Shown here piece by piece: positions 1 to 46,502 of a stretch of DNA of 46,502 bases. Under the pieces are notes generated by a model. The model did not search any database. It was not told where the DNA came from and saw only the letters and a program-made list of their open reading frames with translations. Both the position numbers and the translations under genes were made by a program. The stretch is from Actinomycetes bacterium (GTDB lineage Bacteria > Actinomycetota > Coriobacteriia > Anaerosomatales > Anaerosomataceae). Location of the stretch: positions 1 to 46,502 of the forward strand of contig JAJFTR010000030.1 in NCBI GenBank assembly GCA_021372825.1. Reading direction: 5' to 3'. Positions within the stretch are counted from its first letter, which is position 1. Each line of letters begins with the position of its first letter.

Positions 1-153
1 GAGACCTGACGGATCATGATCGCAGATGAGCACGATCGGGTCCTGACAGTCGATCTCTATCATCCGGTCGACCACCGCGAACACGATAGGACGCCGCATG
101 GCAGGCGTCAGCCCACGAATGTCCATCACCAGCCCGCTCGATGAGACGCCCAC
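1..153 (-). CDS. DUF2249 domain protein, 3' end cut by window edge
   Basis: The minus strand is open from a GTG at 151-153 to the window edge (51 codons seen). A GGGAGGG ribosome site lies 4-5 bases upstream (158-164). The visible peptide has the DUF2249 pattern: DIRGL near residue 11, RRPIVF near residue 21, then ICDHDPSGL near the edge. Known DUF2249 proteins are small cytosolic proteins of uncertain function, often near haem, nitrogen-oxide or respiratory genes; many have the same D-x-RGL and DHDP signatures. The gene is divergent from the hydrogenase operon. The C-terminal half is missing, so nothing can be said about extra domains. Function is not inferred beyond family membership. Confidence 0.72.
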   Translation of the reverse strand, partial: MGVSSSGLVMDIRGLTPAMRRPIVFAVVDRMIEIDCQDPIVLICDHDPSGL

Positions 154-228
154 GGCACCCTCCCACGGCGACCACGTTCCCCTTTCCGGCTCTCGAGGGG
201 ACACATTGGCCGTTGACGCTGGTTCTCC

Positions 229-257
229 TGCATACTGAAAAGCCACCGGCGTATGCA
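229..257. promoter_or_regulatory. Inverted repeat TGCATAC-N15-GTATGCA
   Basis: Perfect 7-bp arms at 229-235 and 251-257 flank 15 bases. The element lies about 76 bp upstream of the DUF2249 start and 420 bp upstream of the hydrogenase start. It could be an operator for a dimeric regulator or a hairpin; no bound factor can be named. Confidence 0.35.
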
Positions 258-309
258 GCAGCGCGTTCCTTGGAGCTTACACCCTCTTTTCGGTGTGCGA
301 AACATTCCG

Positions 310-343
310 AAGTCGTCATCGACTTGTTACACTACTCGAGTAG
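310..343. promoter_or_regulatory. Pair of adjacent perfect dyads upstream of hydrogenase
   Basis: AAGTCG-TCAT-CGACTT (310-325) is followed six bases later by the 12-bp palindrome CTACTCGAGTAG (332-343). Two perfect dyads this close suggest tandem operator sites or leader hairpins controlling the operon that starts at 680. This is inferred from symmetry alone. Confidence 0.35.
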
Positions 344-679
344 GCGTGTCTCGATTCACCTGACCGAGGGGGACATGACCGTCAACATGCACATGCACTT
401 TCACGAGCCGGGCATGAGGCACGCGTCTCGGCGTCGACGTCCATCTCCTACTCTCGTTTTTCCCCCAGCACCCGCGCCCTCTTCCCGGAGGCCCAGGGAG
501 ACGGCCGGCCATACCGGTCATGGCCGCCGTCGCACTCCCTTGCCAGGCCGAAAGTATCCTTCGGATCAGTGCGAAAGGAGGCGTGCGGGCCGCACCGCGG
601 CCACCGGGGAACGAGCCCGGGACACAAGCAGAACTGACAAGGACTGTTGGTTCGAAACGACACCAAGGAGGTGTATGGC

Positions 680-1924
680 ATGGCGCAAGAGGCGCACGGT
701 GCGCTGCACGACCTTCTCGCGGTCCGTGGCGTATCCCGTCGCGACTTCCTGAAGTACTGCGGCTCTGTCGCCGCAGCAATCGGGCTGTCGGAGACGATGG
801 CACCTCAGGTCGCAGCCGCTCTGGAAGGAGCTCCGAAGCTTCTCCCGGCGCTGTGGATCAACGGCGGTTCATGCACCGGCTGCACAGAGTCGATCGCGCA
901 GGTCGATTCGCCCGACGTCGCCACGATCGTCCTCGACTATCTGTCATTTGAGTACTTCGAGACGATCATGGCCGCTGCGGGCACGTGGGCCGAGGAGAAC
1001 ATCACCAAGCGGGTCGCCGAAGGTGGCTACATCGTCATCTACGAAGGTTCGGTCATGACGGGCCAGGACGGCAACACGCTCTTCGTGGGTGGTGGCCCGA
1101 ACAACGAGGGCGCCAAGAAGGGCATCGACATCCTCAAGGAGGTCGCATCCAACGCAGTGGCGGTCATCGCCGTCGGATCATGCGCGGTCGATGGCGGCTG
1201 GGTCATGGCGCATCCGAACCCCGCGAAGGCGACGGGTGTGGCGGCTTTCCTGCAGAAGGAGGGCATCACCACGCCAGTGGTGAGCATGCCGACCTGTCCG
1301 GTGAACCCAGAGTGGGTCGTCGCGATGGTCGTCCAGCTGCTTCTCGTCGCAGACCGCGACCCGGCCAAGTTCCTGGAACTCACGCAGTGGGTCAAGTACA
1401 CGTATCACGACGGCGTCACCGACCAGGACGTCACTCTCACCCTTCCGAAGGGCATCTACGGGCAGTCGATCCACGACAACTGCCCGCGTCGCGGCCACTT
1501 CGAGAACGGCGAGTTCGTGACCGAGCTCGGTAGCAAGGAAGAGGCCATGGGCTACTGCCTCTACAAGGTCGGCTGTAAGGGTCCGCAGACCTACACGCAG
1601 TGCCCAGTCACCCGTTGGAACCGCTCGGCAAGCTGGTGCGTCAACTCAGGCGCTCCGTGCATCGGTTGCGGCGGTCTCAATTGGGTCGACAACAACGCTC
1701 CGTTCTTGAAGAGGCTCTCTGACATCCAGTTCGACGGCTTCCTCGGCATGGGCAACACACAGCCCGGCCACATCGGCGCGGCAGTCGGCGGCGCGGTCGC
1801 CGTCGGCCTTGTCGCTCATGGCCTGGGAATGAAGGCCGCGGGCCGCATCGGAGACGGGCCTCCCATGGAGGAGATGAAGGCCTACGATCGCAAGCGGATG
1901 GCAAAGAAGGGAGGCGATAAGTAG
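680..1924 (+). CDS. hysB: [NiFeSe]-type hydrogenase small subunit, Tat-exported
   Basis: 414-aa electron-transfer subunit of a group 1 uptake hydrogenase, passing electrons from the Ni site through three Fe-S clusters. The start at 680 is chosen because AAGGAGGT (665-672) sits 7 bases upstream; an earlier in-frame ATG-proximal codon at 647 lacks this. The signal peptide carries a perfect Tat motif, RRDFLK (residues 20-25). By family alignment, proximal-cluster ligands are C65, C68, C168 and C206; distal ligands are H265, C268, C293 and C299; medial ligands are C308, C327 and C330, plus C320. In ordinary [NiFe] enzymes the position of C320 is Pro and the cluster is [3Fe-4S]; a Cys here is the [NiFeSe] feature and predicts [4Fe-4S]. 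The proximal motif CTGC lacks the extra cysteines of O2-tolerant enzymes. A weak hydrophobic stretch lies near residue 355. Stop overlaps the next start by one base. Confidence 0.95.
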   Translation: MAQEAHGALHDLLAVRGVSRRDFLKYCGSVAAAIGLSETMAPQVAAALEGAPKLLPALWINGGSCTGCTESIAQVDSPDVATIVLDYLSFEYFETIMAAAGTWAEENITKRVAEGGYIVIYEGSVMTGQDGNTLFVGGGPNNEGAKKGIDILKEVASNAVAVIAVGSCAVDGGWVMAHPNPAKATGVAAFLQKEGITTPVVSMPTCPVNPEWVVAMVVQLLLVADRDPAKFLELTQWVKYTYHDGVTDQDVTLTLPKGIYGQSIHDNCPRRGHFENGEFVTELGSKEEAMGYCLYKVGCKGPQTYTQCPVTRWNRSASWCVNSGAPCIGCGGLNWVDNNAPFLKRLSDIQFDGFLGMGNTQPGHIGAAVGGAVAVGLVAHGLGMKAAGRIGDGPPMEEMKAYDRKRMAKKGGDK

Positions 1925-3597
1925 TGGCTCGCACTGTTGTCGATCCGGTGACCCGGATCGAAGGTCACCTGCGTGTCGAGGTCGAAGTGACCAACGGCAA
2001 GGTGTCTGACGCCTGGGTCTCGGGCACACTGTGGCGCGGCATGGAGCTCGTCCTGCAGGACCGCAATCCTGAGGACGCGTTCTGGGTCTCGCAGCGCATC
2101 TGCGGCGTCTGTCCGATCTCGCACAGTCACGCGTCGGCCCAGTCCACGGAGAGCGCGCTCGGCATCACGATCCCGAACAACGCGCGCATCATCCGCAACT
2201 TGATCGAAGCTGCTCAGTTCTTGCACAGCCACATCCTGTGGTTCTACACGCTGGCCGCGCTGGACTATGTCAACCCGGTCAACGCGCTTTCGGCCAACAT
2301 CGCCGACACGTACGCACTCGCCCAGGCCGCAGGTACGCGAATCGCCGACTTCGGCGCCGTCGCTACCCGCCTCAAGGGCTTCGTGGAGAACGGCCAGCTG
2401 TCGATCTTCACCGGTCACGAAGGCTGGTTCGGTGTCGGCGCCGAGAAGCACCCGGGCTATGTCCTTCCGCCCGAGCTTGACCTGATCGCGACCGCCCACT
2501 ATCTGGAGGCCCTCGAGCTCCAGGCGGTCGCCGCGGAGATCATCGCGGTGATGAGCGGCAAGTTCCCGCACCACATGACGTCGATCCCTGGCGGCACGGC
2601 ATTCGTGCCCACCGAGCAGAAGCTCGATGACATCCTCTTCCGCTTCACGCGGGTCAAGGAATTCATCGATACCGCGCTCATCCCTGACACGCTCGCCATC
2701 GCCCCGTACATCCTGGGCGCGGCGTCGTTCGGCGGTGGCTGCGGCAACTTCTTGTCGTGGGGCGTGTTCGAAGCCGAGGACTTCGACCCCTACAAGCGGT
2801 ACCTGCCGAGGGGCTTCATCCAGACCTCCAAGGGTCTCACCGCCGAGAAAGTCGAGGCCACAGACGTCAACGAGTACGTCACCCACTCGTGGTACTCCTC
2901 ACCTTCCGGGCTCAACCCCGCCGAGGGTAAGACGGAGCCCGCATGGGAGCCGTACAGCACGGATGGCAAGTACTCGTGGGGCAAGGCTGCGCGTTGCAAG
3001 GACCTGCCCGCGGAGGTCGGCCCACTCTCACGGATGCTGGTCGGCTATGTGAACGGGGTCAAGCCCGTCAAGGACATCGTCGACTTCGCCTTGGGCAAGC
3101 TCTCCGCAGCCGCGGGCGCGACGCTCGAGCCGACCGTTCTCGTGTCCTTGCTCGGCCGTGTCGCCGCCCGTAACCTTGAAGCCGCCGTCGTGGCAGGCTG
3201 GGCGATCGAGTGGGTCAATGAGCTCATCGCGGCCATCAAGGGCGGCGACAGCTCGTACTTCGTCACGGAGCGTGCCGAGGCCGGCAAGGGCGTCGGCCTG
3301 TGGGAGGCGCCGCGTGGCTCGGTCGGTCACTGGATGACCGTCGAGAACGGTAGGATCGCCAACTACCAGGTAGTGGCCCCGACCACATGGGATATCTCGC
3401 CGCGCGACGAGAAGGGCGTCCCCGGCCCGATGGAGCAGGCTCTAATCGGTGCTCCCGTCGTAGATGCCACCAGGCCGCTCGAGGTAATGCAGGTCGCTCA
3501 CAGCTTCGATCCTTGAATCGGTTGTGCTGTCCACGTGGTGGACACCGTGACCGGCAAGGACGCGACCTTCAACACGTCGCCGATGGGGGTGATGTAG
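1924..3597 (+). CDS. hysA: [NiFeSe] hydrogenase large subunit with in-frame TGA read as selenocysteine
   Basis: Catalytic subunit carrying the Ni-Fe site, 557 residues if the TGA at 3514-3516 is decoded as selenocysteine (U531). The N-terminal nickel motif RICGVC is at 58-63 (C60, C63). The C-terminal motif normally reads DPCxxCxxH; here the codons give DP-TGA-IGC-AVH, so U531 replaces the first Cys and C534 and H537 follow in register. After H537 a 20-residue tail ends at TAG (3595-3597), as expected for a large subunit trimmed after His by its maturation protease. Taking TGA as a stop would delete both C-terminal Ni ligands from an otherwise intact protein in an intact operon. GTG start overlaps the small-subunit stop. 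A SECIS-like hairpin begins 11 bases after the TGA. A conventional caller will truncate this gene at 3516. The SelA/B/C/D machinery is not in the window. Confidence 0.92.
3528..3544 (+). promoter_or_regulatory. Bacterial SECIS-like hairpin after the TGA codon
   Basis: Perfect 7-bp stem TGTCCAC / GTGGACA (3528-3534, 3538-3544) with loop GTG. The stem starts 11 bases after the TGA and the loop 18 bases after it, with G as the first loop base. Known bacterial SECIS elements lie immediately 3' of UGA with a small apical loop containing an early G at about this distance, where SelB binds. The hairpin lies inside the coding sequence for residues 535-541. Confidence 0.75.
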
Positions 3598-4239
3598 ATG
3601 TCCACTCACGCCTATTACCGTGAGGCGCATCCGCTGATCTTCGTCATCACCCACTGGATCAACCTCGTGTGCATGGTGATGCTGGCGTTCTCGGGCTTCT
3701 ACATCCACTACCCGTTCTTCGACGGGTTCATGGGTGTGGCGCGAGGCATGCACTTCGTCGCGATGTACGTGGTCATCATCAACCTCACGTTCCGCATCAT
3801 CGCCGCCTTCTTCGTGAAGTCCGCGAACAAGATGGGGACGCGCGAGGTCGATCTGGACATCAAGAACTGGTTGCCCCAAGAAGAGAACAAGCATCAGTTC
3901 TGGGAGACGGTGAAGTACTACCTGTTCCTGCGTAAGGAAGGCGTTATCAGCGGCAAGTACGGGTCGCTCCAGAAGATCTCGTATCTCGCCACCATCCCCC
4001 TCACGTACCTGCAGGCCTACACGGGCTTCTGCATCTACGCGCCAGCGATGGACCTTGGCTTCTTCAAGGGCGGGCTCGAGCTGGTGGGCGGCCCCATGAA
4101 CATGCGGATCATCCACTACTTCATCATGTGGGTGTTCATCGTGTTCACGATGGTGCACGCCTATCTGGCCAACATCTACAACTTCGCCCCGAGCAAGATC
4201 ATCTTCCTTTGGAAGGAGACGGAGGCGAAAGGTCACTAG
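3598..4239 (+). CDS. hyaC: Hydrogenase cytochrome b subunit (HyaC-like membrane anchor)
   Basis: 213-aa integral membrane dihaem cytochrome b expected to accept electrons from the small subunit and reduce membrane quinone. Four hydrophobic helices are visible at about 12-34, 51-73, 128-148 and 168-192. Histidines suitable as haem ligands lie within or beside them (H19, H52, H173, H187). The ATG directly follows the large-subunit TAG, with a G-rich ribosome site (GGGGGTG) inside the large-subunit tail. Many described [NiFeSe] hydrogenases use soluble cytochrome c partners, so a co-encoded cytochrome b suggests direct coupling to the quinone pool. Family assignment is firm; the quinone type is inferred. 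Confidence 0.9.
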   Translation: MSTHAYYREAHPLIFVITHWINLVCMVMLAFSGFYIHYPFFDGFMGVARGMHFVAMYVVIINLTFRIIAAFFVKSANKMGTREVDLDIKNWLPQEENKHQFWETVKYYLFLRKEGVISGKYGSLQKISYLATIPLTYLQAYTGFCIYAPAMDLGFFKGGLELVGGPMNMRIIHYFIMWVFIVFTMVHAYLANIYNFAPSKIIFLWKETEAKGH

Positions 4240-4312
4240 CCGCCATACGTAGAATGGCGGCGTGGCAGATGCACGCCATACGGACGAGCCCCGGACGCGG
4301 TCCGGGGCTCGT
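4240..4312 (+). terminator. Tandem hairpins after hydrogenase structural genes
   Basis: CCGCCAT/ATGGCGG (4240-4246, 4254-4260) overlaps the end of the cytochrome gene. It is followed by a perfect 13-bp stem ACGAGCCCCGGAC / GTCCGGGGCTCGT (4284-4296, 4300-4312) with loop GCG. There is no clear U-tract, so it may attenuate, or protect mRNA 3' ends, rather than fully terminate before the protease gene. Confidence 0.6.
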
Positions 4313-4364
4313 TCCGCTATCATGAGTGCACCTCGACCAGTAAGAGCTAGGCAGGGAGAGACGC

Positions 4365-4964
4365 GTGACCGAGGAACGGATACTGGTGCTCGGCGTAGGC
4401 AACGTTCTGCAACGCGACGAGGGTATCGGGCCTAGGATCGTCGAAGAGATCGAGCGTCACTACCAGCTGCCGCTCCACGTCCAGGTCGTCGACGCCGGCA
4501 CCATGGGACTCGGCATGCTCTACCTTTTGAGGGATGTCGACTACCTCTTGGTGGCGGATGCCGTACGCGGCACCGGGCATGCTCCTGGCACGGTACTGCG
4601 CATCTCGCCTGAAGCCTTCGCACCCAACCAGGTCATCCATTCGCTTCATGACATGCGCCTCGTCGACGTCCTCCAAGCAGCCCAGCTGATCGGCATAGAG
4701 CCCCAGACGGAGTGTATCGGCGTCGAGCTGGAGGATATCTCGGCGGGTGAGTTCAGTATCGGTCTTACCGAAACACTCGAACGATCGGTCCCCCGCGCCG
4801 TCGCAGCCGTTCTCATGCTTCTCGAGGAACGGGGGGTCGTGGCACAAGAGAGCGAGCCGGGCGATGATCTCGCGCGGGTCTTCCGCGACCAGGTCCGCGT
4901 CGCATGGGACGAGATGCGTGAGAGGCGTGAGCGCACGGGGAGTTCAGCGGATCACGACTTCTGA
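4365..4964 (+). CDS. hyaD: Hydrogenase maturation endopeptidase (HyaD/HysD family)
   Basis: 199-aa cytosolic nickel-dependent protease predicted to cleave the C-terminal tail of the large subunit after its last Ni-motif His. The N-terminus has the family signature GVGNVLQRDEGIG (10-22). E19, D65 and H95 match the three metal-recognition residues known from HybD. GTG start with AGGGAGAG about 5 bases upstream. The C-terminal third after about residue 150 is charged and longer than in many HybD relatives. It lies 125 bp after the cytochrome gene, beyond hairpins. Its last 13 bases overlap the convergent histidine kinase. Its natural substrate should be the selenocysteine-containing large subunit in this operon. 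Confidence 0.93.
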   Translation: MTEERILVLGVGNVLQRDEGIGPRIVEEIERHYQLPLHVQVVDAGTMGLGMLYLLRDVDYLLVADAVRGTGHAPGTVLRISPEAFAPNQVIHSLHDMRLVDVLQAAQLIGIEPQTECIGVELEDISAGEFSIGLTETLERSVPRAVAAVLMLLEERGVVAQESEPGDDLARVFRDQVRVAWDEMRERRERTGSSADHDF

Positions 4965-6073
4965 GCGGCGATCGGCAGCGTGAACCCGATGACGCTGCCC
5001 ACCCCTGGAGTGCTTGCAGCGAACACTTGTCCGCCGTGGTCCTCGATGATGCGCTTCGCGATGGCAAGGCCCAGACCGGTGCCGCCGGTGCTGGCCGCGC
5101 GCGCCGTGTCGGCCCGGTAGAAGCGCTCGAAGATGTAGGGCAGATCCTTCTCGGGAATACCCTCTCCGGTATCTCGGACCGAGACACGCACCCATGCGTC
5201 CATCGGCTCCACGATGGCGGTGATCGAACCGTGAGCGGTGTGCCTCACTGCGTTCCCCAGCAGATTGCGCAGCACCTGAGCGATCCGGAACCCGTCGGCA
5301 TCCACCGTCACCGGGACCTGAGGGCACGAGCAGCTCAGCTCGACATCTCCACTCGTGAGCAGCGACGCACGGTCCACCTCTCGTCGCACCAGGTCACAGA
5401 TGTCGAACCTCTCGCGGTCGTAGCGAAGAGTCCCTGACTCAGCGCCAGACAGTTCCTGAAGCTCCGAGACGAGCCGAGACAGATGCGCCAGGTCCTCGAC
5501 CATCGAGTCGATACGTTCCGCGTCCAGTGGCAACACGCCCTCGGCGACCGCTTCCGCCTGGGCGCGCAAGGCGGCGATCGGATTACGTAGCTCGTGCGCA
5601 ACATCGCTCACCATGCGTTGCCTTAAGGACTCCGATGTCTGAAGCGAGCGAGCCATGTCGTTGAAGGCCTCTGCAAGCTCCTCGTACTCCGCTGGCCCCG
5701 TCACTTCGACCCTGTGGTCCAGATCGCCTGCGGCAACGGCCTTTGCGCCTGCGGTGAGCCCCCGGATCGGACGCGTGAGATAGCGGGCGAGCAGAAGCGC
5801 GGCGAGCGCCGCAAAGGCGACCGCGATCGCAGCTGAGATCCGAATCCCCCGGTCGACTCCTGCCAGGAACGACTGCTCAGCGGCCCCGAGGAAGAGCTGA
5901 CCCATCCCGCGACCCATGCCGCTGCCCATATGCGTGTCTGCAGCGGCGAGATACGCTTCGAATGCCGTTGACAACGTGCGCCGTGCGACGACGCCTGTCG
6001 CAAGGATCGACAGAAGCGAGACGGCCAGGATCGAGATGAAGACCTGCCAGACGATGCCCGTGCGGCGCATCAC
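4952..6073 (-). CDS. Sensor histidine kinase (BaeS/CpxA-like) with Met-rich sensor loop
   Basis: 373-aa membrane sensor kinase of a two-component pair. Helices at about 9-29 and 78-97 enclose a short extracytoplasmic segment (about 30-77). It is followed by HAMP (about 98-150), HisKA with phospho-acceptor H160 in the motif VAHELRNP, and an HATPase domain with the N box (RNLLGNAVRH) and a GTGLGLAIAKR box. The outer loop holds a run of Met and Gly with a neighbouring His (HMGSGMGRGMG, about 48-58), a composition seen in soft-metal-binding segments; metal sensing is inference. The ATG overlaps the response-regulator stop (ATGA), so the two are co-translated. Confidence 0.9.
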   Translation of the reverse strand: MMRRTGIVWQVFISILAVSLLSILATGVVARRTLSTAFEAYLAAADTHMGSGMGRGMGQLFLGAAEQSFLAGVDRGIRISAAIAVAFAALAALLLARYLTRPIRGLTAGAKAVAAGDLDHRVEVTGPAEYEELAEAFNDMARSLQTSESLRQRMVSDVAHELRNPIAALRAQAEAVAEGVLPLDAERIDSMVEDLAHLSRLVSELQELSGAESGTLRYDRERFDICDLVRREVDRASLLTSGDVELSCSCPQVPVTVDADGFRIAQVLRNLLGNAVRHTAHGSITAIVEPMDAWVRVSVRDTGEGIPEKDLPYIFERFYRADTARAASTGGTGLGLAIAKRIIEDHGGQVFAASTPGVGSVIGFTLPIAAQKS

Positions 6074-6759
6074 TCCGCCCCCACCTTGTAGCCCACGCCG
6101 AACACGGTGCGCACGTATGTGGGATGTCTGGGGTCGTCTCCCAACTTCTTGCGCAGGTTCTTGACGTGTGCATCGATGGTACGCTCATAACCTTCGAATG
6201 CGTCTCCCGACACCGCCTCGAGCAGCTGGAGGCGGCTGTAGACGCGGCCAGGATGTGCCGCCATCGTCGCAAGGATCTCGAATTCGGTACGCGTGAGATC
6301 GACGACCTCACCCGCAACAGTCACCTCCCGGCGCTCTGTGTCCACGACAAGGTCGCCCACGCGCATCACGCCCTCCTCACCTGCCGGGCGCTGACCATCC
6401 ACGCGGCGCAAGACCGCCTTGACGCGTGCTACCACTTCGCGCGGGCTGAACGGCTTGCTCACGTAATCGTCAGCGCCGATCTCGAGCCCGATGAGCCGGT
6501 CGATCTCCTCGGTCTTGGCAGTCACGAGGATCACTGGAAGGTCGTAGTCACGCTGGAAGCGCTTGGTGAGCTCGAGTCCATCGATCCCGGGCAGCATGAT
6601 ATCCAGAAGGGCCAAGTCCGGCCGTGATTCCTCGACGGCAGCCATCGCGGACGGACCATCGGTTGCGGTTCGGACCTCGAACCCCTCGTTCTTGAGGTAG
6701 GCCGACAGCACCTCTACGATCTTCACGTTATCGTCCACCACGAGGACCGTCCGGCCCAT
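6070..6759 (-). CDS. OmpR/PhoB-family response regulator
   Basis: 229-aa DNA-binding regulator: receiver domain 1-120 with acidic pocket D9/D10, phospho-acceptor D53 (LLDIMLPG) and a conserved Lys in the VTAKTEE segment, then a winged-helix Trans_reg_C domain at about 130-228 ending VRTVFGVGYKV. The start at 6759 is preferred over the upstream ATG at 6783 because AAAGGA lies about 10 bases ahead of it and the receiver begins immediately after. Cotranscribed with the kinase at 4952-6073, which overlaps its stop. Direct repeats upstream (6823-6840) have the spacing typical of this family, suggesting autoregulation. Confidence 0.93.
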   Translation of the reverse strand: MGRTVLVVDDNVKIVEVLSAYLKNEGFEVRTATDGPSAMAAVEESRPDLALLDIMLPGIDGLELTKRFQRDYDLPVILVTAKTEEIDRLIGLEIGADDYVSKPFSPREVVARVKAVLRRVDGQRPAGEEGVMRVGDLVVDTERREVTVAGEVVDLTRTEFEILATMAAHPGRVYSRLQLLEAVSGDAFEGYERTIDAHVKNLRKKLGDDPRHPTYVRTVFGVGYKVGAE

Positions 6760-6822
6760 GTGATACCGTCCTTTCCGGGACAACAGCGTCCATACGTATG
6801 TTCGCTTGGCCTTGTGAAGCGG

Positions 6823-6840
6823 GTGTGAAGGTCATACGCG
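6823..6840 (-). promoter_or_regulatory. Direct repeat TGTGAAG-N4-TGTGAAG upstream of response regulator
   Basis: Two identical 7-bp repeats on the plus strand (6823-6829, 6834-6840) with an 11-bp period lie 64 bp upstream of the regulator start; on the coding strand they read CTTCACA twice. OmpR-family dimers commonly bind direct repeats with about one helical turn of spacing. The regulator's own binding here is inferred. Confidence 0.5.
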
Positions 6841-6851
6841 GGAGCCGTGCG

Positions 6852-8762
6852 TTATGCAAGCCTCCGGATCGCCTCGGCGATGCCGGAAGCGTCCAGCCCG
6901 GCCGAGGCCAGCACGTCCGATGCGCTTCCCGATGATCGGTAAGCATCCACACCATGTGGAAGGATGCGCGGCGCGCCTCCTGCGCGTGCAGCGGACTCAG
7001 CTACGGTCGCCCACAGACCCGTCCGCCAGTGATGGTCCTCGACGCACAGGACCCATGGCGATTGCGCCGCACGCTTCAGGGCTGCCTTGTCGATCTCCAG
7101 CGGAGTAGACACGATTCCGACGGCGACGTGCACTCCTTCGCCTGCCAGCACGTCCGCGGCGGTGAGCGCCGCGTGTACCGGCGTCCCCATCACCAGGACC
7201 GTACCCGCATCGCCTTCGCGCACCCACTCGACTGCGCCGTAGACGAACTCGTAATCCCCTCCGAACAGCGGTGACCCGTCCTTCTCGGCGATCACCGGCG
7301 CCTTTGAGCGACCGAGCGCGATGGCGATGTTGCCGCCGACCGTACTCATGGAGCGCACCGACCTGTCAGTCTGATTGGGATCGGCGGGGACCACGACCTT
7401 CCAACCGAACAGGTTCCTGAACGCTCCCACGTAGTCGAGACACTGGTGCGTCTTGCCATCTTCCCCCACATCCAAGCCACAGTGCGTGAGGACAAGCTTC
7501 ACGTTCGTGGAGTTGATGTCGTTCAGGCGCTGTTGGTTGAAGACCTCATCGACTCCGAAGACACCGAAATCCGCCCAATACGTCGCCACGCCAGTGATGG
7601 ACAGTGCGCCGGCGACGGTCGCAGCGTTATGCTCACCTACTCCACATTCAACGAAGCTCGCCGGGCGTGCGGCTGCAAGAGCGTCTGTCTTCACCGAGAC
7701 CGCCAGGTCGCAGTCGAGCACCGCCATGGGCTTGCTGGGATTGGCCGATGCGAGGTCCGTGAGGGCCGAGCCCCATGCCGATCGATTATCGGTGAGGGTG
7801 CCTGCCGCATATTCTCGCGGCTTTCCCGGCGCAAGATCCACGCGCGGGTCGTGGAGCTCGCGAGAGGTCGTCAGCGGCGGGTGAGCGCGCAAAGCGCGGT
7901 AGTGATCGAACCGGTCGGCGAGGCCCAGCTCCGCCATGGCACGAGCGTACTCCTCGCGAGTAAGACCACGGCCGTGATACTCGGCCTGACCTTCCATGAA
8001 CGAGACGCCCTTGCCTATCGTCGTATGCGCGATCACGGCTGTCGGCCGCTCCTTGTCCGCCACCGCAGCCGCGAGAGCCTGATAGAGCGCGGGGATGTCA
8101 TGGCCATCCACTTCGAGGACGCTCCAGCCATCCGCACGATAGTCGTCGGCCACCCGGACCGGCATCACATCGGCCGTGTGCCCCGAGATCTGGATGCCGT
8201 TAAGGTCCACGACCACGGTAAGGTCGCTCAGACGTTCCTTGGTTGCAAGGCGACGCGCTTCGGCGACCTGACCTTTGTGCTGCTCGCCGTCACTCATCGC
8301 CACGAAGGTGTGCCAGCCCAGCCCTGTAAGGCGCGCACCCAGCGCGAAACCAACGCCCGCCGATAGTCCCTGCCCAAGGTTCCCGCTACTCCACTCGACA
8401 CCTGGCACCGATCGTTCAACATGCCCCTCGAAGGGGCTGCCGGCCTGACGGAAGTGTGCGATCGCATCGTCAAGATCGAAGAAGCCTCGCTCGCCGAGGA
8501 CCGCATAGACACCAGGCGATGTGTGTCCATGACTCACGACGATCCGGTCGCGTGCGGGTGCTTCAGGGTGCGCCGGGTCGACGTTTGCGAAGTTCCATAG
8601 AAGCAGATACGTCTCGAGCGACGAGAGCGAGCCGCCAGGGTGGCCGCTCGCTGCGACAGAGGTCATCGTCAGGACCGCGCCGCGCAGCCTCCTCGCCCGC
8701 TCGCTCAGCTCTCCGGCCGCCTCTGGATCGAGCGACGGTGCCTGAAAACCTCTTGTGTCCAT
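6852..8762 (-). CDS. tkt: Transketolase (full-length, fused N and C halves)
   Basis: 636-aa thiamine-diphosphate enzyme of the non-oxidative pentose phosphate pathway, transferring two-carbon units between sugar phosphates. The N-terminal half has SHGHTSPGVYAVL and GNLGQGLSAGVGFALG, then a cofactor-binding stretch around SDGEQHKGQ. The C-terminal half starts near residue 315 and contains the catalytic-Glu region (GVGEHNAATVAGAL) and a transketolase C-terminal domain. SHGHxxPxVYA resembles the split archaeal/actinobacterial type whose two subunits are here one chain. Start at 8762 is set by GAGGAG 7 bases upstream; a further in-frame start at 8795 lacks this. Divergent from the inositol-monophosphatase-like gene. 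Confidence 0.9.
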   Translation of the reverse strand: MDTRGFQAPSLDPEAAGELSERARRLRGAVLTMTSVAASGHPGGSLSSLETYLLLWNFANVDPAHPEAPARDRIVVSHGHTSPGVYAVLGERGFFDLDDAIAHFRQAGSPFEGHVERSVPGVEWSSGNLGQGLSAGVGFALGARLTGLGWHTFVAMSDGEQHKGQVAEARRLATKERLSDLTVVVDLNGIQISGHTADVMPVRVADDYRADGWSVLEVDGHDIPALYQALAAAVADKERPTAVIAHTTIGKGVSFMEGQAEYHGRGLTREEYARAMAELGLADRFDHYRALRAHPPLTTSRELHDPRVDLAPGKPREYAAGTLTDNRSAWGSALTDLASANPSKPMAVLDCDLAVSVKTDALAAARPASFVECGVGEHNAATVAGALSITGVATYWADFGVFGVDEVFNQQRLNDINSTNVKLVLTHCGLDVGEDGKTHQCLDYVGAFRNLFGWKVVVPADPNQTDRSVRSMSTVGGNIAIALGRSKAPVIAEKDGSPLFGGDYEFVYGAVEWVREGDAGTVLVMGTPVHAALTAADVLAGEGVHVAVGIVSTPLEIDKAALKRAAQSPWVLCVEDHHWRTGLWATVAESAARAGGAPRILPHGVDAYRSSGSASDVLASAGLDASGIAEAIRRLA

Positions 8763-8843
8763 GGTCTTCTCCTCGCGACAGTCCCACGCATGCACCTCGA
8801 ACGGCTACACTCAAGATACCCGAACCTGCCTTACGGAGGCCCC

Positions 8844-9641
8844 ATGGATCACGTGCTTGAAACCGCGGTCGCTGCCGCGCGCGCGGGCGGCGAGGTGCTT
8901 CGCGCCAGACTCCGCCACATAGGAAGGGTACGAGCTAAGACCAACGAGTTCGATGTCGTCACGGACACAGACATCGCCGCGGGCGTCGAGGTCGTGCGCA
9001 CGATCCTAGAGCGCGACCCTAACGCGGTGATCGTCATCGAGGAGCCCGAGGTGTACGAGATCACGGGCATCGATGAAGGAACGCTTGACGCGGAACGCGT
9101 GTGGGTGATCGACCCACTCGACGGCACGACATCTTACGTTCACGGCTTCCCCTGCTACTCGACGAGCGTGGCGTTGCTCGAGGACGGACAGCCTGTCGCC
9201 GGGGCCGTCTACAACGTGCCCCTGGATGAGGTCACCTATGCTGCACGCGGCCAGGGCGCATTCCTCGCGGACACGTGCCTGCATTGCACCGACGCCGACG
9301 ACCTTACGCACTCCTTGGTGATCACCGGTTTTCCCTACGACCGTGGCGAGCTCTTGACGCGGCAGATGGAGGTCTTCTCGGCCATCGTGCCCATCGCAGA
9401 GGGCGTCAGGCGTGACGGCTCGGCGGCAGTGGATTGCTGCCACGTCGCCGCGGGTCGTGCGGACGCCTTCTGGGAGTTCGGACTCAAGCCGTGGGACATG
9501 GCCGCGGGCGTCATCGCCCTCCGTGAGGCCGGCGCGACCGTCACAGGTATCGACGGTGAGCCCTGGACGGCACGGTCGACAGGCATCATCGCCGCCGGAC
9601 CGAATCTCCATGGCATCCTGACACGCATCATCTGCGCATAG
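8844..9641 (+). CDS. Inositol-monophosphatase family phosphatase
   Basis: 265-aa Mg-dependent phosphatase (SuhB/CysQ/FBPase-like superfamily). Motifs in order: VIEEPE (near 61-66, metal-binding Glu), WVIDPLDGTTSYVHG (near 89-103, metal and phosphate site) and WDMAAGVIALREAGA (near 220-234, third metal Asp). Start at 8844 follows ACGGAGGC by three bases (Shine-Dalgarno core 5-8 bases off). Substrate could be inositol-1-phosphate, PAP or a sugar bisphosphate; the sequence does not decide it. It is convergent with the first hemY copy and divergent from transketolase. Confidence 0.88.
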   Translation: MDHVLETAVAAARAGGEVLRARLRHIGRVRAKTNEFDVVTDTDIAAGVEVVRTILERDPNAVIVIEEPEVYEITGIDEGTLDAERVWVIDPLDGTTSYVHGFPCYSTSVALLEDGQPVAGAVYNVPLDEVTYAARGQGAFLADTCLHCTDADDLTHSLVITGFPYDRGELLTRQMEVFSAIVPIAEGVRRDGSAAVDCCHVAAGRADAFWEFGLKPWDMAAGVIALREAGATVTGIDGEPWTARSTGIIAAGPNLHGILTRIICA

Positions 9642-9687
9642 GTCTAGGGCCGTCAGGCGCAGGATGGGTCAAAGCACCTGACGAGGC

Positions 9688-11178
9688 CTAGGAGCGGTCC
9701 TCTTCAAGGTCGATACCCCACTCGCCCAAGATCTTGGTGACGGCGCGTTCCCCGCTCTCGATACAGTTGGGGACACCCACCCCGCGGTACGCTCCTCCCG
9801 CAACACCGAGACCACGCACCTGGCCGACCTGGCGCTCGATCTCATCCACACGGTCTAGATGGCCGAGGGTGTACTGCGGCATCCCGCCATTCCATCTGAA
9901 CACCTCGGCGAATATCGGCTCCGCATCAGGCCGCATACCGAGAAGCTCCACGAGCTCGTGGTGCACTGTGTCGATGAGTTCCTCATCGCTGGCCTCAAGG
10001 AGGTGCTGATTGAGAGGCCCTCCGATGAAGCCACGCAGCAGGACCCTCCCTTCGGGTGCCTTGTCGGACCACTTGGAGGAGGAGAGCGTCACGGCAAGTA
10101 TCGGCCTTCTCTCCACGAGCGGCGCGAGGATGCCGAACCATCTCTGGTCGAACGGGCAGTCCTCGGCACGGAAGGCCATCGGCACGGTGGCCGATGAGGA
10201 ACAGGGGATGGTCGCGAGTAAGTCCGCGATACCGGTGTCGACGTCGCGCAGAAGCTTCTCGGCCGCCCACGCCTCCGTCGCCACGATGAGAGCGTCTCCC
10301 TCAAGGACCTCGCCGGTCTCAAGCGCGACCGACCACGTTCCGTCAGTCTTGGCTACACCAGTGACCGCTGCCCCGGTGCGGATGCGCTCCTGGCCGATCG
10401 CGTCTGCCATCGCGAGCGCGAGCTGCTGCATACCGCGATCGAAAGTGTTGAAGAAGGTCTTCGGCGCGTCGCCTGGCTTCGGAGGATACGTCTTCTTCAT
10501 CGCCTCGGCCTGCTTGCGCTGATGGAGCATCCCTCTCACCACGGAGCCGAACTGCTGCTCCATCTCCAGGAGGTTGGGGAATGTCGCTGCTAGCGACATC
10601 TGGGTGGGTTCGCTTGCGTGCACCCCTCCCACAAGCGGTTCGGCCACACGGTCCAGACATTCGCGTCCCATCCGGCGGACGACGAAGCTCTCGAGCGTCT
10701 CATCGTGGTCCTGTGCGGTCTCCCCCGGCGCCCACCGCTCCTTGCGCGGGAGCACGAGGTCGAGCCCCATCCGAAGCTTCCCGGGCCACGAGTACAGAGG
10801 CGTGGTCACCAGGGGCATGAGCTTCGTGGGCGCGAACATCATGATGCCATCCGGCATCTCGATCAAGCGATCACCTTTGACGATGAGCGTCTTCTTGTTC
10901 TCATCACGCGCGGGTCGCATCGCCTCAGTGATGCCGAGAAGTCTGGCCATGCGGGCGATCGCGGGCTTGCCGGACACGAAAGCGTCTGACCCCCCATCGA
11001 CGACGTACTCCCCTCCTTCGGGGTCGGGGATGATGTGGGTGGCGAGCTTACCACCGACTCGATCATCACGTTCCACCACGACGCACTCTACGTCGGCTCC
11101 CGCCTCCGCCGCCCGCTGCACTTTGAAAGCCGCACCGAGACCGGCTACCCCGGCGCCTATGATGATGACCCGCTTCAT
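9688..11178 (-). CDS. hemY: Protoporphyrinogen/coproporphyrinogen oxidase, copy 1
   Basis: 496-aa FAD enzyme oxidising a porphyrinogen to porphyrin. N-terminal Rossmann motif GAGVAGLGAA (about 8-17) and an ERDDRVGGKL FAD-binding stretch; C-terminal FAD region around AGGAYRGVGVPNCIESGE. In Gram-positive bacteria this family (HemY/CgoX) usually makes coproporphyrin III. Start at 11178 is chosen for AGGAAGG about 8 bases upstream and because the Rossmann strand starts at residue 2. It lies 41 bp downstream of a paralogue of almost equal length in the same operon, with long shared blocks (for example MPDGIMMFAPTKLMP). The two may differ in substrate or redox partner; this cannot be read from sequence. 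Confidence 0.92.
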   Translation of the reverse strand: MKRVIIIGAGVAGLGAAFKVQRAAEAGADVECVVVERDDRVGGKLATHIIPDPEGGEYVVDGGSDAFVSGKPAIARMARLLGITEAMRPARDENKKTLIVKGDRLIEMPDGIMMFAPTKLMPLVTTPLYSWPGKLRMGLDLVLPRKERWAPGETAQDHDETLESFVVRRMGRECLDRVAEPLVGGVHASEPTQMSLAATFPNLLEMEQQFGSVVRGMLHQRKQAEAMKKTYPPKPGDAPKTFFNTFDRGMQQLALAMADAIGQERIRTGAAVTGVAKTDGTWSVALETGEVLEGDALIVATEAWAAEKLLRDVDTGIADLLATIPCSSSATVPMAFRAEDCPFDQRWFGILAPLVERRPILAVTLSSSKWSDKAPEGRVLLRGFIGGPLNQHLLEASDEELIDTVHHELVELLGMRPDAEPIFAEVFRWNGGMPQYTLGHLDRVDEIERQVGQVRGLGVAGGAYRGVGVPNCIESGERAVTKILGEWGIDLEEDRS

Positions 11179-11219
11179 GCATGATCCTTCCTCTGGACCC
11201 CTCACACGCGTGCGCTCAC

Positions 11220-12728
11220 TCAGCGGACTGACCCGTCATCCGAAGCGGTGTCTGCGTAGTCGACACCAGCGTCCCGCAGCACTTTGGACGCTGCACGTTC
11301 GCCACTCTCCAACGCGTTAGGCACGCCTACACCACGGTAGGCATTACCAGCAAGGGCAAAACCTGATATCACAGCCTCGCGCGCCTCGATCTCATCGATG
11401 CGGTCGAGGTGGCCGAGGGTGTACTGAGGCATGCCACGATCCCACCTGAAGAGTCTCGCATACAACGGTTGCGCACTCCTGGGCATCCCGAGAAGCTCCA
11501 CAAGCTGTGTGCGAGCAAGTTCCACAAGCGCGTCGTCTGAGCGCTCGAGCACATGCTGGTCACGCGGACCTCCCAAGAATCCTCGCAAGAGCACTGTACC
11601 CTTCGGTGCACGGTCCGGCCATTTTGACGACATGAGCGACACACCCGTCAGCGGCCGATGCTCCACGAGTGGCGAAAGGATGCCGTGCCAGTGACGATCG
11701 AAGGGGCAGTCTGCATCCGCGAATGCCATGACCACCGTCGCAGAAGAGGAGCACGGGATCGACGCGACCAGTTCGCCGATGCGTGCATCTACGGCGGCGG
11801 CCAGAGGCGCCGCGGCCCACGCCTCGGTGGCCACGATCACCGCATCGGCTTCATGCACCTCGCCCGAAGAAAGCGTGACCTTCCAGGCATCCTTTGCCTT
11901 CTCCAGCTTCTGCGCTGTCACCCCCGTCACTATGTGCTCGCGTCCGGCGGCATCGGCCATGCGGTCGGTCAAGTACTGAAGCCCTGGTCTGAACGACGAG
12001 AAGAACGTCCTCTTCGGCTGGCCGGGCTTCGGGGGGTGCTTCTTCCTCATTTCCTCGACCTTCTTGCGCTGGTCGAGGAAGCCGAGGATCAAGGAGCGGT
12101 GCTTCTGCTCCATCTCAAGAAGCATCGGATAGGTCGCCGCAAGTGACATGTCCGTTGGATCAGACCCGTTGACTCCTCCCACGAGTGGCTCAGCCAATCT
12201 GTCGAGACACTCACGACCCATACGCCGCACAACGAATGCCTCAAGACTCTCGTCGTGCTCCTGAGGAGTATCTCCGGGCGCCCATCTCTCCTTGCGCGGG
12301 AGCATGAGGTCGAGCGCCATCCGGAACTTCCCCGGCCACGAGTACAGCGGCGTCGTCACCATGGGCATGAGCTTCGTGGGCGCGAACATCATGATCCCAT
12401 CGGGCATCTGTATGAGCCGACCGTCCTTGACGATGAACGTCTTGCTTGTCTCCTCGTTCGTGCCCGTCTCATCCTGGAGGATTCCCAAGGACCGTGCGAC
12501 TCGATGCACCGCCTGCTTGTCGGTGAGAAAAGAGTCAGATCCTCCATCGGCGATGTACGTGCCGCCGTTTTCGTCACTCCAGCGGTCCGTCCAAAGCTTG
12601 CCACCGAGCCGTTCGTCCTTCTCGATAAGAGTGAACGCCACGTCATGCCCCGCTTCGGAGGCTCGACGCAACCGTAACGCGGCTCCCAAACCTGCGACTC
12701 CACCTCCGACGACCACCACATGCGTCAT
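11220..12728 (-). CDS. hemY: Protoporphyrinogen/coproporphyrinogen oxidase, copy 2
   Basis: 502-aa paralogue of the downstream hemY, upstream in transcription order. It has the Rossmann GGGVAGLGAALRL motif at about 8-20, the EKDERLGGKL stretch and the C-terminal FAD region AGNAYRGVGVPNALESGE. Start at 12728 is set by GAGGAG 7 bases before ATG and by the Rossmann fold starting at residue 3; the longer open frame to 13061 overlaps hemH antisense to nothing recognisable. The copies share most motifs but differ throughout by many substitutions, so this is an old tandem duplication and not an assembly repeat. Confidence 0.92.
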   Translation of the reverse strand: MTHVVVVGGGVAGLGAALRLRRASEAGHDVAFTLIEKDERLGGKLWTDRWSDENGGTYIADGGSDSFLTDKQAVHRVARSLGILQDETGTNEETSKTFIVKDGRLIQMPDGIMMFAPTKLMPMVTTPLYSWPGKFRMALDLMLPRKERWAPGDTPQEHDESLEAFVVRRMGRECLDRLAEPLVGGVNGSDPTDMSLAATYPMLLEMEQKHRSLILGFLDQRKKVEEMRKKHPPKPGQPKRTFFSSFRPGLQYLTDRMADAAGREHIVTGVTAQKLEKAKDAWKVTLSSGEVHEADAVIVATEAWAAAPLAAAVDARIGELVASIPCSSSATVVMAFADADCPFDRHWHGILSPLVEHRPLTGVSLMSSKWPDRAPKGTVLLRGFLGGPRDQHVLERSDDALVELARTQLVELLGMPRSAQPLYARLFRWDRGMPQYTLGHLDRIDEIEAREAVISGFALAGNAYRGVGVPNALESGERAASKVLRDAGVDYADTASDDGSVR

Positions 12729-12798
12729 GACAGCACTCCTCTGCTCGCCGGCCACATCCGTCACGAGCGGGCGCCTGCCGGAGCGTCCACGCCTTGTC

Positions 12799-13767
12799 CT
12801 AATCCTCGCCGATCGCCGCACGTACCGCCCATGCCACGTCACGCGCAAGCTCGGGCGCGGCATTGGGGATACCGGCCCGCTGAAAGGCCAGTCCGGCGCG
12901 TGCCGCGCGCTGGGACGCCACGATATCCAAATCGTACAGGGTCTCCAGGTGATCGGTCGCGAACCCCAGCGGCACAACGACCACGCCTGAAGCACCCGTT
13001 GCCGCAGCCGCGTCGATGACCTCCCCGACACTCGGACCCAGCCACTGTCCCCCGCGCACACCCTGCGATTGGTAGGCGATCAGCCAAGGATGCGCGCCAT
13101 GTGTCGACCCATACGCCTCGACCCCACCGATCACACGAGACTCACGACCAGCCGGCAATCCCGAAGCGGACGCCACCACGTCTGCGACACGCCTCAACCC
13201 ATCCACGTACGACCTGTCGGCATCGGCCTCGGTGAGCGGCAGACTGTGCGCCGAGAAGACCAGCAGCGCCCCAGGCGCGGCACACTCGAGCGCCCTGCGC
13301 GCTGAGGCGGAGAAAAGATCGACAAAGGCCGGTAGTTGCGAGAGTGGCGGCGCCTCGTAGACCGTCATCCCCGGATAAGCAGCAGCGGCCGCCGCGAACG
13401 CGGAGCGGTACTCGCGATGTGTGACCTGGGTTTCGAACGGAGAGAGAGTCACCATCACCACTTGCTGCACCCCGGATTCAGCCAACCGTCGAACGGCCTC
13501 GGCAATATCGGGATCGCTGTATCGCATGCCCACCTCGACAAACGCGTCGACACCGCCAGCGGCAAGAGATCGTGCGACTTCCTTCCCCAGCTGCCGTGCG
13601 ATATCCAGAAGCGGCGAGCGGCCGCCGATGGCCTCGTAGCGCCTGCACACCTCCTCGAGTACGGCAGGGGTTGGCGTCTGACCGATCAGTTCGCGCATGA
13701 ACGGCCCGACAGCCTCGAGAGAGTCGGGTGCGCCGAATCCGACGATCAGGACACCTACACGTCGCAT
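12799..13767 (-). CDS. hemH: Ferrochelatase (HemH/CpfC)
   Basis: 322-aa chelatase inserting Fe2+ into proto- or coproporphyrin. N-terminal VGVLIVGFGAPDS (4-16). The catalytic-His motif reads FSAHSLPLTEAD (near 160) and the conserved acidic helix reads PLGFATDHLETLYDLD (near 270-285). It starts directly after the hemE stop (no gap) and is followed 70 bp later by hemY copy 2. Neighbours hemE and two hemY genes make a late-haem operon. Presence of HemY-type oxidase plus this gene is compatible with the Gram-positive coproporphyrin route; the last enzyme of that route (ChdC) is not in the window. Confidence 0.95.
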   Translation of the reverse strand: MRRVGVLIVGFGAPDSLEAVGPFMRELIGQTPTPAVLEEVCRRYEAIGGRSPLLDIARQLGKEVARSLAAGGVDAFVEVGMRYSDPDIAEAVRRLAESGVQQVVMVTLSPFETQVTHREYRSAFAAAAAAYPGMTVYEAPPLSQLPAFVDLFSASARRALECAAPGALLVFSAHSLPLTEADADRSYVDGLRRVADVVASASGLPAGRESRVIGGVEAYGSTHGAHPWLIAYQSQGVRGGQWLGPSVGEVIDAAAATGASGVVVVPLGFATDHLETLYDLDIVASQRAARAGLAFQRAGIPNAAPELARDVAWAVRAAIGED

Positions 13768-14838
13768 CTAGCGGCCCGCACGTATCCGCTCGGAATGCTC
13801 GTGCACGAACCTGATCATCGTCTGCGCCTTAGCGGGGTCACTCGTCTTGTGGATGCCATGGCCGAGGTTGAAGATGTGTCCCGGTCTCGTCCCCACAGCC
13901 TCCAGTATGGCCACCACCATCCGCTCGAGCTCCTCGTCAGGAGCGAACAGCGCCGCCGGGTCGAGGTTCCCCTGTATCGCAAACCGCGCATCGACCTGCT
14001 CGACAACGTGCGTCATGTCCATGCGCCAGTCCACGCCGATGACATCGCCACCCGCTTCTTGGGCGAGGTCGAGCATCGAGGTGGCGCCGTTCGGGAAGTG
14101 GATGACTGGGACACCCCCTGGTACGGCCTTCTCGCCGTACTCCACCAGCGCATCGATCACCCGCTTGGTGTATGGAAGCACCGAACGTTCGTAATCTCGC
14201 GGAGCCACATAGCCGACCCAGCTGTCGAACAACTGTATCGCTTGCGCGCCCGCATCGATCTGAGCAGTCAGGTACGCGATCACGGTGTCGCTGATCTTTG
14301 TCATCAGCTCGTCCCAGACCGCTGGTTCACCCCACATGAGAGCCTTGGTGTGCTCGTAGTCGCGAGTCCCGTGACCCTCCACCATGTAACTCGCTAGCGT
14401 GAAAGGTGCTCCACCGAATCCGATAAGAGGGACTTTGTGCTCGAGCTCGCCGCGAAGTATGCGCAGCGCCTCCATCACGTATCCCGTGTCTTCAAGAGGG
14501 TCGGAAACGCGCAACCGGTGCACGTCTGTGGCCGTTCTCACGGGGCTATGGATGATCGGCCCCTCGCCCTTCGCGAACTCAAGGTCGAGACCCATGCCAG
14601 GCACGACCACAAGGATGTCCGAGAACAGGATCGCCGCATCCACGCCGATGAGGTCGACCGGCTGCATGGTGACCTCTACGGCGAGCTCCGGAGTGCGACA
14701 CATCTCCAAGAAGCCATGCTTCGCCCGGATGGCGCGGTACTCTGGCATGTATCGGCCAGCCTGACGCATCATCCACACCGGCGTGCGTTCGGTCGCCTGG
14801 CGACGGCAGGCGCGCAGGAAGAGATCGTTGAAGGGCAT
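13768..14838 (-). CDS. hemE: Uroporphyrinogen III decarboxylase
   Basis: 356-aa cytosolic enzyme converting uroporphyrinogen III to coproporphyrinogen III. The N-terminal signature PVWMMRQAGRYMPEYR (near 17-32) and later motifs GFGGAPFTLASYMVEG and NLGHGI fit the family at full length. Start at 14838 follows GGAAG; the longer frame from 14871 adds 11 residues with no family match. First gene of the haem operon hemE-hemH-hemY-hemY. A bidirectional-looking hairpin at 14908-14942 separates it from the upstream acetyl-CoA synthetase gene, so transcription of the haem genes probably begins in the 70 bp between; a TAGACT (-10-like) sits at 14873-14878 on the coding strand without an obvious -35. 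Confidence 0.96.
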   Translation of the reverse strand: MPFNDLFLRACRRQATERTPVWMMRQAGRYMPEYRAIRAKHGFLEMCRTPELAVEVTMQPVDLIGVDAAILFSDILVVVPGMGLDLEFAKGEGPIIHSPVRTATDVHRLRVSDPLEDTGYVMEALRILRGELEHKVPLIGFGGAPFTLASYMVEGHGTRDYEHTKALMWGEPAVWDELMTKISDTVIAYLTAQIDAGAQAIQLFDSWVGYVAPRDYERSVLPYTKRVIDALVEYGEKAVPGGVPVIHFPNGATSMLDLAQEAGGDVIGVDWRMDMTHVVEQVDARFAIQGNLDPAALFAPDEELERMVVAILEAVGTRPGHIFNLGHGIHKTSDPAKAQTMIRFVHEHSERIRAGR

Positions 14839-14907
14839 CCAGACTTCCTTTCGGTGCGGAGGGACGCGCATCAGTCTACCACTCTCTTGCCGACTCGGCC
14901 GGACACG

Positions 14908-14942
14908 AGAAGAGCCTCGGACTGCTCGACCGAGGCTCTTCT
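14908..14942 (-). terminator. Terminator hairpin after acetyl-CoA synthetase
   Basis: Perfect 13-bp stem AGAAGAGCCTCGG / CCGAGGCTCTTCT (14908-14920, 14930-14942) with a 9-base loop, 20 bp past the acs stop. It isolates acs from the downstream haem operon. Confidence 0.75.
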
Positions 14943-14962
14943 GTGGGTCCCTGTGCTTTCGC

Positions 14963-16951
14963 TCAGGTTCTAGGCGCGGTATCCAGTATCTTCTTCACGA
15001 TGCTGGGATCAGCGAGTGTTGAGATGTCCCCGAACGCTTCCATGTCGCGCTCCCCTGCCGCGATCTTTCGCAGGATACGACGCATGATCTTACCAGACCG
15101 GGTCTTGGGCAGCTCTGGCACGAAGTGGATGAAGTCAGGTTTGGCGATCGGCCCGATCTCTTCACGGACGTGGCCAGTGAGGATCTTGTTGAGTTGCTCT
15201 GAGGGCTCCTGCCCCTCTCGCAGGATCACGTAGGCGTAGATCCCCTCACCCTTCACGTCGTGTGGATAGCCCACGACCGCCGCCTCCGCGACAGCAGGAT
15301 GGCTCACGAGCGCACTCTCGATCTCGGCGGTACCCATCCGATGGCCCGAGACGTTGATGACGTCGTCCACCCTGCCGAGCATCCAGTAGTAACCGTCCTC
15401 ATCAAGACGTGCGCCGTCTCCGGTGAAGTACTTGCCGGGGAACGCCGAGAAGTAGACCTCCTTCATGCGCTTGTTCTCAGGATCACCCCAGGTGCCTCGG
15501 AGCATACCCGGCCACGGTTTCGTGATGCACAGGCGGCCGCCGCTTCCTACCGGCGTCGGCGTCCCATCTTCGTTCACGACCTCCGGGACGATGCCGAAGA
15601 AGGGACGAGTCGCAGAACCCGGCTTCATGGGAGTACAGCCAGGCAGATTGGTGATCATGTGGCCGCCTGTCTCCGTCTGCCAGTAGGTATCGACGATCGG
15701 GATCTCCTCGCGCCCGATGTTCTTGAAGTACCACATCCATGCCTCAGGGTTGATCGGTTCGCCCACCGTGCCCAGGACACGCAGCGTCGACAGGTCGTAC
15801 TTAGCAGGCCATTCTTCTCCGAGCTTCATAAGAGACCTGATCGACGTCGGAGCAGTGTAGAACTGGTTCACCCCATGCTTCTCGACGACTTCCCAGAACC
15901 GGCCAGCGTCGGGATAGGTCGGGATGCCTTCGAACATGACGGACGTTGCGCCGACGCAGAGCGGTCCATAGACGATGTAGCTGTGGCCGGTGACCCATCC
16001 GATGTCCGCGGTACACCAGAAGACGTCCTCGTCGTGGTAGTCGAACGTGTAGCGGAAGGTGGTCGCAGCGTAGAGCAAGTACCCACCGGACGTGTGGAGC
16101 ACGCCCTTCGGCTTGCCCGTCGAACCGGAGGTGTACAGGATGAAGAGCGGGTCCTCAGCATCGACCCACTCGATGTCACAATGGCGGCCGATGTCATTGG
16201 CACGGACCTCTTCGTGATACCAACGATCGCGGCCCGGCTCCATGTCGACCTGTGTGTGCGCGCGAGAGACCACGATGACCGTCTCGACCGTCGGACACTC
16301 CAGAAGGGCGGTGTCCGCCTCGGCCTTGAGCGGCGTCACACGCCCGCCGCGCAGACCCTCGTCCGCCGTCACGAGAAGCTTTGCGCCGCAATCCTGGATA
16401 CGATCGCGCAGCGCAGCCGCAGAGAACCCGCCGAAGACAACGGAGTGGATCGCACCGATACGAGCACATGCGAGCATGGCGATCGGGAGTTCCGGGATCA
16501 TGGGCAGGTAGATCGCCACTCGATCGCCCTTGCGGATGCCGTACTTCTTCAGGACGTTGGCGAAACGGCACACCTTGTAGTAGAGGGATTGGTACGTGTA
16601 CATCTTCGTACGGCCCTCGTCCGACTCCCAGATGAGAGCAGCCTTGTTGCGGCGCCACCCCTGCAAGTGACGGTCGATGCAGTTGTACGTGACGTTGAGT
16701 TTCCCGCCTTTGAACCACTCGACCCGCGGCACACTGAAGTCGTAGTCCAAGACGGTATCCCACTTCTTCTGCCAGTGGAGCATCTGCTCGGCCATGTCCG
16801 ACCAGAAACCTTCAGGATCTTCGACCGAACGGTTGTAGAGTGCCTCGTACTCCTCCATGGTCTGGATGTGAGCTCGCTGAGACACCCATGCCGGCGGCTT
16901 CACCACCCGCAACTCCGTCGACAGCGTCTCGATAGCCTGTGATTCCGTCAT
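14963..16951 (-). CDS. acsA: Acetyl-CoA synthetase (AMP-forming)
   Basis: 662-aa adenylate-forming enzyme making acetyl-CoA from acetate, ATP and CoA. Adenylation core motifs: [20 protein letters not shown] near 274-293, a [12 protein letters not shown] substrate-pocket motif near 424-435, and the hinge/C-terminal domain with the catalytic Lys in [11 protein letters not shown], the site known to be acetylated in this family. Length and domain order match bacterial Acs closely. Start at 16951 has GGAGG 8 bases upstream. Monocistronic, with a long upstream region (16952-17470) and a terminator at 14908-14942. Confidence 0.96.
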
Positions 16952-17191
16952 GCTCTCGCCTCCTTCTCGTGTCTCCCTGTCACCCCAGCGCAGCGCGGTA
17001 CTGGAATGAGATATGAACCGATGACGGGGAGGACTCCCCGCGCCAATCGTACCGGCGTCATACGCGCAGAGGCGAAGAGCTCAGCCGTACGGGTGCATTT
17101 TGTCGGTCAACGGCAAAAGTGTCGCCACTGACCGAATGGGCACCGGAAAAGCACACGCATCTTGCAATCGTCGCGAGGCAGGGGTAACGTG

Positions 17192-17344
17192 ATGTTCACA
17201 GATTCCCTTCCCTCTAGGAAGATGGACCGTCCGGAGAATCCGCCGGTCCGACCGGGTTGGCCCATCGACGACCGGCATCGCGATGATTGCAGCAAGGGCT
17301 GCAAGGCCAACCGAGACTCAGGGGTAAACAGGGAAGGAATGTGA
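17192..17344 (+). CDS. Possible 50-aa protein, unknown
   Basis: ATG at 17192 follows AGGGG with 7 bases spacing, and the frame stops at 17344, inside the 5' arm of a strong terminator hairpin. The 50-residue product is hydrophilic, rich in Arg, Asp and Pro, with two Cys (CSKGC) and no membrane segment. Ribosome site plus immediate terminator is suggestive, but the region also folds well as RNA, so the frame may be chance. No homologue is recognised. Confidence 0.3.
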   Translation: MFTDSLPSRKMDRPENPPVRPGWPIDDRHRDDCSKGCKANRDSGVNREGM

Positions 17345-17374
17345 GGAGCCTCGGCCCGAAGGTCGGGGCTCTTC
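17343..17374. terminator. Strong hairpin between degV and the unexplained intergenic element
   Basis: Stem of 11-14 bp, GAGCCTCGGCC / GGTCGGGGCTC (17346-17356, 17361-17371), with G-U pairs and a CGAA loop. It could end a plus-strand transcript covering 17104-17344, or end degV transcription on the minus strand. Confidence 0.6.
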
Positions 17375-17470
17375 CACGTCATGGCCACCTCTCAACGGGA
17401 ACGCTGACTGCTGTCGCGGAAGGGTGGGACCATACTCGGAGTACCCGGAGCCACCGGCCACCAAGGCACC

Positions 17471-18313
17471 CTATTCCACAGGCAGAAGCGCGACCCCCCA
17501 GCCAGTGCCGGTGTGGGTGCTCAGTACGGAGCCGGCTTCCACGTTGTAGAGGTCGCGGATCTGATAGGTCCCACGCAGGCGAGCTTCCAGCCACGCGGCC
17601 TTATCGGGAGACAGCACATGCATGACTGCGAAAGAGCCCTTGCGACGGTCTCCCATGTACTGTGCGATCCACTGCAGGGTGTGCTCCAGTGCCGCCTTGG
17701 CACCTCGCGTGCGTGCGACTGGCTCGAGAGTCCCTGTCTCGTTGACCGTCAGAGTGATCTTGAGGTTCAGGATGCCACCGACGAAGGCGGCGACCCGGCC
17801 GATCCTCCCGCCTCTTGCCAGGTTCTCGAGGCTGTCAAGACCGACGATCATCCTCACCCGCTCACGTGCCGCCTCGATCCTCTCCAAGACCTCGGCTGCA
17901 GATGCGCCTTGTGCCGCGCTTCTGGCTGCTTCGATGACCTGAAGTGCTTCTCCCCATGCGAGATTCTTCGAATCGAAGACCATGACTCTGTCCCCGAAGT
18001 GCGCAGCCGCCTTGTGTGCCGACTCGAGTGTTCCCGACAGTGGCGCTGAGATATGGATCGACACCACTTCGCTCGCCCGATCCAGGACCCTCTGGTATGT
18101 CTCGATGAAAGCACCTACCGGCGGCTGGGACGTAGTCGGAAGAGCAGGGGCGTCTTTCATGCGGTCGAAGAACTCCCGCTGCGTGAGCGTGCCATCCTCG
18201 AACGTGTCATCTCCGATCGTCACACTCAACGGTACGACCTCGATCCCCAACTCGCGTGCGACCTCCGGTGTGATGTCCGACGTGCTATCCGTGACGATAC
18301 CGACACGCTGCAT
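17471..18313 (-). CDS. DegV family fatty-acid-binding protein
   Basis: 280-aa protein of the DegV/FakB family, which binds a fatty acid for phosphorylation by a FakA kinase. N-terminal VTDSTSDITPE (7-17) and ISAPLSGTLESA (near 88-99) are the family's lipid-head-group motifs; the C-terminal half has the EGRIG-like RGGRIGRVAAF segment. Length is usual. Start at 18313 has AGAGG about 6 bases upstream, next to the HIT gene stop eight bases earlier, so it is last in the rnd-xseA-xseB-HIT-degV run. FakA is not in the window. The ligand is unknown. Confidence 0.9.
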   Translation of the reverse strand: MQRVGIVTDSTSDITPEVARELGIEVVPLSVTIGDDTFEDGTLTQREFFDRMKDAPALPTTSQPPVGAFIETYQRVLDRASEVVSIHISAPLSGTLESAHKAAAHFGDRVMVFDSKNLAWGEALQVIEAARSAAQGASAAEVLERIEAARERVRMIVGLDSLENLARGGRIGRVAAFVGGILNLKITLTVNETGTLEPVARTRGAKAALEHTLQWIAQYMGDRRKGSFAVMHVLSPDKAAWLEARLRGTYQIRDLYNVEAGSVLSTHTGTGWGVALLPVE

Positions 18314-18321
18314 GACGACCT

Positions 18322-18678
18322 CTACTCCTCATCGGCGAAGTGCACCATCCCGTGCGACATAGCTCTCCCGCCCAAGACATGCAGGTGCAGATGCTGGACG
18401 GACTGCATCGCGTCTGCACCGTTGTTGATGATCAGTCTGTACCCGCTTTCCGCCACGCCCTTGATCCTTGCGACCTCAGGCACCGCAGCAAGGAGTGCTG
18501 CACGCACCTGATCCGGCACCCCGTCGCCCAGATCAGTGTAGTGAGAGCGGGGGATGATGAGCGTGTGTACCGGGGCTTGTGGAGACAGATCGTCGAATGC
18601 GACCACGGCGGGCGTCTCGTAGACGATCTTCGCAGGCACCTGCCCCGCAGCGATCATACAGAAGATGCACTCAGACAC
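18322..18678 (-). CDS. HIT family nucleotide hydrolase/transferase (HinT-like)
   Basis: 118-aa histidine-triad protein. N-terminal zinc-like CIFCMIA (near 4-10); TLIIPRSHYTD; and the catalytic triad HLHLHVLGG near the C-terminus. Known HinT proteins hydrolyse nucleoside phosphoramidates; the physiological substrate is open. The start is GTG at 18678, with GGAAGGA 6 bases upstream and family homology beginning at residue 2; an upstream extension reads as Arg-rich non-family sequence overlapping xseB. In the same run as xseB (32 bp gap) and degV. Confidence 0.92.
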   Translation of the reverse strand: MSECIFCMIAAGQVPAKIVYETPAVVAFDDLSPQAPVHTLIIPRSHYTDLGDGVPDQVRAALLAAVPEVARIKGVAESGYRLIINNGADAMQSVQHLHLHVLGGRAMSHGMVHFADEE

Positions 18679-18710
18679 TCGTGTTCCTTCCTCTCGCCAC
18701 ACGCCGCTTC

Positions 18711-18947
18711 TCAGTCGGCGTCGTCTTGACTCTCGATCTGTCCCACCAGCATGGTGACGCGCTGCTGTGCATCGGCGAGCTTGGCCTGGCACGCACGCAA
18801 GAGAGCGACCCCACGCTCATATTTCTCGATACTCTCTTCCAGCTCCAAGTTACCGCTTTCCAGCACCTTCACGATCTCTTCCAGTTCGGCGATGGCCTCG
18901 CCGAACGATACCTCCCCGACCCCTGTGTCATCCATCTGTGACGTCAT
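18711..18947 (-). CDS. xseB: Exodeoxyribonuclease VII small subunit
   Basis: 78-aa helical protein that joins several copies to one XseA to form exonuclease VII, which degrades single-stranded DNA. The family core FGEAIAELEEIVKVLESGNL, followed by LEESIEKYERGVALLRAC, is complete. Start at 18947 is set by its ATGA overlap with the xseA stop and GGAGG about 10 bases upstream. Length is typical (about 80). Confidence 0.95.
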   Translation of the reverse strand: MTSQMDDTGVGEVSFGEAIAELEEIVKVLESGNLELEESIEKYERGVALLRACQAKLADAQQRVTMLVGQIESQDDAD

Positions 18948-20293
18948 GCCGGTCGCGCCTCCATCTCCGTGTTCTCGACCAGACAACCGATCCGCCCCTG
19001 CTCGAGTCTTACGCCCACTCGATCGCCTGGCGCCACCTCAGCAGACGACCGTATGACTCGGCCGCCATGCTCGTCATAACATACCGCGTAGCCCCTCCCC
19101 AGGATGGCCAAAGGCGACAAGTCATCGAGGCGGGCTGCCGCCAGAGCCATCGACTGCGCGTATGGCTCCGTCACCCGCGCTGCGTCCGCGATCAGACGGG
19201 CACGGTAGGCATCACGTCGCAACATCGGCCGGTCAAGAAGCCGCGGCCCCACGCGAACGAGCGCGTGTCGAGCCGCTGCGACGCGTTCTCCATCTCTTCG
19301 CAGGCGTTCCGGAATCGCGCGCGCGAGAGCGTCAGCCAGCGTGTCAACGGTCTGCATATGCATGCCGAGCAGGTACGCGGGGTCTCGGAAAAGCGGCCGC
19401 TGCGCGAGCAGAGCGACCCTGTGGCTGGCCTGCTGCACGGTATTGAAGAGCGAGCGGGCAAGCATCTTCGCCACCACCGACAGGTGCTGCGATACTTCCT
19501 CAAGCGACGGCGCGACCGCTTCTGCCGCCGCGGTCGGCGTGGAGGCACGAACGTCAGCCACCATGTCTGCGATGGTGTCATCAGGTTCATGGCCGATGCC
19601 CGTGACGACAGCAACGGGGCATGCGCGAATGGCGCGCGCGACCTCCTCGGCATTGAAGGGCATGAGGTCTTCATAGGAGCCCCCTCCTCGGCAAAGGATC
19701 ACGACGTCCACACCTCCAGGCGCCGACGCGACGGCGGTGAGACCCTCGACTATGTGGAAGGCCGCCCCTTCTCCCTCGACCTGTACCCCTGCGACGAGCA
19801 CTTCTGCGACAGGGTACCGGCGACGGAGTGTCCTGATGACGTCGTGGACCGCCTTACCTTGTGGGGAGGTCACGACACCGATGCGAGAAGGGTACGCAGG
19901 TAGCGGCCGCTTGGATTCTTGCACCATGAGCCCCTCGGCGGCGAGCTTGCGTGCCAGCGCCGCCACTTGCAGCCGGAGTATGCCCTCGCCTGCGGGAGCC
20001 ATCGTACGGACTTGGAACTGCATCCTCCCCTTCGGAGCGTACACCGTGAAACTCCCTGAGACCTGCACCAGCATGCCCGGTCTGAGATCCACGCCGGACC
20101 GCTCGTAAGCATCTCGCCACATCAGACATGGCATCACCGCAGACTCGTCTCGGATAGTGAAGTACACAGCCTTGTATCCAGGCTTGACGGTGCACTCGGA
20201 CACCTCGCCGACGACCAACACGGAAACGCTTTCGAGCGCGGTCTTCGCGAGACGCATCGCATCGGAAACGCTTAAGGCCTCCGAATCGTCCAT
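18944..20293 (-). CDS. xseA: Exodeoxyribonuclease VII large subunit
   Basis: 449-aa nuclease subunit. An N-terminal OB fold (about 10-110) for ssDNA binding is followed by the catalytic domain: GVVTSPQGKAVHDV near 135-148, the core motif RGGGSYEDLMPFN near 204-216 and GIGHEPDDTIAD near 233-244; then a helical C-terminus containing LGRGYAVCYDE. Full length. ATG at 20293 has GGGAGG about 8 bases upstream. Upstream rnd ends 11 bp earlier; xseB overlaps its stop. Confidence 0.96.
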   Translation of the reverse strand: MDDSEALSVSDAMRLAKTALESVSVLVVGEVSECTVKPGYKAVYFTIRDESAVMPCLMWRDAYERSGVDLRPGMLVQVSGSFTVYAPKGRMQFQVRTMAPAGEGILRLQVAALARKLAAEGLMVQESKRPLPAYPSRIGVVTSPQGKAVHDVIRTLRRRYPVAEVLVAGVQVEGEGAAFHIVEGLTAVASAPGGVDVVILCRGGGSYEDLMPFNAEEVARAIRACPVAVVTGIGHEPDDTIADMVADVRASTPTAAAEAVAPSLEEVSQHLSVVAKMLARSLFNTVQQASHRVALLAQRPLFRDPAYLLGMHMQTVDTLADALARAIPERLRRDGERVAAARHALVRVGPRLLDRPMLRRDAYRARLIADAARVTEPYAQSMALAAARLDDLSPLAILGRGYAVCYDEHGGRVIRSSAEVAPGDRVGVRLEQGRIGCLVENTEMEARPA

Positions 20294-20304
20294 CGCGTTC
20301 CTCC

Positions 20305-21489
20305 CTACTCCCCATCCGTGATGCTAGGGGATACGTCTGACACTGAGCCGCGAGGTTCCACGACCACATGTCCTCCATCGACGCGCAACGCGATCTGCCC
20401 TTCGAGCAGAGCCTCCAGTTCCGCACCGACCAGGGTGCGTCGCCATCCGGACGAAAGTGGACTCCCATCGCGCTCGCCAGCGGCGAACCGCTCCAGCTCA
20501 TCGCGCGGCGCAAGCAGGCTCGCCGCCACTCCATGCTCTCGTGCCCGCACACGTACCAAGGCAGACATCATGTCCGCCACATCGCTCACGTCACCTGCAG
20601 GCCGGTGCCTCTTCGGCAGACGAGGCCACTCGGCCTCGGGAGTCTCAAGTCCGCGCCGCACAGCGGCCACGACCCCCACCGCATAGCGCCGAGCGGCCTG
20701 ATCGGTCACCCCCCGGATGGCGGCAAGTGACTTCTCATCTGTGGGAGCGCGTCGCGCTATCTCCAGCAAGCTCTCATCCGAAAGCACCCAACGCCGAGGA
20801 AGATCCTTGGCCTGAGCCGTCCGCTCTCGCCAAGCAGCGACCTCGCGTAGGACGGCGAGTGATCTGCGGTCCAGCGAGGAGGCACGCTTGACTCGGCGGT
20901 ATTGTTCCTCGGGGATCACTGTGTAGGTCGCGGGGTCGGCCATCCTCTCGAAGTCTTCCGCCAGCCACCCCATGCGGCCCTCTGACTCGAGCTGGTCCCG
21001 CAAGCGGTGATACACGTCCGGGAGGTACCGCACATCATCGAATGCGTAGTCGATCTGCTCTCGTGACAGAGGGCGTGCCGACCAATCCGTGTACGTGTGG
21101 GCCTTGTCCAGCCTTACTCCCAGCAATGAGGAGACAAGCTGCTGGTACCCTACCTGGCTTGGCTGTCCGGTGAGCGTCGCCGCTACCTGTGTGTCAAAGA
21201 CCGGCGCAACTGGGCTGCCCATCACTCTGTACAGGATCTCCAGATCCTGAGAACCGGCGTGGAAGACCTTCGTCGTCCGCGGGTCTTGCATGATCCCGAA
21301 CAGTGGCGAGAGGTCCTCGATTGCGAGGGGGTCTACGACTGCCGCCACCTCGGTCGTCGCCACTTGGATCAGGCACAGACGGGCGAAGTACGTCTTCTCT
21401 CTCATGAACTCGGTGTCGACCGCCAGAACTTCGGATCCTCCGATGCGCTCGGCAAAGTCGACAAGCTCGTGCGTGGTGGCTATGTACAC
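20305..21489 (-). CDS. rnd: Ribonuclease D (DEDD 3'-5' exonuclease with HRDC domain)
   Basis: 394-aa exonuclease expected to trim tRNA and other small RNA 3' ends. Exo I motif VDTEFMRE (about 22-29), exo II in HAGSQDLEIL (near 83), exo III in YAFDDVRYLPDVYHRL (near 158-173). An HRDC domain follows (LPRRWVLSDESLLEIARR, near 232-250). GTG at 21489 is chosen for a perfect AAGGAGG 5 bases upstream and because the nuclease domain starts at once; the longer frame to 21693 overlaps the divergent gene. First gene of rnd-xseA-xseB-HIT-degV. Confidence 0.92.
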   Translation of the reverse strand: MYIATTHELVDFAERIGGSEVLAVDTEFMREKTYFARLCLIQVATTEVAAVVDPLAIEDLSPLFGIMQDPRTTKVFHAGSQDLEILYRVMGSPVAPVFDTQVAATLTGQPSQVGYQQLVSSLLGVRLDKAHTYTDWSARPLSREQIDYAFDDVRYLPDVYHRLRDQLESEGRMGWLAEDFERMADPATYTVIPEEQYRRVKRASSLDRRSLAVLREVAAWRERTAQAKDLPRRWVLSDESLLEIARRAPTDEKSLAAIRGVTDQAARRYAVGVVAAVRRGLETPEAEWPRLPKRHRPAGDVSDVADMMSALVRVRAREHGVAASLLAPRDELERFAAGERDGSPLSSGWRRTLVGAELEALLEGQIALRVDGGHVVVEPRGSVSDVSPSITDGE

Positions 21490-21498
21490 GCGCCCTCC

Positions 21499-21525
21499 TT
21501 GATGGCACGACCGTTGGCGTAGAAT
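21499..21525 (+). promoter_or_regulatory. Candidate promoter for the lipid-kinase-like gene
   Basis: TTGATG (21499-21504) and TAGAAT (21520-21525) with a short 15-base spacer, 49 bp before the GTG start. Good -10, sub-optimal spacing. Confidence 0.35.
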
Positions 21526-21573
21526 CCAGAATATCGAGTGTATCCCAACGCGACCAGCACAGGGGGACGCACC

Positions 21574-22482
21574 GTGCACATGCTCGGCATCGTGAATGTC
21601 CGCTCGGGTCTTGGAGACCCGGGGCTTTATGACCTCGCGCGGGAGCTCACCGAAAGGGGGGCTTCTCTTACGTTGCGCTTTCTCGGCGAGCACGACGACC
21701 TACAACACCTGTTGGAAGACGCCGACGGGTATGACCGGGTGATCGCCGTCGGAGGGGACGGCACCATCTCGGCGGTCCTTTACGCGCTTCGTTACCGAGA
21801 CATCCCGGTGGCGTTGTACCCTGCCGGCACGGCCAACCTGTTCGCGCGTAACCTCGGCCTGCCCTCCGACCCAGCCGAGCTCGCCGCTCTTGCCATTCAG
21901 GGTGTCCCTACGCCACTGGACCTGGGCGAACTCGACGTCAACGGAGGCACGGGCTTCTTCATCATGGCAGGCGCAGGATTCGATGCAGCGCTCATGGATC
22001 GCGCACGAGCATTGAAGCCCCTACTCGGCGAGGGCGCCTACATACTCGCCGCCGCTCAGAACCTGCAACCGCAGGTTGCGACGTTCGTGCTCGACTTGGA
22101 CGGCAGGCATGTCACCACGCAGGGGATAGCGGTCCTACTCGTCAACCTCGCGCGGATCCAATTCGACCTCGAAGTCACCCACGGGAGCGACGCGCGTGAC
22201 GGCCTGCTCGAAGTAGTCGTCCTGAGGCCCGCCAAAGTGACGGGCCTGCTGCCTGCAGTGTGGGCGGCGCTTCTCGATCGCATCGGGAACCACTCAGACA
22301 GACCCGGGCTGGAGATCCACACGGCACGCGCCATAGAGGTCGTCGCCTCTCCGCCCCTTCCCCTCCAGTACGATGGAGAGGTCGTACCAGACACGACTCC
22401 ACTGCGCGCAAGAGTGCTTCCTCGCGCGGCGCTCGTGGTAACACCCGAGGGTGGCTTGCCGGCCGACGTCTTCCCAGACTAG
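21574..22482 (+). CDS. Diacylglycerol kinase / sphingosine kinase-like lipid kinase
   Basis: 302-aa protein of the DAGK catalytic-domain superfamily (DgkB/YegS type), phosphorylating a lipid or polyprenol with ATP at the membrane face. Nucleotide loop VGGDGTISAVLYAL (near 59-72) and the PAGTANLFARNLG motif (near 90-102) are intact; a C-terminal beta domain follows. GTG at 21574 is preferred because AGGGGG lies 7 bases upstream; ATG 21580 is the alternative, and an ATG at 21538 would sit almost at the predicted transcript start. Divergent from rnd. Lipid substrate unknown. Confidence 0.85.
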   Translation: MHMLGIVNVRSGLGDPGLYDLARELTERGASLTLRFLGEHDDLQHLLEDADGYDRVIAVGGDGTISAVLYALRYRDIPVALYPAGTANLFARNLGLPSDPAELAALAIQGVPTPLDLGELDVNGGTGFFIMAGAGFDAALMDRARALKPLLGEGAYILAAAQNLQPQVATFVLDLDGRHVTTQGIAVLLVNLARIQFDLEVTHGSDARDGLLEVVVLRPAKVTGLLPAVWAALLDRIGNHSDRPGLEIHTARAIEVVASPPLPLQYDGEVVPDTTPLRARVLPRAALVVTPEGGLPADVFPD

Positions 22483-22534
22483 GCGCGTACGCGCGCTCCT
22501 ATCGAGCGCCGGGGCCGAGACGAACCCCCGAAGC

Positions 22535-24247
22535 CTACTGGCGTGTCTGCACCAGTGTGCCGAGAGGAACCTGCGGGTAGAGTTCCAAGACATCCTTGTT
22601 GTACATGCGGATGCACCCATGAGACGCCTTGGTGCCGATCACCCACTCTTGGTTCGTACCGTGGATCGCGTATGCCGTATAGACGTAGCGCACATCCGCG
22701 CCGGAACCTACACGACGGAACAGACGCATCTTGCGTGGACCGTACACGCTGCTCGGGTCGGTGATGTACTTGGCATTGATTTTCCACATAGCGATGGGTG
22801 TCTCCATACCCTCACGACCGAGTGCTACCGGATACCGTTTGATGAGCACGTCATCTTTGACCCAGTAGAGCCGGAACTCCGACTTATCGATCACGATGGA
22901 CGTCTTGGCAGGATACGACAGCCGCTTGAACTTGGCAGACACCGCCCGAGACGCACCGTCCGGGTTCGTCGCGACCGCCTTGAGCGCCACGCCATCGGCG
23001 GGCATCGCCCGCTTCCCGAAGTCCACGACCGTGTACGCCGTCGCGGGTTTCGTCGCAAGCAGTGTACTTCCCGCATACAGCCGCACCTCGGTGGTATTGA
23101 TACCCACGCGCACCGCCACGTTCGCGAGCTTGCCCACAAGAGCACCCGCCGTCGGACGGACCAGAACAGGCACGCTCGGCGCGCCGCGAAGCTCTGCCAA
23201 CGTGCCGTCCGACACCGCAGCCGGCCCTCCGAAGACCGTCGCGGAGGAAACCGTCTCACTCATCTCGTCCAGGTATCGTGCAATCGGGTTGCTGAGCCGC
23301 GCACTCTCTGTGAGCAACATCGGCCTGGCCGACCGCCCGCATGCACCCGCGCCTGTCACGCCGTCGACCACCGTACCGGCGATCCCGACCCCATCCGCCG
23401 TCAGCCAACCCCTGGAGCGCGCCTGGCGAGCGATCGCCACTGCCGTCGAGAAGCGATCTTGGCCGGACCACCGAGATGTTGCGCCCACTGTCTTATACAC
23501 TCCGCTCGAGACGACCGCTGTGCCTCCCGCGAGGATGGTCTCGACGGGATCGAGGGCAGCCAGGGCCGACAAGGTCGCCTTCGGCACGGTGTCTCTCGTC
23601 ACGAACAACACCGGTGCCCCGGTCTGCGCTGAGACGGCCGCCAACGGGAGCGCGTCAACGAAGCCCGCGCTGTTCGACCCGTTCGCGATGAGTACCTCGC
23701 GGGCGGGCGTCCGGGACGTCTCCGCAGCCACAGCATTCACACGTCGCGCGATTCCCGCTGCAACGGAATACCTATCGCCTGTAGTCCATGGCTGTTCGAC
23801 GACGCCCTCCGTGATCGCGGCGATCTGCGACACGCACGCCTGCGTGACCGACACCGGACCGCCGACGACCGTGACAGTCATCGTCCCGTTAGCCGACCGG
23901 ATCTCTGTGAGCGCCTGACGGACGACCCCTGGGACGCCATCGGACTCGACAAGCAGCAGGGGCGCGTCGTATGCCCAGACCAGTCCTGCTGCAGCCAGGA
24001 CGTCCGCGATGCAACGCTCTTCTCCTGATGCCACGATCACGTGGGTGACACCGGCCCACTCCGGAAACTCCAAACGAGCGGTCTTCACGCTCGTGGCGTA
24101 GCGGTCGGCACCCGCCATGCGCGTAGCATCGAGATGCACATGAAGGCTTCCTGTCGGCCACTCCCCAGCCAGCGCAGGGCCTGCTGGAATGACAGCAAGC
24201 ACGCAGATAAGGGCGCTGGCGACGCATACTCGCGCTTGGTGCAGCAT
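22535..24247 (-). CDS. Exported L,D-transpeptidase with cell-wall-binding-2 repeats
   Basis: 570-aa secreted wall enzyme. A signal peptide (about 1-27, hydrophobic core ASALICVLAVIPAGPALA, cleavage near AGP-ALA) is followed by three cell-wall-binding-2 repeats: RMAGADRYATSV (near 43), TGDRYSVAAGIARR (near 155) and WSGQDRFSTAVAIA (near 260). After a linker/Ig-like segment (350-430) comes a YkuD domain (about 435-568) with H529, and H543/C545 in SHGCIRM, the catalytic Cys of L,D-transpeptidases. It would cross-link or modify peptidoglycan while docking to it by the repeats, a pairing seen in Clostridia and some Coriobacteriia. ATG at 24247 with GAGAGGGG 5 bases upstream; TATACT at 24280-24285 could be the -10. 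Confidence 0.9.
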   Translation of the reverse strand: MLHQARVCVASALICVLAVIPAGPALAGEWPTGSLHVHLDATRMAGADRYATSVKTARLEFPEWAGVTHVIVASGEERCIADVLAAAGLVWAYDAPLLLVESDGVPGVVRQALTEIRSANGTMTVTVVGGPVSVTQACVSQIAAITEGVVEQPWTTGDRYSVAAGIARRVNAVAAETSRTPAREVLIANGSNSAGFVDALPLAAVSAQTGAPVLFVTRDTVPKATLSALAALDPVETILAGGTAVVSSGVYKTVGATSRWSGQDRFSTAVAIARQARSRGWLTADGVGIAGTVVDGVTGAGACGRSARPMLLTESARLSNPIARYLDEMSETVSSATVFGGPAAVSDGTLAELRGAPSVPVLVRPTAGALVGKLANVAVRVGINTTEVRLYAGSTLLATKPATAYTVVDFGKRAMPADGVALKAVATNPDGASRAVSAKFKRLSYPAKTSIVIDKSEFRLYWVKDDVLIKRYPVALGREGMETPIAMWKINAKYITDPSSVYGPRKMRLFRRVGSGADVRYVYTAYAIHGTNQEWVIGTKASHGCIRMYNKDVLELYPQVPLGTLVQTRQ

Positions 24248-24279
24248 CTGAACCCCTCTCGAGCAAGAGCCTTGTTCTC

Positions 24280-24285
24280 AGTATA
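24280..24285 (-). promoter_or_regulatory. Candidate -10 box for the L,D-transpeptidase gene
   Basis: TATACT on the coding strand, 33 bp before the ATG. No good -35 hexamer 16-18 bases upstream, so it may need an activator or an alternative sigma factor. Confidence 0.3.
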
Positions 24286-24361
24286 TCGGCTGATGCGCGC
24301 TACTCCCACACACATGGCGTCCTCTGACGCCAGATCACCCCCGGTCCACCTAGAGAATGGA

Positions 24362-24391
24362 ACGAGCTCCCGGCGCAAGCCGAGAGCTCGT
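24362..24391 (-). terminator. Terminator after tRNA-Val
   Basis: Stem ACGAGCTC / GAGCTCGT (24362-24369, 24384-24391) continued by GGC/GCC around a short loop, 9 bp past the tRNA 3' end. Confidence 0.7.
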
Positions 24392-24399
24392 GTCTTCGG

Positions 24400-24474
24400 T
24401 GGTGGGCGCTAGAGGATTTGAACCTCTGACCCCTTCCGCGTCAAGGAAGTGCTCTCCCCCTGAGCTAAGCGCCC
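24400..24474 (-). tRNA. tRNA-Val(GAC)
   Basis: 72-nt cloverleaf plus encoded CCA (24400-24402). Acceptor GGGCGCT/AGCGCCC pairs fully; D arm GCTC...GAGC; anticodon stem CTTCC/GGAAG with loop TTGACGC (anticodon GAC); T arm AGAGG-TTCAAAT-CCTCT. Discriminator A. A -10-like TACAAT lies at 24505-24510 (coding strand), upstream of the 5' end. Confidence 0.97.
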
Positions 24475-24557
24475 AAAGCGGCTGCCTTGCGGACAGCGAC
24501 GCTTATTGTAGCAGTCCTGTCGCGCTTCGCTAGTCCTGATCGCTTCCCGATGAACCC

Positions 24558-24586
24558 TTGCACCCCCGCAGACCCGTTGGTAGACT
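24558..24586 (+). promoter_or_regulatory. Promoter of tRNA-Gly
   Basis: TTGCAC (24558-24563), 17-base spacer, TAGACT (24581-24586); predicted start 4-6 bases before the tRNA at 24598. Close to vegetative sigma consensus. Confidence 0.7.
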
Positions 24587-24597
24587 ACCCCTTGCGC

Positions 24598-24673
24598 GCG
24601 GACGTGGCTCAGTTGGTAGAGCACAACCTTGCCAAGGTTGGGGTCGCGGGTTCGAGTCCCGTCGTCCGCTCCA
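24598..24673 (+). tRNA. tRNA-Gly(GCC)
   Basis: 73-nt body plus encoded CCA. Acceptor GCGGACG/CGTCCGC; D arm GCTC...GAGC; anticodon stem CAACC/GGTTG with loop TTGCCAA (anticodon GCC); T arm GCGGG-TTCGAGT-CCCGT. Discriminator T. Confidence 0.97.
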
Positions 24674-24686
24674 CGTAAGATCACGG

Positions 24687-24730
24687 AAGGTCGGCCCGAG
24701 GCGCAGCGCTAACCCCTCGGGGCCGGCCTT
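24687..24730 (+). terminator. Hairpin between tRNA-Gly and tRNA-Cys
   Basis: Long imperfect stem from AAGGTCGGCCCGAGG (24687-24701) to the complementary CCTCGGGGCCGGCCTT arm (24715-24730). It may end tRNA-Gly transcription or act as a processing signal if tRNA-Cys is cotranscribed. A second small hairpin, GGGGCG-CC-CGCCCC, lies just before tRNA-Cys. Confidence 0.6.
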
Positions 24731-24763
24731 CTGAGTGTGACAAGGGGCGCCCGCCCCTCATAC

Positions 24764-24837
24764 GGCGACGTCGCCAAGTGGCAAGGCAGAGGCCTGCAAA
24801 GCCTTTATCCCCGGTTCGAATCCGGGCGTCGCCTCCA
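24764..24837 (+). tRNA. tRNA-Cys(GCA)
   Basis: 71-nt body plus encoded CCA. Acceptor GGCGACG/CGTCGCC; anticodon stem GAGGC/GCCTT (one G-U) with loop CTGCAAA (anticodon GCA); T arm CCCGG-TTCGAAT-CCGGG. Discriminator T, as is usual for Cys. Confidence 0.97.
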
Positions 24838-24845
24838 CGCATGCA

Positions 24846-24875
24846 AGGGCCCTGACGCTACAGCGTCAGGGCCCT
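24846..24875 (+). terminator. Terminator after tRNA-Cys
   Basis: Perfect 13-bp stem AGGGCCCTGACGC / GCGTCAGGGCCCT with loop TACA (24846-24858, 24863-24875), then CTTCACTCT. Confidence 0.85.
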
Positions 24876-24996
24876 CTTCACTCTCAGAAGCTGCTATCAT
24901 CGTGCCCGGCGTGTGGCAGACAGCACCCTCGCGCCGTCCGTTGCAGCCTCGCGGTCACAAGGGACGGTCCACCACCAGATCACCTTCGAGAGGAAC

Positions 24997-25149
24997 TCAC
25001 ACGCCGTACCTCACTTGGATGCGCTTCGCTTGCTCAAGGCGATGAAGTCCTCGCTGTAGATCATCAGGATCGGAGATGTTCTCGACTGCCCACTTGACGA
25101 TCTCTCGGGGGACGAGCGGATAGCGCTTCCGCGCCTGCGCGAGGGTCAT
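24997..25149 (-). CDS. Small hypothetical protein, 50 aa
   Basis: Complete short gene with ATG at 25149 and AAGGAG 6 bases upstream. The product is charged and apparently helical: it begins MTLAQARKRYPLVP, contains IVKWAVENISDPDDLQRG and ends KRIQVRYGV. No signal, membrane segment or cysteine. It lies 100 bp beyond ubiX on the same strand and before the tRNA cluster. No homologue is recognised. Regular codon use and a good ribosome site make it likely real; a role with ubiXAD is only suggested by position. Confidence 0.6.
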   Translation of the reverse strand: MTLAQARKRYPLVPREIVKWAVENISDPDDLQRGLHRLEQAKRIQVRYGV

Positions 25150-25249
25150 GTCCTGCTCCTTCTGTCTACGATGACTGCTACGACTATGATGTGATAGACC
25201 CTGTTACACGCATGATTCTGCTACGTCTCCAAGACGCACGTCAAGCGCG

Positions 25250-25849
25250 TCACTGCTCGCCCCACCTACGGTAGAGATCGTGTCGCACGCCAAGGACGTC
25301 GAACACCTTTCCGACAACGAAGTCCACCTGGTCATCGACAGACTTCGGACGGTGGTAGAAAGCAGGCATAGCCGGCGCTATGACCGCTCCCGCCTCGGCA
25401 AGACGAGTGAGATTCCGCAAGTGAATCAGATTCAACGGGGTCTCGCGTGGCACCATCACCAGCGGCCTGCGCTCTTTTAGGGCGACATCCGCGGCGCGCT
25501 CGGCCAGATCGGCTGCTCTCCCGCTTGCCACCGATCCGACGAATCCCATGGATGCAGGGATGACCACGACGCCGTCGGTGCCGCTCGATCCACTCGCGAT
25601 CGGATCGAACAGATCGTCGACCTGCGCGACACGAAGCGGAGACCCCTCGTTGAGCTCCAGGAACCTCAGTACCGCTTCGCGAGGTCCGGCCTCCGGCAGG
25701 CGGAAGCCGAGTTCGAACTCCATCACGTCCGCACCGGCATGCGTGACGACCAGCACGACGCCATGACCCGATACCAGCAGCTGCTCAACGGCGCGCATCC
25801 CATACGCAGAACCCGACGCTCCCGTGATCACCACGACATATGTGCCCAT
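25250..25849 (-). CDS. ubiX: UbiX-family flavin prenyltransferase
   Basis: 199-aa flavoprotein making prenylated FMN, the cofactor of UbiD-type decarboxylases. N-terminal VVITGASGSAYGMR (5-18) and PASMGFVGSVASG (near 99-111) bind flavin and phosphate; MVPRETPLNLIHLRNLTRL (near 137-155) is the highly conserved core; MPAFYHRP (near 165-172) follows. Full length. It sits one base after ubiA, in the operon nitroreductase-HAD-ubiD-ubiA-ubiX, so it should serve the ubiD two genes upstream. Confidence 0.95.
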   Translation of the reverse strand: MGTYVVVITGASGSAYGMRAVEQLLVSGHGVVLVVTHAGADVMEFELGFRLPEAGPREAVLRFLELNEGSPLRVAQVDDLFDPIASGSSGTDGVVVIPASMGFVGSVASGRAADLAERAADVALKERRPLVMVPRETPLNLIHLRNLTRLAEAGAVIAPAMPAFYHRPKSVDDQVDFVVGKVFDVLGVRHDLYRRWGEQ

Positions 25850-25850
25850 A

Positions 25851-26807
25851 TCACCAGCCGCCTCGAAGCCGGTCTGCCAGAGCGCCCGTGAATACGACTA
25901 TCGCGACGATCCCATTCACTGTAAAGAAGGCCTCGTTCACGCGCGACAGGTCCTCTGGGGAGACGATGCTGTGCTCATACCACATCAGAGCCGCGGCTGC
26001 GCCGACGGCGATGTACCACGGCCAGCCGGCGCCGACGAGGAACCCGCCGAGCACGAGCAGTGCCACGGTCGATACATGCTTCAACCGCGCCTGGGTGAGC
26101 GCCCGCGTCAAGCCGAAGTCGACTGGCATCGAGTGAAGCCCGTCCCGCACATCACACGCTATGTCTTGGGTCGCATAGATGATATCGAATCCGACGGTCC
26201 ACAGCATGACGGCGCACCCGAAGACCCATGGGGCCGCGTCGGTGGCCGGACCTCCCACCGCAAGCCATCCGCCGATCGGCGCGAGGCCTAGGCACAACCC
26301 CAGCCAGTAATGGCAGAAGGGCGTCACCCGTTTGAGGTACGGATACACGATGAAGGCGACCAGCGGGATCGGCCAAAGCCACCGCGTCACGGGATGCAAC
26401 TGCCAGACACCGAAGAGGTACGCGGCTAGCATGATCGCCGAGAAGATCCACAGCTCCCACGCCGTGACCCGGCCCGCGGGGATCGCGCGACCAGCGGTGC
26501 GAGGATTCCTCGCATCGATCTCTCTGTCGACGGCCCGGTTGATCACGAACGCGAATGAACGAGCACCGACCATGACGACGGTGATCCACACAAGCGCCGG
26601 CCACGACGGCCAACCGGGGCCGTCGAGCGTATGCATGACCCACCACGGATGGCCCTGCTCGGCCGAACCACGGGCGGGCGCCGTCGTCCAAGGAGCGACC
26701 TGCGCGCCGTAGAGCGCACCTATGTACGCGTAAGGTAAGGCGAATATCGAGTGCTCGAACTTGACGAGCTCGAGCAGCACCTTGATCTTCTGGATGATCT
26801 TGCTCAC
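25851..26807 (-). CDS. ubiA: UbiA-family aromatic prenyltransferase (MqnP-like candidate)
   Basis: 318-aa membrane enzyme attaching a polyprenyl chain to an aromatic acid. First Asp-rich motif NRAVDREIDARNPRTAGR (near 85-102), second YATQDIACDVRDG (near 204-216), both Mg-diphosphate sites. About eight to nine hydrophobic helices are evident. GTG at 26807 overlaps the ubiD stop; an in-frame GTG at 26825 is an alternative. With UbiD and UbiX adjacent, and no 4-hydroxybenzoate or ring-hydroxylase genes nearby, the futalosine-type menaquinone route (MqnP with MqnL/MqnM) is the likeliest pathway; this is an inference from context. Confidence 0.92.
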   Translation of the reverse strand: MSKIIQKIKVLLELVKFEHSIFALPYAYIGALYGAQVAPWTTAPARGSAEQGHPWWVMHTLDGPGWPSWPALVWITVVMVGARSFAFVINRAVDREIDARNPRTAGRAIPAGRVTAWELWIFSAIMLAAYLFGVWQLHPVTRWLWPIPLVAFIVYPYLKRVTPFCHYWLGLCLGLAPIGGWLAVGGPATDAAPWVFGCAVMLWTVGFDIIYATQDIACDVRDGLHSMPVDFGLTRALTQARLKHVSTVALLVLGGFLVGAGWPWYIAVGAAAALMWYEHSIVSPEDLSRVNEAFFTVNGIVAIVVFTGALADRLRGGW

Positions 26808-28288
26808 AGGCCCAGGCCCTCCCACAACTCATCGACCCGCGCTTTGACTTCAGGGGACATCTCCAGAGCATCCGGCCACTCACGTGCGTACCCCTCATTG
26901 CGCAGGGGACGGGTCGCGTCGATCCCCAGCTTGAAGCCGAAGCTCTCGAAGTCGCTGCTGTGATCAAGACGGTCAAGCGGACCCTTACTCACGAGTATGT
27001 CACGAGAGGGATCCACGTTGTTGAAGCAACGCCATGCCACCTGGGAGTAGTCGTGACAGTCCACATCTTCGTCCACGACGATCACGAACTTGGTGAACAT
27101 CATCTGCCCCATCGACCATGCGAAGTTCATGACGCGGAATGCCTGACCCGCAAACTCCTTCTTGATCTGAAAGATCGCGCAGTTGTGGAACACACCCTCC
27201 AGAGGAAGGTCATAGTCGACCACCTCGGGCATCATCGCCCGGACAACGGGAAGGAACAGCCTCTCGGTGGCCTTGGCCATGTAGCAGTCTTCCATCGGCG
27301 GACGTCCTACGATCGTCGCGGCGTAGATGGGGTCGCGTCGTGTGGTGATGACGTCCACGTGGAAGACGGGGAACTCATCCGCTAGTGAGTAGTAGCCAGT
27401 GTGGTCGCCAAAAGGACCCTCTCGTCTCTTCTCGTCTGGATCACACCAGCCCTCAAGGACGATCTCGGCGTGTGCAGGCACGAGCAAGTCGTTGGTGAGA
27501 CACTTCACGACCTCGACGCTCTCAGCCCGCAACACGCCACTGAACAAGTACTCATCGATCATCGGGGGCACAGGCGCCGTCGCGGAGAAGGTTGTTGCCG
27601 GATCAGCTCCGATCGCCACACTCACCGGTACCCGTGCAGCTCCGGCCTCCTTCCAGGATCTCAGGTTCTTGGCACCATCATGATGCTCATGTATGTGCAA
27701 TCCGGTCGTCTTCCCGTCGAACACTTGCAGACGATACATACCGATGTTGAGCTTTGCCGATGGGTCGTTTGTTACCACAAGGGGGAGCGTGACGAACGGG
27801 CCTGCGTCGCCCGGCCACGTCGTGAGGACCGGCAACCTGCCCAGGTCGACATCGTCACCTCGCCATACGACCTCTTGCACAGGCGCCTTCTTCACTCGCT
27901 TCGGCCGCGCTGAGGCAAGATCGGCGAGACTTCTCGCGGCACCGATCTTGTCCCACACACCCGTGGGCGCGTCCAGTGGGATGCTCTTCATGAGCTGGTT
28001 CGCCTTGGCATCAAGATCGCGCCATGTTCCCGTTCTGGCATCCACTCCCAGCGCCCACGCCATGCGGTCGTACCCGCCCATCAGATTGATCGCGACCGGC
28101 ATCTCATAGTGCCGGCCAGTCGCGCGGTCCACTGCGTTCTCGAAGAGCAACGCGGGGCCATGCTGCTTGCTCACGCGATCAGTGATCTCCCCGATCTCTA
28201 GATGCGGGTCGACCTCAGCGCTGATGCGTTGAAGCTGTCCCTTGGACTCAAGCAAGGCCATGAACTCGCGGATGTCCCTGAATGCCAT
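26804..28288 (-). CDS. ubiD: UbiD-family prenyl-FMN decarboxylase (MqnL-like candidate)
   Basis: 494-aa decarboxylase using prenylated FMN and Mn/K. Begins FRDIREFMALLESKGQL; central NIGMYRLQVFDGKTTGLHIHEHHDGAKNLR (near 182-212, split here) binds cofactor; EGPFGDHTGYYS (near 291-302) and the Glu-rich region carry catalytic acids. Length is typical. Overlaps ubiA by 4 bases and follows the HAD gene by 12 bp. In the menaquinone-type setting it would decarboxylate the prenylated naphthoate; in an alternative, 4-hydroxybenzoate-like acids. Confidence 0.94.
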   Translation of the reverse strand: MAFRDIREFMALLESKGQLQRISAEVDPHLEIGEITDRVSKQHGPALLFENAVDRATGRHYEMPVAINLMGGYDRMAWALGVDARTGTWRDLDAKANQLMKSIPLDAPTGVWDKIGAARSLADLASARPKRVKKAPVQEVVWRGDDVDLGRLPVLTTWPGDAGPFVTLPLVVTNDPSAKLNIGMYRLQVFDGKTTGLHIHEHHDGAKNLRSWKEAGAARVPVSVAIGADPATTFSATAPVPPMIDEYLFSGVLRAESVEVVKCLTNDLLVPAHAEIVLEGWCDPDEKRREGPFGDHTGYYSLADEFPVFHVDVITTRRDPIYAATIVGRPPMEDCYMAKATERLFLPVVRAMMPEVVDYDLPLEGVFHNCAIFQIKKEFAGQAFRVMNFAWSMGQMMFTKFVIVVDEDVDCHDYSQVAWRCFNNVDPSRDILVSKGPLDRLDHSSDFESFGFKLGIDATRPLRNEGYAREWPDALEMSPEVKARVDELWEGLGL

Positions 28289-28300
28289 AGGTCTACCTTC

Positions 28301-29017
28301 CTACTCCAGCCCAAGGGCGACCTCGATACGTCCGAAGTCCTGTATGCACGCCGTGTCTTGCTCGGCACTGCACACCTCGTCATTCTGTCGCGAGACCAGC
28401 ACCGCATGCATGCCTACTGAGCGAGCACCACATACGTCGGCGTAAGGATGGTCTCCTACGTGCGCAGCGGAGGTCGCAGACACACCGACGCGCACGCACG
28501 CGAGCTCGAATATCCTGGGGTCCGGCTTCCGCAAGCCGACATCAGCCGAGGAGACCACGGTGTCGAAGTACCCTCGTATGCCGAGCCCCTCCAGAATGGT
28601 CGTAAGGCGACGATCCCAGTTCGAGATCACACCCAGAGCGAGCCCGCGTGCCTTCAGGCGCTCCAATGCCGGCACGACGTCCTCATGGACCTTCCATCGA
28701 TCAGGCCGCCCGAACTCGTCGTACACACGTCGGCCGATATGGACGGCGTCCGGATCTATCCCCAGCTCTCGGCAGAGCAACGAGTACATGCCGACCCATA
28801 CGGAAACCGTCTCTTCCTCGTTGGCCCAGAATGCGTCGTCGGCTCGATAGCGGTCCTCATAGTACTGGTCGACCTGCGGCATGAGCGCTTCGATAGCTGA
28901 TAGGTCGCGCTCATGACCCGAATCCCCAAGAACCTGGCGGCACACCTCCGCCACACTCGGCCAGGGATACAGGAGCGTATTGCCTGCATCGAAGAAGACG
29001 GCATGCAACGCTCTCAC
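28301..29017 (-). CDS. HAD-superfamily hydrolase
   Basis: 238-aa phosphatase-like protein. Motif I FFDAGNTLL (nucleophile D10), motif II GVISNWD, motif III Lys in RKPDPRIFELAC, motif IV HVGDHPYADVCGA. A helical cap lies between motifs I and II, as in subfamily I enzymes. GTG at 29017 overlaps the nitroreductase stop by 4 bases. The substrate is unknown; association with quinone-type genes may be a shared transcript only. Confidence 0.9.
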   Translation of the reverse strand: MRALHAVFFDAGNTLLYPWPSVAEVCRQVLGDSGHERDLSAIEALMPQVDQYYEDRYRADDAFWANEEETVSVWVGMYSLLCRELGIDPDAVHIGRRVYDEFGRPDRWKVHEDVVPALERLKARGLALGVISNWDRRLTTILEGLGIRGYFDTVVSSADVGLRKPDPRIFELACVRVGVSATSAAHVGDHPYADVCGARSVGMHAVLVSRQNDEVCSAEQDTACIQDFGRIEVALGLE

Positions 29018-29580
29018 TTGAGAAACGTCACCACGTCGTGCCGACGCTCGGTCATGAGTGGCACTTCCGCAGAACGACCGAGCAGGACGAGCGCAGCGAG
29101 CTTGCGGTCATCTGAGATGTCGAAGATCTCCCGGAGTCTGTCGACCACCCAATGCGGTGCCGTGATACTGCACGCGCCGAGGCCAAGGTCAGTGGCACGT
29201 AGCAAGAGGTTCTCGATAGCCGCACCTGTCGCCAACAACGCGTTGCAGTCGGTGTCCTCGTCGCCCGTGAGCGCGACAGAGGCGGCGATGACCACCGGTG
29301 CGCCCCCAAGGTCGGCATAGAACTCCGCGGCCCGGTCGAGCTGCTCCGGTTCCAGCCTGTCCACGTACTCCTCGAGATACTGGGTCGAGAGTGCCATCAC
29401 TTCCCCGACCCTCTTGCGAGCCTCACCCAGTGCGACGTGAAAACACCACGGTTGTGCGTTGAAACTCGAAGGCGCTAGGATGGCCGCCTCGATGACCTCG
29501 CGGATGGTGTCTTCGTCTATCGGCTCTCCCGTGTAAACACGCACCGAGTGGCGACTGCGCAATGCGTCCAGCAGCTCCAT
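29014..29580 (-). CDS. Nitroreductase-family FMN oxidoreductase
   Basis: 188-aa flavoprotein of the nitroreductase superfamily. SRHSVRVYTGEPI (near 8-20) and APSSFNAQPW (near 36-45) bind FMN; a helical core and a GLGACSITAP motif (near 131-140) follow. ATG 29580 is chosen with GAGGAG 5 bases ahead; a GTG three bases upstream is possible. First gene of the ubiXAD-containing operon. Substrate (quinone, nitroaromatic, or other) cannot be read. Confidence 0.9.
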   Translation of the reverse strand: MELLDALRSRHSVRVYTGEPIDEDTIREVIEAAILAPSSFNAQPWCFHVALGEARKRVGEVMALSTQYLEEYVDRLEPEQLDRAAEFYADLGGAPVVIAASVALTGDEDTDCNALLATGAAIENLLLRATDLGLGACSITAPHWVVDRLREIFDISDDRKLAALVLLGRSAEVPLMTERRHDVVTFLK

Positions 29581-29685
29581 CACGACTCCTCGTAGGTGGC
29601 ATGTACGACGTCCCGGCCCGGACCATGCACAGCCGAGATGCTCCCCACGACAAGGATACCCGTTCCCGACACCAGTGGCACCCGA

Positions 29686-30525
29686 TTATCTCCGATGTCG
29701 CAGAATATGCTTGACCATCGTGACCGACGTCCCGCCGTCGTGACTCACGGAGAACTCCACCTGGTCCATGAGAGCCCTCATGAACATGACGCCACGACCA
29801 GATGCCGCATACAGATCGTCACAGGATCTTGTGCACCCGTCGAAACCGCCTCCACAGTCGTCGACCACGATGACGACGCGGTCCTCATGGGCGTCGATGC
29901 GTATCTCCACGTTATCGGCGTCGCCGCCCGGTGACCCATGGCGGATGGCGTTCGCAAGTGCCTCTCCGACCGCCACCCGTATGTCGAACAGCGTGGATTC
30001 TCCGATGCCGAGCGGTTCTAGGAGCTCGACCACTCGTGCCCGTGTCTCTGCGAGCGATGCCGGATCCGCGGCCATGGTCATGCTCTCACTCCACAGCGCA
30101 GGGGAACCTCCCGCAGCGAGCTCGAGACCGCTCACCGCCTCGTTCACGTCTGGCGCGGAGGAGATGCAGGGCGCAACGCCCACCAAGCCTGACAGCTCCA
30201 GAACCCTGTTGACGTTACCGCTCGCTCCCGCAAGTACCAGTTTGCCCCCGACGGGCTGCAGTTCGCGATCCAGCCACACGAGCAAGCTGAAGACAGAGCT
30301 GTCGGCGTAGGTCACCTGGCCCAGGTCGAGCACCACATGCGAGCACCCGCGAGCGAGTGCGCTCTGGAGCCCTTCCCTTAATTGCGGCACCGTCACCATA
30401 TCGATCTCGCCCGTGAGCTGCACAACACACGCGCTCACGTCCGGACTGTACTGGATACTCGATTCCACCAACCACTCCTCGTGCGATCCTGCGATCTCTA
30501 CAGCCGTCTGATTCCCGGCGCTCAC
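29686..30525 (-). CDS. STAS - HATPase fusion (anti-anti-sigma plus anti-sigma kinase)
   Basis: 279-aa protein joining two partners of a sigma-control switch that are usually separate. Residues 25-135 are a STAS domain with the phospho-Ser loop YADSSVFSL (73-81; S76/S77). Residues about 150-278 are an RsbW-type HATPase with N box EALANAIRHG (188-197), G1 DDCGGGFD (222-229) and G2 SGRGVMFM (242-249). In known systems the HATPase phosphorylates the STAS Ser and a SpoIIE-type phosphatase reverses it. GTG at 30525 overlaps the stop of such a phosphatase gene, giving kinase, substrate and phosphatase in two genes. A cognate sigma factor is not seen here. Confidence 0.9.
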   Translation of the reverse strand: MSAGNQTAVEIAGSHEEWLVESSIQYSPDVSACVVQLTGEIDMVTVPQLREGLQSALARGCSHVVLDLGQVTYADSSVFSLLVWLDRELQPVGGKLVLAGASGNVNRVLELSGLVGVAPCISSAPDVNEAVSGLELAAGGSPALWSESMTMAADPASLAETRARVVELLEPLGIGESTLFDIRVAVGEALANAIRHGSPGGDADNVEIRIDAHEDRVVIVVDDCGGGFDGCTRSCDDLYAASGRGVMFMRALMDQVEFSVSHDGGTSVTMVKHILRHRR

Positions 30526-33500
30526 TGCAGTCTAACGCCCTCGTCCTCGATCGACCGCACGAGTGTGAGAATCGCCGCGTCATCGCGCAGCTCGCCTCCC
30601 GCGAAATGCTGCACCGATGAGAGCAGCCTCTGCGTGACTGCGGCCGCACTTCCGCCTGCACTGAGCGCTCGACGGACACGACCCTCCCCGAAGAAGCGCC
30701 CGCCTCTCCGAGCCTCTGTGACACCGTCGGTGAACAACAGCAGGATGCCTTGCGGGGCGATCCCTGCCACGTGCTCGGCATACAGCGCGTCCGCGACAGC
30801 TCCCAATAAAGCCCCCGTGGTGCCGAGACGGTCTATCCGTCGCGTCCGTGGATCAAAGAGCAACGCAGGCGGGTGACCACCGTTCGCCCATGTGACATCT
30901 CCGCTGCGCATGTCGACGAACCCGAGCCACACCGTCACGATCCCACTCGGGTCACCAGCAGCTACGATCATATCGTTGAGTTGTGACAACACCTGCGCAG
31001 GACCTGCCCCCGCCGCGACCATACCCCTGATCGCGTACTTGATCATGGATGTCTTGGTGGCCGCTTCCACGCCGCTTCCACACACGTCGCCCATTGCGAC
31101 CGCAACTCGTCCGTCGGGAGCGAGGAACACGTCGTAGTAGTCTCCGCCTATCTCCACCTCGGACCCCGCTGGGACGTAGACGCTGCTGGCGTCGAGTCCG
31201 GGTATGCTCGGCAACCTGGTCGGAAGGATGCTCTCCTGCAGGACGGTCGCTACATGGTGCTCGCGACTGAAAAGATCCGCCGTGTCGATTGCGAGCGCGC
31301 CTTGTGACGCGAAGGTGAGTAACAGCTCGAGATCATCTGCGCTGAAGGCTCCGACCGATCGTGACAGCGTCGCGAGCACACCGATGGAACGCCCTCGGGC
31401 CAGCAGCGGCGCCACCAATGCTGCTCTCAGACCCTGTGACAAAGCCACACGCGACAGAGACGTGTCCTCCTGCTCCAGGTCCTCGATCCGTTCCGCTTGT
31501 TTTGTCTCGAAGACACGGCCGGGGATGTCCTCTCCGGCAAGGAACTCCATCTCGAGCATCTCGCGCGCAAGGGTACCACGCGCCATCGGGACGGTGATGA
31601 TCCTGCGTCTCTGATCGTAGGTCATGAGCATGACCGCATCGGCCGAGAAGATCTTCTGGACGACGTCCAGCACGCGGCTGAGCACCACTTTGCTCTGCAA
31701 CGAGGAGCTCACCGCCTGCGAGATCCGGAACACCGTCTCAAGAGTGTCCGCACGGGCCTTCGCCTGCTGGAAGAGGTATGCGTTCTGCAGAGCGAGTCCC
31801 ATCTGCTTGCCGATCGTCTCGGCAAGTGTCACAGCTCGGTGAGTGGGTGCCGGGCAGGGCGCCAACGATCCCACAAGCGCCAAACCCGCGAAAGTCTCTT
31901 TTCGGAAGAGGCACGTCACGAGCGCGCACCTCATACCAAGTTCTTCCAGACACGCTCCAAATCCCACAGACGCCTCGTCAGCGGAGAGCCATCGTGACGG
32001 AAGCTTCAGCCCGTCTACCACGGGCTCGGGGAACAGTCGTTCCCACTCTCTTAGAAGGCGAGCTTCCACGCCACCGTCCAGTGTTACGCGTGCACCGTAC
32101 GACTCCGGATCGGCCAGCGCGACGAAGGACCTGTCCATGCCCAGCAGTTCGGCCTCGGTCTGCGCGGCCGCGTCGAGCGCGTCGCGAAGGTCCATGAATG
32201 TCGCGAGGCTCTCCGCCACGTGCCGAAGTGCCTCGGCCTCGCGTCGCGCACGCCGTTCCTGGTCGAAGAGCCGTGCGTTGTCGAGAGCCACCGACGCCTG
32301 CGCTGCGAACGACCTCGCCAGTTCGATCTCGGCACTCGTGAACTCACGTGGCTTGTCGCACACGATCGCCACCACGCCAAGCACATCCACTCCCTTGGCA
32401 AGAGGGACCGCGAGGCCGCACTCCTCGCCACCCGTCGTGTGGTGCAATCTCATGAGCGCATCGCTCGTCGCATCACCCTGGAACACCTCTGCACCCCCGG
32501 ATCTCAGCGTGGTGCGCAGCCATTCCGAGGCGTCGACGGGCACGTCCGACCCGACCTGGGATTCCAACGAGCCGGCAGCCCGGACGAGCGTGGCAGTCGA
32601 GGCCGTCTCGTCAAGCAACCACACGTCGACATCCACAGCACCGAGCATGTGCGCCATGGAGGAGGCTATTCCGTCGAGCACCTCAGCACTGTCGGACGAC
32701 CGCGCGAGTATCTGCGAAACGTCGTGCATCCGGTTGAGCCGCATCGTGAGCAAGTTGAAAGAGTCCAGCAGTCTGCCTACCTCGTCCTTGCGGTCGACTG
32801 CGATGGGGTCGAGCACAGCCCCTGCAGCAGCGGCACGCGCACGTCTCTCAAGGACCCGTAGGGGGCGCGCCAGCCACAAGATGCCCCCCACAGCGATCGC
32901 GAACGAGAAGAGCACGGAAACACCCCACGCGTACACGGCAGGCCGCAACGCCTGCCAGGTCTCCTCCGCCACGACTGTGGCCGGTTCAAGGACGACGACC
33001 CGCCACGCGAGTCCCTTCAGGCCCTCTACATCGCTGTACACGCCTTGATACCGGGCGCGACCCCGCCCAGGTATCCGCGCCACACCAGTTCCCTGTGCTT
33101 CTGGCGTGAAAGCGACCGACCCAATCGCGGCGAGTGCCTCCGGATCGCCTGCTGAGAACCGCAGATCAAGGTCATCATCCACGATGAACGCGACCGGAGA
33201 GCGGTCCGCCGATGCGATTTGAGACAGTGTGTTCGAGATGGTCTGCACACGGACTTGGCCCACCAGGTACCGGTCAGAACGCCCCTCAGTCCCCGGAAGT
33301 GGTACCACCACCCACACCACCCCCGTGCTCGACCCCCGTGCAACGTCTTCCCACACGTACATCGTCTCGCCGGATCTGGCCGACTCTATGACGTGGGACA
33401 TGGTGACCGAGGACACACTGTCACTTACCGGGTAGGCCGACAAGATCGAACCCGACTCGTCCGCGAGCACGACCCGCTGGATATACTCCGCGTTTTCCAC

Positions 33501-33785
33501 GACAGCGTTCGAAAGAGCACGACGTTCCGCGACCGGATCCGATCCGCCCAAGGCGTCGCGCTGGGCCAGAGTCAGCAATGCGCGGTACGCGGCGTGAAGA
33601 CGCGCACTCGTCTCCCGGACGACCACGTCTGCGTATGCGCGCTGCCGAGCAGACTGCTCAGCGCTCGCCATCTGGTACACGCCCGCCACGGACGACACGC
33701 CGAGAAGGAGCGTGGTCGTGACCACCACAGCGACCGCGAGCACGATGAATCTGCCCGTCAGCGACATCGACCTGCGCACGTGCAC
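30522..33785 (-). CDS. Membrane SpoIIE/PP2C phosphatase with sensor, HAMP and three GAF domains
   Basis: 1087-aa signal-integrating Ser phosphatase. TM1 about 10-36, extracytoplasmic cache-like sensor about 45-275, TM2 about 285-306, HAMP 307-355, three GAF-like domains (about 365-505, 525-672, 685-838), then a SpoIIE/PP2C domain 860-1080. Metal Asps are visible: D882 in GGDYYDVF, D900 in GDVCGSG, D1020 in FTDGVTEA. It should dephosphorylate the STAS domain of the overlapping downstream gene in response to external and cytosolic cues; ligands are unknown. GTG at 33785 has AGGGGG 6 bases upstream; ATG 33767 is an alternative start. Confidence 0.9.
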   Translation of the reverse strand: MHVRRSMSLTGRFIVLAVAVVVTTTLLLGVSSVAGVYQMASAEQSARQRAYADVVVRETSARLHAAYRALLTLAQRDALGGSDPVAERRALSNAVVENAEYIQRVVLADESGSILSAYPVSDSVSSVTMSHVIESARSGETMYVWEDVARGSSTGVVWVVVPLPGTEGRSDRYLVGQVRVQTISNTLSQIASADRSPVAFIVDDDLDLRFSAGDPEALAAIGSVAFTPEAQGTGVARIPGRGRARYQGVYSDVEGLKGLAWRVVVLEPATVVAEETWQALRPAVYAWGVSVLFSFAIAVGGILWLARPLRVLERRARAAAAGAVLDPIAVDRKDEVGRLLDSFNLLTMRLNRMHDVSQILARSSDSAEVLDGIASSMAHMLGAVDVDVWLLDETASTATLVRAAGSLESQVGSDVPVDASEWLRTTLRSGGAEVFQGDATSDALMRLHHTTGGEECGLAVPLAKGVDVLGVVAIVCDKPREFTSAEIELARSFAAQASVALDNARLFDQERRARREAEALRHVAESLATFMDLRDALDAAAQTEAELLGMDRSFVALADPESYGARVTLDGGVEARLLREWERLFPEPVVDGLKLPSRWLSADEASVGFGACLEELGMRCALVTCLFRKETFAGLALVGSLAPCPAPTHRAVTLAETIGKQMGLALQNAYLFQQAKARADTLETVFRISQAVSSSLQSKVVLSRVLDVVQKIFSADAVMLMTYDQRRRIITVPMARGTLAREMLEMEFLAGEDIPGRVFETKQAERIEDLEQEDTSLSRVALSQGLRAALVAPLLARGRSIGVLATLSRSVGAFSADDLELLLTFASQGALAIDTADLFSREHHVATVLQESILPTRLPSIPGLDASSVYVPAGSEVEIGGDYYDVFLAPDGRVAVAMGDVCGSGVEAATKTSMIKYAIRGMVAAGAGPAQVLSQLNDMIVAAGDPSGIVTVWLGFVDMRSGDVTWANGGHPPALLFDPRTRRIDRLGTTGALLGAVADALYAEHVAGIAPQGILLLFTDGVTEARRGGRFFGEGRVRRALSAGGSAAAVTQRLLSSVQHFAGGELRDDAAILTLVRSIEDEGVRLQ

Positions 33786-33874
33786 GGCCAGCCCCCTATA
33801 TCACCTGGCTCGTCATGACCCGCCCGACCATCGTAGACCAAGCGCTTCCGGACGTGCTACCCGTTCCGGATCGG

Positions 33875-34621
33875 TCACCCCAGCCCGGACAAGAACGGGA
33901 ACGTCTTGATCAGGAGTATCGAGAGACGACCGAGCTCGCCCGTCGCCATGAGCACACCTACGACGACCAATATGCCGCCCGCGAAGCGGCTGATTGCCAG
34001 AGAATGTCGATTAAACCACGCAAGGGCGGTTTGAAGCTTGCCGAAGAACACGGCAGTCACAAGGAAGGGAATCGCCAGGCCGGCTGAGTAGACCGCGAGC
34101 ATGCTGGCTGCGCGAGCCGCATCTCCGGTGTGTGCCGCCATCCCGAGGATGACGGCAAGTATAGGACCAACACACGGTGTCCACCCGAAACCAAAGGCAA
34201 GGCCCATGACGAAAGCAGCTCCGCGACCGAACCTGCGCGCGGCAGACATGTCGAAACGCGCTTCACCGTACAGCCACGGTACCTTGACCACACCCAAGAG
34301 CAGCACGCCCACAGCTATCACGAGCACGCCGGCGGCGATGGTGAGAGCACCGCCGTACGATGCCATGAATGGTCGCAGGGCGTCACTCGCGAAGCCCGCA
34401 GCCGCGCCAAGGAACACGAACACTGCGGAGAAGCCAGCCACGAACAGCAGACTCGGAGGGAGGACCGTCTTCATGACGGACTCGCCGCGCCTGAGGTCCA
34501 CGTTCGTGAGGCCGGTCATGAAAGACAGATAGGCGGGCACCAGTGGCAGCACGCACGGCGCGAGGAACGAGAGCAACCCTCCTGCGAACGCGCTCAGGTA
34601 GCCGACGCTTCCTTGGCTCAT
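33875..34621 (-). CDS. ccdA: CcdA-family membrane thiol-disulfide transporter
   Basis: 248-aa protein with six hydrophobic helices, carrying reducing power from cytosolic thioredoxin across the membrane for cytochrome c maturation or other outside thiol proteins. The two conserved cysteines are in LAPCVLPLVPAY (C23 region) and GWTPCVGPILA (near 148-158). ATG at 34621 with a GGGGGTAGGG stretch upstream. Last of a run with an HMA metallochaperone-like gene (46 bp upstream) and a membrane zinc-ribbon protein, so a role in outer thiol or copper handling is possible. No other cytochrome c maturation genes lie nearby. Confidence 0.92.
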   Translation of the reverse strand: MSQGSVGYLSAFAGGLLSFLAPCVLPLVPAYLSFMTGLTNVDLRRGESVMKTVLPPSLLFVAGFSAVFVFLGAAAGFASDALRPFMASYGGALTIAAGVLVIAVGVLLLGVVKVPWLYGEARFDMSAARRFGRGAAFVMGLAFGFGWTPCVGPILAVILGMAAHTGDAARAASMLAVYSAGLAIPFLVTAVFFGKLQTALAWFNRHSLAISRFAGGILVVVGVLMATGELGRLSILLIKTFPFLSGLG

Positions 34622-34667
34622 GAGTCCCTACCCCCAAGAGTCGTTCGGGCCAGTGAGCAGGGACACA

Positions 34668-34892
34668 CTACTTGCTCAGACGAGCTCCGTAGCCCGCTTT
34701 GACGATCTCGTCGATGATCTGCTCGGGTGAGACCCGATCGGGATCGTATGTCACCGTCGTGGTGCCGGCAGCGGGATCTGCGTTCACATCAGCGACACCG
34801 GCCAACTCGCCCACACTCATTTGGATCAACATCGCACACGAGTGGCAGTGCATGCCGGTGGTCTCGAAAGTGCTTGTCACAGCAGAAGCCAT
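34668..34892 (-). CDS. Heavy-metal-associated (HMA) domain protein
   Basis: 74-aa single ferredoxin-like HMA domain. The metal-binding motif reads GMHCHSC (near 13-19); C16 and C19 would bind Cu+ or a similar ion. Start at 34892 follows GGAGAGG by 4 bases; an upstream in-frame ATG at 34907 lacks a site. Standing alone it resembles a copper chaperone, but no copper ATPase is in the window. It lies between a membrane zinc-ribbon gene (30 bp) and ccdA (46 bp), all one direction. Confidence 0.9.
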   Translation of the reverse strand: MASAVTSTFETTGMHCHSCAMLIQMSVGELAGVADVNADPAAGTTTVTYDPDRVSPEQIIDEIVKAGYGARLSK

Positions 34893-34922
34893 CAGACCTC
34901 TCCTCACGCAGTGTCGATCGGA

Positions 34923-35285
34923 TCATGACTCGACGGACGTCGCTTCACACGCACCCGCATCCCCGCTGAGCATCTGCCCGCAATACGGACACATCCTCCA
35001 CTGAGAAAGAACGGCACAGCCGCACGCTGGACATACTGCATCTGACGCCGATCCTTCATGATGATCGTCGTGATGGGGCTCCTGGCTGAGCAAGACCCAC
35101 GCGAGACCACCGATCACCAAAGCAGCGATCAGCGGCACCAGCCAACCGAACTCGCCAGTGCCTGTACAGTCCTCAAAACCCTCTTCAGCGTTCACAACGA
35201 AGAGCAGGCCCACGATGGCGGCGACTCCAACGGCAACGCCGATGACTCGCAGCATGAATGCTTTGCTGGCACGTTTGTCCTGCAT
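34923..35285 (-). CDS. Membrane protein with C-terminal zinc ribbon, unknown
   Basis: 120-aa protein with two hydrophobic helices (about 11-33 and 47-66), a His/Asp-rich linker (HHDDHHEG near 71-78) and two CxxC knuckles, CPACGC and CPYCGQ (near 85-103), forming a zinc ribbon. Both ends would be cytosolic if the helices form a hairpin. The His cluster adds a further possible metal site. ATG at 35285 with a weak GCGGGAAG upstream. Heads the run leading to the HMA and CcdA genes; 82 bp after the NtrC-type activator. Not recognised as a named family. Confidence 0.75.
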   Translation of the reverse strand: MQDKRASKAFMLRVIGVAVGVAAIVGLLFVVNAEEGFEDCTGTGEFGWLVPLIAALVIGGLAWVLLSQEPHHDDHHEGSASDAVCPACGCAVLSQWRMCPYCGQMLSGDAGACEATSVES

Positions 35286-35367
35286 CTTCCCGCCACTGCC
35301 GACGCCCGTAGACAGCGCTCCTTATGCAACGAGTATGCCAAGAACCGCTTCCTCAGGGCGTGACGCG

Positions 35368-36717
35368 TCACAGACCGTATCGTGACATCCTTGCTTCCAG
35401 CGTCTTGGCAGTGAGTCCGAGCAACTTCGCTGCCTTGGGGATACTCCCGCCGGCTCGCTCGAGCGCCTGCCGGATCAAGTCGAGCTCGACCTCTTCTAGG
35501 TCGAGTCCTCCTTCAGGCAGCACCACCTTCCTGTCACTCGCGGCTGACAGAGCCACCCCTGCCCTGACCTCGGCAGGTAGGTCATCGACGTCGACTTCAT
35601 CGCCCCGCGAGAGGATGATGATGCGCTCGACGGTGTTCTCGAGTTCGCGCACGTTCCCCGGCCACTGGTACTCCATGAGCATCCGCATGGCCTCGGGAGT
35701 GAAGTGCTTGTTCCCTGCCTTGTACTTCTCCAGGAAGTGAGCCACCAGAAGCGGGATGTCGCTCTTGCGCTGTCGAAGCGGCGGAAGAGTGACCGGAACC
35801 ACGTTCAGCCGATAGTACAGGTCCTCGCGGAAAGTGCCATCGACTATCAGTTGCTGCAGGTCCCGGTTCGTGGCGGCGATGACACGAACGTCTATCTCGA
35901 TACTCCGCGTGCCTCCCAGCCGTTCGAACACTCTCTCCTGAAGAACCCTCAGGAGCTTGACCTGCACTGCAGGAGAGATGTCTCCGATCTCGTCTAAGAA
36001 GATGGTGCCCCCGTTCGCCATCTCGAACCGCCCAGGCTTGGCCTGCATCGCTCCCGTGAAGGCGCCCTTCTCGTATCCGAAGAGCTCGCTTTCAAGCAAC
36101 GTCTCGGGCAGCGCCCCTGCGCTTACCGAGACGAAGGGCTTGCTCGCTCGGGGTGAGAGTGAGTGCAGAGCGCGTGCCACCAGTTCCTTGCCGGTGCCCG
36201 ACTCCCCATAGATCATCACGGTCGCGTTCGTGGGAGCGACCTTGTGCACGGTATCGAGCACTGCGAGCATGGCCGGGTCAGCGGCGACGAGCCCCTCGAC
36301 GTCATAGTTCTCGTCGAGTTCCTCTCGCAGCCGTTCGACCTCCACCGCGAGCTCGCTCATGCGAAGAACCTTGTCGATGCTCAACTTGAGTTCTTCCAGG
36401 TCGAAAGGTTTTGTGAGGTACTCGTCGGCTCCCGCCCTCATCGCTTCCACGGCGCTGGCGACGTTGCCGTGTGCGGTGAGCATGATGATCGGGAAGGTCA
36501 TCCCTTTGCTGCGCACCCGGCGAAGGACTTCCATCCCATCCGGAGCAGGCATCCTGTGATCAAGGATCATCACGTCTGGCGGCTGCTCCGAGACCAGGGC
36601 GAGTGCCTCTTTGCCGTCGGCCGCTTCGGCGATCTCGTACCCCTCCGCCTCGAGCGCCTGGCCGAGTACCCATCGCATGTTCTTCTCGTCATCGGCGATA
36701 AGGACACGTCGTGTCAT
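35368..36717 (-). CDS. Sigma-54-dependent response regulator (NtrC/ZraR type)
   Basis: 449-aa activator: receiver 1-120 (D9/D10 pocket, phospho-acceptor D53 in ILDHRMP), AAA+ domain about 145-375 with Walker A GESGTGKE (near 174), sigma-54 contact loop GAFTGA (near 218-223) and an arginine-finger region, and a C-terminal Fis-type helix-turn-helix ending GLTAKTLEARMSRYGL. Hallmarks are intact. ATGA overlap with the upstream kinase gene, and the kinase in turn overlaps rpoN, so sigma factor, sensor and activator are translated from one message. Targets are unknown; no -24/-12 promoter was identified by eye in this window. Confidence 0.95.
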   Translation of the reverse strand: MTRRVLIADDEKNMRWVLGQALEAEGYEIAEAADGKEALALVSEQPPDVMILDHRMPAPDGMEVLRRVRSKGMTFPIIMLTAHGNVASAVEAMRAGADEYLTKPFDLEELKLSIDKVLRMSELAVEVERLREELDENYDVEGLVAADPAMLAVLDTVHKVAPTNATVMIYGESGTGKELVARALHSLSPRASKPFVSVSAGALPETLLESELFGYEKGAFTGAMQAKPGRFEMANGGTIFLDEIGDISPAVQVKLLRVLQERVFERLGGTRSIEIDVRVIAATNRDLQQLIVDGTFREDLYYRLNVVPVTLPPLRQRKSDIPLLVAHFLEKYKAGNKHFTPEAMRMLMEYQWPGNVRELENTVERIIILSRGDEVDVDDLPAEVRAGVALSAASDRKVVLPEGGLDLEEVELDLIRQALERAGGSIPKAAKLLGLTAKTLEARMSRYGL

Positions 36718-38234
36718 CGATTCTCCTCGCTTGTCTGCAGGACCGGGAACGACACGGTGAATGAAGCCCCGACTCCCGGTTCGGATGCCACTTCGATATG
36801 CCCATCATGCTCGTCCACGATACGGTGGACCATGGTGAGCCCAAGTCCAGTGCCCGCGTCGCGCGTCGAATAGAAGGGGTCGAAGATCTTCTTCAAGTCT
36901 TCTCCCTCGATGCCCGGACCTGTGTCCTCTACGATCACCGACACGAAGCTTTCGTCCGCCTCGGCTCTCACCGTGATCGTGCCGCCCGTCATCTCCATCG
37001 CCTGAACCGCATTCGAGATCAGGTTCACGAAGACCTGCTTCAGCTGATCAGGGTCGGCGCGCACCAGCGGCAGCTCCTCGGGTAACACAAGTTCGATGTT
37101 CACGTTGGACTGGCTTGCGAACCGCCGCGTGAACAGCGCGACGTCTTCAAGCACCTCTTTCATGTGAGTCGGTCTCATCTGCGGCTTGCTTGGCCGCCCG
37201 AAATCAAGAAGTGCCTTGATGACCCGATCGAGACGGTCGATCTCCTGTTTGATGACCCCGGTGGCTTCCACGATCCGATCCCGGTCGCACCCGGAGTCTT
37301 CCACGAGCTGCACGGAGGCCCGGATGATACCCAGAGGGTTGCGGACCTCATGCGCTACTCCCGCTGTGAGTTCGCCCATGGCTGCGAGCCGGTCCGCTCG
37401 GATGAGCTGATCTGTCAGCGCTTTGACTTCCGAGACGTCCTCAAGGGTGATCACCGCTCCCAAGATCCTGCCGTCTATGTCACGCATCCGCGAGATCGAG
37501 ACCTGCACATGCAACACACGCCCGCTGCGAGTGACGAGCTTGGTTTCGCGCACAAGCCGAGGAACCCTGCCGCTAAGAACCTTCACGAGGTCGTCGCCAA
37601 GTCCGCCGTCGTCAGCGAAGAGTACGTTGATGCGCCGAGGCACCATGTCGCCCTCACGCTGGCCGAGCATGCGCTCCGCTGCCGGATTCGCGGTGGCGAC
37701 CGATCCGTCGGGACCCACGGTGATGACGCCGGAGGTGATAGAGCGCAGGATCGACTGTGTGTAGTCCTGCACGTTGATGAGCTGGATCGCACGCTCCTCG
37801 AGCTTGCGGTACGCCTCCTCAAGCTGTGCGCTCACTTGCCGCAAGTCGGCGTTCCGCCGCTCCTCAAGGTCACGCAGCCAGCCGAACAACACGCCGACCG
37901 TCACGAACATGACGATCTCGTACAGGTTGTCGATCCCGGGTCCCAGCAGTCCACCGAGGGAGACCACAGCGTGCAGGCCGAAAAGCACGCTCGCCGCCAC
38001 AGAGGTGAGGAGTCCTCCTCGGCGGCCGAAGACGAACCCTGCATACATGATGGGCACGTAGTACAAGCGGCGGTAGAGCATGTGCAGCGGCATGGCCCCA
38101 GGAGAGGTGTTCGTGAACGTGTGCAACAGGCTGATCATGCCCAGCATCACCACGATCAGCAAAACGTCACGAACGCTCTCGGGCCGACCCTCGACTGACT
38201 GGGCCGCCTGGCGCCTGTCAGTGCTCTCGCTCAT
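36714..38234 (-). CDS. Membrane PAS sensor histidine kinase, partner of the NtrC-type regulator
   Basis: 506-aa kinase. About four hydrophobic helices between residues 23 and 120 form a membrane module with little extracellular sequence. A coiled linker (123-155) follows, then PAS (about 158-275), HisKA with H295 (GVAHEVRNPLG) and HATPase (about 390-505, with NLISNAVQAM and GTGLGLTMVHRIVDEH). Start at 38234 is set by ATGA overlap with the rpoN stop and AGGAAG just upstream. The signal may be a membrane property or a PAS ligand; unknown. Confidence 0.93.
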   Translation of the reverse strand: MSESTDRRQAAQSVEGRPESVRDVLLIVVMLGMISLLHTFTNTSPGAMPLHMLYRRLYYVPIMYAGFVFGRRGGLLTSVAASVLFGLHAVVSLGGLLGPGIDNLYEIVMFVTVGVLFGWLRDLEERRNADLRQVSAQLEEAYRKLEERAIQLINVQDYTQSILRSITSGVITVGPDGSVATANPAAERMLGQREGDMVPRRINVLFADDGGLGDDLVKVLSGRVPRLVRETKLVTRSGRVLHVQVSISRMRDIDGRILGAVITLEDVSEVKALTDQLIRADRLAAMGELTAGVAHEVRNPLGIIRASVQLVEDSGCDRDRIVEATGVIKQEIDRLDRVIKALLDFGRPSKPQMRPTHMKEVLEDVALFTRRFASQSNVNIELVLPEELPLVRADPDQLKQVFVNLISNAVQAMEMTGGTITVRAEADESFVSVIVEDTGPGIEGEDLKKIFDPFYSTRDAGTGLGLTMVHRIVDEHDGHIEVASEPGVGASFTVSFPVLQTSEENR

Positions 38235-39628
38235 CGGCGCTTCCTCGCCCACGAAGGCTCGATGCCGAGCTCCTCGCGATACTTCGCGACCGTCCTGCGA
38301 GCGACGTCCACTCCCTCCTCCGCGAGCATCCCGGCCAAGTGCTGATCGGAGAGCGGGTGGGCCGGGTCTTCGTTCTCCAGCAGGTCCTTGATCCGCCGCT
38401 TGACCGTGGTCGCGGCGATGTCCATGCCCGTCGAAGTCCGATACCCTCCCGAGAAGAAGTGCTTGAGCTCGAACAAGCCATAGGGAGTCGCCATGTACTT
38501 GCCTGTCACACCTCGGCTGACGGTGCTCAAGTGAACGCCTATCTCACTGGCCACGTCTTCGAGCCGCAAGGGACGAAGATCACCTTTCCCGTCTTCGAAG
38601 AAGTCGGATTGGACCTCTAGGATGATCTGCGTGATGCGGCTGACCGTGTCGCGCCGCCTATCGACATTGCGCATGAAGGACTCGGCTTGACGCACTTTCT
38701 CCTTCAGGTACTTGCGCGTGTCTTCATCCACCCCAGACTTCTCACGCAGCATCCGCACGTATCGGGGGGACACCCTCAAGACGGGTACTGCTTCGTTGTT
38801 GGGGATGATCAACCACTCCCCGTTGAACCGTCGGACCGTAACGTCCGGGACGATGTAACCTGGGGCGGGACCCGGCGAGAACGCACCCGCGGGCCGCGGG
38901 TTCAGTTGCTTGAGCAGCTCGACGGCAGCACGCACCTCAGCCTCATCGACGTGTTCGGCCCGGGCCACCTTGCGGTAGTGGTTCGCTGCGATGTCGTCGA
39001 GATGCTGTTCGATGATGGAGGTGAGTAGGGGCGATGTCATCCCAAGGTAGTCCGCCTGTATGAGCAACGCCTCGGCAAGAGTGCGCGCGCCCACGCCAGG
39101 CGGGTCGAGCTGCTGCACCACTTCCAAGGCCTCCTGCGCGGCCCGTCCGTCCACTCCGGCGATGGCTGCGATCTCGTCCAAGTCCCCGGTGAAGAAGCCG
39201 TCCTCGTCGAGAGAGCCGATGATCGCCTGCGCCGCCGTGGCCACGTCGTCATTCACATCAAGCATACCGAGTTGACTCAGGAGGTAGTCGTCGAAGGACT
39301 GGATACCGCCGACGAACTCGTCTGAGTCCACATCTTCAGCATTGGGATCACGAGGACCGCCGGTATCGAGGTTCTCCAAGTCTTCGTAGGCGTCGGCCCA
39401 TTCGTCCCATTCTCGTTCATCCTCGATGTCGTCGATGCTCTCCTCGTCGTTTTCGACGTCAGAGTCGTCCTCGAACTCCTCGACCTCCAGCACCGGGTTC
39501 TGCAGCAGCTCCGCCTCTATCACCTGCTGCAGCTCTGCCACAGGCATCGCGAGGATGGAGAGCCCCTGATACACCTGCGGCGACAGAGTCACCTTCTGCC
39601 GAAGCTCGGGTCTTTGCGTCAGTTGCAC
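38231..39628 (-). CDS. rpoN: RNA polymerase sigma-54 factor
   Basis: 465-aa sigma factor. Region I (residues 1-50) has the Gln/Leu-rich activator-binding segment LTLSPQVYQGLSILAMPVAEL-like block; region II (about 50-105) is strongly acidic; core-binding region III follows; the DNA-binding part contains a helix-turn-helix and ends with the RpoN box ARRTVAKYREELGI. GTG at 39628 is preferred because GGAGGG lies 4-5 bases upstream and family homology begins at residue 2; the frame extends to 39652. First gene of rpoN-kinase-activator. Sigma-54 is rare in Actinobacteria, so this is a useful lineage or transfer marker. TTGCTATAG upstream could be a promoter element. Confidence 0.95.
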   Translation of the reverse strand: MQLTQRPELRQKVTLSPQVYQGLSILAMPVAELQQVIEAELLQNPVLEVEEFEDDSDVENDEESIDDIEDEREWDEWADAYEDLENLDTGGPRDPNAEDVDSDEFVGGIQSFDDYLLSQLGMLDVNDDVATAAQAIIGSLDEDGFFTGDLDEIAAIAGVDGRAAQEALEVVQQLDPPGVGARTLAEALLIQADYLGMTSPLLTSIIEQHLDDIAANHYRKVARAEHVDEAEVRAAVELLKQLNPRPAGAFSPGPAPGYIVPDVTVRRFNGEWLIIPNNEAVPVLRVSPRYVRMLREKSGVDEDTRKYLKEKVRQAESFMRNVDRRRDTVSRITQIILEVQSDFFEDGKGDLRPLRLEDVASEIGVHLSTVSRGVTGKYMATPYGLFELKHFFSGGYRTSTGMDIAATTVKRRIKDLLENEDPAHPLSDQHLAGMLAEEGVDVARRTVAKYREELGIEPSWARKRR

Positions 39629-39739
39629 TGTACCCTCCGACGCGGCGCCCACGCGGGCGCGCGCTATAGCAAACCTCGTACCATGATACCATCTGTGGCG
39701 CTCAGATGGCCGACGTCCGCGAGAACGTCGGGCACGCTT

Positions 39740-40720
39740 CTAACCCGCAGGCGGCAACACCTCATCGCCCTCGCTCGGGATCTGCGCGACGAAGATCGCG
39801 GCGACCACGAGAAGCCCACCGACGATCTGGACGACTGTGAGCGTTTCTCCGAAGAGCCCCCATGCCGCGATCGCCGCGATCACGGGTTCCAGCGTAGAGG
39901 TCACCGACGCCTCTGTAGCTCTTATGTGATGCAGTGCCGTCAGGAATGCGCCGAAGGGTATCACGGTGCTGAACAGTGCGATGAACATGATCGCCAGAAG
40001 CGTCCGCGTGTCTGCAAGCGCCTGAAACACTCGTGTCGGTCCACCGAGCACGATGAGCCAGAACAGGCTCGCAGCCCCTAGTCCGTAGACGAGGAGCGTC
40101 CACGCTGAGTACCGATGAGCCGCCCACCGGCCCATGAGTGTGTAGCCGGCGAAGAAAACCGCAGAAGCCAGTCCCCACCCCAGCCCTTGCCCCGAGACAG
40201 TGATGCGAGATCCCCCCAGCACTCCCACGACAAGGGCGCAGCCCATAACGGACAGCGCCACGGCTACCGGCAACGACCACGTGAACCGGTCACCGAGAAC
40301 GATAACCCCGAACACAAGGACGATGACCGGCGCCAAGTACTCCAAGAGGATCGCCGTGGCGACACTCGTAAGCGAGATAGCCCTGAAATAGGTGAAGTGC
40401 ACCATGGCCAACCCCGCGACACCGAACAGCGCGAGAAACGGCACGTCGGACGGCTTGATGCGCAGAGCGCTGCGCCTGCGCGCAAGCAAGTACACGACCA
40501 GCATGCAGAACGCGACGACAGCGCGTGCAGCGGAGAGCGTCGCGGCGTCGATCGTGATCCCAAGCGGAGGAACCGGCCAGGACGCGCTCACTTGGTCGAG
40601 GGGGGTGAACAGCCACTTGGCCGCAAGTCCGCCTGTCGCCCAGCACAGCGCGGCGAGCGCGGCCAGTCCGAATCCGACCACGCGGTCCCGCGCGTGTCCC
40701 TGAAGGATCCGCGCGTTCAT
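39740..40720 (-). CDS. EamA/DMT-family transporter
   Basis: 326-aa integral membrane carrier with two EamA repeats, about ten hydrophobic helices: first repeat from FGLAALAALCWATGGLAAKW (near 16-35), second from about 175 (GLGWGLASAVFFAGYTLMGRW-like). Such proteins export amino acids, metabolites or nucleotide-related compounds; the substrate is not predictable. Start ATG 40720 places the first helix at a usual distance; GTG 40774 is an alternative with AAGGAG about 10 bases upstream. It is divergent from csoR, with the csoR operator 78 bp upstream, so shared control is possible. Confidence 0.85.
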   Translation of the reverse strand: MNARILQGHARDRVVGFGLAALAALCWATGGLAAKWLFTPLDQVSASWPVPPLGITIDAATLSAARAVVAFCMLVVYLLARRRSALRIKPSDVPFLALFGVAGLAMVHFTYFRAISLTSVATAILLEYLAPVIVLVFGVIVLGDRFTWSLPVAVALSVMGCALVVGVLGGSRITVSGQGLGWGLASAVFFAGYTLMGRWAAHRYSAWTLLVYGLGAASLFWLIVLGGPTRVFQALADTRTLLAIMFIALFSTVIPFGAFLTALHHIRATEASVTSTLEPVIAAIAAWGLFGETLTVVQIVGGLLVVAAIFVAQIPSEGDEVLPPAG

Positions 40721-40788
40721 AGGGACCGTACAGCGGGTCGACGATCGGAAGATCTCTGCCCGCACAGGGAACACACCACGCCTGCTCC

Positions 40789-40817
40789 TTGTGACTCATA
40801 CCCCCAGGGGGTATAGT
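40789..40817 (+). promoter_or_regulatory. csoR promoter with operator in the spacer
   Basis: TTGTGA (40789-40794), 17-base spacer, TATAGT (40812-40817). A perfect 17-bp palindrome ATACCCCCAGGGGGTAT (40798-40814) fills the spacer and touches the -10. G/C-tract palindromes of this form are the known targets of CsoR/CstR-type repressors, implying autorepression of the gene at 40869. Confidence 0.82.
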
Positions 40818-40868
40818 AAGGGTGAATCACATCATTCTACGCCACCGTCGAAACACGAGGAGCAGGTC

Positions 40869-41171
40869 ATGGACAACACGGCTGGGCTGCAACCTCTCGG
40901 CACCGCCGAAGAACGTCGCCGCATCATGAATCGACTCAAGCGTCTCGAAGGACAGATCCGCGGCCTTCAGACCATGATCGAGTCGGGCAAGGACTGCGAT
41001 GCCGTGCTCACACAGATCATGGCCGCGAAGTCCGCCCTCAACCAAGTGGGACTGCACATCATCGGCTACTCCATGAAGACCTGTCTTGTCGGGGACGAAG
41101 AACGTAGCCGTGACGAGCTGATCGATGAGGCTATCGGCGTCTTCTTGAAGTACTCGAACTGCGTCCAGTGA
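40869..41171 (+). CDS. csoR: CsoR/CstR-family transcriptional repressor
   Basis: 100-aa all-helical repressor. The family core RIMNRLKRLEGQIRGLQTMI (18-37, at the limit of quoting) is followed by C43 and C72 with the family's spacing of 29. In copper-sensing CsoR a His lies four residues before the second Cys; here that residue is S68, so a copper site is incomplete. Persulfide-sensing CstR proteins share the two Cys but lack the His, making sulfide/persulfide sensing a reasonable alternative. C98 is an extra Cys. ATG at 40869 has GAGGAG 6 bases upstream. Its operator occurs here and in front of the nearby thioredoxin gene. Confidence 0.9.
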   Translation: MDNTAGLQPLGTAEERRRIMNRLKRLEGQIRGLQTMIESGKDCDAVLTQIMAAKSALNQVGLHIIGYSMKTCLVGDEERSRDELIDEAIGVFLKYSNCVQ

Positions 41172-41249
41172 GTGATGACCGAGGAGCGCCTGCCGCAGCC
41201 GTCTCGTACATGCGTGCTTCTCACGCCCCGCACCTCCCCGCTCAATGAC

Positions 41250-41284
41250 GAAGCCGTGGACCGCCCTGCGCGCTCCACGGCTTC
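41250..41284. terminator. Bidirectional hairpin between csoR and the thioredoxin/FmdB pair
   Basis: Perfect 11-bp stem GAAGCCGTGGA / TCCACGGCTTC (41250-41260, 41274-41284), 78 bp after csoR and 97 bp after the convergent FmdB gene. The rest of 41172-41381 shows no gene I can support. Confidence 0.7.
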
Positions 41285-41381
41285 CACGTTCCGCCTGGCT
41301 TCTCGAGACCCGCACTGGTCGCTCAAAGCCACGAGCATCCCGCGCACGTGCCCTACCGGTCACCCGGACCGAACATCACGC

Positions 41382-41579
41382 TCAACCGAACCCTCCAGAG
41401 GAGACGCACGAGCCCGCGGCCGTTCCGGAGGATGTCTTCACGAAGCCGCCCCCGACGCCCGTGACGACCTCCGTCGACCCACATCGTGGGCACACCTTGT
41501 CAGTGTCGCGGATCAGCCGCGGAACGAACCTTTCGAACCGGTGTCCGCACTTCTTGCACGACAGGTCATACGTCGGCAT
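41382..41579 (-). CDS. FmdB-family zinc-ribbon protein
   Basis: 65-aa protein starting MPTYDLSCKKCGHRF (CxxC) with a second pair CPRCGS (near 29-34), the classical FmdB/regulatory zinc-ribbon fold, then a Gly/Ser-rich tail with one more Cys. Start at 41579 begins exactly at the family N-terminus; GTGAGG lies upstream. It follows the thioredoxin gene by 7 bp, so both are read from the promoter at 41945-41972. Function of the family is poorly defined. Confidence 0.9.
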   Translation of the reverse strand: MPTYDLSCKKCGHRFERFVPRLIRDTDKVCPRCGSTEVVTGVGGGFVKTSSGTAAGSCVSSGGFG

Positions 41580-41586
41580 GACAGCC

Positions 41587-41910
41587 TCACACCAATCCGA
41601 ACTCGCGCTCAAGCGCATCGGCGCTGCGTGCGCCTACTACTTGGGAGACCAGATCACCGCTCTCGAACTTGGCGATCGTGGGTATGCTCATGACACCGTA
41701 CCGGAGAGCCACATCGGGGTTCTCATCAACGTTGACCTTCACGAACTTGACGGAGTCCCCGATCCTGTCCGCAAGCTTCTCGATCTCCGGCGCGACCATG
41801 CGGCATGGGCCGCACCATGGTGCCCAGAAGTCCACTATCACCGGTACATCGGCTCCCAGAACCTCTGTGTCGAACTCACTTTGCTTGATATCCTTGATGG
41901 CAGCGCTCAC
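41587..41910 (-). CDS. trxA: Thioredoxin
   Basis: 107-aa cytosolic disulfide reductase with the active site FWAPWCGPCRM (near 31-41), the cis-Pro segment MSIPTIAKF and full family length. GTG at 41910 with GAGGAGG about 8 bases upstream. Its promoter has consensus hexamers and the same palindrome as csoR. A thioredoxin under a CsoR/CstR-type repressor fits a role in reducing persulfides or metal-oxidised thiols. Confidence 0.95.
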   Translation of the reverse strand: MSAAIKDIKQSEFDTEVLGADVPVIVDFWAPWCGPCRMVAPEIEKLADRIGDSVKFVKVNVDENPDVALRYGVMSIPTIAKFESGDLVSQVVGARSADALEREFGLV

Positions 41911-41944
41911 GCTTTACCTCCTCAGCCATATGACTCACGCAGCC

Positions 41945-41972
41945 ATTATACCCCTTGGGGTATCCGTGTCAA
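41945..41972 (-). promoter_or_regulatory. trxA promoter with CsoR/CstR-type operator
   Basis: On the minus strand: TTGACA (41967-41972), 16-base spacer, TATAAT (41945-41950), both perfect consensus. The 16-bp palindrome ATACCCCAAGGGGTAT (41948-41963) covers spacer and -10. It matches the csoR operator in arms and position, so both should be repressed by the same protein. Confidence 0.85.
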
Positions 41973-42045
41973 CCGCTGTGCGTGATACTGTCGCATCGCG
42001 TCATGACAACCTGTGCGGCACTGAGCAGCCACGAAAGGGGTTCGA

Positions 42046-43275
42046 ATGCTCGCATGGGCCAGCCTACTCGCCTGCAGCGTCACCGCGGGTGCAACCATCG
42101 TCGGACTGCTCGTCGCCCCGAGCGGCTGGCAGACGGGTTTCGCGATCCTTTCCGTGATCGCCCTGGTGGTCACGGTACACTCGTTCACACTCCTGATCAC
42201 CGAGGTCCCTACCGGCCAGACCGCCGTGCTCGCGCTCCTCTTCATCCTCGCGGGCCTTTCTGGAGGGTTCTGGGTCGCCGCCGCGTCGCTCGTGGGCCGC
42301 CAGTCGCGCCGTCGAGCAGCACACAGCACGTCCACGCCCTGCGTGGGGCCGTCGAGACGTGCGGTCGTCGTTCTGTCAAATGCCGAGCCCGAGCGGTACG
42401 ACTACGCCGCCACCGCGAGGCGTCTCACGCGCTTGGTCCACAGCGGTGCGTTGACGCTCCCCGCAAGCGCGGTACCTTTCGTCTTCCTGTCAGAGAAGGC
42501 ACGGTATCACGCCCTTCGTGACTTCCATCCCGGACGTGCGACAGCGCGGGTCATCGCAGAAGCGGTGGAAAGCCACCTGCGTGCGAGCGGTGACGCGGAC
42601 ACGGTCGTCGTGGCGTGGTGCGACGGAGACCCTTCGCTTTCCGAGCAGGTCCACAGCCTTGCCGCGGCGGGATACACCGAGATCGTTCTCGCACATCTTG
42701 GGCAAGACGGTTCGTATCTGTTCACGGAAGCCGCGAGCGAACTTGCCGATGCTCACATGTCACACGTCCGTATCGGGACGGCCCCGAGTATCTGGATCAG
42801 CGATCCTTTGGCGCGACGGGCATGCCAGCGCGTGTTGAACGTCACTCGAAACGCCGACCCTGCAACCGTGGGAGTAGCACTGCTCGGCGAAGGGCAACCA
42901 CCGGAATGGGAGTCCCTGAGCAGAGAGTGGCACGAGACAGAAGCGTACTTCACGCAGCGCGTACGCCTCATGCTCGCCGAGCACGGGATCGACGAGCGCA
43001 ACGTGCGACTCGGCTGGGTGGAATGGCAGACTCCTGACATCACCGAGGTAGTCCGCCATCTAGCCGCCACAGGGTGTACGACGATCGTGCTTGCCCCCGT
43101 CACGATCCCGGTCGCCACGCTCGCCACCGCTCTCGACTTTCCGCGTGCAATCGACTCGGCGCGTCTTGGTCCGGATGTCCTCACCATCACACTGACGCCC
43201 TGGGGAGACGATCCCGCCCTCATCCAGGCACTCGTCACTGCGATAAAGCAGACGCTGTCAGATAAGACAGACTGA
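42046..43275 (+). CDS. Membrane-anchored chelatase-fold-like protein
   Basis: 409-aa protein with three N-terminal hydrophobic helices (about 2-24, 29-50, 57-81), a basic linker and a cytosolic part (about 105-400) resembling class II chelatases (ferrochelatase/CbiX fold). Two half-domains are apparent: AVVVLSNAEPERYDY at the first strand, and VRHLAATGCTTIVLAPVTIPVATLATALDF-type sequence in the second, which lines up with the ferrochelatase segment PLGFATDHLETLYDLD; the catalytic Glu and His are not evident. It may be a divergent or non-catalytic chelatase or a tetrapyrrole-binding protein. ATG at 42046 with AAAGGGG about 6 bases upstream. Divergent from trxA. Confidence 0.6.
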   Translation: MLAWASLLACSVTAGATIVGLLVAPSGWQTGFAILSVIALVVTVHSFTLLITEVPTGQTAVLALLFILAGLSGGFWVAAASLVGRQSRRRAAHSTSTPCVGPSRRAVVVLSNAEPERYDYAATARRLTRLVHSGALTLPASAVPFVFLSEKARYHALRDFHPGRATARVIAEAVESHLRASGDADTVVVAWCDGDPSLSEQVHSLAAAGYTEIVLAHLGQDGSYLFTEAASELADAHMSHVRIGTAPSIWISDPLARRACQRVLNVTRNADPATVGVALLGEGQPPEWESLSREWHETEAYFTQRVRLMLAEHGIDERNVRLGWVEWQTPDITEVVRHLAATGCTTIVLAPVTIPVATLATALDFPRAIDSARLGPDVLTITLTPWGDDPALIQALVTAIKQTLSDKTD

Positions 43276-43291
43276 CCTGAGCGGACTGCGG

Positions 43292-44008
43292 CTACTTCGT
43301 GGCTTTACAGCGCTCCCAATTCCACGCCTGCAGACGGCGGATCTTCGGGTACTGGAAGGCGTAACGCAGCGCAATCGACATCCCGCCACGCGCAGCCTCA
43401 GCCCGCGTCTCCAGTGCATCGATGCTTCGGCGCAGATCGTCAGCGGTCGTGCCACGGAAAAGCGTGTACCCCTTGCCTATGGCCTTGAGTACGTGCGCGT
43501 CACTGCCACCCGTCGCTGCGAAGCCCTGACCACCAGCGAACGCTTTGGCGGCCAGCTTGTTTGCATAGACGAGATACGGCGACGAGTTGTAGACCTCCAG
43601 TGCGTGGAAAGCAACGTCGTGGATGGCCTTGCCGACACTCTCCAGACCGAAAGGCCCGAAGGCGCGGTTCGCGAACGGATGAGCGATTATCGCCACTCCC
43701 CCTTGTTCGTTTATGCGCGCCACGGTCTCTGCTGCAGAGAGACCAGCCGGAACCGTCTCGGTTAGCCACAGTCCGATTATGTGTCCCGACCGTGAAGAGA
43801 CTTCCTCGCCTACAACGACTTCGAACTCGTACATGTCGGCAAGTGACTGAGCGAACACCGCGCCTTCGATCGTGTTGTGGTCGGTCACAGCGATCACCTT
43901 GAGATCGGTCCGATCGGCCACGTACTCCATGATGTCGGGTATCTTCGCCAACCCATCACTGTGATTCGAATGGATGTGCAGGTCCGCTTTGCTCCAGACC
44001 TCTGTCAC
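43292..44008 (-). CDS. PHP-domain metal-dependent phosphoesterase
   Basis: 238-aa hydrolase of the PHP superfamily (histidinol phosphatase / 3',5'-nucleotide phosphatase-like). Metal motifs: DLHIHSNHSDG (near 8-18), VTDHNTIEG (near 41-49), a Glu near 65, AHPF (near 109-112) and GSDAHVL (near 181-187). GTG at 44008 with GGGGG 9 bases upstream is chosen because homology begins there. Downstream (70 bp) of an aminotransferase gene on the same strand. Substrate unknown. Confidence 0.9.
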   Translation of the reverse strand: MTEVWSKADLHIHSNHSDGLAKIPDIMEYVADRTDLKVIAVTDHNTIEGAVFAQSLADMYEFEVVVGEEVSSRSGHIIGLWLTETVPAGLSAAETVARINEQGGVAIIAHPFANRAFGPFGLESVGKAIHDVAFHALEVYNSSPYLVYANKLAAKAFAGGQGFAATGGSDAHVLKAIGKGYTLFRGTTADDLRRSIDALETRAEAARGGMSIALRYAFQYPKIRRLQAWNWERCKATK

Positions 44009-44078
44009 GTTACATTGACCCCCTGGATAGTCGAAACGATGCCTCGAGGATACAGCAAGTTCCGTACCGGAACACCTC

Positions 44079-45269
44079 TCATCGTCGCGGTCCTGTCGGA
44101 CCCACAGGGTCGGCATGCGCACGCGCCCATGCGTCGAGCCGCGCGACACCCTCCTGCAGCCGTTCCATCGACGCAGCGTAGCTGAATCTCAAGAACCCCT
44201 CGCCACCTGGGCCGAAATCGACGCCTGGGGCGACCGCCACACCGGCCTCTTCGAGGAGCCTTTCCGACAACTCAAGAGAGTCCTCTCCCCACAGTCTTGC
44301 GTCCGCGAACACATAAAACGCACCGGTCGGTTCGGTCGCGATCCCGAGTCCCGCCTCGCGCAGTGCCGGCACGAGGTAACGGCGCCGTTCGTCGTATACG
44401 GCCCGCATCCGTGCGACGTCGTCCTGAGCTTCCAGCAGCGCAACGGTACCTGCCACCTGGACGAAGTGATTGGCGCACAAGAAGAAGTTCTGCTGGATGA
44501 CCTCAGCAGCCCGAACGAACTCGTGTGGAGCTATAAGATAGCCGAGCCGCCAACCTGTCATGGCGTAGGCCTTCGAGAAGCCGTTCAGCACGAACGCGCG
44601 ATCCGTGTACTCCAGCATGGAGTGGCTCGGCCCGTCGAACTGCAGCCCATGATAGATCTCGTCGCTCGCGATCCAGATGCCGTACTCCTCGGCGACTCGC
44701 GCAAGGTCAGCCATGTCTTCAGGGGTGAGCGAGGACCCTGTGGGATTGGACGGGCTGTTGATCACGACCGCCTTCGTCCGGTCTGTGATCGCATGCCGTA
44801 GATCGTCCATGTCCAGCCGAAAACCGTTCTCGGCACGGACAGGCACCCGGACGGTCACACCTCCCAAGAACGCGATGTAGTTGGAGTATGCAGGATAGGA
44901 GGGGTCGCAGATGATGACCTCGTCTCCTGGGTCCAGGAGCGAACCGAACGCCAGCAGCATCGCAGGAGAAGTGCCCTGGGTGACGACGATGTCTCCTGGA
45001 TCCACGCTGACGCCGTAAGCTCGACGGTGATGCATGACGATGGCGTCCCGAAGATCGGGAAGCCCTGCCGACTGGGTGTAGCCCGTATCTTCTGCGTTCA
45101 TCGCCGCGTGCCCTGCACGCTTCACGATCTCCGGTGTGGGGAAGTCGGGCTCACCGATCTCGAGCCGCACGATGTCGCGACCGGCGGCCTCGAGCTCCTT
45201 CGCCCGCGCGACGATGTCCATCACCACGAACGGCTTCATCGACTGGGCCCTATGCGAGACGCCACTCAC
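44079..45269 (-). CDS. Class I/II PLP-dependent aminotransferase
   Basis: 396-aa aspartate-aminotransferase-superfamily enzyme. LEIGEPDFPTPE (near 36-47) binds substrate; NSPSNPTGS (near 168-176), DEIYHGL (near 202-208), Schiff-base Lys in NGFSKAYAMTGWRLGY (near 231-246) and a C-terminal Arg in LRFSYA (near 364-369). Full length. GTG at 45269 with GGGAGG about 8-9 bases upstream; follows the radical SAM gene by 15 bp, so they are probably cotranscribed. Donor and acceptor are not deducible. Confidence 0.93.
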   Translation of the reverse strand: MSGVSHRAQSMKPFVVMDIVARAKELEAAGRDIVRLEIGEPDFPTPEIVKRAGHAAMNAEDTGYTQSAGLPDLRDAIVMHHRRAYGVSVDPGDIVVTQGTSPAMLLAFGSLLDPGDEVIICDPSYPAYSNYIAFLGGVTVRVPVRAENGFRLDMDDLRHAITDRTKAVVINSPSNPTGSSLTPEDMADLARVAEEYGIWIASDEIYHGLQFDGPSHSMLEYTDRAFVLNGFSKAYAMTGWRLGYLIAPHEFVRAAEVIQQNFFLCANHFVQVAGTVALLEAQDDVARMRAVYDERRRYLVPALREAGLGIATEPTGAFYVFADARLWGEDSLELSERLLEEAGVAVAPGVDFGPGGEGFLRFSYAASMERLQEGVARLDAWARAHADPVGPTGPRR

Positions 45270-45284
45270 GTCGAGCTGCCTCCC

Positions 45285-46502
45285 TCACAACCTTGCGTCG
45301 TAGACGCGCTGCAGCCACATGGCGCCCACTTCCGCTCTTCGCAGGTCTCGGTACGACATCGTCGGAGTGGCGATGACTTCGTGGGGCGGCTCGGGGTCGT
45401 ACACCAAGCCGAGCTCGTCCGCCCGAGCCCACAGGTCCGTCCCTGGCAACACACGCAACGTCGACGTCTGAACCTTGCCTGGGTCCAGGCCGAGACAGAA
45501 GTCCAATCCCTCATCGAAGTCAGACAGCTGATCACCCGGAAGGCCGATGATCAGGTCACACTCGACACGGATCCCTTGCTGTTTCAGCGCCTCGACTCCG
45601 GAGATGAACCGGTCACGCCTAAAGGCGCGTCGGCAGGTCTCAAGCGCACGTGGACCCACCGTCTGCGGACCCGTCTCGACCGAGACGACACCAGCCTTGG
45701 CGAGCAGCGCTGCCGCCTTGGAGTCGATCCGCTCGATATCCACCTCGATCGTGTGCAGCACGACACCTCGAGCCGCGTAGGGCTCCATGATCGCTGTGAG
45801 CCACTCCAAACGTTCGTCTGTCAGGTTGAACACGGGGTCGATGAAGGAGAACGCGTCCACCCCCGGCGCCGAGGTGAGCGCTGCGACCTCCGACGCGACC
45901 CGGCGCTGTGAGAACTCCCGGATCCGGCCGTATCCTTTGCCTTCGAAGCAGTAGCTGCACCGATGAGGACATCCGCGATACGTCTCGATGTATGCCGTAT
46001 ATTCCGTCGGAGCCATGATCCCCGTCAGGTAGGGCGACGGGATCGAGTCGAGGTCGGCGATCAGCGCACGGTCTGGAGCGGAGACCGGCATGCCGCTCTC
46101 GTCTCGGCCAGAGACTCCCTCGACTCTCAAGGCGCTCTTGCCGCGCACGTATGCGTAGAGCAACTCCGCGAAGGTCTCTTCGCCCTCGCCTCGGACGACG
46201 GCATCGACTTCGCGATGTTCACGCAGGACGCTCTCGGCGATCGCAGTGACCTCTGGGCCGCCGAGAACCACTCGGGTCTGCGGCGAAGCGTGTTTCACTA
46301 CTCGGCATAGGTCATAGACCGCACGCGCGTTCCAGCAGGTGACGGACACAGCGACGACATCGGGCTGCGTCCCAAGCACTCGGAAAGCGACCCACCATGG
46401 ATCCACTCCCACGTCGAGATCGAGCGTATGGAACGCGACACGACCTGCGAGACGCTCATCGTTCTGAGCGTACGCGCGCACGTATCCTAGAGCGAGGGAC
46501 TG
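45285..46502 (-). CDS. B12-binding radical SAM protein, N-terminus cut by window edge
   Basis: Frame is open to the window end (405 codons seen), and residues before the visible AYAQND segment match the usual start of a B12-binding domain, so the 5' end is missing. A cobalamin-binding-like Rossmann region (first about 140 residues: DVVAVSVTCWNA, VVLGGPEVTA, VVRGEGEETFAELL) is followed by a radical SAM core with the Fe-S motif GCPHRCSYC (near 185) and GLPGD-type motifs. Members modify lipids, hopanoids, tetrapyrroles or peptides. Its 15-bp spacing to the aminotransferase suggests a shared pathway, but the product is unknown. Confidence 0.9.
   Translation of the reverse strand, partial: QSLALGYVRAYAQNDERLAGRVAFHTLDLDVGVDPWWVAFRVLGTQPDVVAVSVTCWNARAVYDLCRVVKHASPQTRVVLGGPEVTAIAESVLREHREVDAVVRGEGEETFAELLYAYVRGKSALRVEGVSGRDESGMPVSAPDRALIADLDSIPSPYLTGIMAPTEYTAYIETYRGCPHRCSYCFEGKGYGRIREFSQRRVASEVAALTSAPGVDAFSFIDPVFNLTDERLEWLTAIMEPYAARGVVLHTIEVDIERIDSKAAALLAKAGVVSVETGPQTVGPRALETCRRAFRRDRFISGVEALKQQGIRVECDLIIGLPGDQLSDFDEGLDFCLGLDPGKVQTSTLRVLPGTDLWARADELGLVYDPEPPHEVIATPTMSYRDLRRAEVGAMWLQRVYDARL

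Follow-up and report, generated by a model that had tools for sequence, protein, structure and literature searches.

Evidence for a selenocysteine-containing group 1i uptake hydrogenase in Anaerosomatales and related Coriobacteriia

The 46,502-nucleotide stretch of DNA analysed here (the window; contig JAJFTR010000030.1 of an Anaerosomataceae genome) very probably carries the genes of an intact respiratory uptake hydrogenase that is attached to the membrane and has a selenoprotein as its large subunit. This reading is drawn at the sequence level from the reading frame, the nickel-ligand motif, the conservation and covariation of a hairpin, the sel gene cluster and the operon. The genes form a compact operon on the + strand, in which the small subunit, the large subunit and a cytochrome b are followed, after a gap, by a maturation protease. 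The small subunit (680..1924, 414 aa) carries the Tat signal SRRDFLKYCG and is of the three-FeS-cluster type (TIGR00391, 268.8 bits; Tat signal by TIGR01409). The large subunit (1924..3597, 557 aa when the TGA is taken as Sec), identified by TIGR/profile search, PDB alignment and reading of the frame, starts at a GTG sharing one base with the stop codon of the small subunit and runs to TAG 3595-3597. The ATG of a b-type cytochrome membrane subunit follows directly (3598..4239, +; TIGR02125, 106.6 bits for a cut-off of 121.5), and a HyaD/HybD-type hydrogenase maturation endopeptidase lies at 4365..4964 (+; TIGR00072, 114.7 bits for a cut-off of 47.45). Both the RxCGxC and DP(C/U)xxCxxH motifs of the large subunit and the accompanying genes (Tat small subunit, cytochrome b, endopeptidase) are those of a group 1 membrane-bound respiratory [NiFe] hydrogenase. 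Elsewhere in the window, two tandem protoporphyrinogen oxidase genes (9688-11205 and 11220-13061) stand beside hemH and hemE (12799-13767, 13768-14871), and Sigma-54 (rpoN), which is uncommon in actinobacteria, is encoded with an AtoS/AtoC-like two-component pair at 35368-39652. MqnP-like and SCO4490-type menaquinone genes are found at 25851-28288; quinones were undetected in cultured Anaerosomataceae (PMC9686372).

Under translation table 11, the large-subunit ORF (1924-3516) terminates at TGA 3514-3516, ahead of the active-site ligands, and stop-based annotation would hide the enzyme, as an earlier sequence-only reading had pointed out. With TGA translated as U, the frame extends to the TAG and the C-terminus reads DPUIGCAVH followed by VVDTVTGKDATFNTSPMGVM. 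The distal Cys, the His and the C-terminal tail described in that reading are indeed intact: the tail after His537 consists of 20 codons and the stop (3535..3597, +), and its length and GVM end are conserved in relatives. We expect the maturation protease to cut off this tail, the cleavage site being placed by analogy with the family. The TGA is the codon of the first residue (Sec531) of the C-terminal UxxC nickel-ligand motif. In alignments, position 531 falls on the first C of DPC(I/L)(A/G)C(A/G)VH in the PDB [NiFe] hydrogenases, which bears out the proposed replacement of the first Cys of DPCxxCxxH, and the suggested comparison with Desulfovibrio HysA gave an identical position for the Sec of the D. 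vulgaris enzyme. An in-frame UGA opposite the Cys of homologues is what is looked for in a bacterial selenoprotein. The AlphaFold model of the large subunit (mean pLDDT 83.6) has the [NiFe] hydrogenase of D. vulgaris Miyazaki as its best PDB fold match (TM 0.87).

A class-wide search retrieved large-subunit homologues in 165 of 298 genomes, and TGA occupies the Sec531 codon in 71 Coriobacteriia genomes (69 with DPU..C..H and 2 with DPU..C..Q). The homologues of these 71 genomes have exactly one in-frame stop each, always TGA, always at the same codon and never TAA or TAG, so the TGA of the window is beyond chance. The gut Eggerthellaceae and Coriobacteriaceae have Cys at this site. EMTCatB1, a close relative with a one-scaffold assembly that falls in the window's family, which suggests the order Anaerosomatales, and that NCBI places under Coriobacteriaceae, also has TGA there, in a gene whose protein is 87% identical to that of the window. 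The two genes differ at 203 third, 60 first and 45 second codon positions, and 3' of the Sec codon at 7 third, 2 first and 3 second positions; since the differences are mostly at third positions, also after the TGA, the tail is under coding constraint. Judged by these genomes, the TGA hydrogenase is the usual form in the window's order, beyond one genome. In the two DPU..C..Q loci (L074 and L075), the Sec site reads DPU.GCGVQ, with Gln replacing His at the expected cleavage point. Both Sec and Cys group 1i copies occur in three genomes (L031/L079 in G043, L026/L080 in G028, L055/L084 in G123), as would be expected for a selenium-responsive isoform switch.

A candidate bacterial SECIS, composed of a lower stem and an apical hairpin, lies just after the TGA (3518..3554, +). 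Its apical hairpin pairs TGTCCA (3528-3533) with TGGACA (3539-3544) around CGTGG, giving an upper stem of 6-7 bp and a loop, CGUGG or GUG, at a distance of 17-18 nt from the UGA. The bSECIS model of PMC13188914 has an apical loop of 3-9 nt, an upper stem of 4-16 bp, a G among the first two loop bases and a loop 16-37 nt from the UGA, and the window hairpin agrees with it in loop size, stem length, loop G and spacing. An Rfam gathering scan of the window returned three tRNAs only and no SECIS. The hairpin starts 11-14 nt 3' of the TGA and has at least 5 stem pairs in all 69 DPU..C..H loci, most Sec loci other than the window having GGTTCA-CGTG(A/T)T-TGAACC, against at most 2 pairs in 16 of 18 Cys loci; the other two Cys loci also attain 5 pairs. 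L230 (DPUMGCAIH, without the common hairpin) and L234 (DPC, with TGA elsewhere) are omitted from the hairpin counts. In L074 and L075, which were left out of the covariation analysis, the hairpin is a near copy, with one apical pair disrupted in L075. Pairing is kept through two-sided changes at stem pairs 3 (U-A, C-G or G-C), 6 (G-C, C-G or U-A) and 7, a covariation count only partly corrected for relatedness; on the protein tree, each of these three variable pairs requires 4 changes. Among the 6-nt-loop loci, in-register pairing reaches 97% of cells, and a shift of 1-3 bases brings it to 55% at most. For the window's Sec locus, none of 200 synonymous recodings folds as stably (z -2.9), and the mean folding z is -1.76 for Sec loci vs -0.34 for Cys loci. 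Conserved codons alone would keep part of the hairpin.

The family of the enzyme was assigned with a tree of 82 large subunits, in which one PDB sequence stands for HysA. The window large subunit falls in a clade (100% SH-aLRT) with Eggerthellaceae and Coriobacteriaceae enzymes, and within this Coriobacteriia clade a Sec half is sister to a Cys half. The Sec half holds one Cys row (L094), from a 62% complete genome (G038) in which no selA was found. By tree placement, the window enzyme is a member of the Coriobacteriia type (HydDB group 1i). Sequence comparison showed that the small-subunit motif SWCVNSGAPCIGC bears an extra Cys, where D. gigas-type enzymes have Pro; this Cys is common to Sec and Cys group 1i enzymes and is thus not tied to selenium. 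There is only a very slight chance that the window enzyme is an ordinary Desulfovibrio-type HysA [NiFeSe] family member gained by transfer. Such an origin would fit the shared Sec position and the significant HysA match, but the PDB sequence hits that score highest are [NiFe] enzymes with Cys (442.9 bits vs 324.5 for HysA), the sequence and fold searches alike point to group 1, the score against the HysA-type (group 1a) profile NF045518 is 414.6 bits for a cut-off of 780, and the tree groups the window enzyme with Cys group 1i. Forcing all Sec rows including HysA into one clade (log-likelihood lowered by 159.6, p-AU 1.8e-59) was strongly rejected, and HysA membership with it; HysA sits on a long branch, which makes its own exact place less certain. 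The window enzyme is therefore [NiFeSe] by its predicted ligand and group 1i by lineage: the hidden [NiFeSe] hydrogenase of the sequence-only reading is supported, with the refinement that the name holds for the predicted active-site ligand and that the lineage is other than that of HysA. The "high activity and resilience" which that reading names cannot be taken over from HysA.

Published group 1i enzymes (HydDB, PMC5037454; Anaerosoma tenue and Parvivirga hydrogeniphila, PMC9686372) share the gene set and the class of the window enzyme and form its sister clade, but as published they are Cys [NiFe] enzymes, in contrast to the predicted Sec and SECIS-like hairpin of the window (the isolates were compared by description). 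The periplasmic [NiFeSe] HysAB of D. vulgaris and Desulfomicrobium baculatum (PDB 5jsu, 1cc1) have Sec at the identical nickel-ligand position, whereas the window large subunit lies in another clade and has a b-type cytochrome gene directly downstream. Methanogen [NiFeSe] enzymes (F420-reducing and F420-non-reducing, groups 3a/3c) have a UxxC with Sec as nickel ligand, as predicted for the window enzyme, but belong to group 3 and come from archaea, in which the SECIS is found in the 3' UTR instead of behind the UGA (PMC1088965). In addition, a second Actinomycetota clade (L137 from Thermoleophilia, L200 and L217-L228), about 41-50% identical to the window large subunit, reads DPU.AC(A/S)VH and has almost the window's hairpin, GGTTCACGTGATTGAACC. 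HysA-like loci (L229, L231-L233, L235 and L236; NP.N.VRVVRSFDPU) from Actinomycetota families f30, f56 and f75 have a similar hairpin. One possible but rather doubtful scenario is that Sec is old, perhaps ancestral, in respiratory hydrogenases of anaerobic Actinomycetota, given at least three lineages (group 1i Sec, L200/L217-L228/L137 and HysA-like L229-L236) whose SECIS hairpins are almost alike; gut Coriobacteriia would then have derived Cys forms, and G028, G043 and G123 may switch copies with selenium supply.

The window's genome (G000, 99.5% complete) encodes the machinery for Sec decoding. All the genes that the earlier reading had proposed to look for, selA, selB, selD and tRNASec, are present, giving the selA, selB, selC and selD set of a bacterial selenoprotein system. 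They form a selD-selA-selB-tRNASec(UCA) cluster within 5 kb of contig C3: selD (12594-13511, itself interrupted by an in-frame TGA, in SGUAAKWGPG), selA (about 14.1-15.5 kb), selB (15510-17381; 388.7 bits) and tRNASec with anticodon UCA (17476-17568; 73.4 bits). In a Tat-type FdnG-like formate dehydrogenase (L242, contig C88, 5500-10200), a TGA (C88:8771; ARIUHSSTVAGLGRTFGRG) falls on the canonical Sec site. The hairpin loop of this formate dehydrogenase, GGTCT, differs from that of the hydrogenase hairpin and resembles the E. coli fdhF loop. Given the SelD and formate dehydrogenase TGA sites beside that of the hydrogenase, Sec decoding probably serves at least three proteins in this genome.

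Across the 71 Sec-site genomes, selB was found in at least 55, selA in 5 more and tRNASec in 2 more, and at least 62 have selA, selB or tRNASec; the selA and tRNASec searches cut the genomes without machinery from 16 to 9. No selA, selB or true tRNASec was found in nine of the 71, which are MAGs 70-98% complete (G045, G049, G073, G105, G111, G115, G133, G139 and G145). The tRNASec matches of 47-50 bits in G049 and G045 proved to be tRNA-Ser with ARAGORN, and similar-scoring matches in other genomes were counted as tRNA-Ser by score. Since selDABC is one cluster in G000, a single missing locus or contig would account for the absence in the nine MAGs. Some of them may have lost Sec decoding, and the absence in G045, G049 and G073 is a real loose end.

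The nine MAGs and the table-11 reading would both suit a TGA that is a genuine stop, leaving a pseudogene or a product cut off at 530 aa that lacks the terminal Ni ligands. We regard this as very improbable, as 71 genomes hold TGA and never TAA or TAG at a codon that is Cys in relatives, the 20-codon tail and the hairpin are retained in relatives, and the window's genome, like at least 62 of the 71, has the machinery; the pseudogene reading was rejected on the class-wide TGA conservation and the hairpin. It is similarly hard to credit that a reassignment or readthrough of UGA puts in another residue (e.g. Trp or Cys) without selenium. Cys can functionally substitute for Sec in relatives, but tRNASec(UCA), SelA, SelB and SelD are encoded in the genome together with two further canonical Sec sites, and the remaining ORFs of the window are normal under table 11. 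An assembly error, with TGC or TGT as the true codon, is a negligible prospect and was rejected: the window is a single-assembly observation, but independent assemblies of relatives, at about 50-87% protein identity, have TGA and neither TGC nor TGT at the codon of 3514-3516, and the SECIS-like hairpin goes with TGA and not with Cys codons.

In the selenoprotein reading, the hairpin just 3' of the UGA would recruit SelB with Sec-tRNASec during translation of the large subunit, and by this recruitment the UGA would be read as selenocysteine. Sec531 together with Cys534, Cys60 and Cys63 would, by position, form the nickel ligand set. The protease would cleave after His537, the folded dimer would be exported via Tat, and electrons from H2 would pass through the FeS chain to the cytochrome b, the catalytic direction and the electron acceptor being likewise predicted.

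[NiFeSe] hydrogenases are valued for H2 production and O2 recovery. In HydDB, [NiFeSe] variants are confined to groups 1a, 3a and 3c, and group 1i is listed as putative, with its role undetermined (PMC5037454); according to a 2026 review, [NiFeSe] hydrogenases occur in sulfate reducers and methanogens and nowhere else (PMC13188914). The group 1i enzyme of the first OPB41/Anaerosomatales isolates was called [NiFe] (PMC9686372) and that of EMTCatB1 a NiFe hydrogenase (PMC7943316), with selenium unmentioned in both cases. EMTCatB1 dominates an electromethanogenic biocathode, where "NiFe hydrogenase" and formate dehydrogenase are in the top 10% of transcripts (PMC7943316); we infer that the transcribed hydrogenase locus tags are those of the TGA operon. 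The openly searchable literature does not credit anaerobic actinobacteria with a Sec hydrogenase, and a prior mention may exist. In that literature, [NiFeSe] enzymes are limited to the sulfate reducers and the methanogens.

To conclude, our results support the notion that, in a widespread order of anaerobic actinobacteria, hydrogen uptake would usually be the task of a Sec enzyme. If this is true, hydrogen metabolism in the Sec-site organisms of the Coriobacteriia would depend on selenium, stop-based annotation would truncate their hydrogenase ahead of the active-site ligands, and the sister Sec and Cys enzymes would offer a natural test of the role of selenium.
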